Assembly (NCBI GenBank): GCA_009780315.1
Contig: WRAH01000022.1
Location: forward strand, 1-45,068
Length of the DNA: 45,068 nt
Reading direction: 5' to 3'
DNA from: Defluviitaleaceae bacterium
Lineage (GTDB): Bacteria > Bacillota > Clostridia > Lachnospirales > WQUN01
Part shown: one piece after another, positions 1 through 45,068 of the stretch
How positions within the stretch are numbered: the first letter of the stretch is position 1
Layout: every line of letters starts with the position of its first letter
Position numbers and translations under genes: made by a program
The notes under the pieces: generated by a model
Told to the model about the DNA's origin: nothing
The model's input: only the letters and a program-made list of their open reading frames with translations
The model's database searches: none

Positions 1-34
1 AGTTGACCCGTACTAATAGCTCGAGGGCTTGACC
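1..34 (+). rRNA. 23S ribosomal RNA, 3' end (partial)
   Basis: The first bases match the conserved 3' terminus of Firmicute 23S rRNA: the 'tactaatagctcgagg' block followed by 'gcttgacc'. The gene runs in from the left edge and ends near base 34. A 7-bp hairpin (43-49 with 58-64) follows at once and may belong to processing or attenuation of the rRNA transcript. The exact mature end is a guess. Confidence 0.85.
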
Positions 35-42
35 ATTATGTT

Positions 43-64
43 GTTGGTGTCACATATCACCAAC
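43..64 (+). other. Hairpin just downstream of 23S rRNA
   Basis: A perfect 7-bp stem (GTTGGTG/CACCAAC) encloses an 8-nt loop and lies nine bases after the 23S end. No T-run follows, so a processing or structural role is likelier than termination. The rest of the gap up to the tRNA (65-153) shows no 5S rRNA signature and no open reading frame. Confidence 0.5.
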
Positions 65-153
65 TGGCTCAAGCGCGCATGATTTGTTTCTTGCTTCTTT
101 CCTTCTCTATATTGAGTTTTCAATGCATATATTAAAACTCCCAACTGAAACGT

Positions 154-225
154 TCCTCGATAGCTCAGCGGTAGAGCACTCGGCTGTTAACCGATAGGTC
201 CCTGGTTCGAATCCTGGTCGGGGAG
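154..225 (+). tRNA. tRNA-Asn (GTT)
   Basis: The cloverleaf is complete. The acceptor TCCTCGA (154-160) pairs with TCGGGGA (218-224), with one T-G wobble. The D-arm is 'agctcagcggtagagc', the anticodon stem TCGG/CCGA carries loop CTGTTAA with anticodon GTT, and the T-arm contains 'ggttcgaatcc'. The discriminator is G and CCA is not encoded. It lies directly behind the 23S gene and is probably part of the same rRNA transcript. Confidence 0.95.
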
Positions 226-233
226 GAAATGTA

Positions 234-267
234 AACCTATAAGTATTTTTGCTTATGGGTTTTTTAT
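234..267 (+). terminator. Intrinsic terminator of the rRNA/tRNA unit
   Basis: A 10-bp stem (234-243 with 252-261, one G-T pair) has an 8-nt loop and is followed by a T-run. It sits nine bases after the tRNA and closes the rRNA-tRNA transcript. Confidence 0.8.
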
Positions 268-302
268 TTGTCAAAATACAAATATTTTATAGGAGGCACT
301 AT

Positions 303-908
303 ATGAAGAAAATATTAGTCACAGCATTTGACCCATTTGGTGGTGAATGTGTCAACCCTGCACTAAACGCTGTAATGCGCTTGCCGGATGAAATAGAGGA
401 TATTATTCTTATTAAGAAGGAATTGCCTACAATTTTTGGAAAAAGTGTGGATGTTCTGTATTCAACTTTGGAAGTGGAACGTCCAGACGCGGTGATATCT
501 GTAGGGCAAGCAGGTGGTCGTTCAAATATTACTGTAGAACGTATTGCTATTAACATTGATGACACTAGATTAGCAGATAATGATGGTATAAAACGTGAAG
601 ACTCTTCAATTGTTGAACATGGGCCAACGGCATATTTTTCTACATTGCCTATAAAAACTATCGTCCAAAACTTACGCCAAGCAGAAATCCCAGCTGCCAT
701 TTCGGATTCGGCGGGAACATTTGTATGCAATCATGTTATGTATTCTGCGTTGCATTATGCGGCAATGAATCAGCCTCAGTTGAAGGTTGGTTTCGTTCAT
801 ATCCCATATGAACCTCAGCAAGTTGTAGAAAAATCTGCACCGTCCATGTCTTTGGATATTGTTGTGGCGGGATTAAAAATCATTATCAAAACAACGGCAA
901 TGGGCTAG
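303..908 (+). CDS. pcp: Pyroglutamyl peptidase I (pyrrolidone-carboxylate peptidase)
   Basis: A cytosolic cysteine peptidase of family C15, which removes N-terminal pyroglutamate from peptides. The 201-residue length is normal for the family. The N-terminus carries the family signature 'TAFDPFGG'. The catalytic triad can be placed at about Glu79 (in 'ITVERIAIN'), Cys142 (in 'TFVCNHVMY') and His166 (in 'VGFVHIPY'). The ATG at 303 is chosen over an upstream start at 249 because a clear 'aggagg' lies 7 bases before it and the upstream stretch overlaps the tRNA terminator. A small Cys-rich gene follows 45 bases later and may be co-transcribed. Confidence 0.95.
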   Translation: MKKILVTAFDPFGGECVNPALNAVMRLPDEIEDIILIKKELPTIFGKSVDVLYSTLEVERPDAVISVGQAGGRSNITVERIAINIDDTRLADNDGIKREDSSIVEHGPTAYFSTLPIKTIVQNLRQAEIPAAISDSAGTFVCNHVMYSALHYAAMNQPQLKVGFVHIPYEPQQVVEKSAPSMSLDIVVAGLKIIIKTTAMG

Positions 909-953
909 TTGTTATTGTATAGCTATAACACTAAGAAATATGAGGTGTATAAT

Positions 954-1178
954 ATGGAAAAACACTTTTGTACATGTCCTGTAGTTGATTGTCCTCATAA
1001 TCCAAATAACCCTGATAATAAAGATGCTGGGTGTGAAGCTTGTATGCAGAAAGTTTTGCAACTAGGAGAAATTCCGGCTTGTTGTTGGTTTAATATTGAA
1101 AATGGTTTAAAAAGCACATCGGAATTTAGCATGGGGAATTTTGCAAAATTTTACCTAGAAAAAAGCCATAGCAATTAA
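954..1178 (+). CDS. Small cysteine-rich protein, DUF6485-like
   Basis: The product is 74 residues with seven cysteines, arranged C-T-C-x4-DC near the N-terminus and GCEAC and ACCW further on. This looks like a small metal-binding protein and resembles the DUF6485 family of clostridial proteins (assignment from memory; function unknown). The ATG at 954 is preferred because 'gaggtg' precedes it; the frame is open back to 909, but that extension carries no ribosome-binding site. It lies between pcp and a terminator, so it is the last gene of a probable two-gene unit. Tentative alternative: a zinc- or iron-sulfur-binding accessory protein. Confidence 0.7.
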   Translation: MEKHFCTCPVVDCPHNPNNPDNKDAGCEACMQKVLQLGEIPACCWFNIENGLKSTSEFSMGNFAKFYLEKSHSN

Positions 1179-1212
1179 GGTTTAAAAGATTTATTTATCG
1201 TTTATCTCTCGT

Positions 1213-1248
1213 AACCCTCATCATAATGATATGATGGGGGTTTCTTAT
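1213..1248 (+). terminator. Intrinsic terminator after the pcp unit
   Basis: An 11-bp stem (1213-1223 with 1232-1242, one T-G wobble) with an 8-nt loop is followed by a short T-rich stretch. It separates the pcp unit from the phosphofructokinase gene. Confidence 0.65.
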
Positions 1249-1345
1249 AATATGGAAAATAATTGTGAAGAAAATGAAATATAGATTGATTTTTTGTGCA
1301 TTTAAAGGCATAATTTACATGCAAAGTCTAAGAGGAGGCGATATC

Positions 1346-2593
1346 ATGGGTAAGAATGCAATAGTTGGTCAATCAGGGGGCCCTACGGCGGTTATTAACT
1401 CTAGTTTAGCTGGGGTTGTAAAGAATGCTTTTGACCGTAAAATTCCTAAGGTTTATGGAATGCGGTATGGCGTAAAGAGCCTAGTTGAACTGAATGTTAT
1501 TGATATGGCAGATTATATTATGGAGGAAATTGATTTTGAATTGTTGAAGCGAACACCGTCTTCGTTTTTGGGTTCGTGTCGGTTTAAATTGCCACTTCCA
1601 GATGAGAATGAAGAAATTTATAAGATTATTTTTAATAATTTAAAAAAGTTGAATATTGGATATTTCTTTTATATTGGTGGAAATGACTCTATGGATACAG
1701 TCATGAAGCTTTCTAAGTATGGACAAATGGTAAACAGTGATATTCGGTTTATGGGTGTGCCTAAGACGATTGATAATGACTTAGAGATTTCAGACCATTG
1801 CCCTGGCTACGGTTCTGCGGCGAAGTATATTGCGGCAACCACTAAGGAACTTATCCTTGATGCAGATGTTTATGATACAAAAGCTGCTTGTATTGTTGAG
1901 GTCATGGGACGTAATGCTGGGTGGCTTGCGGGGGCGGCTGCCCTTTCCCGTGGGGTAGATTGTGATGGACCAGATGGCATATTCTTGCCTGAAGCAAAAT
2001 TTGACATTGATATTTTTGTGACTAAAATTGCAGAAAGGCTGAAAACTGGTTCTGTCCTTATGGTCGTTGCGGAGGGCATTAAACTTGAGGACGGGCGATA
2101 TATTTCCGAACTTGGTTCGGATTTAAATATCGTTGATGCTTTTGGGCATAGAATGCTGACAGGTGCAAGCCGATATTTAGCGGAAACAGTGAATCATCGT
2201 TTAGGTGTTAAAACGCGTTCTATTGAATTTGGTACAATGCAACGTGCGGCGGCGCACATTATTTCTCGTGTGGATATGACAGAGGCTTTCCAAGTAGGTT
2301 CGGCAGCTGTCACCGCTGCTTGGGAGGGGCAAACAAATAAAGTCATCGTTTTAAAACGTGTGTCAAACGACCCATATATTTGTGTGACAGATATTGTTGA
2401 TGTGACTAAGGTTGCAAATGTAGAAAAAAAAGTCCCGCTGGACTGGATTACGCCATCGGGAGATGATGTTACACATGAATTTATTAAATATGCTACGCCA
2501 CTGATTCAGGCAGAACTTACGCCATTTATGGTGAATGGAATGCCGCGGCATATTACCATTGCGTCAAAAGATAAACAGAGGGGGCGCAATTGA
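1346..2593 (+). CDS. Pyrophosphate-dependent 6-phosphofructokinase
   Basis: The product has 415 residues and interconverts fructose 6-phosphate and fructose 1,6-bisphosphate in glycolysis. The N-terminal 'GQSGGPTAVIN' is the phosphoryl-donor loop. At about residue 110 the motif is GGND rather than the GGDG of ATP enzymes, and at about 139 it is 'PKTIDND' rather than PGTIDND. Asp and Lys at these two positions are the established markers of PPi-using enzymes. The ATG at 1346 is chosen because 'agaggagg' precedes it; an in-frame start at 1265 has no ribosome-binding site. The stop overlaps the next start (TGATG), so the S-component gene is translationally coupled. Confidence 0.92.
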   Translation: MGKNAIVGQSGGPTAVINSSLAGVVKNAFDRKIPKVYGMRYGVKSLVELNVIDMADYIMEEIDFELLKRTPSSFLGSCRFKLPLPDENEEIYKIIFNNLKKLNIGYFFYIGGNDSMDTVMKLSKYGQMVNSDIRFMGVPKTIDNDLEISDHCPGYGSAAKYIAATTKELILDADVYDTKAACIVEVMGRNAGWLAGAAALSRGVDCDGPDGIFLPEAKFDIDIFVTKIAERLKTGSVLMVVAEGIKLEDGRYISELGSDLNIVDAFGHRMLTGASRYLAETVNHRLGVKTRSIEFGTMQRAAAHIISRVDMTEAFQVGSAAVTAAWEGQTNKVIVLKRVSNDPYICVTDIVDVTKVANVEKKVPLDWITPSGDDVTHEFIKYATPLIQAELTPFMVNGMPRHITIASKDKQRGRN

Positions 2594-3126
2594 TGCAACA
2601 AAGCAAAACAAAAGCATTAGCATTTTCTGCGGTTTTTACTGCACTGATTTTCATTTCAATTACAATGTTTCGCGTGCCTAATGGACTGGGTGGATTTATT
2701 CACTTTGGAGATTCACTGATTTTTATTGGGGCGGCTTGGTTGCCATTTCCTTTTGGACTTTTTGTGGCAGCTATTGGTCCAGGGCTTTTTAATTTATTTA
2801 GTGAATCGCCTTTTTGGTTTCCATTTACTATTGTTATTAAGCCAATAATGGCGTGGTGCTTTAGTAGTACAGGAAGCAAAATTTTAGGCAGTAAGCGCAA
2901 TATTGCCGCACCTTTTATTGCGGCAGGGATAAATACAGTATTGTATTTTGGAGCGAATATGATTCTTTTTGCTATGGGAATCTTACCAAGTGGGCATGTT
3001 GGTGCTTGGGCGGCTGGGGTTGCTGCATTGCCTGCGTTGTTGGTACAAGGTGCAGGTAGTGTTGTGATTTTCTTTATCTTAGCTGTTGCCCTTGATAAAT
3101 TGAAGGTTAAGGAAAGATTCAAATAA
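2593..3126 (+). CDS. ECF transporter S component (TIGR04002-like)
   Basis: The protein has 177 residues and is very hydrophobic, with about five or six membrane helices. The motif 'NGLGGFIHFGDSLIF' near residue 35 is typical of substrate-binding S components of energy-coupling-factor importers, which bring vitamins or their precursors into the cell. The substrate cannot be read from sequence and no riboswitch is evident. No EcfA/EcfT genes are in the window, so it presumably shares a general ECF module (group II), an inference. The ATG overlaps the phosphofructokinase stop. Its 3' end overlaps the convergent CotS-like gene by 8 bases, with no terminator between. Confidence 0.8.
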   Translation: MQQSKTKALAFSAVFTALIFISITMFRVPNGLGGFIHFGDSLIFIGAAWLPFPFGLFVAAIGPGLFNLFSESPFWFPFTIVIKPIMAWCFSSTGSKILGSKRNIAAPFIAAGINTVLYFGANMILFAMGILPSGHVGAWAAGVAALPALLVQGAGSVVIFFILAVALDKLKVKERFK

Positions 3127-4084
3127 GTTCATTGATGTACCTTGTGTAATTTTCCTGTACCTCTAGGATTTCTGTCATGCGGGACTCTATTGCTATGGGT
3201 GTGAAATTTCGTTTTTTGCTGTAATACTGAGAAACGAGCTTCATAAATAGCCATGGGTAGGATAGTTGGGCATGTAAGATGTAAATTGCAGTAGATGGCA
3301 GGGGTGCAAATTTATTATAAAGCTCTACAAGCTGCCCGATAGGTATTGCTTGATTACTGCGGCGGGCGTAACGTCTTATAAAGCTCTCCAAATCGGCAAG
3401 CTGTAGGTTAATTGTTGCTTCGGATAGGTTTAATATGTAGCAAGTCTCCTGAAATATTGGGAGGCTTTCTTCTTTTATCACATTATGGCAAATGTGTCCG
3501 CTTTCTAATGCGTTGGCGTGGAGGGCGGCATAATTGGTTTGATTGAGCGCATGAAGGGCAGTATTTGCAAGGTCGGAATAAAATTGTGCATTTTTAATAA
3601 GCAACATATCAAAATCGGACATGCGTGGACGGCGGTTTACTTGCTTTATCACTTGGGTAAGTGCCGATGTTTGCTTCATAAATGCCTCGGCTAAAGACGG
3701 TGCAGGTGCGCCCTTTTGCCAGATACCACGTGCAGCAGTATGAAATTTTGCGAGGCTTTCCAGTGCAAGAGCGATATCATTTTTATTGTTTAAGTCAAGT
3801 TCTTGCCCTGCTATATGACGTGATGCAATAAAAATATCACGCCCAAGCTGTAAGAAAGGCGCGCCTTGAGGCGTTTCCAGAATCAAATCTGTTTGAGAAA
3901 ATCCTGATGCTATAAGTTGTTTTTGTAATTCATAAAGGGCGATAATATCCCTTGGGTCATTGGATGTTTTATGTATTTTAACGAAGCCATCCGATGTTTT
4001 ACATAGAAAATAACCTCGTTCCTTTGTTGCACGTACACCTTTAATTCCAAAGTATTCTGGTAATTTATAATTTAAATCTCCCAT
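3119..4084 (-). CDS. CotS-like spore-coat protein, degenerate kinase fold
   Basis: The product has 321 residues. Its architecture resembles the CotS/YsxE/YutH group of spore proteins, which share the aminoglycoside-phosphotransferase fold. Visible features are an N-lobe ('GYFLCKTSDGFVKIHKT'), a middle 'ALESLAKFHTAARGIW' helix and a C-lobe 'LADLESFIRRYARR' helix. The place where active kinases have HGDxxxxN reads 'SGHICHNVI', without the catalytic Asp, and the DFD-like metal site reads 'LNLSEA', so it is probably inactive as a kinase. A start at 4084 fits an 'aaggatgg' site. It lies downstream of rqcH on the same strand, 56 bases away. Confidence 0.7.
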   Translation of the reverse strand: MGDLNYKLPEYFGIKGVRATKERGYFLCKTSDGFVKIHKTSNDPRDIIALYELQKQLIASGFSQTDLILETPQGAPFLQLGRDIFIASRHIAGQELDLNNKNDIALALESLAKFHTAARGIWQKGAPAPSLAEAFMKQTSALTQVIKQVNRRPRMSDFDMLLIKNAQFYSDLANTALHALNQTNYAALHANALESGHICHNVIKEESLPIFQETCYILNLSEATINLQLADLESFIRRYARRSNQAIPIGQLVELYNKFAPLPSTAIYILHAQLSYPWLFMKLVSQYYSKKRNFTPIAIESRMTEILEVQENYTRYINELI

Positions 4085-4140
4085 TACCTATCCATCCTTT
4101 CGCGACTGCCTAAAGGATATATATGTCCAAGCGTGGGATT

Positions 4141-5874
4141 TTATGAAGGCTCTTTTGGTGTGACATAAACAGTATTATGAAAGTCGTAAATGACATAACC
4201 AGGTTTTGCACCTGTGGGCTTGCGTACATGCTTGCGAATGACATAATCTACAGGCACGTTACTGCCGCCACGGGCGCGGCTATGAAATGCGGCAAGATTA
4301 GCACCTTCCATGATAGCGGTGGGGGTGGGTTCCCGTCCCGCGGTTAATATAACAACATGTGAACCAGGAATATCTTTTGTATGCATCCAGATGTCATTGG
4401 CACGGGCAAATTTTAGCGTCAAATAATCGTTTTGCGTATTGTTCTTTCCTACATAAATATCAAAACCATCAGATGATGTGTACTTTAAGGGCGTTGCTTT
4501 TGCTGTTGCTTTTTTATTTTTTGTGTTTTTGTTAAGATGCTTGCGTTTTGCAAAGCCTTGCTCGGCTAGTTCTGCGCGGATTTCTGCAATGTCTGCTTCA
4601 TCTGTAATGGTTGTATCCATGGCAACCAGTACACTTTCCAAATAGGCTAATTCTTCGTTGTTTTTAGCCATCTGTGCTTGTAGGGCGGTGAAGGTACGTT
4701 TTTGTTTGTTATATTTTTTAAAGTATTTTTGTGCGTTTTCTGATGGAGTTAATGCTGGGTCTAAAGTAATTTCCATGGGGGTATTTTCTGCATAAAAATT
4801 TTGTGCCGTGAATGTTTTTGCGCCACTTTCTATCATATATAAATATGCCGTTAAAAGTTCACCTTTGATACGCAGGTCATCACGATTTTCTATTTCTTTT
4901 AAAGTTTTATCGTATACGCGGGCTTTCTTTTCCCCACGGTCGTGATGGGTTGTAATGAGCTTACGAAGGTCTGCGGTTTTTTGGCTGATTCTATAGGTTT
5001 CATCACGTTTGGAATAATAGGACTCAAGCATAGCCGATGGAGACGCAAAGTTTTCTGCACGGTGATGACTGTACATTGAAAGAGGTATAACTGCAAAGTC
5101 TACCGCTTTGTCTTTTGCATCCCAGTAAATAAAAGCATTGGTATCTGCTTGTAAAATATCAAAAAAAGCCTTATATAAACTGGTTGCATTTGTTTCTGAA
5201 ATGTCTGATGCGCGTACATCAGGATGAATTTCTGCACGAAAACAAATTTCACTGGCTAATATAGGGCTGATTCCATTATATTTTTGAAAAATGGCTTGTT
5301 GAATTTTTAAATTTTCTGCATGAGAAATTTTATCAAAAAAACTGTTAAAATCCATAGCGAAAGGATTAGACTTTTCTCCGGCAGGTGGGCGGGTATATAT
5401 TGCCCCGGGTAAAATTGTACGCACAGAACTTACAGAAGGTGGAATATGTTTAATCGCGTCCAATACTTTGCCATTCCCATTGACTAATATGATATTACTA
5501 TGTTTGCCCATGATTTCAATAATCAATGTCTTGACTGACTTATCGCCCATTTCATCTAATGCCTCGATTTGAAATTCTACAATACGCTCAAAATCAGGTT
5601 GGCAAATGCTTAAAATCCGCCCGCTACTGATATGCTTACGCAACACCATACAAAACATAGGGGCTTGTAATGGGCTAATTTTACTTTGTAATGTGAAATT
5701 TATACGCGGCGCACTGGCTGTTGTGGTCAACATCAATTTATGATTTGCACCTTTGGCACGGATACTTAAAAAAATCTCATCAGGCTCTGGCTGGGTGATT
5801 TTATCCACCCTCCCGCCTTCTAAGACTGATAGTTCACTAATAATTCCTGCTAGGGTTTTTCCATCAAGGGGCAT
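4141..5874 (-). CDS. rqcH: Rqc2 homolog RqcH (NFACT family)
   Basis: A ribosome-associated quality-control factor of 577 residues. In Bacillus, RqcH binds obstructed 50S subunits with peptidyl-tRNA and directs C-terminal alanine tailing; older annotations call it FbpA, fibronectin-binding. The N-terminal NFACT-N domain starts 'MPLDGKTLAGIISEL' and has 'PDFERIVEF' at about residues 93-100. A charged coiled-coil region spans about 280-430. The NFACT-R domain follows, with 'YTSSDGFDIYVGKNN' and 'ANDIWMHTKDIPGSHV'. Where B. subtilis RqcH has the functional Asp-Arg pair, this protein appears to have Glu-Arg. The gene starts 4 bases after the anti-sigma stop and is probably translated from the same message. 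Confidence 0.93.
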   Translation of the reverse strand: MPLDGKTLAGIISELSVLEGGRVDKITQPEPDEIFLSIRAKGANHKLMLTTTASAPRINFTLQSKISPLQAPMFCMVLRKHISSGRILSICQPDFERIVEFQIEALDEMGDKSVKTLIIEIMGKHSNIILVNGNGKVLDAIKHIPPSVSSVRTILPGAIYTRPPAGEKSNPFAMDFNSFFDKISHAENLKIQQAIFQKYNGISPILASEICFRAEIHPDVRASDISETNATSLYKAFFDILQADTNAFIYWDAKDKAVDFAVIPLSMYSHHRAENFASPSAMLESYYSKRDETYRISQKTADLRKLITTHHDRGEKKARVYDKTLKEIENRDDLRIKGELLTAYLYMIESGAKTFTAQNFYAENTPMEITLDPALTPSENAQKYFKKYNKQKRTFTALQAQMAKNNEELAYLESVLVAMDTTITDEADIAEIRAELAEQGFAKRKHLNKNTKNKKATAKATPLKYTSSDGFDIYVGKNNTQNDYLTLKFARANDIWMHTKDIPGSHVVILTAGREPTPTAIMEGANLAAFHSRARGGSNVPVDYVIRKHVRKPTGAKPGYVIYDFHNTVYVTPKEPS

Positions 5875-5878
5875 ATGC

Positions 5879-6496
5879 TCACAACTTCTTCCTTAATAAT
5901 ACAATGACAATCCACGCAATAAACGGTATTGCGCCAATGGTTACAAATAACCATAAACGTGGGGTGTAACTTATTAAAATATCAGGTTCTACGGCTTGAA
6001 TCGGCTCAATATCCGTCAGCGGCATAGGTTCAAGTAATCCACGTGGGGCTGGAAAAAGGTCTTCGCCAATGGATTCTATGCTAACAAAGGGTTCAAAGCC
6101 ATCATCTACTTCATCCACATGGATTATGGGCATAATCCATCCATCATAGACGGTGGGCTGATTCATATTATCAAATATAATTCCACTAGAAACCCATGCT
6201 ACAGCCCATAAAACGACTGCGGCAGCGAGTACAAATTTCACCCAAGCAGGACGTTGTTTGGGTGAAATTTGACCATTTTTTCTAGCATGTTTACGTACCC
6301 TTGCCATTAAACTTTCATGAAAATTATGGGGAAGTTCTGGCGCGGGCAAATTTTGCACATCAATCATTAAGCGTTTAAATGCCCTATACTCTGCCGCACA
6401 ACCAGAACATTCTTGCAAATGCTGGATAAGGTATTCATCCGCTTCCCCATCGTCATAAAATTCAGAAAATAATCCCCGAATATCATCACAAGTCAT
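5879..6496 (-). CDS. Membrane-anchored zinc-finger anti-sigma factor (orphan)
   Basis: The product has 205 residues. The N-terminus carries a zf-HC2/ZAS motif ('HLQECSGC', residues 26-33, His-x3-Cys-x2-Cys), which in the family binds and holds an ECF sigma factor. Two hydrophobic helices follow, around residues 88-110 and at the C-terminus, ending in 'LLRKKL'. A perfect 'aggaggt' site supports the start at 6496. No sigma-factor gene lies next to it, which is unusual because these pairs are normally adjacent. An ECF-like promoter sits upstream. It is probably co-transcribed with rqcH, 4 bases downstream. Confidence 0.8.
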   Translation of the reverse strand: MTCDDIRGLFSEFYDDGEADEYLIQHLQECSGCAAEYRAFKRLMIDVQNLPAPELPHNFHESLMARVRKHARKNGQISPKQRPAWVKFVLAAAVVLWAVAWVSSGIIFDNMNQPTVYDGWIMPIIHVDEVDDGFEPFVSIESIGEDLFPAPRGLLEPMPLTDIEPIQAVEPDILISYTPRLWLFVTIGAIPFIAWIVIVLLRKKL

Positions 6497-6532
6497 ATCT
6501 TATACCTCCTGCATGAGAGGCTTACGCGCTCT

Positions 6533-6552
6533 ATACGTTTATTAAAACGTAT
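6533..6552. repeat. Perfect inverted repeat upstream of the anti-sigma gene
   Basis: ATACGTTT (6533-6540) and AAACGTAT (6545-6552) are perfect complements around a 4-bp centre. The position between promoter and ribosome-binding site fits an operator or a leader hairpin. Confidence 0.5.
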
Positions 6553-6570
6553 GACTTTATCTTTTGTTCC
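6544..6570 (-). promoter_or_regulatory. ECF-sigma-like promoter upstream of the anti-sigma gene
   Basis: On the minus strand, GGAAC (6570-6566) is followed by a 16-bp spacer and CGTTTT (6549-6544). This matches the GGAAC-N16-CGT pattern recognised by many ECF sigma factors. The family commonly autoregulates its own sigma/anti-sigma operon, so the site fits the gene it precedes. The -10 half overlaps a perfect inverted repeat (6533-6552). Confidence 0.4.
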
Positions 6571-6587
6571 GAAAATGTAAAGAAAAT

Positions 6588-9500
6588 TTAATCTAACAAC
6601 CCCATAACCCGTGCAAGATTTATTACAGCTTCTAATGCTTCAATTCTAGTTGCAGACTCTAATGGGCGGAAAGTTGAATCTGGATGCCCCGAAACAATGC
6701 TAAAATTCATTGCCTGTTGTATAGCTGGCAAGTGATGTCCGCTGAACTGGGCTGAATCTAAGAACGCGCCGCTAATAGAAACAAACTCTGCTTGACGTAC
6801 AGGTGTGCCAAGGCTTGTGGCAGTGCCAACAATGGCAGCCATTTCTTGTCGGGAAATTGGTGTATTGGGTGAAAAATTATCACTATCCCATAGGCCTAAA
6901 AGCCCTGCATGATTGGCTCGGCTTATGCCATCATAAAAAGCATGACCTTGTGGAATATCTGCAAAGCCTGATGTTGCAACAGCGGCACGGGGTAATTGTA
7001 ATGCATTGGCTAACAATTGAACAAACTCGCCACGGGTGGTCACTGCATTAAAATTCAAATTGCCAACATTGGCTACAAGTGCAGAATATGCGGCAGTGTA
7101 AGCTTGTTCAAAGCCCCAGTGATGGCGTGGAATATCCTCAAAAAATGCATTGTTATGCACGATGCCGTGAACACCTGTGAAAATCGAACGTGTAGTGATT
7201 TCATTGGCAGTGAATGCACGATAAGGGGCAAATTCAATCCGCTGGGGATGAAAAAACATTCCCCCGGGGCGAATATGTGACCCTGTGCCCATGATAACAA
7301 AGGTCATGTCCATTGGACGGGTAAATTCTTGTGCAGTGAAGAAAACTTCATCAGTTACAGCATTGATAAACTCTACACGAAGTTCTACTAACGGACTTAA
7401 AATTTGTCCGTATGGATAAACTGAGTGGAACATATTGTTATGGGCTTCTACATCACTTCTATCAATCAAGCTAAAACGCACATCGACTTGGTCGTAAAGC
7501 AGTCCGCTATTGATAATTGCTGACCTTCCGCCCAAAATCATATCTAAGACATCTGTAGGAATGTTTAAACGTGCTAAATGTGTATGGGCTTCAAAACCTT
7601 GATTAGGCATTCTCCAAGATAAATAATCTAATACATGGGCGCGTACGGTTAAAGTTGCTTGGCCGCCCATGACACTAGGGTTTACACGTGCCAGCCCAAT
7701 ATCCCATGGGAGTGTATTGACATCAATAGCTACATTTCCAGTCAAGTACATGAAATTCATATCAGGCTGTGGAAGCATTGGCGGCGGCATGGGTGCAGGG
7801 CCTGGGTCAACAGGTGGTTCAATAATCGCTAAATCATTCGTTGTGTCAATAATAATCATTGCAACTGTAGGATTTGCGCCAATTCGCATTTCAAATGTTA
7901 AATCCCACGCACCTTCGGGTAAACGGGAAAGAAAAGACCTGTGAATTGTAAAATTGCTGCCAGAGCGTGTGAAGTCCACACCATCCTCTAGTTCAACACT
8001 GCCATAGAACACACCGCGGAGTGCTTGGCGTAAATCCATGCCAATGTGAACATCACGATGTAGTTCCCCAGATGGATTCAAGTCGAAAATGATAGAACCC
8101 GTCATGGCAACTGCGCTGTTGCCCACAGGGCCAACCAGCAATGTATCCCTGCCGTTAACACCTACAGGGAAATTGCTATTGCGGATGTTTCGTGGCGGAA
8201 TGGTGGTAGGCGCAAAGAGTAGATACGTTTCATTTTCATCATGTGAAGTTCGACTGGGCGCACCATAAATGGGTACAGCTACTACTGTGTCACTAATGCG
8301 CGTGGCTTCACCTGCACGCAATCCAAAAGGCAGTCTGCCAATTGTAAAATCATTTGGCGTAATTTCATCAGCAAAAACTCCATTTGCCAATGTAAACAAA
8401 ACACGCCCATTGGTTTCTTGCCCTGTGAACAGATTTTCAAGCCCTTCTATAGAAACGTTAATGATTTCAGAAGAAAATGTGATAACAAAATCACGGGTAA
8501 AATCTTCACCAGCACCTAGTCCGTTTGGAATGGTTGCTAGTACGCGGACTGCACCTGAACCAGTTGCATTTAATGAATCACCTGCAAGTGTAACCCCTGT
8601 TGCTGGGTTAAAGGGCTGATTGCTAGGTATAGACCAAGTAATTGTAAAATCACCTGCCGTTGAAGGGTGAGAAGTGCTTATGGCTGTATGATAGTTTAAC
8701 GGAAATACGGTATTTGTCTGCCAGTGCAAGGGAGATAATGAGATGTTAGTGACTCTATGCACTGTCTGTGGGATTGCTGTCCAGTTTGCGGTTACGGTGA
8801 CATTGTTGCTCGGCATAGTGAAGCTGGCATTGGGTTGATTTGTGCTTATAATGTTTGGTGTGGATGTCCAGCTGACGAAGTTGTAACCTGTTCTTGTACC
8901 AGCAACTAAGTGGACTGTTGCACCTGCCTCATAAGCCCCTGCACCGCTTTGCCCAGTCATTGTGCCAGCAGGGTTATTTACAATAGTAACCGTGTACGTC
9001 ACTGGGGTAGGGTCGGCAGTTTGACTAACTGGAAATTGCCCACTGTCAACAGTAGGGGTTATTGCATTGCTAACGATGACATGGAGTGCTTCGCGGGTTG
9101 TCCCTGTGTCATTGTTTGATACAGTCAATTGTACGGTAAGATGTGCAATTGTGGCGGATTGGATACTTATTGAAGATATCCCCGCAGTGACCCAAATGGG
9201 AAGCCCTGTAAGAATGAAATCACCAGCGGTCATATTTGATGCAGTAAAATTTGCACCTTCGATAAGGAACTGGGCATGAATGGTTGCGCCATTTATAACA
9301 ATGTCTTCAAGGGCAGTTAAAGTTGTAGCAGTAGGTACAATTGAAGTGATGGTGGGGGGGAGTTCAGGCTCAAAAGCACGTTGTATTACGCGTAATTCGC
9401 CTACACTACCACCATTTGTCCCATGTATGCCTAAATCATAGGTAATTCTAAAATATACTGGCCCCCGTTGCGCCCCAGTATTGGGGAGTATTTCGTAAGG

Positions 9501-11042
9501 AATGGTAAATACAGCACTTGTGCCTGTTGGATTAGCAACAAAGTCGGCGTAGTTTTGCCAATTGTTGGCAGGTGAAAGCCATGCACCTGGATTAGGGGCT
9601 GTTATAAAATTATCAATAGCAAGTAAGTCTAAGTTTTCACCAGCAACATTAAATTCTGCATATTGGTGTGACACACCTGCTACTGGGATATTTTCAAAAA
9701 AAGTAGCTGTAGCCGCAGTGGGTGTAATGGATGTAATCGATGCCATGGGTACACCTCCTATGATTTCTACCGGTACTAGCCGATTGGTGGTCGTTCCATC
9801 ACCAAGTTGACCTTCGGTGTTTCTACCCCATCCCCAAAGGCTTCCGTCTCGCCTAATGCCCATGGAATGACTGCTTCCAGCGGACACCATAATCCAATCA
9901 GAGTCCGTACCAACACGCTCAAGGTGATTCGTTGATGTCGTATTGCCCCGTCCAAGGCGACCTTCTGCGCCATTACCTCCAGCAAAAAGTTGCCCAGCAT
10001 TGTCAATGGCCAAAACATGCGCCCGAGCCGTTGTACCAAATGGTGTGCCTATGGCAACATCTTCCCACGTGAGTCCGCTACCAATAACAGATGTATCACG
10101 CATTTGGTTTGGCACATTTGGGTCATCTGCACTAGCACTTGGCAACGTACGATTTTCCACATGTAAATAACCCCAAAACCAAAGTGTACCATCATTTTTT
10201 ATACCCCATGATGAACTTGTGGTTTCAAAAGTCGTATTTGCATCAAATCCACCGCCTGCAAAAACCCGTGCAAAGTTGTCGCCATCGTAAAGATGTGATG
10301 GTAAATTTACAGACCTTCCATTTTGAGGTGCAGAAAAAGTAGTTTCAGCCAGTTGATTTTGAACATTCTCACCAAATCCCCAAACTTCTCCATTGGCACG
10401 AACCGCAAGGGCGTAGCTAGAACCAGCTGCAACATATACCCAATCAGAATAGATAGTCATAGGTTGCAAAGGTATAAGACTTGCACTTGCACCGCCGCCT
10501 TGACCAAGTTGACCTGATTGATTGCTACCCCATGCCCACAAAGTTCCATCATCGGCTATTGCAATTGTAAAATCTCCGCCTGCCGCTGCCGCAAGCCAAT
10601 AGCCGTTACCGATACGCGCTGGACTTGCGTGAATTGAACCCGTACCCATAGTCGCTCCGGTGCCAACTCTACCAAATAAGTTCATCCCCCAGCCCCAAAG
10701 AGAGCCATCTGTTTGCATAGCAATCGTATGCATATATCCTGCCGAAACGCTGTACCAATCATAACTATTGCCAACCCGTGTTGGCAGATTGAACTGTCCG
10801 TCAGTATATGTGCCGCCAAGCCCAAGTCTGCCTGCAGGAAGTCCCCCTAAATTATTATTACCCCAAGCCCAAAGGCTTCCGTCTTCCATAATGGCAAAGG
10901 TACTGTTGCCGCCTGCCGAAACATAAGCAACCCTGCCTTCAGGCACAGCCACAAGGGGCGAACCCATGATGTGAACGGGCATTATTCCAATCACCATGAT
11001 AAGTGTTAAAAGCAGTGCAAAGATTTTTTTATGTGCGTACAT
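6588..11042 (-). CDS. Secreted surface protein: RCC1 propeller, Ig/CBM_X2-like modules, SLH anchor
   Basis: The 1,484-residue product begins with a signal peptide (K-K, then '[16 protein letters not shown]'). About residues 35-430 hold seven RCC1-type repeats, each with an 'SAGxxxxxAxxxDGSLWxWG' core, enough for one seven-blade propeller. Two domains opening with 'ITSI-PTA' follow, then an InlB-B-like repeat ('[20 protein letters not shown]'), a CBM_X2-like segment ('[14 protein letters not shown]') and a Pro-rich linker ('[14 protein letters not shown]'). The C-terminal ~190 residues contain three SLH-like repeats ('FEDIPRHHW', '[12 protein letters not shown]', '[18 protein letters not shown]'), which in the family bind pyruvylated cell-wall polymers. 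The start at 11042 has a 'gggggat' site. The ligand is unknown; it is monocistronic. Confidence 0.88.
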
Positions 11043-11077
11043 AAGAAATCCCCCATCCTAAGAAAATGTCTACATGT

Positions 11078-11106
11078 ATAATATCGTACAAAAGAATAAA
11101 TTGCAA
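11078..11106 (-). promoter_or_regulatory. Promoter of the RCC1/SLH surface-protein gene
   Basis: On the minus strand, TTGCAA (11106-11101) and TATTAT (11083-11078) are separated by 17 bp, about 36 bp from the start codon. It lies back to back with the cold-shock gene promoter, only 5 bp away. Confidence 0.6.
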
Positions 11107-11111
11107 AAGGA

Positions 11112-11141
11112 TTGACAATATCTTGGAGTACGTGGTATAAT
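11112..11141 (+). promoter_or_regulatory. Strong sigma-A promoter of the cold-shock gene
   Basis: Consensus TTGACA (11112-11117) and consensus TATAAT (11136-11141) are separated by 18 bp. The predicted leader of about 70 nt contains two small hairpins (CGTCC/GGACG at 11156-11171 and CCGG/CCGG near 11189-11204) before 'taggagg'. Long structured leaders are typical of csp genes. Confidence 0.8.
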
Positions 11142-11220
11142 TTGCAACGTAACTCGTCCACATAAGGACGCCCCTTATTTTTAAAGTCCGGCTTATATAC
11201 CGGGTAGGAGGATTAGCTTC

Positions 11221-11421
11221 ATGAAAACAGGCACAGTAAAATGGTTCAATGCCGAAAAAGGATACGGGTTTATCTCTATCCAAGGCGAAGATGATGTATT
11301 CGTACATTTCTCCGCTATCCAAACCGAAGGCTTTAAAACCCTTGAAGAGGGTCAAGAAGTTCAGTTTGAAGTAGTACAAGGTGCAAAAGGCCCACAAGCC
11401 GCTAACGTTAGCCGCGCCTAG
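11221..11421 (+). CDS. Cold-shock protein (CspA family)
   Basis: A 66-residue single cold-shock domain, the standard family length. RNP1 ('KGYGFISI') and RNP2 ('VFVHFSAI') are both present; these bind single-stranded RNA and DNA. The family melts RNA secondary structure and acts as antiterminator or translation helper after a temperature drop. The start follows 'taggagg' at a good distance. The gene has a consensus promoter, a structured leader and an unusual structured 3' region before its terminator, so it appears to be a highly expressed single-gene transcript. Which csp paralogue it is cannot be told. Confidence 0.96.
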
Positions 11422-11426
11422 TTCTA

Positions 11427-11515
11427 GGTTTGGATGAAGCTCTGTCAATCTACACCGATATGAAATATAGCAGTATGCATTGACAGTAACAAAGATTCAT
11501 CGAATAACCGAAACC
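11427..11515 (+). ncRNA. Structured 3' region of the csp transcript (candidate RNA element)
   Basis: Three nested complementary pairs lie between the csp stop and its terminator: GGTTT (11427-11431) with AAACC (11511-11515), GATGAA (11433-11438) with TTCATC (11496-11501), and CTGTCAAT (11442-11449) with ATTGACAG (11479-11486). The 3'-side internal loops are about 9 nt each and the apical loop 29 nt. The order and spacing suit a long bulged stem. It could be a stability element or a 3'-derived small RNA, and it resembles no named family I recognise. Confidence 0.45.
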
Positions 11516-11519
11516 TTTT

Positions 11520-11554
11520 AATGCCTCTTCTGTTTAACGGAAGAGGCATTTTTT
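11520..11554 (+). terminator. Intrinsic terminator of the csp transcript
   Basis: An 11-bp GC-containing stem (11520-11530 with 11540-11550) with a 9-nt loop runs into a T-run. It ends about 130 bases after the csp stop, so the structured 3' region is included in the transcript. Confidence 0.9.
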
Positions 11555-11584
11555 GAGAATACTGTAAGTGGAGAGGAAGTTTAT

Positions 11585-12205
11585 ATGACACCACGGTTTA
11601 TTGTGCTGGAGGGTTTGGACGGCAGTGGAAAATCTACACAATCAAGAAAACTTGCAAAAAAACTTAGTGATTTAAAAATCCCCAATTTTCACACATGTCA
11701 GCCCAGCCAAGGTTCTGTGGGAAAACAGGCGCGGGCAGTCACTAGGGGGAAATTCTTTTTAGAAGATGAAACCCTTGCATTACTTTTTGCCGCAGACAGA
11801 TATCAACATTATCATGAAGAGATTGCCCCAAGACTTGATAGGGGTGATTATGTGATTTGCGACCGATACTATTATTCAAACATAGCCTATCAAGGCAAAA
11901 ACCCTGCGGCAATGGAGCGTGTGATTGCATATAATCAAGCTGTCATGACTGCGCCGATTAGACGACCAGATATTATTTTTTTCCTTGATATTCCTCCCTC
12001 TGAATGTATGTGCAGGATAACCTCCAGACGCTCAAAAGTCAGTATTTATGAAACATTAACCCGTTTAGAGCAAATGCGTGAACGGTATTTTGCGGCATTT
12101 GAACGCTTGAAAGCGATTGACAACGTAGTGATTATTGATGCTGTAGGCAAATCTTCAAATCAAGTATTTGCTAAAATTTGGTCATGTTTAAAAATTGATG
12201 AATAA
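11585..12205 (+). CDS. tmk: Thymidylate kinase
   Basis: The product is a 206-residue cytosolic kinase that phosphorylates dTMP to dTDP for DNA synthesis. The P-loop 'EGLDGSGKST' lies at about residues 9-18, the substrate-binding 'CDRYYYSNIAYQG' near 98, and an Arg-containing lid segment ('TSRRSKVSIYE') near 148. Length and motif order match the family. The ATG at 11585 has 'ggagagg' 9 bases upstream. The holB gene that often follows tmk is not next; a CwlD-like amidase comes instead, beyond a hairpin. Confidence 0.93.
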   Translation: MTPRFIVLEGLDGSGKSTQSRKLAKKLSDLKIPNFHTCQPSQGSVGKQARAVTRGKFFLEDETLALLFAADRYQHYHEEIAPRLDRGDYVICDRYYYSNIAYQGKNPAAMERVIAYNQAVMTAPIRRPDIIFFLDIPPSECMCRITSRRSKVSIYETLTRLEQMRERYFAAFERLKAIDNVVIIDAVGKSSNQVFAKIWSCLKIDE

Positions 12206-12212
12206 AAAAATC

Positions 12213-12260
12213 CCGCTTTGTACAACATAGTCATTGACTATAAGTAAAAGGCGGTTTTTT
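12213..12260 (+). terminator. Two-tier hairpin between tmk and the amidase gene
   Basis: An outer stem CCGCTTT (12213-12219) pairs with AAGGCGG (12248-12254), with one wobble, and encloses a near-perfect inner palindrome (12227-12241). Six T residues follow, so it can act as tmk terminator. The same 3' arm, AAGGCGG, is the only Shine-Dalgarno candidate for the amidase ATG at 12263, so pairing would also hide that site. Confidence 0.55.
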
Positions 12261-12262
12261 AT

Positions 12263-12961
12263 ATGGATGTATTAAGAATTACAATAAAAATTGCACTGCT
12301 GACATTGCTTGCAATTTGCACAAATGATACAAAAGTTGAAGCAGCTGCCCCAATGCCTCTTTCTAATCGTGTCATTGTTTTAGATGCAGGGCATGGAGGT
12401 TGGGACCCGGGCATGGTACAAAACAAAGTTGAAGAAAAACATATCAATCTAAGTATCTCCCAAAAATTACAAACTTTCTTAGAGCAAGGTGGCGCAACAG
12501 TCATTATCACCCGTTTAGATGATTCTGACTTGGCATCAAATAAATCTGGCGACATGCATGTACGGCGTGTTATTGCCAACGCTAGCCATGCAGATATTTT
12601 TGTTAGCATACACCAAAATGCATTTGCCAGTAAAAAAGTGCATGGTGCCCAAGCATTTTATTTTGATGAATCAGGTAATAGTCAAAGACTTGCCACCGCC
12701 ATACAAGGTCGCTTGCGTGAATTTGCAGACCCTGGTAACAAATTTAAAGCCAAGTCAAACGACAATTACTTTGTACTCAAACAAACAGAAATGCCTGCCG
12801 TCTTGGTAGAATGCGGATTCTTAACCAACCCTGGCGAACGTAGTCGCTTAATCGATGATGCTTACCAAGAAAAAATCGCATGGAGTATCTATTTGGGCAT
12901 TATTGATTACTTTCACACCCCAGTAGATATACCGCCTGCCGAAACAGAAAACGCTGGTTGA
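12263..12961 (+). CDS. cwlD: N-acetylmuramoyl-L-alanine amidase, CwlD-like (spore cortex)
   Basis: A 232-residue Amidase_3 enzyme. An N-terminal hydrophobic export segment ends around 'VEAAAP'. Zinc and catalytic positions are visible: His in 'LDAGHGGWDPG' (about 41-50), Glu in 'VEEKHINLS', His in 'SIHQNAF' (about 115) and Glu in 'VECGFLTN' (about 181). Size, the 'EKHINLS' motif and lack of wall-binding repeats fit CwlD, which strips peptides from muramic acid so that PdaA can make cortex muramic-delta-lactam. A PdaA-like gene is in this same window. The specific CwlD assignment is an inference; a vegetative amidase is possible. Confidence 0.85.
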   Translation: MDVLRITIKIALLTLLAICTNDTKVEAAAPMPLSNRVIVLDAGHGGWDPGMVQNKVEEKHINLSISQKLQTFLEQGGATVIITRLDDSDLASNKSGDMHVRRVIANASHADIFVSIHQNAFASKKVHGAQAFYFDESGNSQRLATAIQGRLREFADPGNKFKAKSNDNYFVLKQTEMPAVLVECGFLTNPGERSRLIDDAYQEKIAWSIYLGIIDYFHTPVDIPPAETENAG

Positions 12962-12977
12962 AAAACCAGCGTTTTTA
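12948..12977 (+). terminator. Terminator overlapping the amidase stop codon
   Basis: A 12-bp stem (12948-12959 with 12964-12975) with a 4-nt loop ends in a T-run. The last codons and stop of the amidase gene form its 5' arm. Confidence 0.85.
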
Positions 12978-13003
12978 TTGTAGAATATAAACTATAAAAA
13001 ATC

Positions 13004-13076
13004 GCATACGTAGCTCAGGGGATAGAGCAACCGCCTCCTAAGCGGTAGGTCGCATGTTCGATTCATGCCGTGTGCA
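13004..13076 (+). tRNA. tRNA-Arg (CCT)
   Basis: Acceptor GCATACG (13004-13010) pairs with CGTGTGC (13069-13075), with one T-G wobble. The D-arm is 'agctcaggggatagagc', the anticodon stem CCGC/GCGG carries loop CTCCTAA with anticodon CCT, and the T-arm has 'tgttcgattca'. Discriminator A; CCA is not encoded. A terminator follows immediately, then the Roco gene. Confidence 0.95.
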
Positions 13077-13088
13077 ATATGTCGTTTT

Positions 13089-13120
13089 AACCCGCATTTT
13101 TGGTGCGGGTTGTTTTTTTT
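13089..13120 (+). terminator. Intrinsic terminator after tRNA-Arg
   Basis: An 8-bp stem (AACCCGCA/TGCGGGTT) with a 7-nt loop is followed by eight T residues, ending just before the -35 box of the Roco gene. Confidence 0.88.
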
Positions 13121-13121
13121 G

Positions 13122-13150
13122 TTGTATACATTTCCGAAATGTAGTATAGT
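13122..13150 (+). promoter_or_regulatory. Promoter of the Roco gene with built-in dyad
   Basis: TTGTAT (13122-13127) and TATAGT (13145-13150) are separated by exactly 17 bp. The spacer is almost entirely a perfect 17-bp dyad (13127-13143; TACATTTC-c-GAAATGTA), so a dimeric regulator bound there would occlude polymerase. A palindromic 8-mer TGTATACA overlaps the -35 (13123-13130) and recurs at 13166-13173 just before the ribosome-binding site. Confidence 0.6.
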
Positions 13151-13184
13151 TAGCTTGTAAATATGTGTATACAGGAGGAATACA

Positions 13185-16040
13185 ATGAATGGATTTGAAG
13201 TGATTGAAAAAATTAAAGCAGAAACAGGGTTAAAAATTAGAATCGGTAGCAGTTTACGTGATGTGGATACAGAAATTGTTGAGCCGATGGTCGAAGATGT
13301 GTCTGTAGAAGTCAAGCATAATGAAATTGAATATATGCGTGTGCGTGATAAAATTGAAATATTAAAACCGTATTTTAAATACTTTAAAAATATTAAAATC
13401 CTTGAATTTTTTGGGATTCCACTGGGCAATGATTTGGAATTTCTAGGGCATTGCAAAAGGCTTACTTCGCTGACTATACAAAGAGTGGGGCTTAAACGCG
13501 TTCCTGAATGTGTATGCAATCTAAAAAATCTTGAATACCTTGCTTTAAGTCAAAATCAGCTAAGTGAACTGCCGGATGCTATAGGCAATCTCACCAATCT
13601 TAAAATACTTTACTTATGGGAAAACGATTTTACAGACTTACCAAAATCCATAAGTAAATTAACAAATTTAACCGAACTTTCTTTAATCAGAACCAATATA
13701 GCAAACCTGCCAAGTCCTGTTTTCCACTTGACCAATCTAATCAAACTTTTTATCTCACAAACAGAAATAAAAACCATCCCTCATGAAATATCAAAACTTA
13801 AAAAACTTGAGGTACTCTATATGAGTCCCAGTAAAATGGACACATTTCCTTCTGCCGTCCTTGGGCTAAAAAGTATAAAACATCTTGATTTATCATATAA
13901 TGTATTTGAATCAATACCAAAAGAAATACTCAATTTAGGACTTCCTTTTATAAGGAATAATGATGCTTTGACATATGAAGAATCTGGTATTTTAATGTAC
14001 GACCTACAACTTCAAGAAATGGATGCAAATATGTTCTCAAAAGACCGTAAACATATTGAAGAATATTATAATGAGCTGGAAAAAGAACAGCCAATTTTGT
14101 TAAATGAAACGCGGGTTATTTTTATAGGCAATGGCGATGCAGGGAAGACAAGCATCATCAGAAGATTGATAACAGGTGAGTTTGAAAAAATTTCTGGTGG
14201 AACAAAGGGTATTCTCATTGAAAAGCATGATTTTGAAATCATTGACGAAAAAGGCCCGCGTACCACTACAGTAAACTTCTGGGACTTTGGTGGGCAAGAA
14301 ATCATGCACTCTATGCATGAATTTTTCCTTAGTGAACGATGTTTATATATTGTCGTACTAGACGGGCGGCGGGACGAGCGGCCTGAAAAATGGCTTGACC
14401 TTGTAAAACAATATGGTAAAGATTCACCAGTCATGGTGGTTATGAACAAAATGGATCAACCTGGTGCTAGGGGCGTTGATGAAGTTCATTATAGAAGAGA
14501 ATATAAAAAGCATTTCCCACAACTGTATTTCAGCAATATTTCATGTGAGAGTGGTGAAAATTTTGATAAATTCAAATCAGATTTTCTGGAGTTCATAAAA
14601 AATACAAAAGCCTATAACAAGCGTTTCCCAGCCCGTTGGGCGAGAATCAAAAAAGCATTAACAGAAATGCAGGACAATGTAAACTACATTGATGAAAGTC
14701 AGTTTGGACAATACTGCAATAACGAAGGCATAACGAATCCGTTTAATCAAAAAATATTATTGGAGTGGCTCAATGACTTGGGTGTATGCTTTAACTATAA
14801 AAGCAAAAACCTCATAGGGGCTGTAGACGAATTTAAAGTACTTCGTCCAGAATGGATTACCAATGGTATATATAAAATCATTACATCTAAAAAATCCCAA
14901 GATAAAAATGGATTTTTACCTCACGGCTTAGTGAAAGAAATTCTAACCACTGAAGAGGGGGAAAATGCGAAATATAATAATATAGAAAAAGATTTTATTT
15001 TAGGCATGATGCGGGACTTTGAATTATCCTTTACAGTAGATAATACAGAGTTTATACCTATGCTTGCCCAAAAGAATGAACCTGAAGAAATACCCATTGA
15101 TTACAATAAGGCTGTACACTTTAAAATTGATTATGGCGAGTCATTGCCTACCGCCATACTGTATCAATTTGTAGTGCGCATGGAGCGGCACATAAATCCT
15201 AAATATACATGGGTAAGAGGGTGCTTTTTAGAAGATAAGCAAAACCATAAGTTTAAAGCCTTAGTGCGCTTTGGCAAGAATAGTAATGAGTTGCAAATAT
15301 ATGTGGAAGGAGAAAGCGACGCGGTGACTTCGCACCTATCCCATATACGCCTTCAATTGGGGGACATACAAAAAAGGATAAAGTTAACTCCCAAAGAGTA
15401 TATTGAATATCATCATACCAATGGAGACAAGGTATTGATTGACTATAATAGAGCGCTTCATATGATGAAACTTGGTAATGCAACTGACTTCATTTATGAA
15501 TTAGGCGAACATGTCCCATTAGTAGAGGTGCTAAAGTTTTACAATCCTCAACTTACAAGAGAAATCCTTGAGAATACCATCAATGAACAACGTAATAAGC
15601 TTAAACAGCATGGCGATGTTAATGAATTGTTGCGGAAAATGAGAGCAATGGTAGAGCTGCTTGATGCAACATCATCAGGCTTGTTAAGCCGATTAGAGAA
15701 AACGACCACAGCATTAGAGAAATCTACCACTTTGCAAATAGAACAATTTGAGAAAGTGCAGTCGTTTTTAGATACCAATAAAGATGCAATAGACAATATT
15801 GGAAATGATGAACTTCTGACGGCAATAAAAGAACTTCGTCATGCAATAGATAAAAAAGATGAGCAATCTGCCAAAGAAAAATCACTTAAACTAATGTCTG
15901 TATTAAGTGATGTCATTACAGTCGGCTCAACCATTGCCAAAGCAGGCTCTGTAGTGTATAAGGTAGCGAACTCACCAGTGACCCATGGTATTATCCAAGG
16001 GCTTTCGGAAGTGATGATAGCTTTACAACCCTATATGTAA
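13185..16040 (+). CDS. LRR-Roc-COR (Roco) GTPase with helical C-terminal tail
   Basis: The product has 951 residues and no signal peptide. After a short N-terminal helix, leucine-rich repeats of about 23 residues occupy roughly residues 65-260 ('LxxLxLxxNxLxxLPxxIxNLxNL'). A Ras-like Roc domain follows, with P-loop 'GNGDAGKTS' (about 315), switch II 'DFGGQE' (about 366) and base-recognition 'NKMD' (about 420), all intact. The COR region spans about 480-790. A charged coiled coil (about 800-880) leads to a hydrophobic or amphipathic tail ('VLSDVITVGSTIAKAG...') that could touch membranes. Roco proteins dimerise through COR and act as GTP-regulated switches. The gene stands alone, with its own promoter, operator-like dyad and terminator, next to a tRNA gene, and looks more A+T-rich than its neighbours. 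Start supported by 'aggagg'. Confidence 0.93.
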   Translation: MNGFEVIEKIKAETGLKIRIGSSLRDVDTEIVEPMVEDVSVEVKHNEIEYMRVRDKIEILKPYFKYFKNIKILEFFGIPLGNDLEFLGHCKRLTSLTIQRVGLKRVPECVCNLKNLEYLALSQNQLSELPDAIGNLTNLKILYLWENDFTDLPKSISKLTNLTELSLIRTNIANLPSPVFHLTNLIKLFISQTEIKTIPHEISKLKKLEVLYMSPSKMDTFPSAVLGLKSIKHLDLSYNVFESIPKEILNLGLPFIRNNDALTYEESGILMYDLQLQEMDANMFSKDRKHIEEYYNELEKEQPILLNETRVIFIGNGDAGKTSIIRRLITGEFEKISGGTKGILIEKHDFEIIDEKGPRTTTVNFWDFGGQEIMHSMHEFFLSERCLYIVVLDGRRDERPEKWLDLVKQYGKDSPVMVVMNKMDQPGARGVDEVHYRREYKKHFPQLYFSNISCESGENFDKFKSDFLEFIKNTKAYNKRFPARWARIKKALTEMQDNVNYIDESQFGQYCNNEGITNPFNQKILLEWLNDLGVCFNYKSKNLIGAVDEFKVLRPEWITNGIYKIITSKKSQDKNGFLPHGLVKEILTTEEGENAKYNNIEKDFILGMMRDFELSFTVDNTEFIPMLAQKNEPEEIPIDYNKAVHFKIDYGESLPTAILYQFVVRMERHINPKYTWVRGCFLEDKQNHKFKALVRFGKNSNELQIYVEGESDAVTSHLSHIRLQLGDIQKRIKLTPKEYIEYHHTNGDKVLIDYNRALHMMKLGNATDFIYELGEHVPLVEVLKFYNPQLTREILENTINEQRNKLKQHGDVNELLRKMRAMVELLDATSSGLLSRLEKTTTALEKSTTLQIEQFEKVQSFLDTNKDAIDNIGNDELLTAIKELRHAIDKKDEQSAKEKSLKLMSVLSDVITVGSTIAKAGSVVYKVANSPVTHGIIQGLSEVMIALQPYM

Positions 16041-16050
16041 GCAATAAAAA

Positions 16051-16087
16051 AGGCTTCTGAAGTTGCGCGCTTCAGAAGCTTTTTTTA
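16051..16087. terminator. Bidirectional terminator between Roco and DUF4097 genes
   Basis: A 12-bp stem (16051-16062 with 16070-16081) with a 7-nt loop has a T-run on the plus strand and an A-rich 5' flank that serves the convergent gene. It separates two convergent transcripts. Confidence 0.88.
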
Positions 16088-16099
16088 TGTTTAATTTAT

Positions 16100-17383
16100 C
16101 TAGTTAATGACCAACGGTGCATTGGAAGTTTCCACAGCCATTTTTATTTTCTTGACGGCAGTGTCGAAATGGATGCTTCTTGCTTCTACCAGAGAGGGTT
16201 CGTTGATTAAAAATTGTAAGCCTGTAAGCCCAAGTTTTATTTGGCTCATGGCGGCGTGGGCTTTAATGTGGTAGCCAAGGTCTGGCATGGTGGGCAGATT
16301 TATACTTAGCTTTGCATTGCCTGTTTCTACGCTCCAGATATATTCTTCATGTCGGGCAAATTTAGACATGATGATAGACAGCGGGCTGTTGTAATTGGAA
16401 AGTTTTAAATTGGCAATGTCTAATTCATCTGTATCCATTGTGCCATTGAGGTTTTCAATGGTTGCACTGGCGGCTGAAATATTGGACACGGAGAAATTAC
16501 CGCCGCTGGATTCTGCAACAATGTTGCTTGCAGAAAGCCCTGTAAGGCGGGTTGTTCCGTTGGCGTTTGAGAATCGCATTTCATTGGCGGCGAGAGAAGC
16601 ACAGTCTAATTGACAATTAACTCCATCTACTTTAATGACACTAAAGGCTCTTTCCGGAACAAAAGCGTCAATGCTGACAAGTTGGAAATCATCTGGCTCA
16701 TATTTTAAGAAATACTTGCCGCCAAGTTTAACCATTTCGATATGAGCCGCACTGGCTTTACTTGCACGATACACCAAACGGGCTGTAATTTTATCGCCAT
16801 TGTAGCCCTTTATACGAATTTCACCATTGATACCGGCAAGACTAAGTTCATTATATCCACCCGTTTCTACTGGCATTTCTATGCTCTTTTCAACTGTACC
16901 CCCAGGGGTGGGCGCGGATGGTCTTGGTGCAGTATGCGGGCGGTGCGCTTGTCCATGGGGGGGTATTGGGTATGCAGGGCGGCTGCCGGTAAATTCTGAT
17001 GAAATTTTGCTTGCCGCACCGTCAATTTTGTCAGCAATGTTTTCCATAAATTTTTGCGCTTTAGGTGCCATATCTCTTGCAAAACTTTCAAATTTACGCC
17101 CTAAATCGTCCATGCTTGAATGGGTACTTGGGGGGGGCGTAGGACGACCGCTATTATTTGGGGCATATCCTTCATATCGTCCAGTGGTTGGACGTGGTGG
17201 TGGGGGCGGCGCATGGTGATGGGTTGGCGGAGGCGGTGAAAATGAAGCTGGCGGGGGTGAAAAAGGCGCAGGGGTAGGGGGTGTTGCGCCACCTCCATCT
17301 ACAGCTTGTAATAATTGTGCGGCATCTGTGGCAGAAATTTGCCCGTTTTCTAACATTTTCAGTATTCTAAGTTTTTCACTCAT
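16100..17383 (-). CDS. DUF4097 beta-strand protein with SHOCT-like N-terminus and Pro-rich linker
   Basis: The product has 427 residues. The N-terminal ~30 residues ('MSEKLRILKMLENGQISATDAAQLL') form a SHOCT/DUF2089-C-like helical pair. A very Pro-rich, His-containing linker (about 33-95), an amphipathic helix and a second Pro-rich stretch follow. The C-terminal ~250 residues are the repetitive beta-strand DUF4097 domain ('NGEIRIKGYNG', 'ANGTTRLTGLSASNIV', 'LNGTMDTDELDI'). In Firmicutes such proteins often belong to envelope-stress regulons, but the molecular role is unknown. No signal peptide is seen. The ATG at 17383 is preferred; a TTG at 17389 is also possible behind 'aggag'. It is probably the last gene after dnaD-dnaC, 23 bases downstream. 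Confidence 0.78.
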   Translation of the reverse strand: MSEKLRILKMLENGQISATDAAQLLQAVDGGGATPPTPAPFSPPPASFSPPPPTHHHAPPPPPRPTTGRYEGYAPNNSGRPTPPPSTHSSMDDLGRKFESFARDMAPKAQKFMENIADKIDGAASKISSEFTGSRPAYPIPPHGQAHRPHTAPRPSAPTPGGTVEKSIEMPVETGGYNELSLAGINGEIRIKGYNGDKITARLVYRASKASAAHIEMVKLGGKYFLKYEPDDFQLVSIDAFVPERAFSVIKVDGVNCQLDCASLAANEMRFSNANGTTRLTGLSASNIVAESSGGNFSVSNISAASATIENLNGTMDTDELDIANLKLSNYNSPLSIIMSKFARHEEYIWSVETGNAKLSINLPTMPDLGYHIKAHAAMSQIKLGLTGLQFLINEPSLVEARSIHFDTAVKKIKMAVETSNAPLVIN

Positions 17384-17406
17384 AGTCAATCCACTCCTGA
17401 TATTTT

Positions 17407-18417
17407 CTAAGATATACGTAATCCAGTATATTTTTTCTTCACACGAATATCATCACCAAAAAATTTAATCATTTCATAATTGCCTAAAAATCGTGAAACA
17501 ATACGTTCTGAGTATTGGGATACCAGTCCGTTAGATGATAAGTTTGTAGAAATGACGGTGGGCTTGCGTGTGATGAGCCGCTGATTGATGATGTCAAAAA
17601 GTGCGGCAGATGTAATGACTGTAGAAATTTCTGTGCCTAAATCATCAAGAATAAGCAAGTCTGCATCATCAATGGCTTCCATCATCTCATGGGGTTCATG
17701 CAGTGATTCACGGTTAAAGCGATAGTCTTCGATAAATTTACATAAACGCGGTGCTGTGAGGTACAACACAGTATGCCCATTATCTAGTAAATCTTTAGCA
17801 ATGCAATGACAGATAAAAGTTTTTCCCAGCCCTGTTTCGCCATATAGAAGAAGGTTTACAAATACCTTACCGAAATTTTGTACAAAAGCAGTCGTATCTC
17901 GGCAAATCTCTTCCATATTTTTGCGCGGCGAAAGCCCTTCGGACTCAATAAGCTGTGTGCTAAACAATCGAATATCAAAGGTGTCAAAGTTTTCATCCTT
18001 CAAGACTGCTTTCATATTCGATAAATTATAGTATTCGTCAATGAACCGCTGTTTAAGACATGCACACATGATGGCTGAACTGGTGGATGTAGTATGAATA
18101 TAACCTGTGTCAGCACATTGCTTGCACTTGTAAAAGGGTACAAGTCCGTCACTGAATCCATTTTTCGCAAGTAAAACCTGTTGTTCTTCCTTTAAGTGCG
18201 CAGATAACTCACGGGCTTTTTTAAGGGCATTGGCATCACCGGCTAAAGCAAACTTTGCTAAATTTACTCCCAACATTCCTAAAGATTTTTCGATTTCTGC
18301 CAGTCGGGGGATACTTTCATATGCGATGGCTTTGCGTTCGGCAAGTAAAGCTTCTGCTTGGCTTCTGGCAGTTTCGTATTCCCTCATGATATTATGATAG
18401 ATTCTTTTGTTTCTCAC
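17407..18417 (-). CDS. Helicase loader, DnaC/DnaI-like AAA+ ATPase
   Basis: The product has 336 residues. In the family it loads the replicative helicase onto DNA at the origin. An N-terminal helical region is followed by a probable zinc site (Cys pair in 'KCKQCADTGYI' and 'CAC', about 98-120) and an AAA+ core with Walker A 'GETGLGKT' (about 190) and Walker B 'LLILDDLG'. A sensor-like 'ISTNLSSNGL' and Arg-finger candidates in 'YSERIVSRFLG' follow. The start overlaps the dnaD-like stop by 4 bases (ATGA), so the two are translationally coupled. An IstB-type transposase helper is unlikely because there is no transposase and the zinc site and pairing with DnaD are typical of the replication loader. 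Confidence 0.9.
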   Translation of the reverse strand: MRNKRIYHNIMREYETARSQAEALLAERKAIAYESIPRLAEIEKSLGMLGVNLAKFALAGDANALKKARELSAHLKEEQQVLLAKNGFSDGLVPFYKCKQCADTGYIHTTSTSSAIMCACLKQRFIDEYYNLSNMKAVLKDENFDTFDIRLFSTQLIESEGLSPRKNMEEICRDTTAFVQNFGKVFVNLLLYGETGLGKTFICHCIAKDLLDNGHTVLYLTAPRLCKFIEDYRFNRESLHEPHEMMEAIDDADLLILDDLGTEISTVITSAALFDIINQRLITRKPTVISTNLSSNGLVSQYSERIVSRFLGNYEMIKFFGDDIRVKKKYTGLRIS

Positions 18418-19478
18418 TCGCTCACCTTATATTTCTGTTCACGGTAGGCACGCTCTAGTTTTTCATACATTGCATAATCATTTTCACGCTGGTTGAAATT
18501 TATAAAGCGATTTGTGCGGGGCTTTGACGAAGCAGGGGCTTTTGCTTTTGAGCGCGTCTTATTAAAGTCAATATCTTCTTTTTGCGCTGCGTCTAAAGAG
18601 GTGATACCCTTTTCATGCCATGCTGCCAAAACTTTATCCACATACGCAAATTTAGGCTTGTTAGCCTGGGCAGTTGAACGGTCGCAAGCCTCTTGAATCA
18701 TCTCTATAGACATTTGCCATTCGTTGACCCATCTATCCATAAATTTCTTTTGGCTTGGGGTTGGATAACCGCATATGCCCATGTATTGCAAAATGGTGCG
18801 GTATCCACGGTCAAAATTTTGTACATATGTTAAAGCTTTTTCTAGGTCGTTAATATGATTATCTGCCCAATCTAAGGCACATTTTTCGATATAGCGCAGG
18901 TTTCTGTGGTCATTATCGGCGCAGTAAGTGAGCAGATACTCTATGACATCTGTAGGCAAACGAAGCCAGTCATGGAAGCCGAAAATAATATTCATGTCAT
19001 TGTAAGACAAAAGTTTGCCAAGGGTTTTTTCAGCACGAGCAAATAAGCGTTCAACATCGCGGCTTTCTGTACGATAAATCGCCAGCTCTTGGGCCGTATA
19101 TTGGGGTTTGGTACACATACTGATAGCTTCTGGTTTTTCTGGCTTAATTGGTTCGACAAGTGTAAGCATGGGTGCGGTATCTTGCATAGCGGACGCAGGG
19201 GCTGGTATTGGCAAAAATGTAAGGGTTGCGTCCTCTATTTTTACCAGCCCTTTGGCTTCCCAATGTTGCCATGCTTTAATGACATCGCTTTCTGTCAAAT
19301 GAAAACGCTCGCCAATTTCCCCAAAAGAGGTGGACTTTCCATCAAGCAACTGACGCAAACTCCATATGTAAATCAATGGGTACACAGGTATGCAATCAGT
19401 CATGTAATGGTCAATAAACAACGTGGGTAAATCTAACGTCGTACGTTCGTAGCCTAAGTTCATTGTTAGCGCATTCAT
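18414..19478 (-). CDS. DnaD-domain replication initiation protein
   Basis: The product has 354 residues. The N-terminal ~90 residues form a winged-helix-like region ('FGEIGERFHLTESDVIKAWQHWEAKGLVKI'). A linker follows, then a DnaD/DnaB_2-type helical domain (about 125-260, with 'LSYNDMNIIFGFHDWLRLPTDVIEYLLTYC') and a second helical segment. The family remodels origin DNA and recruits helicase and loader in Firmicutes. The ATG at 19478 has 'gaggctg' upstream. It heads the dnaD-dnaC unit, and the region in front carries DnaA-box-like sites. Whether it corresponds to DnaD or to DnaB of Bacillus cannot be settled by eye. Confidence 0.87.
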   Translation of the reverse strand: MNALTMNLGYERTTLDLPTLFIDHYMTDCIPVYPLIYIWSLRQLLDGKSTSFGEIGERFHLTESDVIKAWQHWEAKGLVKIEDATLTFLPIPAPASAMQDTAPMLTLVEPIKPEKPEAISMCTKPQYTAQELAIYRTESRDVERLFARAEKTLGKLLSYNDMNIIFGFHDWLRLPTDVIEYLLTYCADNDHRNLRYIEKCALDWADNHINDLEKALTYVQNFDRGYRTILQYMGICGYPTPSQKKFMDRWVNEWQMSIEMIQEACDRSTAQANKPKFAYVDKVLAAWHEKGITSLDAAQKEDIDFNKTRSKAKAPASSKPRTNRFINFNQRENDYAMYEKLERAYREQKYKVSE

Positions 19479-19554
19479 ATTTCAGCCTCGCCTCTGTGGA
19501 CATTTTCCTTGGACAATTATTCTATCTCATTTTAGGCGAAATTGATACCTTTTC

Positions 19555-19826
19555 TTATCCACAAATCCTGTAGATTGTGGGGATAACTTTGTGGATAACG
19601 ATTTTATCTGAAATGTCAGCTTTTATCGCACTTTGCGGGATGTTACGAATTTGTCAAGCATTATTTATACACATTTTTTTGGTGAAAACTATGGAAAAAG
19701 CTGAAAAAGCCTGTGATTGCTGGATTCTTTAAAAATGTTCAGCAAAAACTGGCTTTTTCGTCATTTAACATCTCTTAATATTTCTTAACATTTTTCCCAC
19801 GGAAAACTTGTGGATATTGTGGATAA
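19555..19826. promoter_or_regulatory. DnaA-box cluster in the 348-bp gap between murC and dnaD
   Basis: Three perfect matches to TTATCCACA are visible: 19555-19563 (plus), 19590-19598 (minus) and 19818-19826 (minus). A one-mismatch site lies at 19809-19817 (minus) and an interrupted one near 19576-19586. Between them is an A+T-rich segment with repeated 'TTAACAT'/'CTTAATATTT' (19761-19795). The gap (19479-19826) contains no ORF. Likely roles are DnaA control of dnaD-dnaC or a DnaA-titrating or origin-like locus. Confidence 0.6.
19703..19759. repeat. Nested inverted repeat between murC and dnaD
   Basis: GAAAAAGCC (19703-19711) pairs with GGCTTTTTC (19751-19759). Inside it TTGCTG pairs with CAGCAA, with symmetric 5-nt internal loops. 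On the minus strand a T-rich tail follows, so it may terminate murC, or it may be a cruciform within the DnaA-box region. Confidence 0.5.
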
Positions 19827-21215
19827 CTACATGGAAAGTAAGGCTTCTCCTATCTTATAAGCGTCCCCTGCACCCATAGTTATCAACAGGTCGCCTGCTT
19901 GCAATTCCCGCCGAGCAATTTCTTCTGCTTCTTCAAAAGTGTCTACGCCTATGGCTTCTTTACCGTGTTTATCAATGGCTTCAGCCAGCATGTTTGATGT
20001 AATGCTTGGGTCAAGGGGTTCACGGGCGGCAAAAATGGGGACTAAAATGATTTTGTCTGCATGGGTAAAAGATTTTGCGAAATCATCAAATAAAGTTTTT
20101 GTGCGGGTGTACGTGTGGGGTTGAAAAATACATATCACACGCCCTTGTGTGCCTTCCCGTGCAGACTTTGCGGCGGCTAAACACGAACGGATTTCTGTAG
20201 GATGGTGGGCATAATCGTCTATTATATCTATGCCTTTCCACACGCCTTTATGCTCGTACCTTCGTTTAATGCCTTTGACATGATTTAAAGCGTCAGCTGT
20301 TTTTTTCGGTGAAATGCCTAGTGCGCAAGCCACAGCAAAACTGGCTAGGGCATTGAGCATATTATATTGACCCGGCATGGGTAGGTCTACATGAGCTAAA
20401 TAATTTTCGCCATCCATTACATCAAAAGAAGGGTTGCCGTTTTTATAGGAAATATTGCGTGGATGAAAGCGGGCGTTTTCCATGCCGAAGGTTATCACCT
20501 CACAATGTAAGTCATGGATTATTGTTTCAAACTCTGCAAAATCATTAGCGATAACAAGGGTTCCGCTTGGGCGAATATTCTTGGCAAACTTTCTAAAAGA
20601 TTGCGTAATGTCTGTAATGTCCTTGAAAAAATCCAAATGGTCAAGTTCCATGTTTAAAATAACGCCTATTTGCGGATGCCAGTGGTGGAAGCTGTTGCTG
20701 TATTCGCAGGCTTCAAGGACAAAGCAAGAGGAATTGCCAATGCGATAGTTCATTCCGCCGCGGTTCATATGTCCGCCTATGGAAATTGTAGGGTCTAAGG
20801 CTGCCGCCATACAAATTTCTGCCACCATGGATGTGGTTGATGTTTTTCCATGGGTTCCTGCAATACATACAGCATTTTCATAGGCGGGCAGAATCATGCC
20901 AATAAAAGCAGCCCGTTCTACCAAGGGAATGCCTTTTTCAGAAGCGGCGCGAAATTCTGAATTGTCAGGCTTAATGGCGGCGGTGTACACCACCATGTCA
21001 ATGCCATCAGAAATATTTTTGGCAGCAGTCGGAATGCTTATAGGAATACCTAGGTTTTCTAGCCTATCTGTAATAGGTGTCGCCCTATCATCTGAACCGC
21101 TGATGGAAAACCCTGCATTCATTAAAATTTCTGCAAAACCGCTCATACTAATGCCACCAATGCCTATAAAGTGTACAGATTTCGCGCCATTTAGATTAAA
21201 TCTCTTACCCATCAT
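19827..21215 (-). CDS. murC: UDP-N-acetylmuramate--L-alanine ligase
   Basis: The product has 462 residues and adds L-Ala to UDP-MurNAc, the first cytosolic amino-acid step of peptidoglycan synthesis. The N-terminal Rossmann motif 'FIGIGGISMSG' binds the UDP-sugar. The ATP-binding loop 'GTHGKTSTTS' lies at about residue 120, 'EACEYSNSF' and 'HLDFF' form the metal/catalytic centre, and 'DDYAHHPTEI' follows near 345. Length is normal. Of three clustered starts (TTG 21218, ATG 21215, ATG 21212) the middle one best fits 'aggag'. No other mur genes are adjacent. Transcription runs toward dnaD through the DnaA-box gap. Confidence 0.95.
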   Translation of the reverse strand: MMGKRFNLNGAKSVHFIGIGGISMSGFAEILMNAGFSISGSDDRATPITDRLENLGIPISIPTAAKNISDGIDMVVYTAAIKPDNSEFRAASEKGIPLVERAAFIGMILPAYENAVCIAGTHGKTSTTSMVAEICMAAALDPTISIGGHMNRGGMNYRIGNSSCFVLEACEYSNSFHHWHPQIGVILNMELDHLDFFKDITDITQSFRKFAKNIRPSGTLVIANDFAEFETIIHDLHCEVITFGMENARFHPRNISYKNGNPSFDVMDGENYLAHVDLPMPGQYNMLNALASFAVACALGISPKKTADALNHVKGIKRRYEHKGVWKGIDIIDDYAHHPTEIRSCLAAAKSAREGTQGRVICIFQPHTYTRTKTLFDDFAKSFTHADKIILVPIFAAREPLDPSITSNMLAEAIDKHGKEAIGVDTFEEAEEIARRELQAGDLLITMGAGDAYKIGEALLSM

Positions 21216-21304
21216 CAAAATCTCCTTCTTTTTGTTTGTGAGTTCTACTATATTTTAATCGGTTTCCACAGGCGAAAATTAGCAAAAATTATGAAAACTG
21301 TGTC

Positions 21305-21333
21305 TTGACACTATCGTAAATTAGTGAAATAAT
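21305..21333 (+). promoter_or_regulatory. Promoter of glgC-glgD
   Basis: Consensus TTGACA (21305-21310) is followed after 17-18 bp by AATAAT/ATAATA. It lies about 40 bp before the glgC ATG. Confidence 0.55.
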
Positions 21334-21372
21334 AATAAATGTACTATGACTAAATTCAAGGGGGTACAAAAC

Positions 21373-22662
21373 ATGCGTAAGAAAGAAATGATTGCCATGT
21401 TGTTAGCGGGAGGACAGGGGAGCCGTCTGGGTATTTTGACATCCAGCAATGCAAAACCCGCTGTTCCATTTGGCGGAAAGTACCGCATTATTGATTTTCC
21501 CATGTCAAACTGTGTAAACTCAGGCGTGGACACGGTGGGCGTGGTGACACAGTATCAACCGCTGACCCTCACCCAGCACATAGGCATTGGCACACCATGG
21601 GATTTAGACCGCCAAGTAGGTGGGGTGACGATTCTTTCCCCCCATGAAAAACGCGCAGGCGGGGAATGGTTTGCAGGTACAGGGGATGCCATTTATCAAA
21701 ATTTAGAGTTTATCGAGCAAAATAACCCTGAATACGTATTGATTCTTGGCGGTGACCACATATATAAAATGGATTATGCAAAAATGCTTGCATATCACAA
21801 GAAAAATGATTGCGACGTTAGCATTGCCGCGCTGACTGTACCATGGGAAGATGCCAGTCGCTTTGGTGTCATGAATATCCACGAAGATAAACGCATTTAT
21901 GAATTTGAAGAAAAACCAGCCCAACCTAAGAGTAATTTTATCAACATGGGCATATATATTTTCAAATGGGATGTGTTGCGTGATGCCTTAGAGCGTGACC
22001 ACAAAATTCACCCAGATTCCGATTTTGGTAAACATATTTTGCCAATGCTCTTACAGGAAGGCAAGCGCATGTTTGCTTATGAATTTGAAGGATACTGGCG
22101 GGATGTTGGTACAATTGATTCCTATTGGATGGCAAATATGGACTTAATTCAGACCTTGCCAGAGTTTAATTTATATGAAGATTTTGATAAAATTTATACA
22201 GATTCTGCTAATCAACCGCCAATGTACACAGGCTTAAATGCTGAAATTGAAGGCAGTCTTGTGTCTGAAGGCAGTGAAATTATCGGAAAAGTCTACAATT
22301 CAGTACTTGGTACTAATGTGATTGTAGAAGAAGGCGCGATTGTGCGTGACTCTATTATTATGGAAGAATGCTATATCGGCAAGGGAACAGTCATCGAACG
22401 TTGTATTATTGACAAACATACTACCATTGGTGAGAATGCAAAAATTGGTGATGGTGAAAATATTAAAAATATTCACAAGCCAGACCTTTATGATACAGGT
22501 ATTACGGTTATTGGCGAGTTCAGCATCATTCCCGACAATGTGACCATAGGCAAAAACTGTGTAATTTTTGCAAGAACAGAACCCCGCGATTATGAAAATG
22601 GTCGCCTTGAAAGCGGGCAAAGTATCGTAAAGCAAGTGAACGAGAAGGGATTGAGGGCATGA
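21373..22662 (+). CDS. glgC: Glucose-1-phosphate adenylyltransferase, catalytic subunit
   Basis: The product has 429 residues and makes ADP-glucose and PPi from glucose 1-phosphate and ATP, the committed step of glycogen synthesis. The nucleotide loop '[11 protein letters not shown]' starts near residue 9. The catalytic '[11 protein letters not shown]' is intact and '[10 protein letters not shown]' is the sugar-phosphate region. A left-handed beta-helix hexapeptide domain fills the C-terminus ('[18 protein letters not shown]'). The ATG at 21373 with 'aaggggg' is chosen over one at 21346, which has no ribosome-binding site. The stop overlaps the glgD start (ATGA), giving 1:1 coupling. Confidence 0.96.
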
Positions 22663-23768
22663 GAGCATTGGGTATCGTTTTAGCTGGGGGGAAAAGCGGA
22701 CGCATGGGCGCACTTGTAAGAAACCGCGCCACATCGGCATTGCCTGTAGGCAGTTGTTATCGTGCTGTTGACTTTCCGATAAGCAACATGACCAACTCTG
22801 GCATGAATAAGATTGCGGTAATCACTCAATACAATTCCCGTTCACTTCATGACCATTTGTCTTCCCCAAAGTGGTGGGACTTGGGAAGCAAACAAGGCGG
22901 TTTATTTGTACTTTCTCCATATTTAAGTATTGACAATTCCCAGTGGTTTAGAGGCACAGCCGATTCCATTTATCAAAACTTGACATTTTTAAGACGAAGT
23001 AAAGAGCCATATGTCGTCATTTCATCTGGCGATTGCGTGTACAAAATGGATTACACAGATATGATTGCCTATCATGAACGCAAAGGTGCAGACATCACCA
23101 TAGGTTATCGCCGTGTCCCTGACAATGAGGACATTACCCAGTATGGTGTCATTGAAATGGATGAAAACGACCGCATTACGGACTTAGAAGAAAAACCGTT
23201 AGAGCCTCAGTCTGACCTAGCGTCCATAGGTGTATATGTAATTAAACGGGAATTGCTGATTGAAAAAATTGAAGAAATTGTATTAGAGGGACGTTATGAC
23301 CTTGTGCGCGATTTATTCTCACGCTATCGTAAAGTTTTAAAAATTTACGGTTATCGTTTTGAAGGATACTGGCGCAATGTGGGTACTGTTTCATCTTATT
23401 TTGATTGCAATATGGATTTTCTGAGCAAAGAGATTCGAGAAACTTTTGCCCCCTATACCAAAACAAAACCTAAAGACGAACCTCCTGCAAAGTACAATGC
23501 AAATGCAAAAGTGGTTAATGCCTTGGTAGGCAACGGTGCAATTCTAAACGGAAGTGCAAAAAACTGCGTTATATTTAGAAAAGTATTTACAGGGGATGGC
23601 TCGGTCATAAGCGATTCTATCATCATGGAAGGCACACGCATTGGTAATAATTGTGTTGTAGAATACGCCATCATAGACAAAGATGTAAACCTGCACGATG
23701 GCGTAAGGGTGATTGGTACGGCAGAAAAACCTGCGGTTATCACCAAAGGCACGGAAGTGTCTGTTTAA
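22659..23768 (+). CDS. glgD: GlgD, glucose-1-phosphate adenylyltransferase partner subunit
   Basis: The product has 369 residues and is homologous to GlgC along its length ('[11 protein letters not shown]', '[15 protein letters not shown]'). The catalytic GGDH is changed to '[11 protein letters not shown]', the usual state in GlgD, which in Firmicutes pairs with GlgC and raises its activity. A hexapeptide-repeat C-terminus is present. Translation is coupled to glgC by a 4-base overlap and a strong terminator follows. No glgA, glgB or glgP is in the window, so the rest of the pathway lies elsewhere. Confidence 0.93.
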
Positions 23769-23773
23769 AAATA

Positions 23774-23807
23774 AAAAAAGCTGTCTTTATGAGACAGCTT
23801 TTTTTTA
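23774..23807 (+). terminator. Intrinsic terminator of glgC-glgD
   Basis: A stem AAAGCTGTCT/AGACAGCTTT, extended by A-T pairs, with a 5-nt loop is followed by eight or more T residues. It ends the glg operon. Confidence 0.9.
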
Positions 23808-23865
23808 TTTTTAACGTCTATATATCACTTAAACCCCCACATAAGAAATTGTCATAAAGAAGTGA

Positions 23866-23894
23866 TTGCGCATTTTGACGGTGTGTGATATTCT
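23866..23894 (+). promoter_or_regulatory. Promoter of the ABC exporter operon
   Basis: TTGCGC (23866-23871) and TATTCT (23889-23894) are separated by 17 bp, about 58 bp before the first GTG. An overlapping TTGACG gives no well-spaced -10. No other promoter is evident until the end of the operon. Confidence 0.45.
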
Positions 23895-23951
23895 ATTGCG
23901 AAGTATAGTTGTGCAATTCTACCAATTGTATGCAATAGGAGGAATCGCGGA

Positions 23952-24635
23952 GTGAGCAAGTACATAATGGAAGGCAAAGGTATCAAGCGGGCGTTTCCTG
24001 TAGGTGGAGGGCAGTTTTGGGCGTTAAAAGGGCTTGATTTAACCATTGCTGAAAATAAACTAACTATTTTAAAAGGCCGCTCTGGCAGTGGAAAAACGAC
24101 ACTGATGAACGCTCTGGGGGCGTTAGATTATCCAACAGAAGGAGACATACTTTTTTCAGGCACTTCAATTACAAAGCTTTCATCAAAAAAACGTGACCTT
24201 TTGCGCCGTCGTGACATAGGGTTTATTTTTCAATCTGTGGCACTGGTTAGTATGATGAGTGCCTATGAAAATGTAGAATTTATCCTGCGTCTTAGTGGTG
24301 CGTTCCTAGGGGAACGAAAAGCGCGGGCAGAGTATTGTCTTGAAAAAGTTGGGCTTGCGCCAAGAATGCACCACATGCCGCCCCAACTTTCTGGGGGAGA
24401 GCAACAGCGTGTGGCCATTGCCCGTGCGATTGCTCACAGACCCAAAATTATTTTTGCAGACGAACCCACGGCAGAACTTGACACCAATACAGCTTTGCAA
24501 GTTGTAAAAATTTTCAAAGATTTAATCGCTTACGAAGGCGCAACAATAGTCATGACAACCCATGACCCTGACCTGATGGAAGTGGCAGACAAGGTTTATG
24601 AATTGGCAGATGGAGAGATAGTTAATGCATTCTGA
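23952..24635 (+). CDS. ABC exporter ATPase 1 (MacB/LolD type)
   Basis: A 227-residue ATP-binding subunit. Walker A 'GRSGSGKTT' is at about 43, the Q-loop reads 'FIFQSVALV', the signature is 'LSGGEQQRVAIAR', Walker B 'IIFADEPTAELDT' and the H-loop 'TTHDPD'. All catalytic elements are intact. The sequence belongs to the MacB/LolD/FtsE class that drives FtsX-type permeases. The GTG start is fixed by a perfect 'aggagg' 8 bases upstream. It opens a seven-gene run in which every junction overlaps or abuts; its 3' end overlaps the next gene by 11 bases. Confidence 0.92.
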   Translation: MSKYIMEGKGIKRAFPVGGGQFWALKGLDLTIAENKLTILKGRSGSGKTTLMNALGALDYPTEGDILFSGTSITKLSSKKRDLLRRRDIGFIFQSVALVSMMSAYENVEFILRLSGAFLGERKARAEYCLEKVGLAPRMHHMPPQLSGGEQQRVAIARAIAHRPKIIFADEPTAELDTNTALQVVKIFKDLIAYEGATIVMTTHDPDLMEVADKVYELADGEIVNAF

Positions 24636-25554
24636 ACATACGGATTATGACCTGCAAAAGCATGTTATCGTAGCAGATGGCTTAGTCAAAATTTATAAAA
24701 CATCAGAAATAGAAGTACTGGCACTGCAAGGGCTTGACCTTGTTGTAGAGCGCGGTGAAGTCATGGCAATCATCGGAAACAGCGGAAGTGGAAAGTCTAC
24801 ACTTTTAAATATGATTGGTGGTTTGGACAAACCATCCGCAGGTAAGCTTTTTGTTGACGGTAAAGATTTGTTTAAAATGCGTGAAAAAGATTTGGTGCGT
24901 TACAAAACATCCACAGTAGGTTTTATATGGCAAAATAACGCCCGCAATCTTATCCCTTACTTGACCGCCTTAGAAAATGTAATGCTGCCAATGCAATTAA
25001 ACAATAAAAGTCAGGTCAAAGATAAAAAATCCCGCGCTATGGATTTGTTGGAGCTTACAGGCATGGGCAAACGGGCAAAGCACCGTCTCAATCAACTGTC
25101 TGGTGGTGAGCAGCAACGTGTAGCCATTGCTCTGTCTCTTGCAAATTATCCTGCCGTCCTTCTTGCAGATGAACCTACAGGCAGTGTGGACACACGTACA
25201 ACTGACACGATTTTAGACATGTTCCGCACAGTGAATAAGGAACTTGGCACAACCATAGTCATCGTAACCCATGACCGAGACATTGCAAAAAAAGTACAAC
25301 GTGTTGTAGCCATTCGTGATGGCAAAACTTCCAGTGAATTTATAATGAATAACTATGCAGAACGGCTTGCAGGTATGGGCGACTTTGTAGGGGAGCAAAT
25401 AGAGTATGCTGTATTAGACCGTGCAGGGCGCATTCAAATTCCCCGTAATTTATTAGATAAGATGAACCTTGACGGTAATCGCCTGATAATTAGCATAGAT
25501 GAAGATAATCGGGTAATACTCACGCCGCCAGAGAAAAAAGGAGGGCTAACCTAG
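24625..25554 (+). CDS. ABC exporter ATPase 2 fused to an AbrB/SpoVT-like domain
   Basis: The product has 309 residues. Residues ~15-235 are a second complete MacB-type ATPase (Walker A 'GNSGSGKST', signature 'LSGGEQQRVAIALSL', Walker B 'VLLADEPTGSVDT', 'VTHDRD'). The last ~50 residues ('YAVLDRAGRIQIPRNLLDKM', then 'IISIDEDNRVILTPP') look like an AbrB/SpoVT swapped-hairpin domain. In other proteins that fold binds DNA and dimerises. Here it could pair the two ATPases or regulate the operon; the role is inferred. The ATG lies inside the end of ATPase 1 behind 'ggagag'. Confidence 0.9.
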   Translation: MHSEHTDYDLQKHVIVADGLVKIYKTSEIEVLALQGLDLVVERGEVMAIIGNSGSGKSTLLNMIGGLDKPSAGKLFVDGKDLFKMREKDLVRYKTSTVGFIWQNNARNLIPYLTALENVMLPMQLNNKSQVKDKKSRAMDLLELTGMGKRAKHRLNQLSGGEQQRVAIALSLANYPAVLLADEPTGSVDTRTTDTILDMFRTVNKELGTTIVIVTHDRDIAKKVQRVVAIRDGKTSSEFIMNNYAERLAGMGDFVGEQIEYAVLDRAGRIQIPRNLLDKMNLDGNRLIISIDEDNRVILTPPEKKGGLT

Positions 25555-27803
25555 TGACTAAAAAATTTTTCTTATGTACAGTGGCGACCATTGTAATGAT
25601 GGTGTTTGCCCCTAGTATTGTATGGGCTGCCCAGCAATCCCGTACTTTACAGGTCGGCAATGTTTATGAATTTGTGGGTATAGACCCACGTGTTATTTCT
25701 CATGTACGTGTGACAGGCACAGGGCGGTATCAAATTGTTGCACGGGATACGGACGGTGAAGTGACACGATTTGGTTATGCGGCAGGTCAATTTTCTATCA
25801 ATGGTGCAGGCGCAGTAGAAATTTCTCCCCTTGAACCGCTGACCATATCCTTTGATACTGCTCGGCTACAGCTTACATCACGTTCAGGGTTTGCCTTGCA
25901 TGAAATAGCAGTGGGCAATCATGGGGTGGTTATTGAAAATATCCACAGTGAAGCATTGCATGTACGTACCACAAACTTGACTTATTTGGATTTTGTCACC
26001 ACCAATCGTATAGGCACAGTGGTTCATTTTGAGCGAGGAATAAGGTCGCCTCAATTAAATATAACGGCTGGCGGGTCTTTGACTGTTTCTTCTGAAGAAG
26101 GAACTTCTATTTATTTCCCCTCACGCTGGCATGGTCGTCAATTGAATGTATACGCACACACAACCCCTGCATTGGTTGAAATTGCAATGCTTCCAAACCA
26201 TTCACAAATGATAGAGGTTTTGACAGATGTTACGTTTGTACCGCGTTTTTACACAGGTGATGAATATAGTCCGTTTGCTTATGAATACATCATTCGCGGG
26301 CGGGACGGGCATGTGATAAGCCATGATGAAGTTGAAGGATTTGAACTGAGATTGACAGCACGGCAAGCTATGACAATCACCCCTCTTTCATATGCAATAA
26401 TGTACTTCCCCTATCATTGGCTGGAATATTTGGATATAGATGATAGCGCAGATACTCCAGCTTACTTGGTCTTGCCTTTTGGCATGTCTATGGAAATAAC
26501 CAATGACGACATGGTGCGCCCTCACACCGTTTTCTTGCGTTGTGTAAATGATGAAAATGTATTTGGTTTTGAATATGTCATGCTGTATGATGATGAAATT
26601 ACTTTTAACAAAGTGGAAGATGTGATTACCCCTCAAGCGTCTGTTGTTGTACCTGCTGGGGCAATCGTGACCATTACGTCAACACAGGTAGATATTGCCG
26701 TAAGTATTCCAGACATATCTGCCATGGATGTTACACAAGTCTCAACTGCTCCGTTGCACAGGCAAGTCATGACACAAGGTACATCTGTTTTTGCGCAAAA
26801 TAGCGGTGATGATTCTGCCACATTTTTATTTTATGCCCAAGCGGATGATGTGACGCTGGATTACGTTTTATATGACAATGACGGTGATATTTTATCTTTT
26901 GGACGTATCAATGCTGGGGATTATTTTACCCTAGAAGAAGGGCAGTCGGCACGGTTTACAAGCCCTGATGATTCAGCCACTTTAGTTTTTCCTCGCACGC
27001 TGGATGGTTTGACCGTTGAAACAAGCAGTGAAACTGCACTGTACCGCCACATGCTTTCTTATGGCAATATTTTGCAGATTGACAACATTGACCGTAACCG
27101 CTACAATCGCCCGTTTTTAATTCAAAACGAAGCCATCAACGGTGACTTTTACTATGATTTTGTAATGGGAACCACTGCAACCCAAATGGTGGTGTTGGAT
27201 TACGGTGTTGGTACTTCTGAACAATATCTCTTGCCTGCCACCCGCCGTATGACACTCATGCCACAAGAAGGGGTAGCACTTTCTATTGCTTTCCCATCAT
27301 CTTGGAATAACACATACCTTAGTATACAAGAAACCACAGAAGCGCCTCTTCACCGTATTACTTTAACCCCTGGGCGCACTGTAACCCTTCACAATAATAC
27401 CCGAAACAATTTTGTACTTTCAAACAATAGCCATGACACCCATGCAGGTTTTCATACCTATGGTTCTGGTGAATGGGTGCGCCATTATGAAAATGTGCTT
27501 GTAAACCATGGTGTAATGATTAACCCTGGTGATTTCTTCCCCCCTGGCTGGTCAGAGATTTTGGGGCAGTATGTAGAGTTTGAAGACTTGCTAAGACCGA
27601 TACCTGTCCAGCCACGATATGAACGTGTGGCGCGGTATGAGTATGTTCCTCATCCTGCCGTCAACATTAGAGCCGATGTACCCCAATCAGGTGATATTTT
27701 CCTTCCCGCTGGTGAAAGGCTTAGAATCACCGCCGCCCTTGGCGAAGATTTGGAAATTATCATGCCAAGAAGTTGGGCGCGTCAGCTGAGGTTATTGTCA
27801 TGA
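25554..27803 (+). CDS. Secreted modular repeat protein of the ABC operon (unknown family)
   Basis: The product has 749 residues. A signal peptide (K-K, 'FFLCTVATIVMMVFAPSIVWA') is followed by no further membrane span, no lipobox and no wall-sorting signal. The mature part is built from about seven divergent beta-rich modules near residues 98, 186, 283, 382, 477, 578 and 735, spaced mostly 90-100 residues. Each module begins with a strand such as 'IYFPSRW', 'LVFPRTL' or 'IAFPSSW', and many continue with '[AT]PLHR...G' and an Asn-rich turn. I do not recognise the family. The GTG shares one base with the ATPase 2 stop, and the end overlaps the next gene by 4. It is probably an extracellular partner of the transporter. 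Confidence 0.8.
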   Translation: MTKKFFLCTVATIVMMVFAPSIVWAAQQSRTLQVGNVYEFVGIDPRVISHVRVTGTGRYQIVARDTDGEVTRFGYAAGQFSINGAGAVEISPLEPLTISFDTARLQLTSRSGFALHEIAVGNHGVVIENIHSEALHVRTTNLTYLDFVTTNRIGTVVHFERGIRSPQLNITAGGSLTVSSEEGTSIYFPSRWHGRQLNVYAHTTPALVEIAMLPNHSQMIEVLTDVTFVPRFYTGDEYSPFAYEYIIRGRDGHVISHDEVEGFELRLTARQAMTITPLSYAIMYFPYHWLEYLDIDDSADTPAYLVLPFGMSMEITNDDMVRPHTVFLRCVNDENVFGFEYVMLYDDEITFNKVEDVITPQASVVVPAGAIVTITSTQVDIAVSIPDISAMDVTQVSTAPLHRQVMTQGTSVFAQNSGDDSATFLFYAQADDVTLDYVLYDNDGDILSFGRINAGDYFTLEEGQSARFTSPDDSATLVFPRTLDGLTVETSSETALYRHMLSYGNILQIDNIDRNRYNRPFLIQNEAINGDFYYDFVMGTTATQMVVLDYGVGTSEQYLLPATRRMTLMPQEGVALSIAFPSSWNNTYLSIQETTEAPLHRITLTPGRTVTLHNNTRNNFVLSNNSHDTHAGFHTYGSGEWVRHYENVLVNHGVMINPGDFFPPGWSEILGQYVEFEDLLRPIPVQPRYERVARYEYVPHPAVNIRADVPQSGDIFLPAGERLRITAALGEDLEIIMPRSWARQLRLLS

Positions 27804-28828
27804 AAAAACTGATTTTATTAGGGGTATTTTTACTCTTGGTGACAGGTTGTGCGGCAATGCCTGTAGTACAAGATTTGCCACCATTGCCTGTGTTTGCGCC
27901 GCCTGCCCCTGTGCAATGGCGCACTGCCACAGTTCAACGCACAGATGTTATTTTATATTCAACCATTAGACCTGTGTTTGCCGCAGAAACACGGGAAACA
28001 TTACATTTCCCCCAAGGAGGGCTTGAAATTGAAGGTATTTTTATTTCAGAGTGGGATGAAGTGGTTGAGGGGCAAATTATTGCTTCCTTAAAAAATCCTG
28101 AACTGGAAGAAACCCTAGAAGAACTGCGGATATTACAAGAAAGATTTGCATTAGAGTTACAACAGTTAAACGACCGTCACCATCATAGTTTGCGCATGGC
28201 AGAACTGACAGAAACCCCTATAGATGATACAGGGTACAATATCCAGCGGGAAGTGCTGCAAGAGCGGTTGCATTTACTGAGCCTTGAACATGCGTATTTT
28301 TCAGCAGAATTTGAAGACTTAATTGTACGCGCACCCATAAACGGTATAGCCAGAAATGTAATGAGCATGGTAGAGGGGCAACGCTCCAATACCGCAGGTG
28401 TTGTGGCAATTATTATGGACATGAATGATGCATTTTTTAGGATTCGTCACCAACAAGCCGCCCATGTTGAACCTGGGCAGATATTTGAAATGGCTTTGGA
28501 TAATTTTGATTTTACCTTTGAAGTGCGGGCAGTGATTCCTGAATCTGTCACGTCATTGAATCCTGCATGGGTTTGGTTTGAACCTGTGGAAGACTATACC
28601 GCGTTGTTTGATACAAATACTGTGGGTAGTATCACTTTTATTTTCGAGGAAGCTTTTGACGTAATTGCAGTAAGTCACCATGCCATTCACCGTGCTGGCG
28701 ACCAGTATTTTGTTTTTGTGTTGGAAGATGGTGTACGCAGTGTGCGGTATGTTGAGCTTGGACTAAGGACACCCTTTCTTATAGAAGTTACAAAGGGCTT
28801 GGACGCAGGGGAGCTGGTGGTCATATGA
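27800..28828 (+). CDS. Lipoprotein membrane-fusion (adaptor) protein 1
   Basis: The product has 342 residues. The signal peptide ends in a lipobox ('LLVTGC'), so it is anchored outside the membrane. Two half-barrel biotinyl-lipoyl-like segments ('GGLEIEGIFISEWDEVVEGQ', and 'LIVRAPINGIARNVMSMVEG') flank a helical hairpin (about 95-165). A C-terminal 'YVELGLRTPFLIEV' beta domain closes it, the layout of MacA/HlyD adaptors. The ATG at 27800 is chosen over TTG 27773 because it starts the signal peptide and overlaps the previous stop as ATGA. It is the first of three consecutive, clearly different adaptors. Confidence 0.87.
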   Translation: MKKLILLGVFLLLVTGCAAMPVVQDLPPLPVFAPPAPVQWRTATVQRTDVILYSTIRPVFAAETRETLHFPQGGLEIEGIFISEWDEVVEGQIIASLKNPELEETLEELRILQERFALELQQLNDRHHHSLRMAELTETPIDDTGYNIQREVLQERLHLLSLEHAYFSAEFEDLIVRAPINGIARNVMSMVEGQRSNTAGVVAIIMDMNDAFFRIRHQQAAHVEPGQIFEMALDNFDFTFEVRAVIPESVTSLNPAWVWFEPVEDYTALFDTNTVGSITFIFEEAFDVIAVSHHAIHRAGDQYFVFVLEDGVRSVRYVELGLRTPFLIEVTKGLDAGELVVI

Positions 28829-29940
28829 TGAAACTGGTCATGATTGGTGCAATACTTGTCATGGTGCTTGCTGGTTGTACATCCACTGCCATTGAAGTCA
28901 CAGATGGCCCGCCTTTGCTTGAGCCTATTGGGTTTGCCGCCGCAACCATTGATACTGCCCAAGTGACATGGGGTACAGTTGCGCAACTGGTTATAGGGCA
29001 TGGCGTTGTGCGGGTAGAATCTGTACCCTTATCTTTTGAAGTCAGCGGGCAGATTGCAAATGTTTATGTTTTCCCAGGGGCGTTTGTACAAGCAGGTCAA
29101 CTGCTTGCGCGGCTTGACACAGGTGATATTGACGAAGAAATCACACAGCAAGTACAACATATTGCAGACCTGAACCGTGCCGCCGTCATTGCTGACGAAA
29201 TTTCTGCACTGGAAATAGCCCTCAAATGGCTTGATTATGAAGATGCAATGCACCGTGCTGCTCAAACATTTGAAACACAAGCGATACAAAATGCTGAAAA
29301 TATTTTAGTGGAGATAGAATATATGGAACTTGCAAATATTCAATCTGCCCAAATGCGGGAACTAGATATCGCCAACGCCAATCGTCATTTAAACGCCCTT
29401 CGCCTTCAAATTGAAGGAACAGAACTTCGTGCGCCGTCTGCTGGCACAATTACACATCTTGCAAGTCTTGAGCATGTCAACGCAAATCAAATATTTATGT
29501 ATATCAATCATGAAACCCGATTATTTGTTGAAGATGTGAGTGAAGATTTACCTCTGGAAGTCAGGACAGCACCCCGCATTGAAGCCCGCATAAACGGGCT
29601 GACTTATCAACTGACCTATACCCCAATGACACTGCAAGAAGTGGCAATTGCCCAACAGCGAAGATACCCTATGCGCTGGCGTTTTGACATCACGCCTCAG
29701 CCAGACGGCACTTTACCGCCCTTGGGTGCATATGCTTCCATTGTATATTCAGTGGAGTTTCAAGAAAATGCCCTTCGTGTGCCGTCCAATGCAATGCGAA
29801 GTATCGTATTTGATGATTTTGTATATCTTATGATTGACGGAGAACGGATTTTAACCCCCGTCCGTACAGGCGCAGTTTCAGATACGTTTGTAGAAATTCT
29901 GGAAGGGCTAGAGGAAGGGGATGTTGTGCTTGTTCGGTAA
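28825..29940 (+). CDS. Lipoprotein membrane-fusion (adaptor) protein 2
   Basis: The product has 371 residues, with lipobox 'MVLAGC'. Lipoyl halves are 'VSGQIANVYVFPGAFVQAGQ' and 'LRAPSAGTITHLASLEHV', with an α-helical hairpin between (about 110-200). A beta-barrel region and a terminal 'GAVSDTFVEILEGLEEGDVV' segment are typical of RND/ABC adaptors. It overlaps adaptor 1 by 4 bases and adaptor 3 by 20. Of the three it is closest to the classic MacA layout. Confidence 0.9.
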   Translation: MMKLVMIGAILVMVLAGCTSTAIEVTDGPPLLEPIGFAAATIDTAQVTWGTVAQLVIGHGVVRVESVPLSFEVSGQIANVYVFPGAFVQAGQLLARLDTGDIDEEITQQVQHIADLNRAAVIADEISALEIALKWLDYEDAMHRAAQTFETQAIQNAENILVEIEYMELANIQSAQMRELDIANANRHLNALRLQIEGTELRAPSAGTITHLASLEHVNANQIFMYINHETRLFVEDVSEDLPLEVRTAPRIEARINGLTYQLTYTPMTLQEVAIAQQRRYPMRWRFDITPQPDGTLPPLGAYASIVYSVEFQENALRVPSNAMRSIVFDDFVYLMIDGERILTPVRTGAVSDTFVEILEGLEEGDVVLVR

Positions 29941-31117
29941 CAACCTGTACAAAAAGCTGGGTATACTTATATTTTTTTTACTTTTCATGGCCGCGTGTAC
30001 CGATGGCGATAATAGCGAGGTAAGCACCATGGCAACTGCCATTGAAGCGGGCGTTCTCATGGACTTTGAGCAAGCGGCAAGGGTGGTCAACTTACTGCAA
30101 ATTGCACCAGTAAACATAGGCACATTGTACGAAGAACGTAGTATGGACTTGAATATAGGTTTTCTTGTACAAAGAAATTTAATGTTTGAAGGGCAAGAAA
30201 GACAGTTTGATGGATTTCATGTCACCAATGGACAGTTTGTACAGGCTGGGGATATTCTTGCGTCTGCTACTTTTGATGGGTCAGAGCTGTTTCTTGCACA
30301 ACATCGCAATGCACAAAACGACTTGTATCGTTTTGAAACAGACTTTCTGGCAGAACAAAATCGACGGCAAGTGGAAATAAGTGAAATGCAAATAGCATTT
30401 GACCGCGCCCCTGCAAACGAGCGGGAAAGGCTTTTATTAAACCTTACCCTTCAAGAATTAAGATACGAGCAATTTTTATCTGATACCAGACGGCAAATGG
30501 ATGATATGCGCCAAAGCATACAAGAAACAACCACATTGCTTGCCACAGAATATATGACCGCACCCTTTGACGGGGTGGTAATGAATCTTGCGGCAATAGG
30601 CATTGGAAGCCCAGTGGAAGGGCGCAATATGGTTGTGCTTGCTGAAGCTGAATCTGTTGTGTTGACAGTCAGGACACCTCATATGCACATTATAAGATAT
30701 GGTGATGTGTTTTCCGCAACCCTTGCCAATACAACATTTGATGTGATAGTGGTAAGTGACCCATTTGCAACAGGGCATAGGCAGGGCAATGCAGATTTCC
30801 TCCTCAAGCCCCTTGAGCCAAATACACTAACACAAATTATACAAACCCTTGACAATGACTGGCGCGCACTGATGGAACACAGAAATAGAGAAGTCAATCT
30901 CATTTGGAATATGTTTGGTGAAAGCATTATTCTTCATCGTGGGGCAATTCAGCAATCATCAGGACGGACGATATACGAAAGTATGCCCTATGTCACCATA
31001 TATGACGATGGTGTATTTAGACAGCGTTTTATTACCCTTGGGCCTTATGGTACTTCGCAGGTTGCAACGGTGGTTTCTGGGCTGGAAGCAGGGCAGAAGG
31101 TGGTGGGGCATAGGTGA
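29921..31117 (+). CDS. Lipoprotein membrane-fusion (adaptor) protein 3
   Basis: The product has 398 residues, with lipobox 'LFMAAC'. The first lipoyl half is 'FHVTNGQFVQAGDILASATF', a long charged helical hairpin follows (about 125-200), and the second half is 'MTAPFDGVVMNLAAIGIGSP'. The C-terminal 'FITLGPYGTSQVATVVSGLE' is the adaptor end domain. The ATG lies within adaptor 2, behind 'gaggaagggg', and the stop overlaps the permease GTG by 4 bases. It is the most divergent of the three adaptors. Confidence 0.85.
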   Translation: MLCLFGNNLYKKLGILIFFLLFMAACTDGDNSEVSTMATAIEAGVLMDFEQAARVVNLLQIAPVNIGTLYEERSMDLNIGFLVQRNLMFEGQERQFDGFHVTNGQFVQAGDILASATFDGSELFLAQHRNAQNDLYRFETDFLAEQNRRQVEISEMQIAFDRAPANERERLLLNLTLQELRYEQFLSDTRRQMDDMRQSIQETTTLLATEYMTAPFDGVVMNLAAIGIGSPVEGRNMVVLAEAESVVLTVRTPHMHIIRYGDVFSATLANTTFDVIVVSDPFATGHRQGNADFLLKPLEPNTLTQIIQTLDNDWRALMEHRNREVNLIWNMFGESIILHRGAIQQSSGRTIYESMPYVTIYDDGVFRQRFITLGPYGTSQVATVVSGLEAGQKVVGHR

Positions 31118-33993
31118 CAAGCTTTCTCTTTCGTAAAATGTGGAAAAATAGATGGCTAATGCTTTGCTTGCTTGTGGGAAATGTTTTGCTGATAGGCGTA
31201 GCATCCTCAACACCAATGTATGCCATGGCATCCATCACCCGAATGATGCACCAGTCCATGAGCTTGCGCCAAGCCACAGAAGGAATTTACCCTGTATTTA
31301 GCCAATTGAGATATGCATTTAACAACGCAGAAGACCCTGTGGGTATGTATGAAGAAACGCGGGATATTATTTTATATGAAATGCTGGATACTCTTGGGAT
31401 ACCTGTATCACAAACGGTGAGAACTTATAGCATGACAAGCTGGTCAATCCAGCCTATGTCTGCACGGGCAACCACGCCCCGTACAATAAACCTGCTGGGC
31501 ATACAAGACTTGACACAGAATACAAGGCTATTACATGGACGTATGCCTGCCAATCATTATTCAAATGTTATTGAAGCCCTTGCCATGGACGTTGCAATGT
31601 TTCGTAATGACTTGCTTCTTGATGAGCTGATACGCACAAGCGAGCCTGATATATTTATCCGCGTTGTAGGGCTTATAGAATTACCGCCAGAATCCCTGCC
31701 ATTTTGGGCAGTGGTTGACCCTGACTTTACAGAAAATCTAATCATTTGCGAAACAGTTGTACAAGATATGTTGACTGCAAATTACCGTGATGAATTTCGT
31801 ATTGCTGCCACATGGGCAAATATTCACGATTTCTTTGGCATGACAGGGGGAAATATCACACGGTATCAAAGGGGTATCAACGACCTTACACCCCGCTTCA
31901 TGGGCATGTCTATGTTCAGCTTCGAGCAAAACTATTATGAAGTGTTGCGTGAGCATATTGCACGCACGGCAGAGTTTAGTATTACCCTTATTATGCTTCA
32001 AGTCCCTTTATATGCTTTGCTTGGGTTTTTCATTTATGTTATCAGCCGAAAAATTTTACAGCAGGAGCAAAATGATATTTCTGTGTTAAAAAGCCGCGGC
32101 GCAAGCCGTAGGCAGATTTTTAATATTTATGTAGGGCAAGGGCTTGTGATGGGCGGAATGGCTTTTCCCTTTGGGGTGGCTTTGGGCATGGCAATTTGTC
32201 ATTTGCTTGGGGCTTCAAGAGGATTCTTGCAAATTATGGAGCGTTCCCCTGTTGTTGTGGAACTGTCTGCACAAGCACTGCTTTTTGGTGGGGCAGCCGC
32301 TTTATTCTCCTTCTTTGCTATGATTTTGCCAGTCATAGGATTTTCAAAAGTAGGTATCGTTGAGCATAAACGGGGTAAATCCGGCAAACCAAAAAAATCC
32401 CTTTGGCAACGATATTTCTTGGATATCATTTGCTTGGGGGCTTCTCTATATAGTATTTACAATTTTAATATTCAGCAAACACTGGCAACAGGTACAAGTG
32501 ATTTTGTTGACCCTACTATGTTTATTGCGTCATCTTTATTTATCATTGGATTTGGATTGTTTTGCTTGCGGGTTTTTCCGTATATTGTAAAACTTATATT
32601 TTATGTCGGGCGCAAATATATGCCCATTGGGTTGTACACAGCCATGACAAAAGTTGCTCGCTCTATGGGTGAAGAACAATTTATTATGATTTTCCTTGTT
32701 TTTACTATGGCAATAGGGATTTTTAGTGCCCAAGCGGCACGTACAATTAACTTAAATGCAGAACATGAAATACGCTATCTTGGCGGAACCAATGTGGTTA
32801 TACAAGAGTTTTGGAGTGATAATACCCTACAAATTGTCAGTGAAATTGCAACAGAAATGGTTTTTGTAGAGCCAAACTTTGAACGCTTTACACATTTTGA
32901 TGCAGTGGATTCAATCACCCGTGTAATGATTGAACCGCAAGTTGCCAATATCCGCCCTCCAGGCACACCTTTTTTTGTACCTCGTCCAGTAGCGCAAGTT
33001 CATGCAGAAATTCGCCGTGCCGGCGAAGGGGCAATTCGAGAATCTACAACCCTTATGGCAATTGAGCCGCAACACTTTGGTGAGACAATTTGGTTTAGAG
33101 ATGACTTTTTGCCTATTCACATTAACTACTTTTTAAATGTGCTGTCACAAGTGCCTAATGGCGTGCTGGTTTCATATAATTTTCGTGAACAAGGCGCGTC
33201 TGTTGGGGATACCCTGCGACTGTATCATGACCATATTATTGCCACAGATACGGTTACAACGGTGATAGAAAATGACGTTGGCATCATGACAATCGTTGGT
33301 TTTATTGACCGTTGGCCAACATTTATTCCATCAGAAAGGCATGAAACCCAAGAAGGTACAATTTTTGAAATCGAGCATAGTCTTGTTGTGGGCAATTTTA
33401 ATTATTTACAAAACCATTGGGGGATATGGCCCTATGAAATATGGTTGCGTACCAATACAGACTCAATTCAGTTTTTGCACGATTTTATAGAAGCAGAAAC
33501 CTTGCACCCGGAAATTATCCTCCATGATACAGCCAATGAGATTGCCCAAGGGTTGCTAGACCCTCTTGTACAAGGCACAAATGGGGTGCTTACGGTCAAC
33601 TTCATTATTACGCTTATCGTGTGTTTTGCAGGATTTTTGCTATACTGGATACTGTCCATACGGGAGCGTGTGTTACAATTTGGTATTTTTCGTGCCATGG
33701 GTATGAGCTTGCAAAGTATCATTGGCTTACTGATTAACGAGCAAATACTCATTACAATCACCGCACTCATTATTGGTGCAGTGGTTGGCGAAGTGAGTGC
33801 CCGCCTTTATGTACCCATGCTTCAAATGGCGTATACCCAACAAATAATCCCACTGCTTGTCATTATGGAAGCGCGGGATTATGCTGGTTTGTTTATGGTC
33901 ATGGGTGCAATGATACTGATTTGTCTTGTTGTGCTTATCACTTTTATTTCAAAAATACGCATAGACCAAGCGTTGAAACTTGGGGAGGATTAA
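31114..33993 (+). CDS. Large FtsX/MacB-type ABC permease with two FtsX halves
   Basis: The product has 959 residues and about ten membrane helices. Helix 1 lies at about 15-35, followed by a ~250-residue extracellular domain, helices 2-7 (about 285-545), a second ~270-residue extracellular domain and helices 8-10 (about 828-945). FtsX core signatures occur twice: 'EQNDISVLKSRGASRRQIF' and 'RERVLQFGIFRAMGMSLQSI'. One chain therefore supplies both permease halves and fits two different ATPases. Members of this class move lipids, peptides or drugs, or transmit mechanical force rather than transport; the substrate is unknown. The start GTG overlaps the adaptor 3 stop. A terminator follows about 90 bases later. 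Confidence 0.9.
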   Translation: MTSFLFRKMWKNRWLMLCLLVGNVLLIGVASSTPMYAMASITRMMHQSMSLRQATEGIYPVFSQLRYAFNNAEDPVGMYEETRDIILYEMLDTLGIPVSQTVRTYSMTSWSIQPMSARATTPRTINLLGIQDLTQNTRLLHGRMPANHYSNVIEALAMDVAMFRNDLLLDELIRTSEPDIFIRVVGLIELPPESLPFWAVVDPDFTENLIICETVVQDMLTANYRDEFRIAATWANIHDFFGMTGGNITRYQRGINDLTPRFMGMSMFSFEQNYYEVLREHIARTAEFSITLIMLQVPLYALLGFFIYVISRKILQQEQNDISVLKSRGASRRQIFNIYVGQGLVMGGMAFPFGVALGMAICHLLGASRGFLQIMERSPVVVELSAQALLFGGAAALFSFFAMILPVIGFSKVGIVEHKRGKSGKPKKSLWQRYFLDIICLGASLYSIYNFNIQQTLATGTSDFVDPTMFIASSLFIIGFGLFCLRVFPYIVKLIFYVGRKYMPIGLYTAMTKVARSMGEEQFIMIFLVFTMAIGIFSAQAARTINLNAEHEIRYLGGTNVVIQEFWSDNTLQIVSEIATEMVFVEPNFERFTHFDAVDSITRVMIEPQVANIRPPGTPFFVPRPVAQVHAEIRRAGEGAIRESTTLMAIEPQHFGETIWFRDDFLPIHINYFLNVLSQVPNGVLVSYNFREQGASVGDTLRLYHDHIIATDTVTTVIENDVGIMTIVGFIDRWPTFIPSERHETQEGTIFEIEHSLVVGNFNYLQNHWGIWPYEIWLRTNTDSIQFLHDFIEAETLHPEIILHDTANEIAQGLLDPLVQGTNGVLTVNFIITLIVCFAGFLLYWILSIRERVLQFGIFRAMGMSLQSIIGLLINEQILITITALIIGAVVGEVSARLYVPMLQMAYTQQIIPLLVIMEARDYAGLFMVMGAMILICLVVLITFISKIRIDQALKLGED

Positions 33994-34080
33994 AAATAAG
34001 GTTTTTTGTCAAAAGCCTTTACTGATATTGAAATCAACATAAAAATACGTTAAACCCTGTTGCTTTGCTATACTTAAACA

Positions 34081-34120
34081 AAAAATACTACAATGATTTA
34101 ATTCATTGTAGTATTTTTTT
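34081..34120. terminator. Bidirectional terminator after the ABC operon
   Basis: A 13-bp perfect stem (34084-34096 with 34103-34115) with a 6-nt loop is flanked by A-run and T-run. It serves both the ABC operon and the convergent surface-protein cluster. Confidence 0.9.
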
Positions 34121-34469
34121 AATCTGAAAGTACATCAATAAATTTATTTCCTAAAAGTATTTGAGTATTTACAACGGTGTTAAGCATTTCAGTAACACTT
34201 TTATTTGCCATGAGAATATCTTTAATAGTAGGCGGCGCATGTTCACTTGTAGGAAGTGTGCCTAAAATATATTGTATCTTTTCGCCTTCTGTATTGAGTA
34301 TATGACTAAGTGCTAAACCATTCATTGCAATAGAAGATATAATCTGATTCGTTGCTTGTTGCCGTGTTAAAATAAACTTTAGTAATACGCATATATTATT
34401 GCTTTTGAACGTAGAACCATTAGATGTGACAATGGCGTGCGTGCAAAGTGTAGCTGAACGACTATACAA
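34119..34469 (-). CDS. Small helical protein of the surface cluster (unknown)
   Basis: About 116 residues if it starts at TTG 34469, which overlaps the stop of the gene before it by 8 bases. The frame is open to 34520 and no good ribosome-binding site is seen, so the start is uncertain. The C-terminal half ('ATNQIISSIAMNGLALSHIL', 'NTEGEKIQYILG') resembles a helical motif seen in clostridial surface or spore-associated proteins (from memory; not verified). It ends in the bidirectional terminator region. Likely co-expressed with the DUF11-like and beta-helix genes. Function not known. Confidence 0.5.
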   Translation of the reverse strand: MYSRSATLCTHAIVTSNGSTFKSNNICVLLKFILTRQQATNQIISSIAMNGLALSHILNTEGEKIQYILGTLPTSEHAPPTIKDILMANKSVTEMLNTVVNTQILLGNKFIDVLSD

Positions 34470-34863
34470 CTTTTTGCACTTGAAAAGTAAGTGTTGTTTC
34501 GCCTGCAATAGCAATATCATCTAATGTTACAATCAGTGTGCCTGTCAAGACATCAAACGTATAGTCGGTATCAAGCACAAGTGGTGTGCCGTTAGCAATA
34601 ACACTGTTGTCAACCAGTGTGACAAGCGTTGGGTCTAAAACGGTGGTGACTACTGGTGCGGTGTATGGATATTCACCAGAGACGTTTGCAATAACCACTG
34701 TATAGGTTAGTACGCCATCTGCCCAAACTGCTTGGTCAGTGGTCATTGTAAGTGAAAGCCCATCAACTAGGATTACAGATACAAGTGAAGAACTTAATGA
34801 TAAACTTTGACCATCATAGCTACCGAGAGAACCCGCCTGACTTGAAAGTACTGTATCAGCCAT
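34462..34863 (-). CDS. Single DUF11-like beta-sandwich protein without signal peptide
   Basis: The product has 133 residues. The sequence reads like one DUF11/conserved-repeat domain: 'WADGVLTYTVVIANVSG', 'TTVLDPTLVTLVDNSV' and a closing 'ETTLTFQVQKVV'. Such domains normally occur in tandem in large secreted surface proteins; here one stands alone and has no signal peptide. The ATG at 34863 is preferred because 'agggggg' lies 8 bases upstream; 34869 is also possible. A minus-strand hairpin lies in the 94-base gap behind the beta-helix gene. Spore-coat or exosporium location is possible, but only inferred. Confidence 0.65.
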   Translation of the reverse strand: MADTVLSSQAGSLGSYDGQSLSLSSSLVSVILVDGLSLTMTTDQAVWADGVLTYTVVIANVSGEYPYTAPVVTTVLDPTLVTLVDNSVIANGTPLVLDTDYTFDVLTGTLIVTLDDIAIAGETTLTFQVQKVV

Positions 34864-34957
34864 TTTCATTTCCCCCCTTATTTTTTTATTATGACATGCC
34901 TTAGAGCATGTACTATAAGATATTCTAAGGCGGGGTAAAATGTTACACTTTTATGCT

Positions 34958-36868
34958 TTACTCCACATCCAGTTGCCAATTGATGTTTGCGGCATATACT
35001 TCATTGGCAAAAAAGGTTATATTTTCTCCATTCAGTAAGATTCCTTGGGTATCGTTCCAAGTGATGATTGTGTCCCCGCTACTGGTGCCATCATTCGTAA
35101 AAACAATGACAGGGTCACTGCCAAGGGTATCAATGTGGTCATTTTCATCTACATAAATCAGTGCGTCAGGCAGGGTATGCAAAGGATTGTCTTGGCTGGT
35201 CATGTCTGAATAAAGGGTTGCAGAAATTTCCCATGGGGTAGGGTATACCCGTGTATCATGCACAATAACCTGCTGCCAAATCACATCTCTTCCATACAAA
35301 AGTTTATTGGGGACAACCAGCTTAACCATTACAAAAGGCAAATCACTATCAGGCGTTTCAAGGCTTATCTCTCCTCCATCAATAGCCGCGTTGACGATTG
35401 TACCTGTCAAAAACGGAGAATGGGCTGTGATGGTTACAGTGGTATCTATCTCAATCGTTGCAGAGGGTACAATGCTAAAATTACCGCTGGAATCCGCAGA
35501 AGCCGTGTCTTCATAAGATGTGCCGCCAGAGTCATATTGAACTTGAATGGCTGCATTTGCTATCGTTGTGCCACTTATGGGATATTGACCATCTACAATG
35601 GGGTTCACCGTAAGCAGTTTCCCTAGGGATAAAACTTGGTCAGTTTCTGGGTGAAAATTTGTAAGGGCAGGAAGATTGCTTATTTCTTGAGTTGTAAAGT
35701 TATTGGAAGTGATTGACCAGACATTGGATGTACACGTGCCTGCAATGGAAAGGGGTGTGTAATCGGTAGCTATTGGATTATTGTATCTATCCCATTGAAA
35801 ATCTGGTATATCATTGATATCCCCTGGATTTAATGTATTTGCATATACCCAAAGATTCATTTGCTCTGCGGATATTGTGAATGTGAGTGGATACCCATTA
35901 GCATTTATTGCTTGGGCTTTATTGCTGTAGAGTACAAAACTTTGTGGATTTGTAATGGAAAGGATTGCAGTTGCTAAAAAATAAATAGGTGAAAACGCGG
36001 TAAGGGTGCTTTGAATAAATACATTGGCATTATTGCCTACAGAAATATTGCCATCAACCACAATCGGCGATGAATAAGCGGCAGTTGCACTTTCATCGGG
36101 TATGATGGTTAGTGATGCATTATCCCCTATGGTTAGCGAGTTTATATAATGTCCATTATTAAGAAACATACCAAGGACTGGCTGAAAGAAAAGGCTTGCC
36201 CCATCCCCAATGGTGATGTTTGGATGAAGGTCTGTATAGAAGCAATAACTTGTGGTTGTAATGGTGACATTTGCATTTTCGTTGATGATAAATGTAGGGT
36301 TGCTCCCTGAACGAAACCAAAATGTAGCATTTGAGCCGTTATTTGCTTGATGGTTAATCATCGTGTTTCCGCCTATGGTCAAATAACTTACCTCAGCCAT
36401 TTCATTGAGCGGACACGCTGTGGACGCGGCACTGGTAAATGTGCAATCGGTCAAATTGTTGTAGCCATAGGCATTATAAATAAACTGGGGCCCAGTATAA
36501 GTTACATTGATATAGTTGAGTGTCACTCCGCTTATGCCGTCTGGAACATAGATGATACCATAGTAATTTCGCCCGATAATATTCATATTTTGCAAAGTAA
36601 TCACAGGCATATTGCTGTTGGAGACGTTGATTGTATCATTGCTGGATGAACTATTCATATCTGTATAGGTTTGAACGGTTCCGGTGCCGTCCAAAGGGTA
36701 AGTTCCGTCAATGACAAGATTGGTCTTGTCGGTAGCAATACTTACGCCTTGGGTGAGTGTCATATCGTTAACAAGGTAAATGGTCGTATAAGTGTTAGTT
36801 CCTGACAGTATGCTTCGCAGTTCACTTTCTGTTTCTACTGCAACAGTCACGGTGTCAATAATAATCAT
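34958..36868 (-). CDS. Pectate-lyase-like beta-helix surface protein without signal peptide
   Basis: The product has 636 residues. From about 20 to 330 it shows repeated short strands with Asn/Gly turns ('TLQNMNIIGRNYYGIIYV', 'LTIGDNASLTIIPDES', 'ISVGNNANVFIQSTL'), typical of parallel beta-helix adhesins. About 400-500 forms an Ig-like part ('IANAAIQVQYDSGG', 'SSGNFSIVPSATIE'). The C-terminal ~120 residues ('NKLLYGRDVIWQQV'...'ANINWQLDVE') look like a WxL-type wall-binding end, a tentative reading. No signal peptide is seen: it begins 'MIIIDTVTVAVETESEL'. The ribosome-binding site 'agggagg' supports the start. It heads the three-gene minus-strand cluster. Confidence 0.7.
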   Translation of the reverse strand: MIIIDTVTVAVETESELRSILSGTNTYTTIYLVNDMTLTQGVSIATDKTNLVIDGTYPLDGTGTVQTYTDMNSSSSNDTINVSNSNMPVITLQNMNIIGRNYYGIIYVPDGISGVTLNYINVTYTGPQFIYNAYGYNNLTDCTFTSAASTACPLNEMAEVSYLTIGGNTMINHQANNGSNATFWFRSGSNPTFIINENANVTITTTSYCFYTDLHPNITIGDGASLFFQPVLGMFLNNGHYINSLTIGDNASLTIIPDESATAAYSSPIVVDGNISVGNNANVFIQSTLTAFSPIYFLATAILSITNPQSFVLYSNKAQAINANGYPLTFTISAEQMNLWVYANTLNPGDINDIPDFQWDRYNNPIATDYTPLSIAGTCTSNVWSITSNNFTTQEISNLPALTNFHPETDQVLSLGKLLTVNPIVDGQYPISGTTIANAAIQVQYDSGGTSYEDTASADSSGNFSIVPSATIEIDTTVTITAHSPFLTGTIVNAAIDGGEISLETPDSDLPFVMVKLVVPNKLLYGRDVIWQQVIVHDTRVYPTPWEISATLYSDMTSQDNPLHTLPDALIYVDENDHIDTLGSDPVIVFTNDGTSSGDTIITWNDTQGILLNGENITFFANEVYAANINWQLDVE

Positions 36869-36936
36869 ATTTTTTTCCTCCCTTTATAGTACAATGTATG
36901 TTCTACGATAGGGTATGGGTATTTAATTTCAAAAAC

Positions 36937-36965
36937 TTGATTTTTTCCAAGAAATGTGCTAGTAT
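36937..36965 (+). promoter_or_regulatory. Promoter of rpsF-ssb-rpsR
   Basis: TTGATT (36937-36942) and TAGTAT (36960-36965) are separated by 17 bp. The leader of about 60 nt contains a hairpin (GCGCAT 36977-36982 with ATGCGC 37002-37007), a plausible place for known S6:S18 autoregulation, though the full conserved motif was not confirmed. Confidence 0.5.
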
Positions 36966-37032
36966 TTTGAAACCTTGCGCATTATGACTAAAATGTTAAA
37001 GATGCGCCATAGACCAGGAGGTGCAAAAGCAC

Positions 37033-37470
37033 ATGAACAAGTATGAAATGGGCGTGATTGTAAGGGCCGACATGGAAGAGGACAACTATCGCGCAGAGAT
37101 GGATAAGGTTAAAGCCTTAATCGAACGCTTTGGCGGCACGATTGAAAAGGTTGACGATTGGGGACGGCGTAAACTTTCGTATCCAATTGCCAAGCAAAAC
37201 GAAGGAATGTACACCTTCATCACCTACGCATCAGCAGGCGAAACACCACGGGAAGTGGAAAACCGTCTAAACCTTTCTGAAAACGTATTGCGTTATCTTA
37301 CAGTTGTTTTGGATGAAAAAGCGGCTGCTAAAGCAGCGGCAATTGCCGCAGAAGCTGCAGAAAAAGAAGCTGCACGCGCAGCCAGAGCAGCGGCCGCAGC
37401 CGCAGCTGCTGCAGAAGCCGCAGAAAAAGAAGCTGTTTCCGAAGAACCTGCAGAAGTATCTGCCGAGTAG
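37033..37470 (+). CDS. rpsF: 30S ribosomal protein S6 with Ala-rich C-terminal tail
   Basis: The product has 145 residues. Residues 1-95 are a normal S6 ('NKYEMGVIVRAD', 'WGRRKLSYPIAKQNEGMY', 'NVLRYLTVVLDE'), which pairs with S18 on the small subunit. A tail of about 50 residues, almost all Ala, Glu, Lys and Arg, follows and should form one long charged helix, ending acidic. Most S6 proteins stop near residue 95-100. The ATG at 37033 follows 'aggaggtg' at 10 bases; the in-frame GTG at 37021 overlaps that site and is rejected. First gene of the classic rpsF-ssb-rpsR operon. Confidence 0.95.
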   Translation: MNKYEMGVIVRADMEEDNYRAEMDKVKALIERFGGTIEKVDDWGRRKLSYPIAKQNEGMYTFITYASAGETPREVENRLNLSENVLRYLTVVLDEKAAAKAAAIAAEAAEKEAARAARAAAAAAAAAEAAEKEAVSEEPAEVSAE

Positions 37471-37485
37471 GGAGAAGGGAAACTT

Positions 37486-37938
37486 ATGAACAAGGTAATC
37501 TTGTTAGGACGCTTAACCAAAGACCCCGAGATACGCTACTCACAAAGTGCTGACCCAACGTGCGTGGCACGGTTTACCGTTGCTGTGGATAAACGATTTA
37601 AAAGAGAAGGCGAACCTGATGCCGACTTTATTAACTGTGTATCCTTTCGCCGTACGGCAGAGTTTATCGAGCGGTATATCAAAAAGGGTATGATGGTATC
37701 CATTTGCGGAAGTATTAGCGTGCGTTCTTATGATGATAATTCAGGTCAAAGACGCTGGGTAACAGAGGTTAATGCAGACGAAGTAAACTTTGCAGAAAGC
37801 CGTGCTGCATTTGAAGCGCGTATGGCAAAAGGCGGCGGCAGTTATTCTGCCCCACCAGACGGCCCGCCAACAGGTGAACCAGAAGGTTTTTCTGCCATTA
37901 CCCAAAGCATAGATGAAGATGATGATTTACCGTTTTAA
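37486..37938 (+). CDS. ssb: Single-stranded DNA-binding protein
   Basis: The product has 150 residues. An N-terminal OB-fold ('MNKVILLGRLTKDPEIRY', 'FINCVSFRRTAEFIERYIKKG') is followed by a short Gly/Pro-rich linker. The acidic tip 'DEDDDLPF' is the interaction peptide that recruits replication and repair enzymes. Shine-Dalgarno 'gggagaaggg' is present. It lies 15 bases after rpsF and is conserved in this position in Firmicutes. Confidence 0.97.
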   Translation: MNKVILLGRLTKDPEIRYSQSADPTCVARFTVAVDKRFKREGEPDADFINCVSFRRTAEFIERYIKKGMMVSICGSISVRSYDDNSGQRRWVTEVNADEVNFAESRAAFEARMAKGGGSYSAPPDGPPTGEPEGFSAITQSIDEDDDLPF

Positions 37939-37967
37939 TTATGTAGGTATGAAGGAGTGAATAAGCA

Positions 37968-38198
37968 ATGATGCAAAAAAGACGCGGGCGGCGCAAAAAA
38001 CGCGTATGCCAGTTCTGTGTAGATAAAGCAACAACAATTGATTACAAAGATATAGCAAAACTGCGTAAATACGTTTCCGAGCGTGGAAAAATTCTTCCCC
38101 GCCGTGTAACAGGCAACTGCGCCAAACATCAACGCGCAATGACCATGAACGTAAAACGCGCCAGACATATGGCACTAATGGTATATACACAAGAATAA
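37968..38198 (+). CDS. rpsR: 30S ribosomal protein S18
   Basis: A 76-residue, strongly basic protein. The family core '[20 protein letters not shown]', '[12 protein letters not shown]' and a C-terminal basic segment are present. 'FCVDK' keeps one Cys and 'GNCAKHQR' another, so it may be a zinc-associated form, an inference. It binds next to S6. Ribosome-binding site 'aaggag'; a double ATG makes 37968 or 37971 possible. A strong terminator follows at once. Confidence 0.97.
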
Positions 38199-38203
38199 TA
38201 AAT

Positions 38204-38246
38204 AAAAATGCAGATATTCAAAATATTGAATATCTGCATTTTTTTT
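38204..38246 (+). terminator. Terminator of rpsF-ssb-rpsR
   Basis: A 17-bp perfect stem (38205-38221 with 38226-38242) with a 4-nt loop ends in a T-run, six bases after the rpsR stop. Confidence 0.92.
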
Positions 38247-38302
38247 ATGGAACAAATTTGAATTTTTCTCGTTGACATTATCATAGAAGGGATGATAAGG
38301 TC

Positions 38303-39817
38303 ATGAGGAGATTTTTGATTGCAATAATTGGGTTGCTGACACTAAGTATATTTGTAGCCTGTCACGATGACGCAACGGTTAATCAAGTCATTGAAACTGA
38401 AAGAAGTGGTGCGCTTGCATATTGGCAAGGTTTGCATATGGATGTAGATATGAGGAGTGTTACATCTACTGGGTTAAGATTATCCATGATAAATAATTCT
38501 GAATCAGAAACCTTTGGATATAGTTCACCCTTTAGTATTGAGCAATATCTAAATGGTACATGGGTACAAGTTCCCTTTATTGATGATATTTTTTGGACTG
38601 AACCATTATTTATGATAGACCCAGAAAGTAGTGTTGATGAAAATGTATCTTGGGTGCATATGCATGGTCAACTTGCGTCAGGGCAATATCGCATTATTCG
38701 TCATTTTATAGTATATGACTGGCTTGACCCAACGCCAATGTGGGAAAGAGATATACCAGAGGCATATCTTTACGCACTTTTTACAGTGGACGCTGTACAA
38801 ATTGCAGTGATAACAGATGAACGACTGACAATCCCCAGTCATCATCAAGGAAATAACTGGGTTGTAGAGCTTATAGCGCGGCATGGTAGAGACAATGTAA
38901 TTATTTATACTTGGGAGGACAATGAAGCGGCAGCAATGATTGGGGATATTGCAGAAAATCCTCAAATTCAAGTGGTCATTATAAGTCCTGCATGGCGTGG
39001 TGAGCCGCACAATATTTCAGCAATATTACGCGGATTAAGAGATGATATTTTTATCTTTTACCCTGAACATTTAGATATTTCCCAAAATGCAAATTTAGCT
39101 TTAGAAATCAACACCTACGAAATGGATAGAAATTTTCCAGCAAAAGCAAGAACACTTGGGGCAAGAACCCTTGTTTATTTTTATGATAGCTTTATGTGGG
39201 ATGAGGATGAAGTATTTGAGGAAACGCCACGTCACAACATGATGCGTGAACTGAGTGGGGAAACGGGGCTTCACTTTGTAGCGGTTGATATTGATGGCGC
39301 GATTCAATGCGGCAGTAGTTATCAGGCGTTTTTAATAGACACAATCCCTCCACTTATAGAAAGGTATGGGCCAGATGTCGTATTCTTTGGCTTAGATAAT
39401 GAAAGAATGTTTTGGATGCGGAATGGGGACATGATTTATCTTCCTATGCCGTCTATGTGGTTTGAGCCGCATATTTTAGATATTGCCCATGAATTTGGAA
39501 TATTAAATATTTACCCAGAGATGTATGACATTCCTTTGCTTATTGAAGGGATAAGGGCTGTCCTTGAAATAGAAGGTTCACTAGGTAGGGTAGCCGCTTT
39601 TCCAATATCTATGCAGTTTTTATTCCCCATTGCCGCCGCCGAATACGGCATTATGCGGGCGAATGGGAAAGTCCCACAAGCGGTCATAGATATTCAAGTA
39701 TTACAGCAAATCATGGTGGACTTAATTGCTGAATATACAGGGTTAAACCATGGCATAAGCTTAACAGCTGTCAGCGGCAATCATATATTGGTTACACCAG
39801 ATTATTTTGTGTTTTAA
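38303..39817 (+). CDS. Lipoprotein with Big_14-like domain fused to DUF3798 substrate-binding-like domain
   Basis: The product has 504 residues. The signal peptide ends in lipobox 'IFVAC', giving a membrane-anchored extracellular protein. Residues ~50-140 resemble the Big_14 Ig-like domain ('GLRLSMINNSESETFGYSS', 'SGQYRIIRHF'). Residues ~160-500 resemble DUF3798, related to periplasmic-binding folds ('IAVITDERL', 'NPQIQVVIISPAWRGE', 'FPAKARTLGARTLVYFYDSF', 'LIERYGPDVVFFGLDNERM'). The ligand is unknown and no transporter genes are adjacent. The start follows 'gaaggga'. The stop overlaps that of the convergent spoIIIAA gene. Confidence 0.75.
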   Translation: MRRFLIAIIGLLTLSIFVACHDDATVNQVIETERSGALAYWQGLHMDVDMRSVTSTGLRLSMINNSESETFGYSSPFSIEQYLNGTWVQVPFIDDIFWTEPLFMIDPESSVDENVSWVHMHGQLASGQYRIIRHFIVYDWLDPTPMWERDIPEAYLYALFTVDAVQIAVITDERLTIPSHHQGNNWVVELIARHGRDNVIIYTWEDNEAAAMIGDIAENPQIQVVIISPAWRGEPHNISAILRGLRDDIFIFYPEHLDISQNANLALEINTYEMDRNFPAKARTLGARTLVYFYDSFMWDEDEVFEETPRHNMMRELSGETGLHFVAVDIDGAIQCGSSYQAFLIDTIPPLIERYGPDVVFFGLDNERMFWMRNGDMIYLPMPSMWFEPHILDIAHEFGILNIYPEMYDIPLLIEGIRAVLEIEGSLGRVAAFPISMQFLFPIAAAEYGIMRANGKVPQAVIDIQVLQQIMVDLIAEYTGLNHGISLTAVSGNHILVTPDYFVF

Positions 39818-40737
39818 ATTTTTACGCCTTTGCCATCAAATACACCTGCTACATTTGTAGGTTTATCCAGCACAATGAAACGCTGAAAAATCCCCCGTCC
39901 CAGCACTGCTGTCAGCGCGGGGTTTTTCATTGCATCTTCAACATCATTTCCATGGGCTGTACATAAAATTTTTACACCTGCATTAAGTACCGTGTCAAGG
40001 CTACGGGCATCAGCTTCTCCTCCCAGCTCGTCAACAGCAATAACGTCTGGTGACATGGCGCGGAGAAGCATGACCATTGCCAAAGCCTTTGGACAGCCAT
40101 CCAGTACATCCGTACGAATGCCCACATCGTTTTGTGCCACCCCGCGAAAACACCCCGCGACTTCTGAACGTTCGTCTGCAAGCCCTACAGTCAGCCCTCC
40201 GTCAGAAATTTGCCGTACAATATCTCGTAGCAATGTGGTTTTTCCAAAGCCAGGCGGGGAAATAATCATTGTATGCATAAGTCCATCAGCATTTAGAATT
40301 TGCGGAAGCACATCATCGGCACAACCAAGGACGCTATGGGCTACACGAATATTCAGCCCACTAATATACCGCCATGCCCGCACGGCTCCATCTTCTAATA
40401 CTGCTTGTCCCACCACGCCCACTCGATGTCCTTTGGGCAAAGTGATATACCCTTGGGATAATTCTGATTCAAAGGCATAAAAGGAATACTGGCTAATACG
40501 CTCCATTGTTTCCCGTATATCCTCTGCATTGGGGCGGTATGCCTTATCTATTACAGAAACCAAGGGTGAACCTTGAAAACTGTCTGCCACAACAAAATAA
40601 TCCCGTCCACCAATGCGCACAATCATAGGCTTGTCCACCCGCAGACGAATTTCAGAAATTTTTTCAAACTGCCGTCCACTGATGCCAACCAAGCGTCGTG
40701 CAACTTCTGAACCTAAAAACGCGCTTATATTTTCCAT
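39814..40737 (-). CDS. spoIIIAA: Stage III sporulation protein AA (ATPase)
   Basis: The product has 307 residues, about the size of the Bacillus protein. It is a secretion-type ATPase made in the mother cell that powers the SpoIIIA-SpoIIQ channel feeding the forespore. Walker A 'SPPGFGKTT' lies near 162 and Walker B 'PDVIAVDELGG' near 233; the N-terminal 'EIRLRVDKPMIVRIG' and 'GYITLPKGHRVGVVG' are family hallmarks. The ATG at 40737 has 'gaggtgatt'; the longer frame to 40809 runs through the promoter and is rejected. The usual downstream genes spoIIIAB-AH are absent: the next gene is convergent. Confidence 0.95.
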   Translation of the reverse strand: MENISAFLGSEVARRLVGISGRQFEKISEIRLRVDKPMIVRIGGRDYFVVADSFQGSPLVSVIDKAYRPNAEDIRETMERISQYSFYAFESELSQGYITLPKGHRVGVVGQAVLEDGAVRAWRYISGLNIRVAHSVLGCADDVLPQILNADGLMHTMIISPPGFGKTTLLRDIVRQISDGGLTVGLADERSEVAGCFRGVAQNDVGIRTDVLDGCPKALAMVMLLRAMSPDVIAVDELGGEADARSLDTVLNAGVKILCTAHGNDVEDAMKNPALTAVLGRGIFQRFIVLDKPTNVAGVFDGKGVKI

Positions 40738-40765
40738 AATCACCTCAAAAAAATCTGATTGGAAA

Positions 40766-40794
40766 AATATATGACAAGCCTTGTACGAATATAC
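40766..40794 (-). promoter_or_regulatory. Sigma-E-like promoter of spoIIIAA
   Basis: On the minus strand, GTATATT (40794-40788), a 14-bp spacer and CATATATT (40773-40766) match the mother-cell sigma-E pattern (ATATT, then CATA-x-x-x-T). It starts about 29 bp before the ATG, suiting a short leader. In Bacillus spoIIIA is sigma-E dependent. Confidence 0.5.
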
Positions 40795-40833
40795 CCACAT
40801 TATTTGCACAACCTATTGCAAGAGGTGATATTG

Positions 40834-41589
40834 ATGAAAAGATTATACAAACTTGCAATTTGCATGTTTATTTTAGCAATGACCCATACAGTTGCTTTTG
40901 CTGATGATTGGGGGCTTCATTTTCCCACAGGCGGAGAACCGCCCCAAGGCAATGCTACAGTAGAATATCTTGCCCAGTTTGGCGCGTACTATATCGGCAA
41001 CCCATCCGAAAATGTTATATACTTGACATTTGATGCAGGATACGAAAACGACCTAACCGCAGGCATATTAGACACTCTTAAAAAACACCAAGTACCGGCG
41101 GCGTTTTTTCTCGTAGGCACGTATATTCGTGACAATCCAGAACTGGTTTTGCGCATGGTAGAAGAAGGTCATATTATAGCCAACCACACCATGTCCCACC
41201 CAGATATGACGAAGCTAACCGAAAAAGCCGCTTTTGCAAAAGAACTTGAACAAGTAGAAGACCACTATCGTAATGTAACAGGGCAAGAAATACCCCGCTT
41301 TTACCGCCCGCCAAGTGGTGTTTACAATGAAGCAAATCTAAAGCTGGCACAAGAACTTGGATATCATACAATCTTTTGGAGTTCTACCTACAAAGACTGG
41401 GATAATAAAAACCAGCCATCTCAGGAAGAAGCTTTTTCCAAGCTTATGCCCCGCACCCACCCTGGGGCAATTGTACTTTTGCACAATACTGCAAAAATTA
41501 ACGCCCTCATTTTGGACGAACTCCTCACCCGTTATAAAGACATGGGATACAAATTAGAAAGCCTAAACCATTTAATAGGGCAATCGTAA
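40834..41589 (+). CDS. pdaA: PdaA-like polysaccharide deacetylase (muramic-delta-lactam synthesis)
   Basis: The product has 251 residues with a signal peptide ('LAICMFILAMTHTVAFA'). The NodB fold is recognisable: motif 1 'TFDAGYEN' (about 65-72), motif 2 'HTMSHPD' (about 118), 'RPPSG' (about 158) and 'HPGAIVLLHNT'. The single-Asp motif 1 ending in GYEN and the 'GEPPQGNATVEYLAQFGAYYIG' N-terminal segment fit PdaA, which deacetylates and cyclises muramic acid in spore cortex after CwlD. A CwlD-like gene lies elsewhere in the window. The ATG at 40834 with 'agaggtgat' is chosen over 40759, which lies inside the spoIIIAA promoter. Divergent from spoIIIAA. Confidence 0.9.
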   Translation: MKRLYKLAICMFILAMTHTVAFADDWGLHFPTGGEPPQGNATVEYLAQFGAYYIGNPSENVIYLTFDAGYENDLTAGILDTLKKHQVPAAFFLVGTYIRDNPELVLRMVEEGHIIANHTMSHPDMTKLTEKAAFAKELEQVEDHYRNVTGQEIPRFYRPPSGVYNEANLKLAQELGYHTIFWSSTYKDWDNKNQPSQEEAFSKLMPRTHPGAIVLLHNTAKINALILDELLTRYKDMGYKLESLNHLIGQS

Positions 41590-41592
41590 TAT

Positions 41593-41639
41593 AAAAAACA
41601 ACCCAAAACCAGTTATCGTTTGGTTTTGGGTTGTTTTTT
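41593..41639. terminator. Bidirectional terminator after pdaA, overlapping the end of the EsaA-like gene
   Basis: A 19-bp perfect stem (41593-41611 with 41621-41639) with a 9-nt loop is A-rich on one side and T-rich on the other. On the minus strand its first arm encodes the last residues of the EsaA-like protein, and the stop lies in the loop. Confidence 0.92.
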
Positions 41640-44624
41640 AATAAGTTGTGTGATGAGAGGACTTGCAACCGTGACAGTCAATACCATTGCCACAATGATA
41701 AGCACAATGGCTAGGTATCGGTCATAAGTTTCTGCCATAGGCACAACTTGCGCAAGCACTGGGGAGTTGTGTTCATCTAATGAGAAGGTTGCAAACTCAA
41801 AAGGTGCAACGGTAAAGTCTACTACACTTTGATTGATGCCGCCCATCACCCGTGTTTCCGGCATCATGGTAGAAAATTCTCCCAAACGACGCTGGGTATC
41901 ATCAATGCTATCTTCTCTGCGTCCTGCAAAGGTTTCAATTGCGCCTTGAAGTGTTGCATGTTCAACGGCATGACTATGAAAAACATCATTGCGTAAACTA
42001 TTCAAAAATTGTGTGTAGATATCATGGACTTCATACATACGAGATACATTGTCACTAAACAGGTGGACTTGACTTTCGCTTAAATTGTCCAAAAAGCCTG
42101 AATATGAACGTAAGGAGTTATCTACCATACGCGTCACATCATCTGATAAAAAATCGGTGACATCAAACTGGGATAATTGGTCATGCATATTATCTAATGA
42201 ACTCCAAAAATCATCTGGACGCGGAGGTGGTGGCAATAGGGGACTTTCTGGGCGTTCTGCCATGGTCATATAATGATATCCAACTGCATTTGGCTGAAGC
42301 ATACCTGTATATTCTGGCGGTAGAATCATTGCAAAAGGCTCTGTCATGACATGGTCTTGCAATGGAAAATATCTATCCAGTGCATATGCTATTTGTGTTC
42401 CCCCATATTCTGGTGGTGTATGGATGCCTTCATTCCACTGTGGCAAAGTTAATGGTTCTAGTGGGTCAAGTGCGTAAAATATACCCACATGTGCATCATA
42501 TGGCGACTCCAAATGATTCCAGTGTGCATAGTCTGGTAATTCTGGCATGGTTAATTGATACAGGTCATCAGAAAAATCCCTTATTATGGTATGCCATGTT
42601 AACATTTCATCTGCATGGGAAGTCAAATAATACTCCCAGTCATATAAAATATAAGAAATATCATTCAATATATTACCCCATATTTGAAAATCTTGTATAG
42701 AGTCGTCAAAATGGTTATATAAATAGTTTAGTTCTGTATAAAAATCAACAAGCTCTATAAGTATATCTTCAATTTGCGTTAATCTACTGGCAAGTTCTAC
42801 ACGCCTATCCTCAAGTTCCTGCCCTCTATCTCCTAGTGTTTGTACTGGGGATTGTATTTCATCGTACCAATCAAGTGTTGCTTCAACAATGGGTTCAACT
42901 TCATTTCGCCAATTGTCCAGTGAAATATACGCGTTTTGAATTTGATGATTGACCCAGTCTTGAATTGCGTCTCTGGCGTGGTCTGGCACTTCAAAAACTA
43001 GATAAAATGGCAAGGTATTATTGAAATTTAAAGCTGGTAAATTGGGCAGTGGGGTGACATTGGGCGGAAGCGGCGGAATGTTTACAGTGTCCAAAGCTAA
43101 TATATCAGGCAAATGACCAGATGGTAAGCTGGGGGGTGTTAATGTTGGAAGGTATGGGGACACAGGTTCAGTAATTGCACCCCAATATCCGCTTAAATCA
43201 ACAATATTTTCTAGTGCGTCTGGCATAGGCACAAAGTCGATTACCCCTTCTACAAATGTATCTATCGCACTTTGCATGTCATGTTGATTGTCTGTAAGTT
43301 CTTCAAGAAAGTCATTCATGTCATCTTGCCGCTGGTTGACTTCATCTAACCAATCTACAAAAACATAATAGTGATAAGCTAAACTTAAATGCCAGTCTAC
43401 CAAATCTGTTAAAAACACATTGGCTTCGTCTGCTTGGAAATTGTATGTTAAAACCATTTTTTCCAAGTCTCCGATTTGGTTATATAAGTCTTCTCTAAAT
43501 GTTTCCAATAACCGCAACCAGTCATTCAGTTCATCTTGTACAGATACAGAATTTGTGGATAGTTCTGCTTGAAAAGCCTCAAGTGCTTCTTGAAACTCTA
43601 CAACAGAATTTAAATATCCCAAGTAGTCTGTATGCCAACGCTCCCCTGTTTCAAACCACTCTTGAGAATAACTATGCCAAGCCGCAAGCTGTGTCTGAAA
43701 ATCCTCAAGGGATTCATTCCAGTGTGTATTTTCGTTAAACCACTCAAACAAAGACTGGTCGTGAGTGCTTATATAGGCAGAATATATCTCTAAAAGCCTG
43801 CCGTATTCTTCGGAGTACCATGTCCATGCACTAAGCATTTCAAGCCATGTATTTTCCTGCTCTGGAAAATCTGCTGTAAGGGCAAACAAACCCTCACGCA
43901 TCCATAAAAACTGGTCTGAAGCCATTTCATAACTGCGCAAGTACCATCCTGAAATATCCGCCGCAAAGGCATATACTTGCCCAAAATAAAAGTCTGTGTC
44001 AAGCTGTCTTGGGTTGAGGGGGACGAAAGGCATATAATCCAACTCCATCCCATCTGTAAAGTTTCCCAGTGTAAGCAGTTCTAACGCCATCAAGTCTGCT
44101 AAACTATTTTGAAATACGCCGCTGACTTGGTCTTGTGCGTCATGAAACTGTCTAAAAATAGAACTGACATACGTATTTGCCAAGGTTGTATTGATAGCCA
44201 TTTGCAAGCCCATGAGTTCAAGATAAGTTTCTAAAAACTCCCTGTCTGATAGTAAGGGTGAAATAATAAAATCTACTTCTACCCTTTCAGGCTGATATGC
44301 ATTAAATGACAATATGCGGGTAGAAACATTGGACGGAAATGTAACTATCGCGCTGTACATACCACTGTTTAAGCCTGATTGTGCCATTGCAGGAGAAACC
44401 AGCGTAAACCTAGAGCCTAATGTGTCTATAATCGCGGCGGCATAATTAAGGCTCGTGCCGTTTATATAAGTACCTGCGTCTGCATTTACAACTGCAATAG
44501 TAGGGCTTACCGTCATTTCTACAAATTGATGCCGTTCTGCTTCTGAAATTGAGCCAGCTCTAAGCCCTATCACAAGCACTGCTACCATACAAGCAATAAT
44601 AAAGGGTATCCATCTTTTTCTCAT
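41613..44624 (-). CDS. Giant EsaA/YhgE-like membrane protein with Trp-rich coiled-coil ectodomain
   Basis: The product has 1,003 residues. One N-terminal membrane helix (about 5-22) and one C-terminal helix (about 968-992, 'LAIVLIIVAMVLTVTVASPL') bracket a ~940-residue extracellular region. The first ~150 residues ('VVNADAGTYINGTSLNYAAA', 'NSGMYSAIVTFPSNVSTRIL') follow the pattern of EsaA/YhgE proteins, a receptor-like subunit of type VIIb secretion. The middle is helical with many Trp and Tyr at coiled-coil spacing; a Pro-rich break ('LPTLTPPSLPSGHLPD') divides it. EsaA normally has more C-terminal helices. No other type VII genes are in view. The ATG at 44624 (site 'gggag') is preferred over GTG 44636. 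Confidence 0.75.
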   Translation of the reverse strand: MRKRWIPFIIACMVAVLVIGLRAGSISEAERHQFVEMTVSPTIAVVNADAGTYINGTSLNYAAAIIDTLGSRFTLVSPAMAQSGLNSGMYSAIVTFPSNVSTRILSFNAYQPERVEVDFIISPLLSDREFLETYLELMGLQMAINTTLANTYVSSIFRQFHDAQDQVSGVFQNSLADLMALELLTLGNFTDGMELDYMPFVPLNPRQLDTDFYFGQVYAFAADISGWYLRSYEMASDQFLWMREGLFALTADFPEQENTWLEMLSAWTWYSEEYGRLLEIYSAYISTHDQSLFEWFNENTHWNESLEDFQTQLAAWHSYSQEWFETGERWHTDYLGYLNSVVEFQEALEAFQAELSTNSVSVQDELNDWLRLLETFREDLYNQIGDLEKMVLTYNFQADEANVFLTDLVDWHLSLAYHYYVFVDWLDEVNQRQDDMNDFLEELTDNQHDMQSAIDTFVEGVIDFVPMPDALENIVDLSGYWGAITEPVSPYLPTLTPPSLPSGHLPDILALDTVNIPPLPPNVTPLPNLPALNFNNTLPFYLVFEVPDHARDAIQDWVNHQIQNAYISLDNWRNEVEPIVEATLDWYDEIQSPVQTLGDRGQELEDRRVELASRLTQIEDILIELVDFYTELNYLYNHFDDSIQDFQIWGNILNDISYILYDWEYYLTSHADEMLTWHTIIRDFSDDLYQLTMPELPDYAHWNHLESPYDAHVGIFYALDPLEPLTLPQWNEGIHTPPEYGGTQIAYALDRYFPLQDHVMTEPFAMILPPEYTGMLQPNAVGYHYMTMAERPESPLLPPPPRPDDFWSSLDNMHDQLSQFDVTDFLSDDVTRMVDNSLRSYSGFLDNLSESQVHLFSDNVSRMYEVHDIYTQFLNSLRNDVFHSHAVEHATLQGAIETFAGRREDSIDDTQRRLGEFSTMMPETRVMGGINQSVVDFTVAPFEFATFSLDEHNSPVLAQVVPMAETYDRYLAIVLIIVAMVLTVTVASPLITQLIKKQPKTKR

Positions 44625-44720
44625 GTGGTTTATCACTCCCGAGTATTCTACATATTTTAAATAAGTTTAAATTTTGTTTAGTTTCAGCCTTAAATCATTT
44701 AAAAAATCCGTTATTAGTTT

Positions 44721-44748
44721 AGTATACTTCGACATTTGAAAGTGTCAA
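44721..44748 (-). promoter_or_regulatory. Promoter of the EsaA-like gene
   Basis: On the minus strand, consensus TTGACA (44748-44743) is followed after 16 bp by TATACT (44726-44721). The leader is about 90 nt. The remaining part of the 275-bp gap (44625-44899) holds only a terminator. Confidence 0.65.
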
Positions 44749-44851
44749 CAATTTTCGTCAAATTATAATGAATTATTTTAGTGTGCAATATACTGATTTG
44801 CTTTAATTTTTAAAATATAGATGAATTGTATTGATATGGCAGACGATAAAT

Positions 44852-44882
44852 AAGGCGCGTTTCCAAATGGAAACACGCCCTT
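44852..44882 (-). terminator. Terminator of the aminopeptidase gene (minus strand)
   Basis: A stem of about 13 bp (44852-44864 with 44869-44882, one G-T pair or bulge) with a 4-nt loop is followed on the minus strand by a T-rich stretch, shortly after the aminopeptidase stop. Confidence 0.7.
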
Positions 44883-44899
44883 GATAGAAATGTTGATGA

Positions 44900-45068
44900 T
44901 TAAATCGCCCATTCACCATTAGTGAAGATTTGAACGTGTTGCCCATCATGGGTTTTGCCTGTGATGTTCATGCAGGATGAACCTATCATAAAATCTGTGT
45001 GGCTTAGGCATTGGTTTAAACCTTTGGCTAAACGCTCTTCTTCTGTTATATTGTCACTGTCTGCTAGA
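44900..45068 (-). CDS. Aminopeptidase, family M29 (C-terminal fragment)
   Basis: The last 55 residues of a gene that continues beyond the right edge. The readable end includes 'LADSDNITEEERLAKGLNQ', 'HTDFMIGSSCMNITGKTHDG' and 'IFTNGEWAI' followed by TAA at 44902-44900. 'HTDFMIG' is the signature of thermophilic/M29 metallo-aminopeptidases (AmpS, PepS), in which this His and Asp bind the catalytic metals. The N-terminal part is not visible. It reads toward the EsaA-like gene and is separated from it by a terminator and that gene's own promoter. Confidence 0.8.
   Translation of the reverse strand, partial: LADSDNITEEERLAKGLNQCLSHTDFMIGSSCMNITGKTHDGQHVQIFTNGEWAI

Follow-up and report, generated by a model that had tools for sequence, protein, structure and literature searches.

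A three-adaptor operon of Clostridia encoding MacA-like lipoproteins, two distinct ABC ATPases and a predicted YbbP-like Type VII permease

Here, we report an operon that encodes three different MacA-like lipoprotein adaptors (LP1, LP2 and LP3), two different ABC ATPases (A1 and A2) and a fused permease (PERM), and whose core LP1-LP2-LP3-permease-ATPase-ATPase recurs in six families. The three-adaptor form is common to many Clostridia and is what is new here, the kinds of component being already known. A first-pass annotation of the DNA had proposed an asymmetric heteromeric machine, and at the level of sequence the two distinct ATPases, the three distinct and retained adaptors and the fused permease do argue for one heteromeric machine, while the adaptor ring is one that we infer from relatives.

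The window, a stretch of 45,068 nucleotides from a Defluviitaleaceae bacterium (contig WRAH01000022.1), harbours seven overlapping open reading frames that span positions 23952-33993, all on the + strand. The coordinates agree with the annotated unit in its order (ATPase, ATPase with an AbrB-like tail, repeat protein, three lipoproteins, 959-residue permease) and in that every junction overlaps by 1-20 bases; in gene order the overlaps are 11, 1, 4, 4, 20 and 4 bases when LP1 is read from the ATG at 27800. The earliest possible LP1 start, a TTG at 27773, lengthens its overlap to 31 bases, and the ATG is the likelier start since it immediately precedes the signal peptide. A terminator-like hairpin lies on the + strand between the upstream gene and A1 (23773-23805); it is a consensus match only, and 15 such sites were found by consensus against 10.5 expected.

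A1 (23952-24635, 227 aa, without a tail) and A2 (24625-25554, 309 aa) are both LolD/MacB-type ABC ATPases. Both match ABC_tran in Pfam, A1 with 111 bits, and their nearest family is LolD, with scores under the LolD cut-off. The nucleotide-binding motifs are intact, as was also checked in relatives, and the two proteins are distinct paralogues with 35% identity (BLASTP). What sets A2 apart is a C-terminal AbrB/MazE-like tail at residues ~265-304, which scores 23.4 bits and thus falls just under the Pfam MazE_antitoxin cut-off of 24.7; among ten other A2 proteins one was above the cut-off, the sole one listed at E 1e-4. With a broad pattern the tail motif was present in 64 of 64 A2 genes and in 1 of 63 A1 genes, counted as distinct genes, the pattern having been broadened after a narrower one matched 47 of 67 and the other 20 were inspected manually. 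Seven loci had no adjoining ATPase genes.

LP1 (27800-28828), LP2 (28825-29940) and LP3 (29921-31117), all on the + strand, carry the lipoboxes LLLVTGC, VLAGC and FMAAC, respectively, and by a narrow pattern a lipobox was present in 29, 30 and 29 of 32 sequences. As single sequences all three match adaptor families under the curated cut-offs, and as profiles each has MacA as its best match among solved structures, nearly end to end (1e-23 to 1e-31). They show the architecture of MacA-type adaptors, with a membrane anchor and beta-barrel, lipoyl and alpha-hairpin domains. The three had been called non-identical, and their mutual identity is indeed low: among the window proteins BLASTP gave 22% over 384 columns for LP1-LP2, 25% over 216 columns for LP1-LP3, and no alignment longer than 20 residues for LP2-LP3. 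A conduit across the thick wall, as had been suggested, is not supported; the adaptor hairpins of the window, at ~91-116 residues, are judged to be ordinary in size.

PERM (31114-33993, + strand) was described as two-halved and is a single fused protein of 959 residues with two FtsX stretches (Pfam). Its predicted model has ten long helices, extracytoplasmic domains after helices 1 and 7 and a pseudo-two-fold arrangement, as in YbbP, which is also its closest fold. Its best sequence-profile matches among solved structures are LolF/LolC, its halves match MacB, and the 39 fold matches at E 0.001 or better are of the MacB/FtsX type judging by their names. FtsX-type helices, a large extracytoplasmic domain and a separate LolD/MacB-type ATPase place the system in the Type VII (MacB/FtsX) superfamily, and PERM is predicted to be a YbbP-like member of it.

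Homologous loci were collected as 45 and 40 stretches picked from homology matches to spread over families. The gene order is conserved beyond the source genome, which rules out an order unique to that genome, and its recurrence across families excludes a chance arrangement. The ATPases mostly lie downstream of the permease, so that the order of the window, with the ATPases first, is the rarer one. In a tree without L162, whose permease is in two frames, the permeases with three adaptors group as a single clade (bootstrap/SH-aLRT 100/100). Distant relatives mostly have one adaptor adjoining the permease; five of the loci scored as single (L134, L148, L149, L153 and L154) have further adaptor genes nearby, and the tree also counts as single L072, whose permease has adaptors on either side, and L149_b, a second permease. 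In the adaptor tree LP1 (100/96), LP2 (100/99) and LP3 (95/82) each form one clade, so that the triplication is ancient and single. The trees rule out a recent adaptor duplication, and the adaptors are not recent duplicates with a single conserved member in relatives, as all three adaptor domains are kept in 45 of the 45 clade loci that no contig end truncates. Three separate adaptor genes were found in 37 of these, in one of which LP2 is divided between two frames; in the other eight, from two lineages, LP2 is fused to LP3. A loss of LP2 in L048, L049, L054 and L080 was ruled out by an open LP2 reading frame, and LP2 is also present in the contig-cut L042. The predicted structure of a natural LP2-LP3 fusion contains two adaptor modules with hairpins and lipoyl folds; the structural matches listed span one adaptor or one domain each, and the solved two-adaptor chain 6vej was not among them. 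By profile score the C-terminal half of the natural fusions is weaker and mixed, the listed match being LP2 in L073, and in the tree this half groups with LP3.

REP (25554-27803, + strand) is a secreted protein of 749 aa with repeats spaced ~97 residues and multiples thereof (its strongest self-match scored 30.8, and 30 permutations gave 9.6 at most) and with no Pfam match above cut-off and no NCBIfam or PDB match. Across 61 genomes it adjoins LP1 in six, all of one family, is unlinked in five more, partial in one and not found in 49. Among these genomes it is confined to the family of the window, where it accompanies the machine even when unlinked. This distribution rules out REP, first suggested as cap, substrate or wall contact, as a core part; it may act as an outer partner within one lineage.

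The earlier remark that no such named system comes to mind holds, within the reach of the literature search, only for the three-adaptor form, yet the parts are of named kinds (MacA adaptors, a YbbP-like Type VII permease), and the two-adaptor TriABC (PMC4338810) and the fused-adaptor DSY0927 (PMC4446572) are already in print. Among the matches listed in a literature search, mainly outside subscription journals, there was neither an ABC system with three adaptors nor an exporter ATPase with an AbrB tail. MacAB-TolC resembles the operon in its adaptor and permease halves but, as described in PMC5985334, has a single adaptor kind and a MacB that includes an ATPase, has four helices in each chain and works with TolC, where three adaptor kinds and separate ATPases are found here. 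Spr0693-0695 of Streptococcus pneumoniae and YknWXYZ of Bacillus likewise combine, in Gram-positive bacteria, a MacA-like adaptor with an ATPase and a permease that are separate proteins (as outlined in PMC5768738 and PMC5985334); they differ in having one adaptor, and Spr0694-0695 functions as a dimer that has eight helices altogether. YbbAP-TesA of E. coli is the best fold match of PERM and, as presented in PMC12646458, shares the ten helices, the ectodomains after helices 1 and 7 and the separate ATPase; the same account gives it two copies of one ATPase, the partner TesA and no adaptor of its own, whereas the window encodes two different ATPase genes. BceAB likewise has ten helices, but the account of PMC5985334 gives it a single large extracellular domain, placed between helices 7 and 8; in the PERM model a further large domain follows helix 1 and precedes helix 2. 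In TriABC-OpmH of Pseudomonas aeruginosa two different adaptors are both required on one pump, according to PMC4338810; this is an RND pump with an outer-membrane channel and two adaptors in place of three. DSY0927 of Desulfitobacterium hafniense is an ABC-linked Gram-positive adaptor with two adaptors fused (PMC4338810, PMC4446572), and differs, when compared by description, in that its halves are of unlike types, one of them without a coiled coil.

On balance, we lean towards a Type VII mechanotransmission exporter in which LP1, LP2 and LP3 would assemble as one mixed adaptor ring on PERM and ATP-driven hinge motions would push the substrate from the membrane outward into the wall space. The mechanotransmission cycle is modelled on the known relatives MacB, LolCDE and YbbAP, and the six-subunit ring on MacA and Spr0693, A1 and A2 each presumably driving one half of PERM. 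Because each half of a permease with two-fold (pseudo)symmetry offers a ring of six members three non-equivalent positions, the ring would hold two copies of each adaptor, and the natural LP2-LP3 fusions suggest that LP2 and LP3 are neighbours in it. The AbrB-like tail of A2 may serve in the pairing of two machines or have a role in control. The likeliest guess for the substrate is a hydrophobic or lipid-linked compound taken from the outer leaflet. The more specific proposal of a natural (LP1-LP2-LP3)2 heterohexamer, with one seat type for each adaptor, LP2 furthest out and REP as outer partner in one lineage, is put forward tentatively, as a possibility; in the same way, TriA and TriB would occupy the two seat types of an RND pump with three-fold symmetry.

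The three adaptors could alternatively form separate homohexamers (or trimers) that swap on one permease according to substrate or condition. Spr0693, described as a hexameric tube in PMC5768738, is a homohexamer like MacA, and in the one-adaptor form the genomes G427, G533 and G650 have ATPases adjoining only one of two adaptor-permease pairs, so that parts may be exchangeable. However, the LP2-LP3 fusion in two lineages fixes a 1:1 use, no adaptor has been lost in the uncut loci, and the tight gene overlaps would favour equal amounts, and such swapping therefore seems unlikely. That the adaptors are ordinary redundancy, tandem duplicates kept by chance, is in keeping with their all being one family but is very improbable in view of the deep single origin and of full retention despite orthologues only 15-52% identical to those of the window.

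Other readings concern what the machine acts upon. Extraction of lipoproteins or lipids and their hand-over in the manner of LolCDE or YbbAP, with the adaptors as a slide to the wall, is somewhat doubtful: the LolF/LolC profile and YbbP fold of PERM point that way, and YbbAP is said to extract hydrophobic compounds (PMC12646458), yet the N-termini of chosen neighbours of the loci revealed neither a LolA- nor a TesA-like gene, and a cell without an outer membrane has none to supply. That the cell has a single membrane, as first assumed, fits the lack of an Omp85 match in the source genome (95.6% complete), less so its one weak TolC-like secreted protein (31.4 bits), encoded away from the operon. 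Signalling or wall remodelling akin to FtsEX or BceAB, in which ectodomain motion would act through the adaptors on wall enzymes or sensors with no substrate, could be read from the neighbourhoods. A response regulator-kinase pair lies near 8 of the first 48 loci, and a flotillin-like gene occurs in one genus, upstream on the same strand in L046, L049 and L054 and on the opposite strand in L052. Since no cargo gene was recognised among N- and C-termini of chosen neighbours at 32 loci, and such neighbours do occur at some loci, export itself is something that we infer. Yet two-component pairs are common and their frequency may be chance, neither of the two neighbour clusters is seen at 40 of the 48 loci, a number of which are incomplete, and no wall hydrolase was recognised among the N-termini of chosen neighbours at 32 loci. 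FtsEX and BceAB, in their descriptions, use no MacA-type adaptor, and a signalling device is accordingly an unlikely reading too. In one other family dnaX-ybaB-recR adjoins up to 9 loci, as confirmed by Pfam in L077.

The role of adaptors where there is no outer membrane, and the reason for mixing them, are treated as open questions in the reviews PMC4338810 and PMC5985334. Three adaptors that diverged once, were kept in 45 uncut loci and became fused in two lineages provide defined parts for both. If the heterohexamer is true, monoderm bacteria would possess a symmetry-matched ABC machine with three adaptors, and the operon offers a natural system for the study of adaptor function in cells without an outer membrane.

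The first-pass annotation had described seven overlapping genes on one strand at 23952-33993, and this arrangement was borne out: every junction overlaps, by 11, 1, 4, 4, 20 and 4 bases when the ATG at 27800 is taken as the start of LP1, and a terminator-like hairpin (consensus match only) lies ahead of the unit. Domain searches of the window proteins identified two ABC ATPases (A1 and A2), two FtsX stretches in the permease (PERM), a MazE/AbrB-like match in the A2 tail just below the Pfam cut-off, and adaptor-type matches, all below cut-offs, in the MacA-like lipoproteins LP1, LP2 and LP3, each of whose profiles matched MacA in the PDB nearly end to end. Surface-type protein genes lie beside the operon, on the reverse strand at 34119-36868; the domain search matched PF20585, a pectate-lyase-like adhesive domain, at 34.9 bits, and gave no family for two short frames there.

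In a permease tree of 89 rows, a single clade (SH-aLRT 100) holds all 33 rows labelled as three-adaptor and 8 rows in which LP2 and LP3 are fused, together with 5 rows cut by a contig end and 4 initially read as being without LP2, an absence that proved to be a misreading. A careful analysis of 47 selected rows grouped the 25 multi-adaptor rows at 100/100 (bootstrap/SH-aLRT). Among 104 rows of adaptor domains, LP1 formed one clade (99), LP2 another with the N-terminal half of the fusions (99) and LP3 a third with their C-terminal half (96); LP2 and LP3 came out as sisters (96). Careful tree building with 58 of these rows gave 100/96, 100/99 and 95/82 for LP1, LP2 and LP3, respectively, with the caveat that some of the LP3 branches are long and come together. 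Outgroup rows from other classes carried one adaptor wherever readable, and the direction of change is therefore from one adaptor to three.

The LP2-LP3 fusion, a single protein of 725-821 residues, was found in 8 loci, and some fused-adaptor relatives are named Lachnospiraceae, which like the Defluviitaleaceae belong to the Lachnospirales of the Clostridia. For the 7 fusions placed in the adaptor tree the N-terminal half went with LP2 and the C-terminal half with LP3, the profile scores of the latter half being weak and mixed. On the 89-row permease tree the fusion needs two changes; alternatively, there could have been one fusion followed by splits. The predicted structure of a natural fusion (pLDDT 82.2, pTM 0.67) comprises two modules whose hairpin arms measure about 45-48 and about 32 residues, and the structural matches among those listed covered one adaptor or one domain.

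A lipobox was recognized by a narrow pattern in 29/32 LP1, 30/32 LP2, 29/32 LP3 and 33/34 single adaptors. Hairpin spans, taken from one alignment, were 91, 116 and 108 residues for LP1, LP2 and LP3 in the window, with medians of 102.5, 116 and 105; single adaptors had a median of 77.5. The LP2 hairpin exceeded 1.5 times its own median in 7 loci and reached 387-415 residues in L077-L079; the longest LP1 and LP3 hairpins were 156 (L056) and 198 (L132). The much extended LP2 hairpins (L077, 9626-11665; L078, L079, L051, L062, L068 and L124) have operon-mates LP1 and LP3 that are not so extended, and the LP2 tips are rich in Pro, Ser and Glu in L051, L062, L077, L079 and L124.

A1 and A2 are 35% identical. 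In the first set of loci, 37/37 A1 and 36/36 A2 had the Walker A and B patterns as well as the SGG signature, and the H-loop pattern was present in 36 of 37 and 35 of 36. By a broad pattern the tail was found in 64/64 A2 genes and 1/63 A1 genes, and the Pfam MazE model scored above cut-off in 1 of 10 further A2 among the matches listed. AbrB-type domains usually dimerise. The tail also occurs in the one-adaptor form and is thus older than the triplication.

Of the 37 genomes examined from the window's family, 14, its own included, had near full-length PERM relatives (E 1e-150 or better), as did 1 of 24 genomes of the same order outside the family; order-wide, matches with E of 1e-30 or better occurred in 48 of 392 genomes. 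Profile searches at 1e-60 or better gave 57 of 391 genomes across the class and 8 of 299 across the phylum (own genome 1, own order 1, outside the class 6). Among 88 loci scored by script (L039 and L040 included; 2 with a second permease) there were two main forms. The three-adaptor form, most commonly ordered LP1-LP2-LP3-PERM-A1-A2, spans six families when fused loci are included (f1, f5, f8, f48, f49, f87). The ATPases are upstream of the adaptors in the window, L041, L043 and L044, downstream in the congeneric L045, unlike the window, and non-adjacent in 7 three-adaptor loci from 6 genomes, in which A2 orthologues are present elsewhere (in G028 merely as two contig-edge pieces). In the one-adaptor form PERM follows a lone adaptor, and A1 and A2 come after PERM, flank it or are non-adjacent.

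The window PERM (31114-33993) is 63% identical to that of G026, from a second genus, and 51% to that of the congener G001, and the ATPase-first order is common to the window, G026, G031 and G033; gene transfer or genus misassignment is possible. Three genomes, G427 (L140/L141), G650 (L131/L145) and G533 (L135/L156), have two adaptor-permease pairs with A1 and A2 beside one of them, as if one ATPase pair served two permeases. In genomes of one other family, L149, L153 and L154 carry double systems, LP-PERM-A1-A2-LP-LP, followed in L149 and L153 by a second PERM; this layout is a different route to multiple adaptors.

REP, the secreted repeat protein, carries a signal peptide, judged by its sequence, and repeat units about 97 residues long. 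A profile search listed 12 proteins, the window's own among them and some named Defluviitaleaceae or Firmicutes MAGs; there was no match in the PDB and none above cut-off in Pfam. REP was present in 12 of 61 genomes, all of the window's family (in G017 as fragments only), and 11 of these 12 have the permease; it adjoins LP1 in 6 genomes and lies away from the operon in 5. Its association with the permease among the family's 37 genomes (Fisher p 4.6e-6; 0.0018 minus the 6 linked genomes) is to be read as a guide only, as genomes are not independent. REP was absent from three permease-bearing genomes of the family (G009, G021, G028).

The window's own genome had no Omp85 match and two weak OEP/TolC-type matches, by reading one secreted coiled-coil protein and one RND-type adaptor lipoprotein. 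On its contig 36, a secreted TolC/OEP-like coiled-coil protein of 482 residues (L188:8602-10050; 31.4 bits, cut-off 22) adjoins an HlyD-like lipoprotein (L188:7282-8589) and is a TolC-like protein in a probable monoderm. No non-core neighbour was general across loci. Among the first 48 loci, dnaX-ybaB-recR recurred on the upstream side in up to 9 loci of one family, 8 loci had a response regulator-kinase pair within about 2-10 kb, and 3 loci of one genus had a same-strand flotillin-like gene ahead of LP1. In that genus (L046:7554-9077; L049:7558-9042 and 11037-12892; L054), both the flotillin-like (Band_7) gene and, farther out, a response regulator-kinase pair are upstream of the adaptor genes.

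The core parts are all of known kinds. Among the matches listed in open-licence literature there was no precedent for the conserved three-adaptor form, for its single origin, or for MacA-type adaptors combined with both a permease of the YbbP-like kind and an ATPase bearing an AbrB tail. Type VII transporters couple ATP-driven motor closure to outer-domain motion (PMC12646458), the MacA-like Spr0693 forms a hexameric tube docked onto its transporter (PMC5768738), and TriA/TriB are two adaptors of an RND pump, both required (PMC4338810). The last is the analogue of the mixed adaptor ring proposed below, with two adaptors and an RND pump.

As rivals to the reading favoured here, the adaptors could form exchangeable homo-rings, or the whole could be a signalling device or an extractor of lipids or lipoproteins. 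By analogy, we favour a mixed ring, in which LP1, LP2 and LP3 would share six positions with two copies of each, since the six positions of a ring on a permease with two-fold symmetry are of three kinds. The fusions suggest that LP2 and LP3 would be neighbours in such a ring. All three adaptor domains are kept in 45 of 45 uncut loci of the clade (counting L066, with LP2 spread over two frames), and it is mainly for this reason that we infer that each adaptor has a job of its own.
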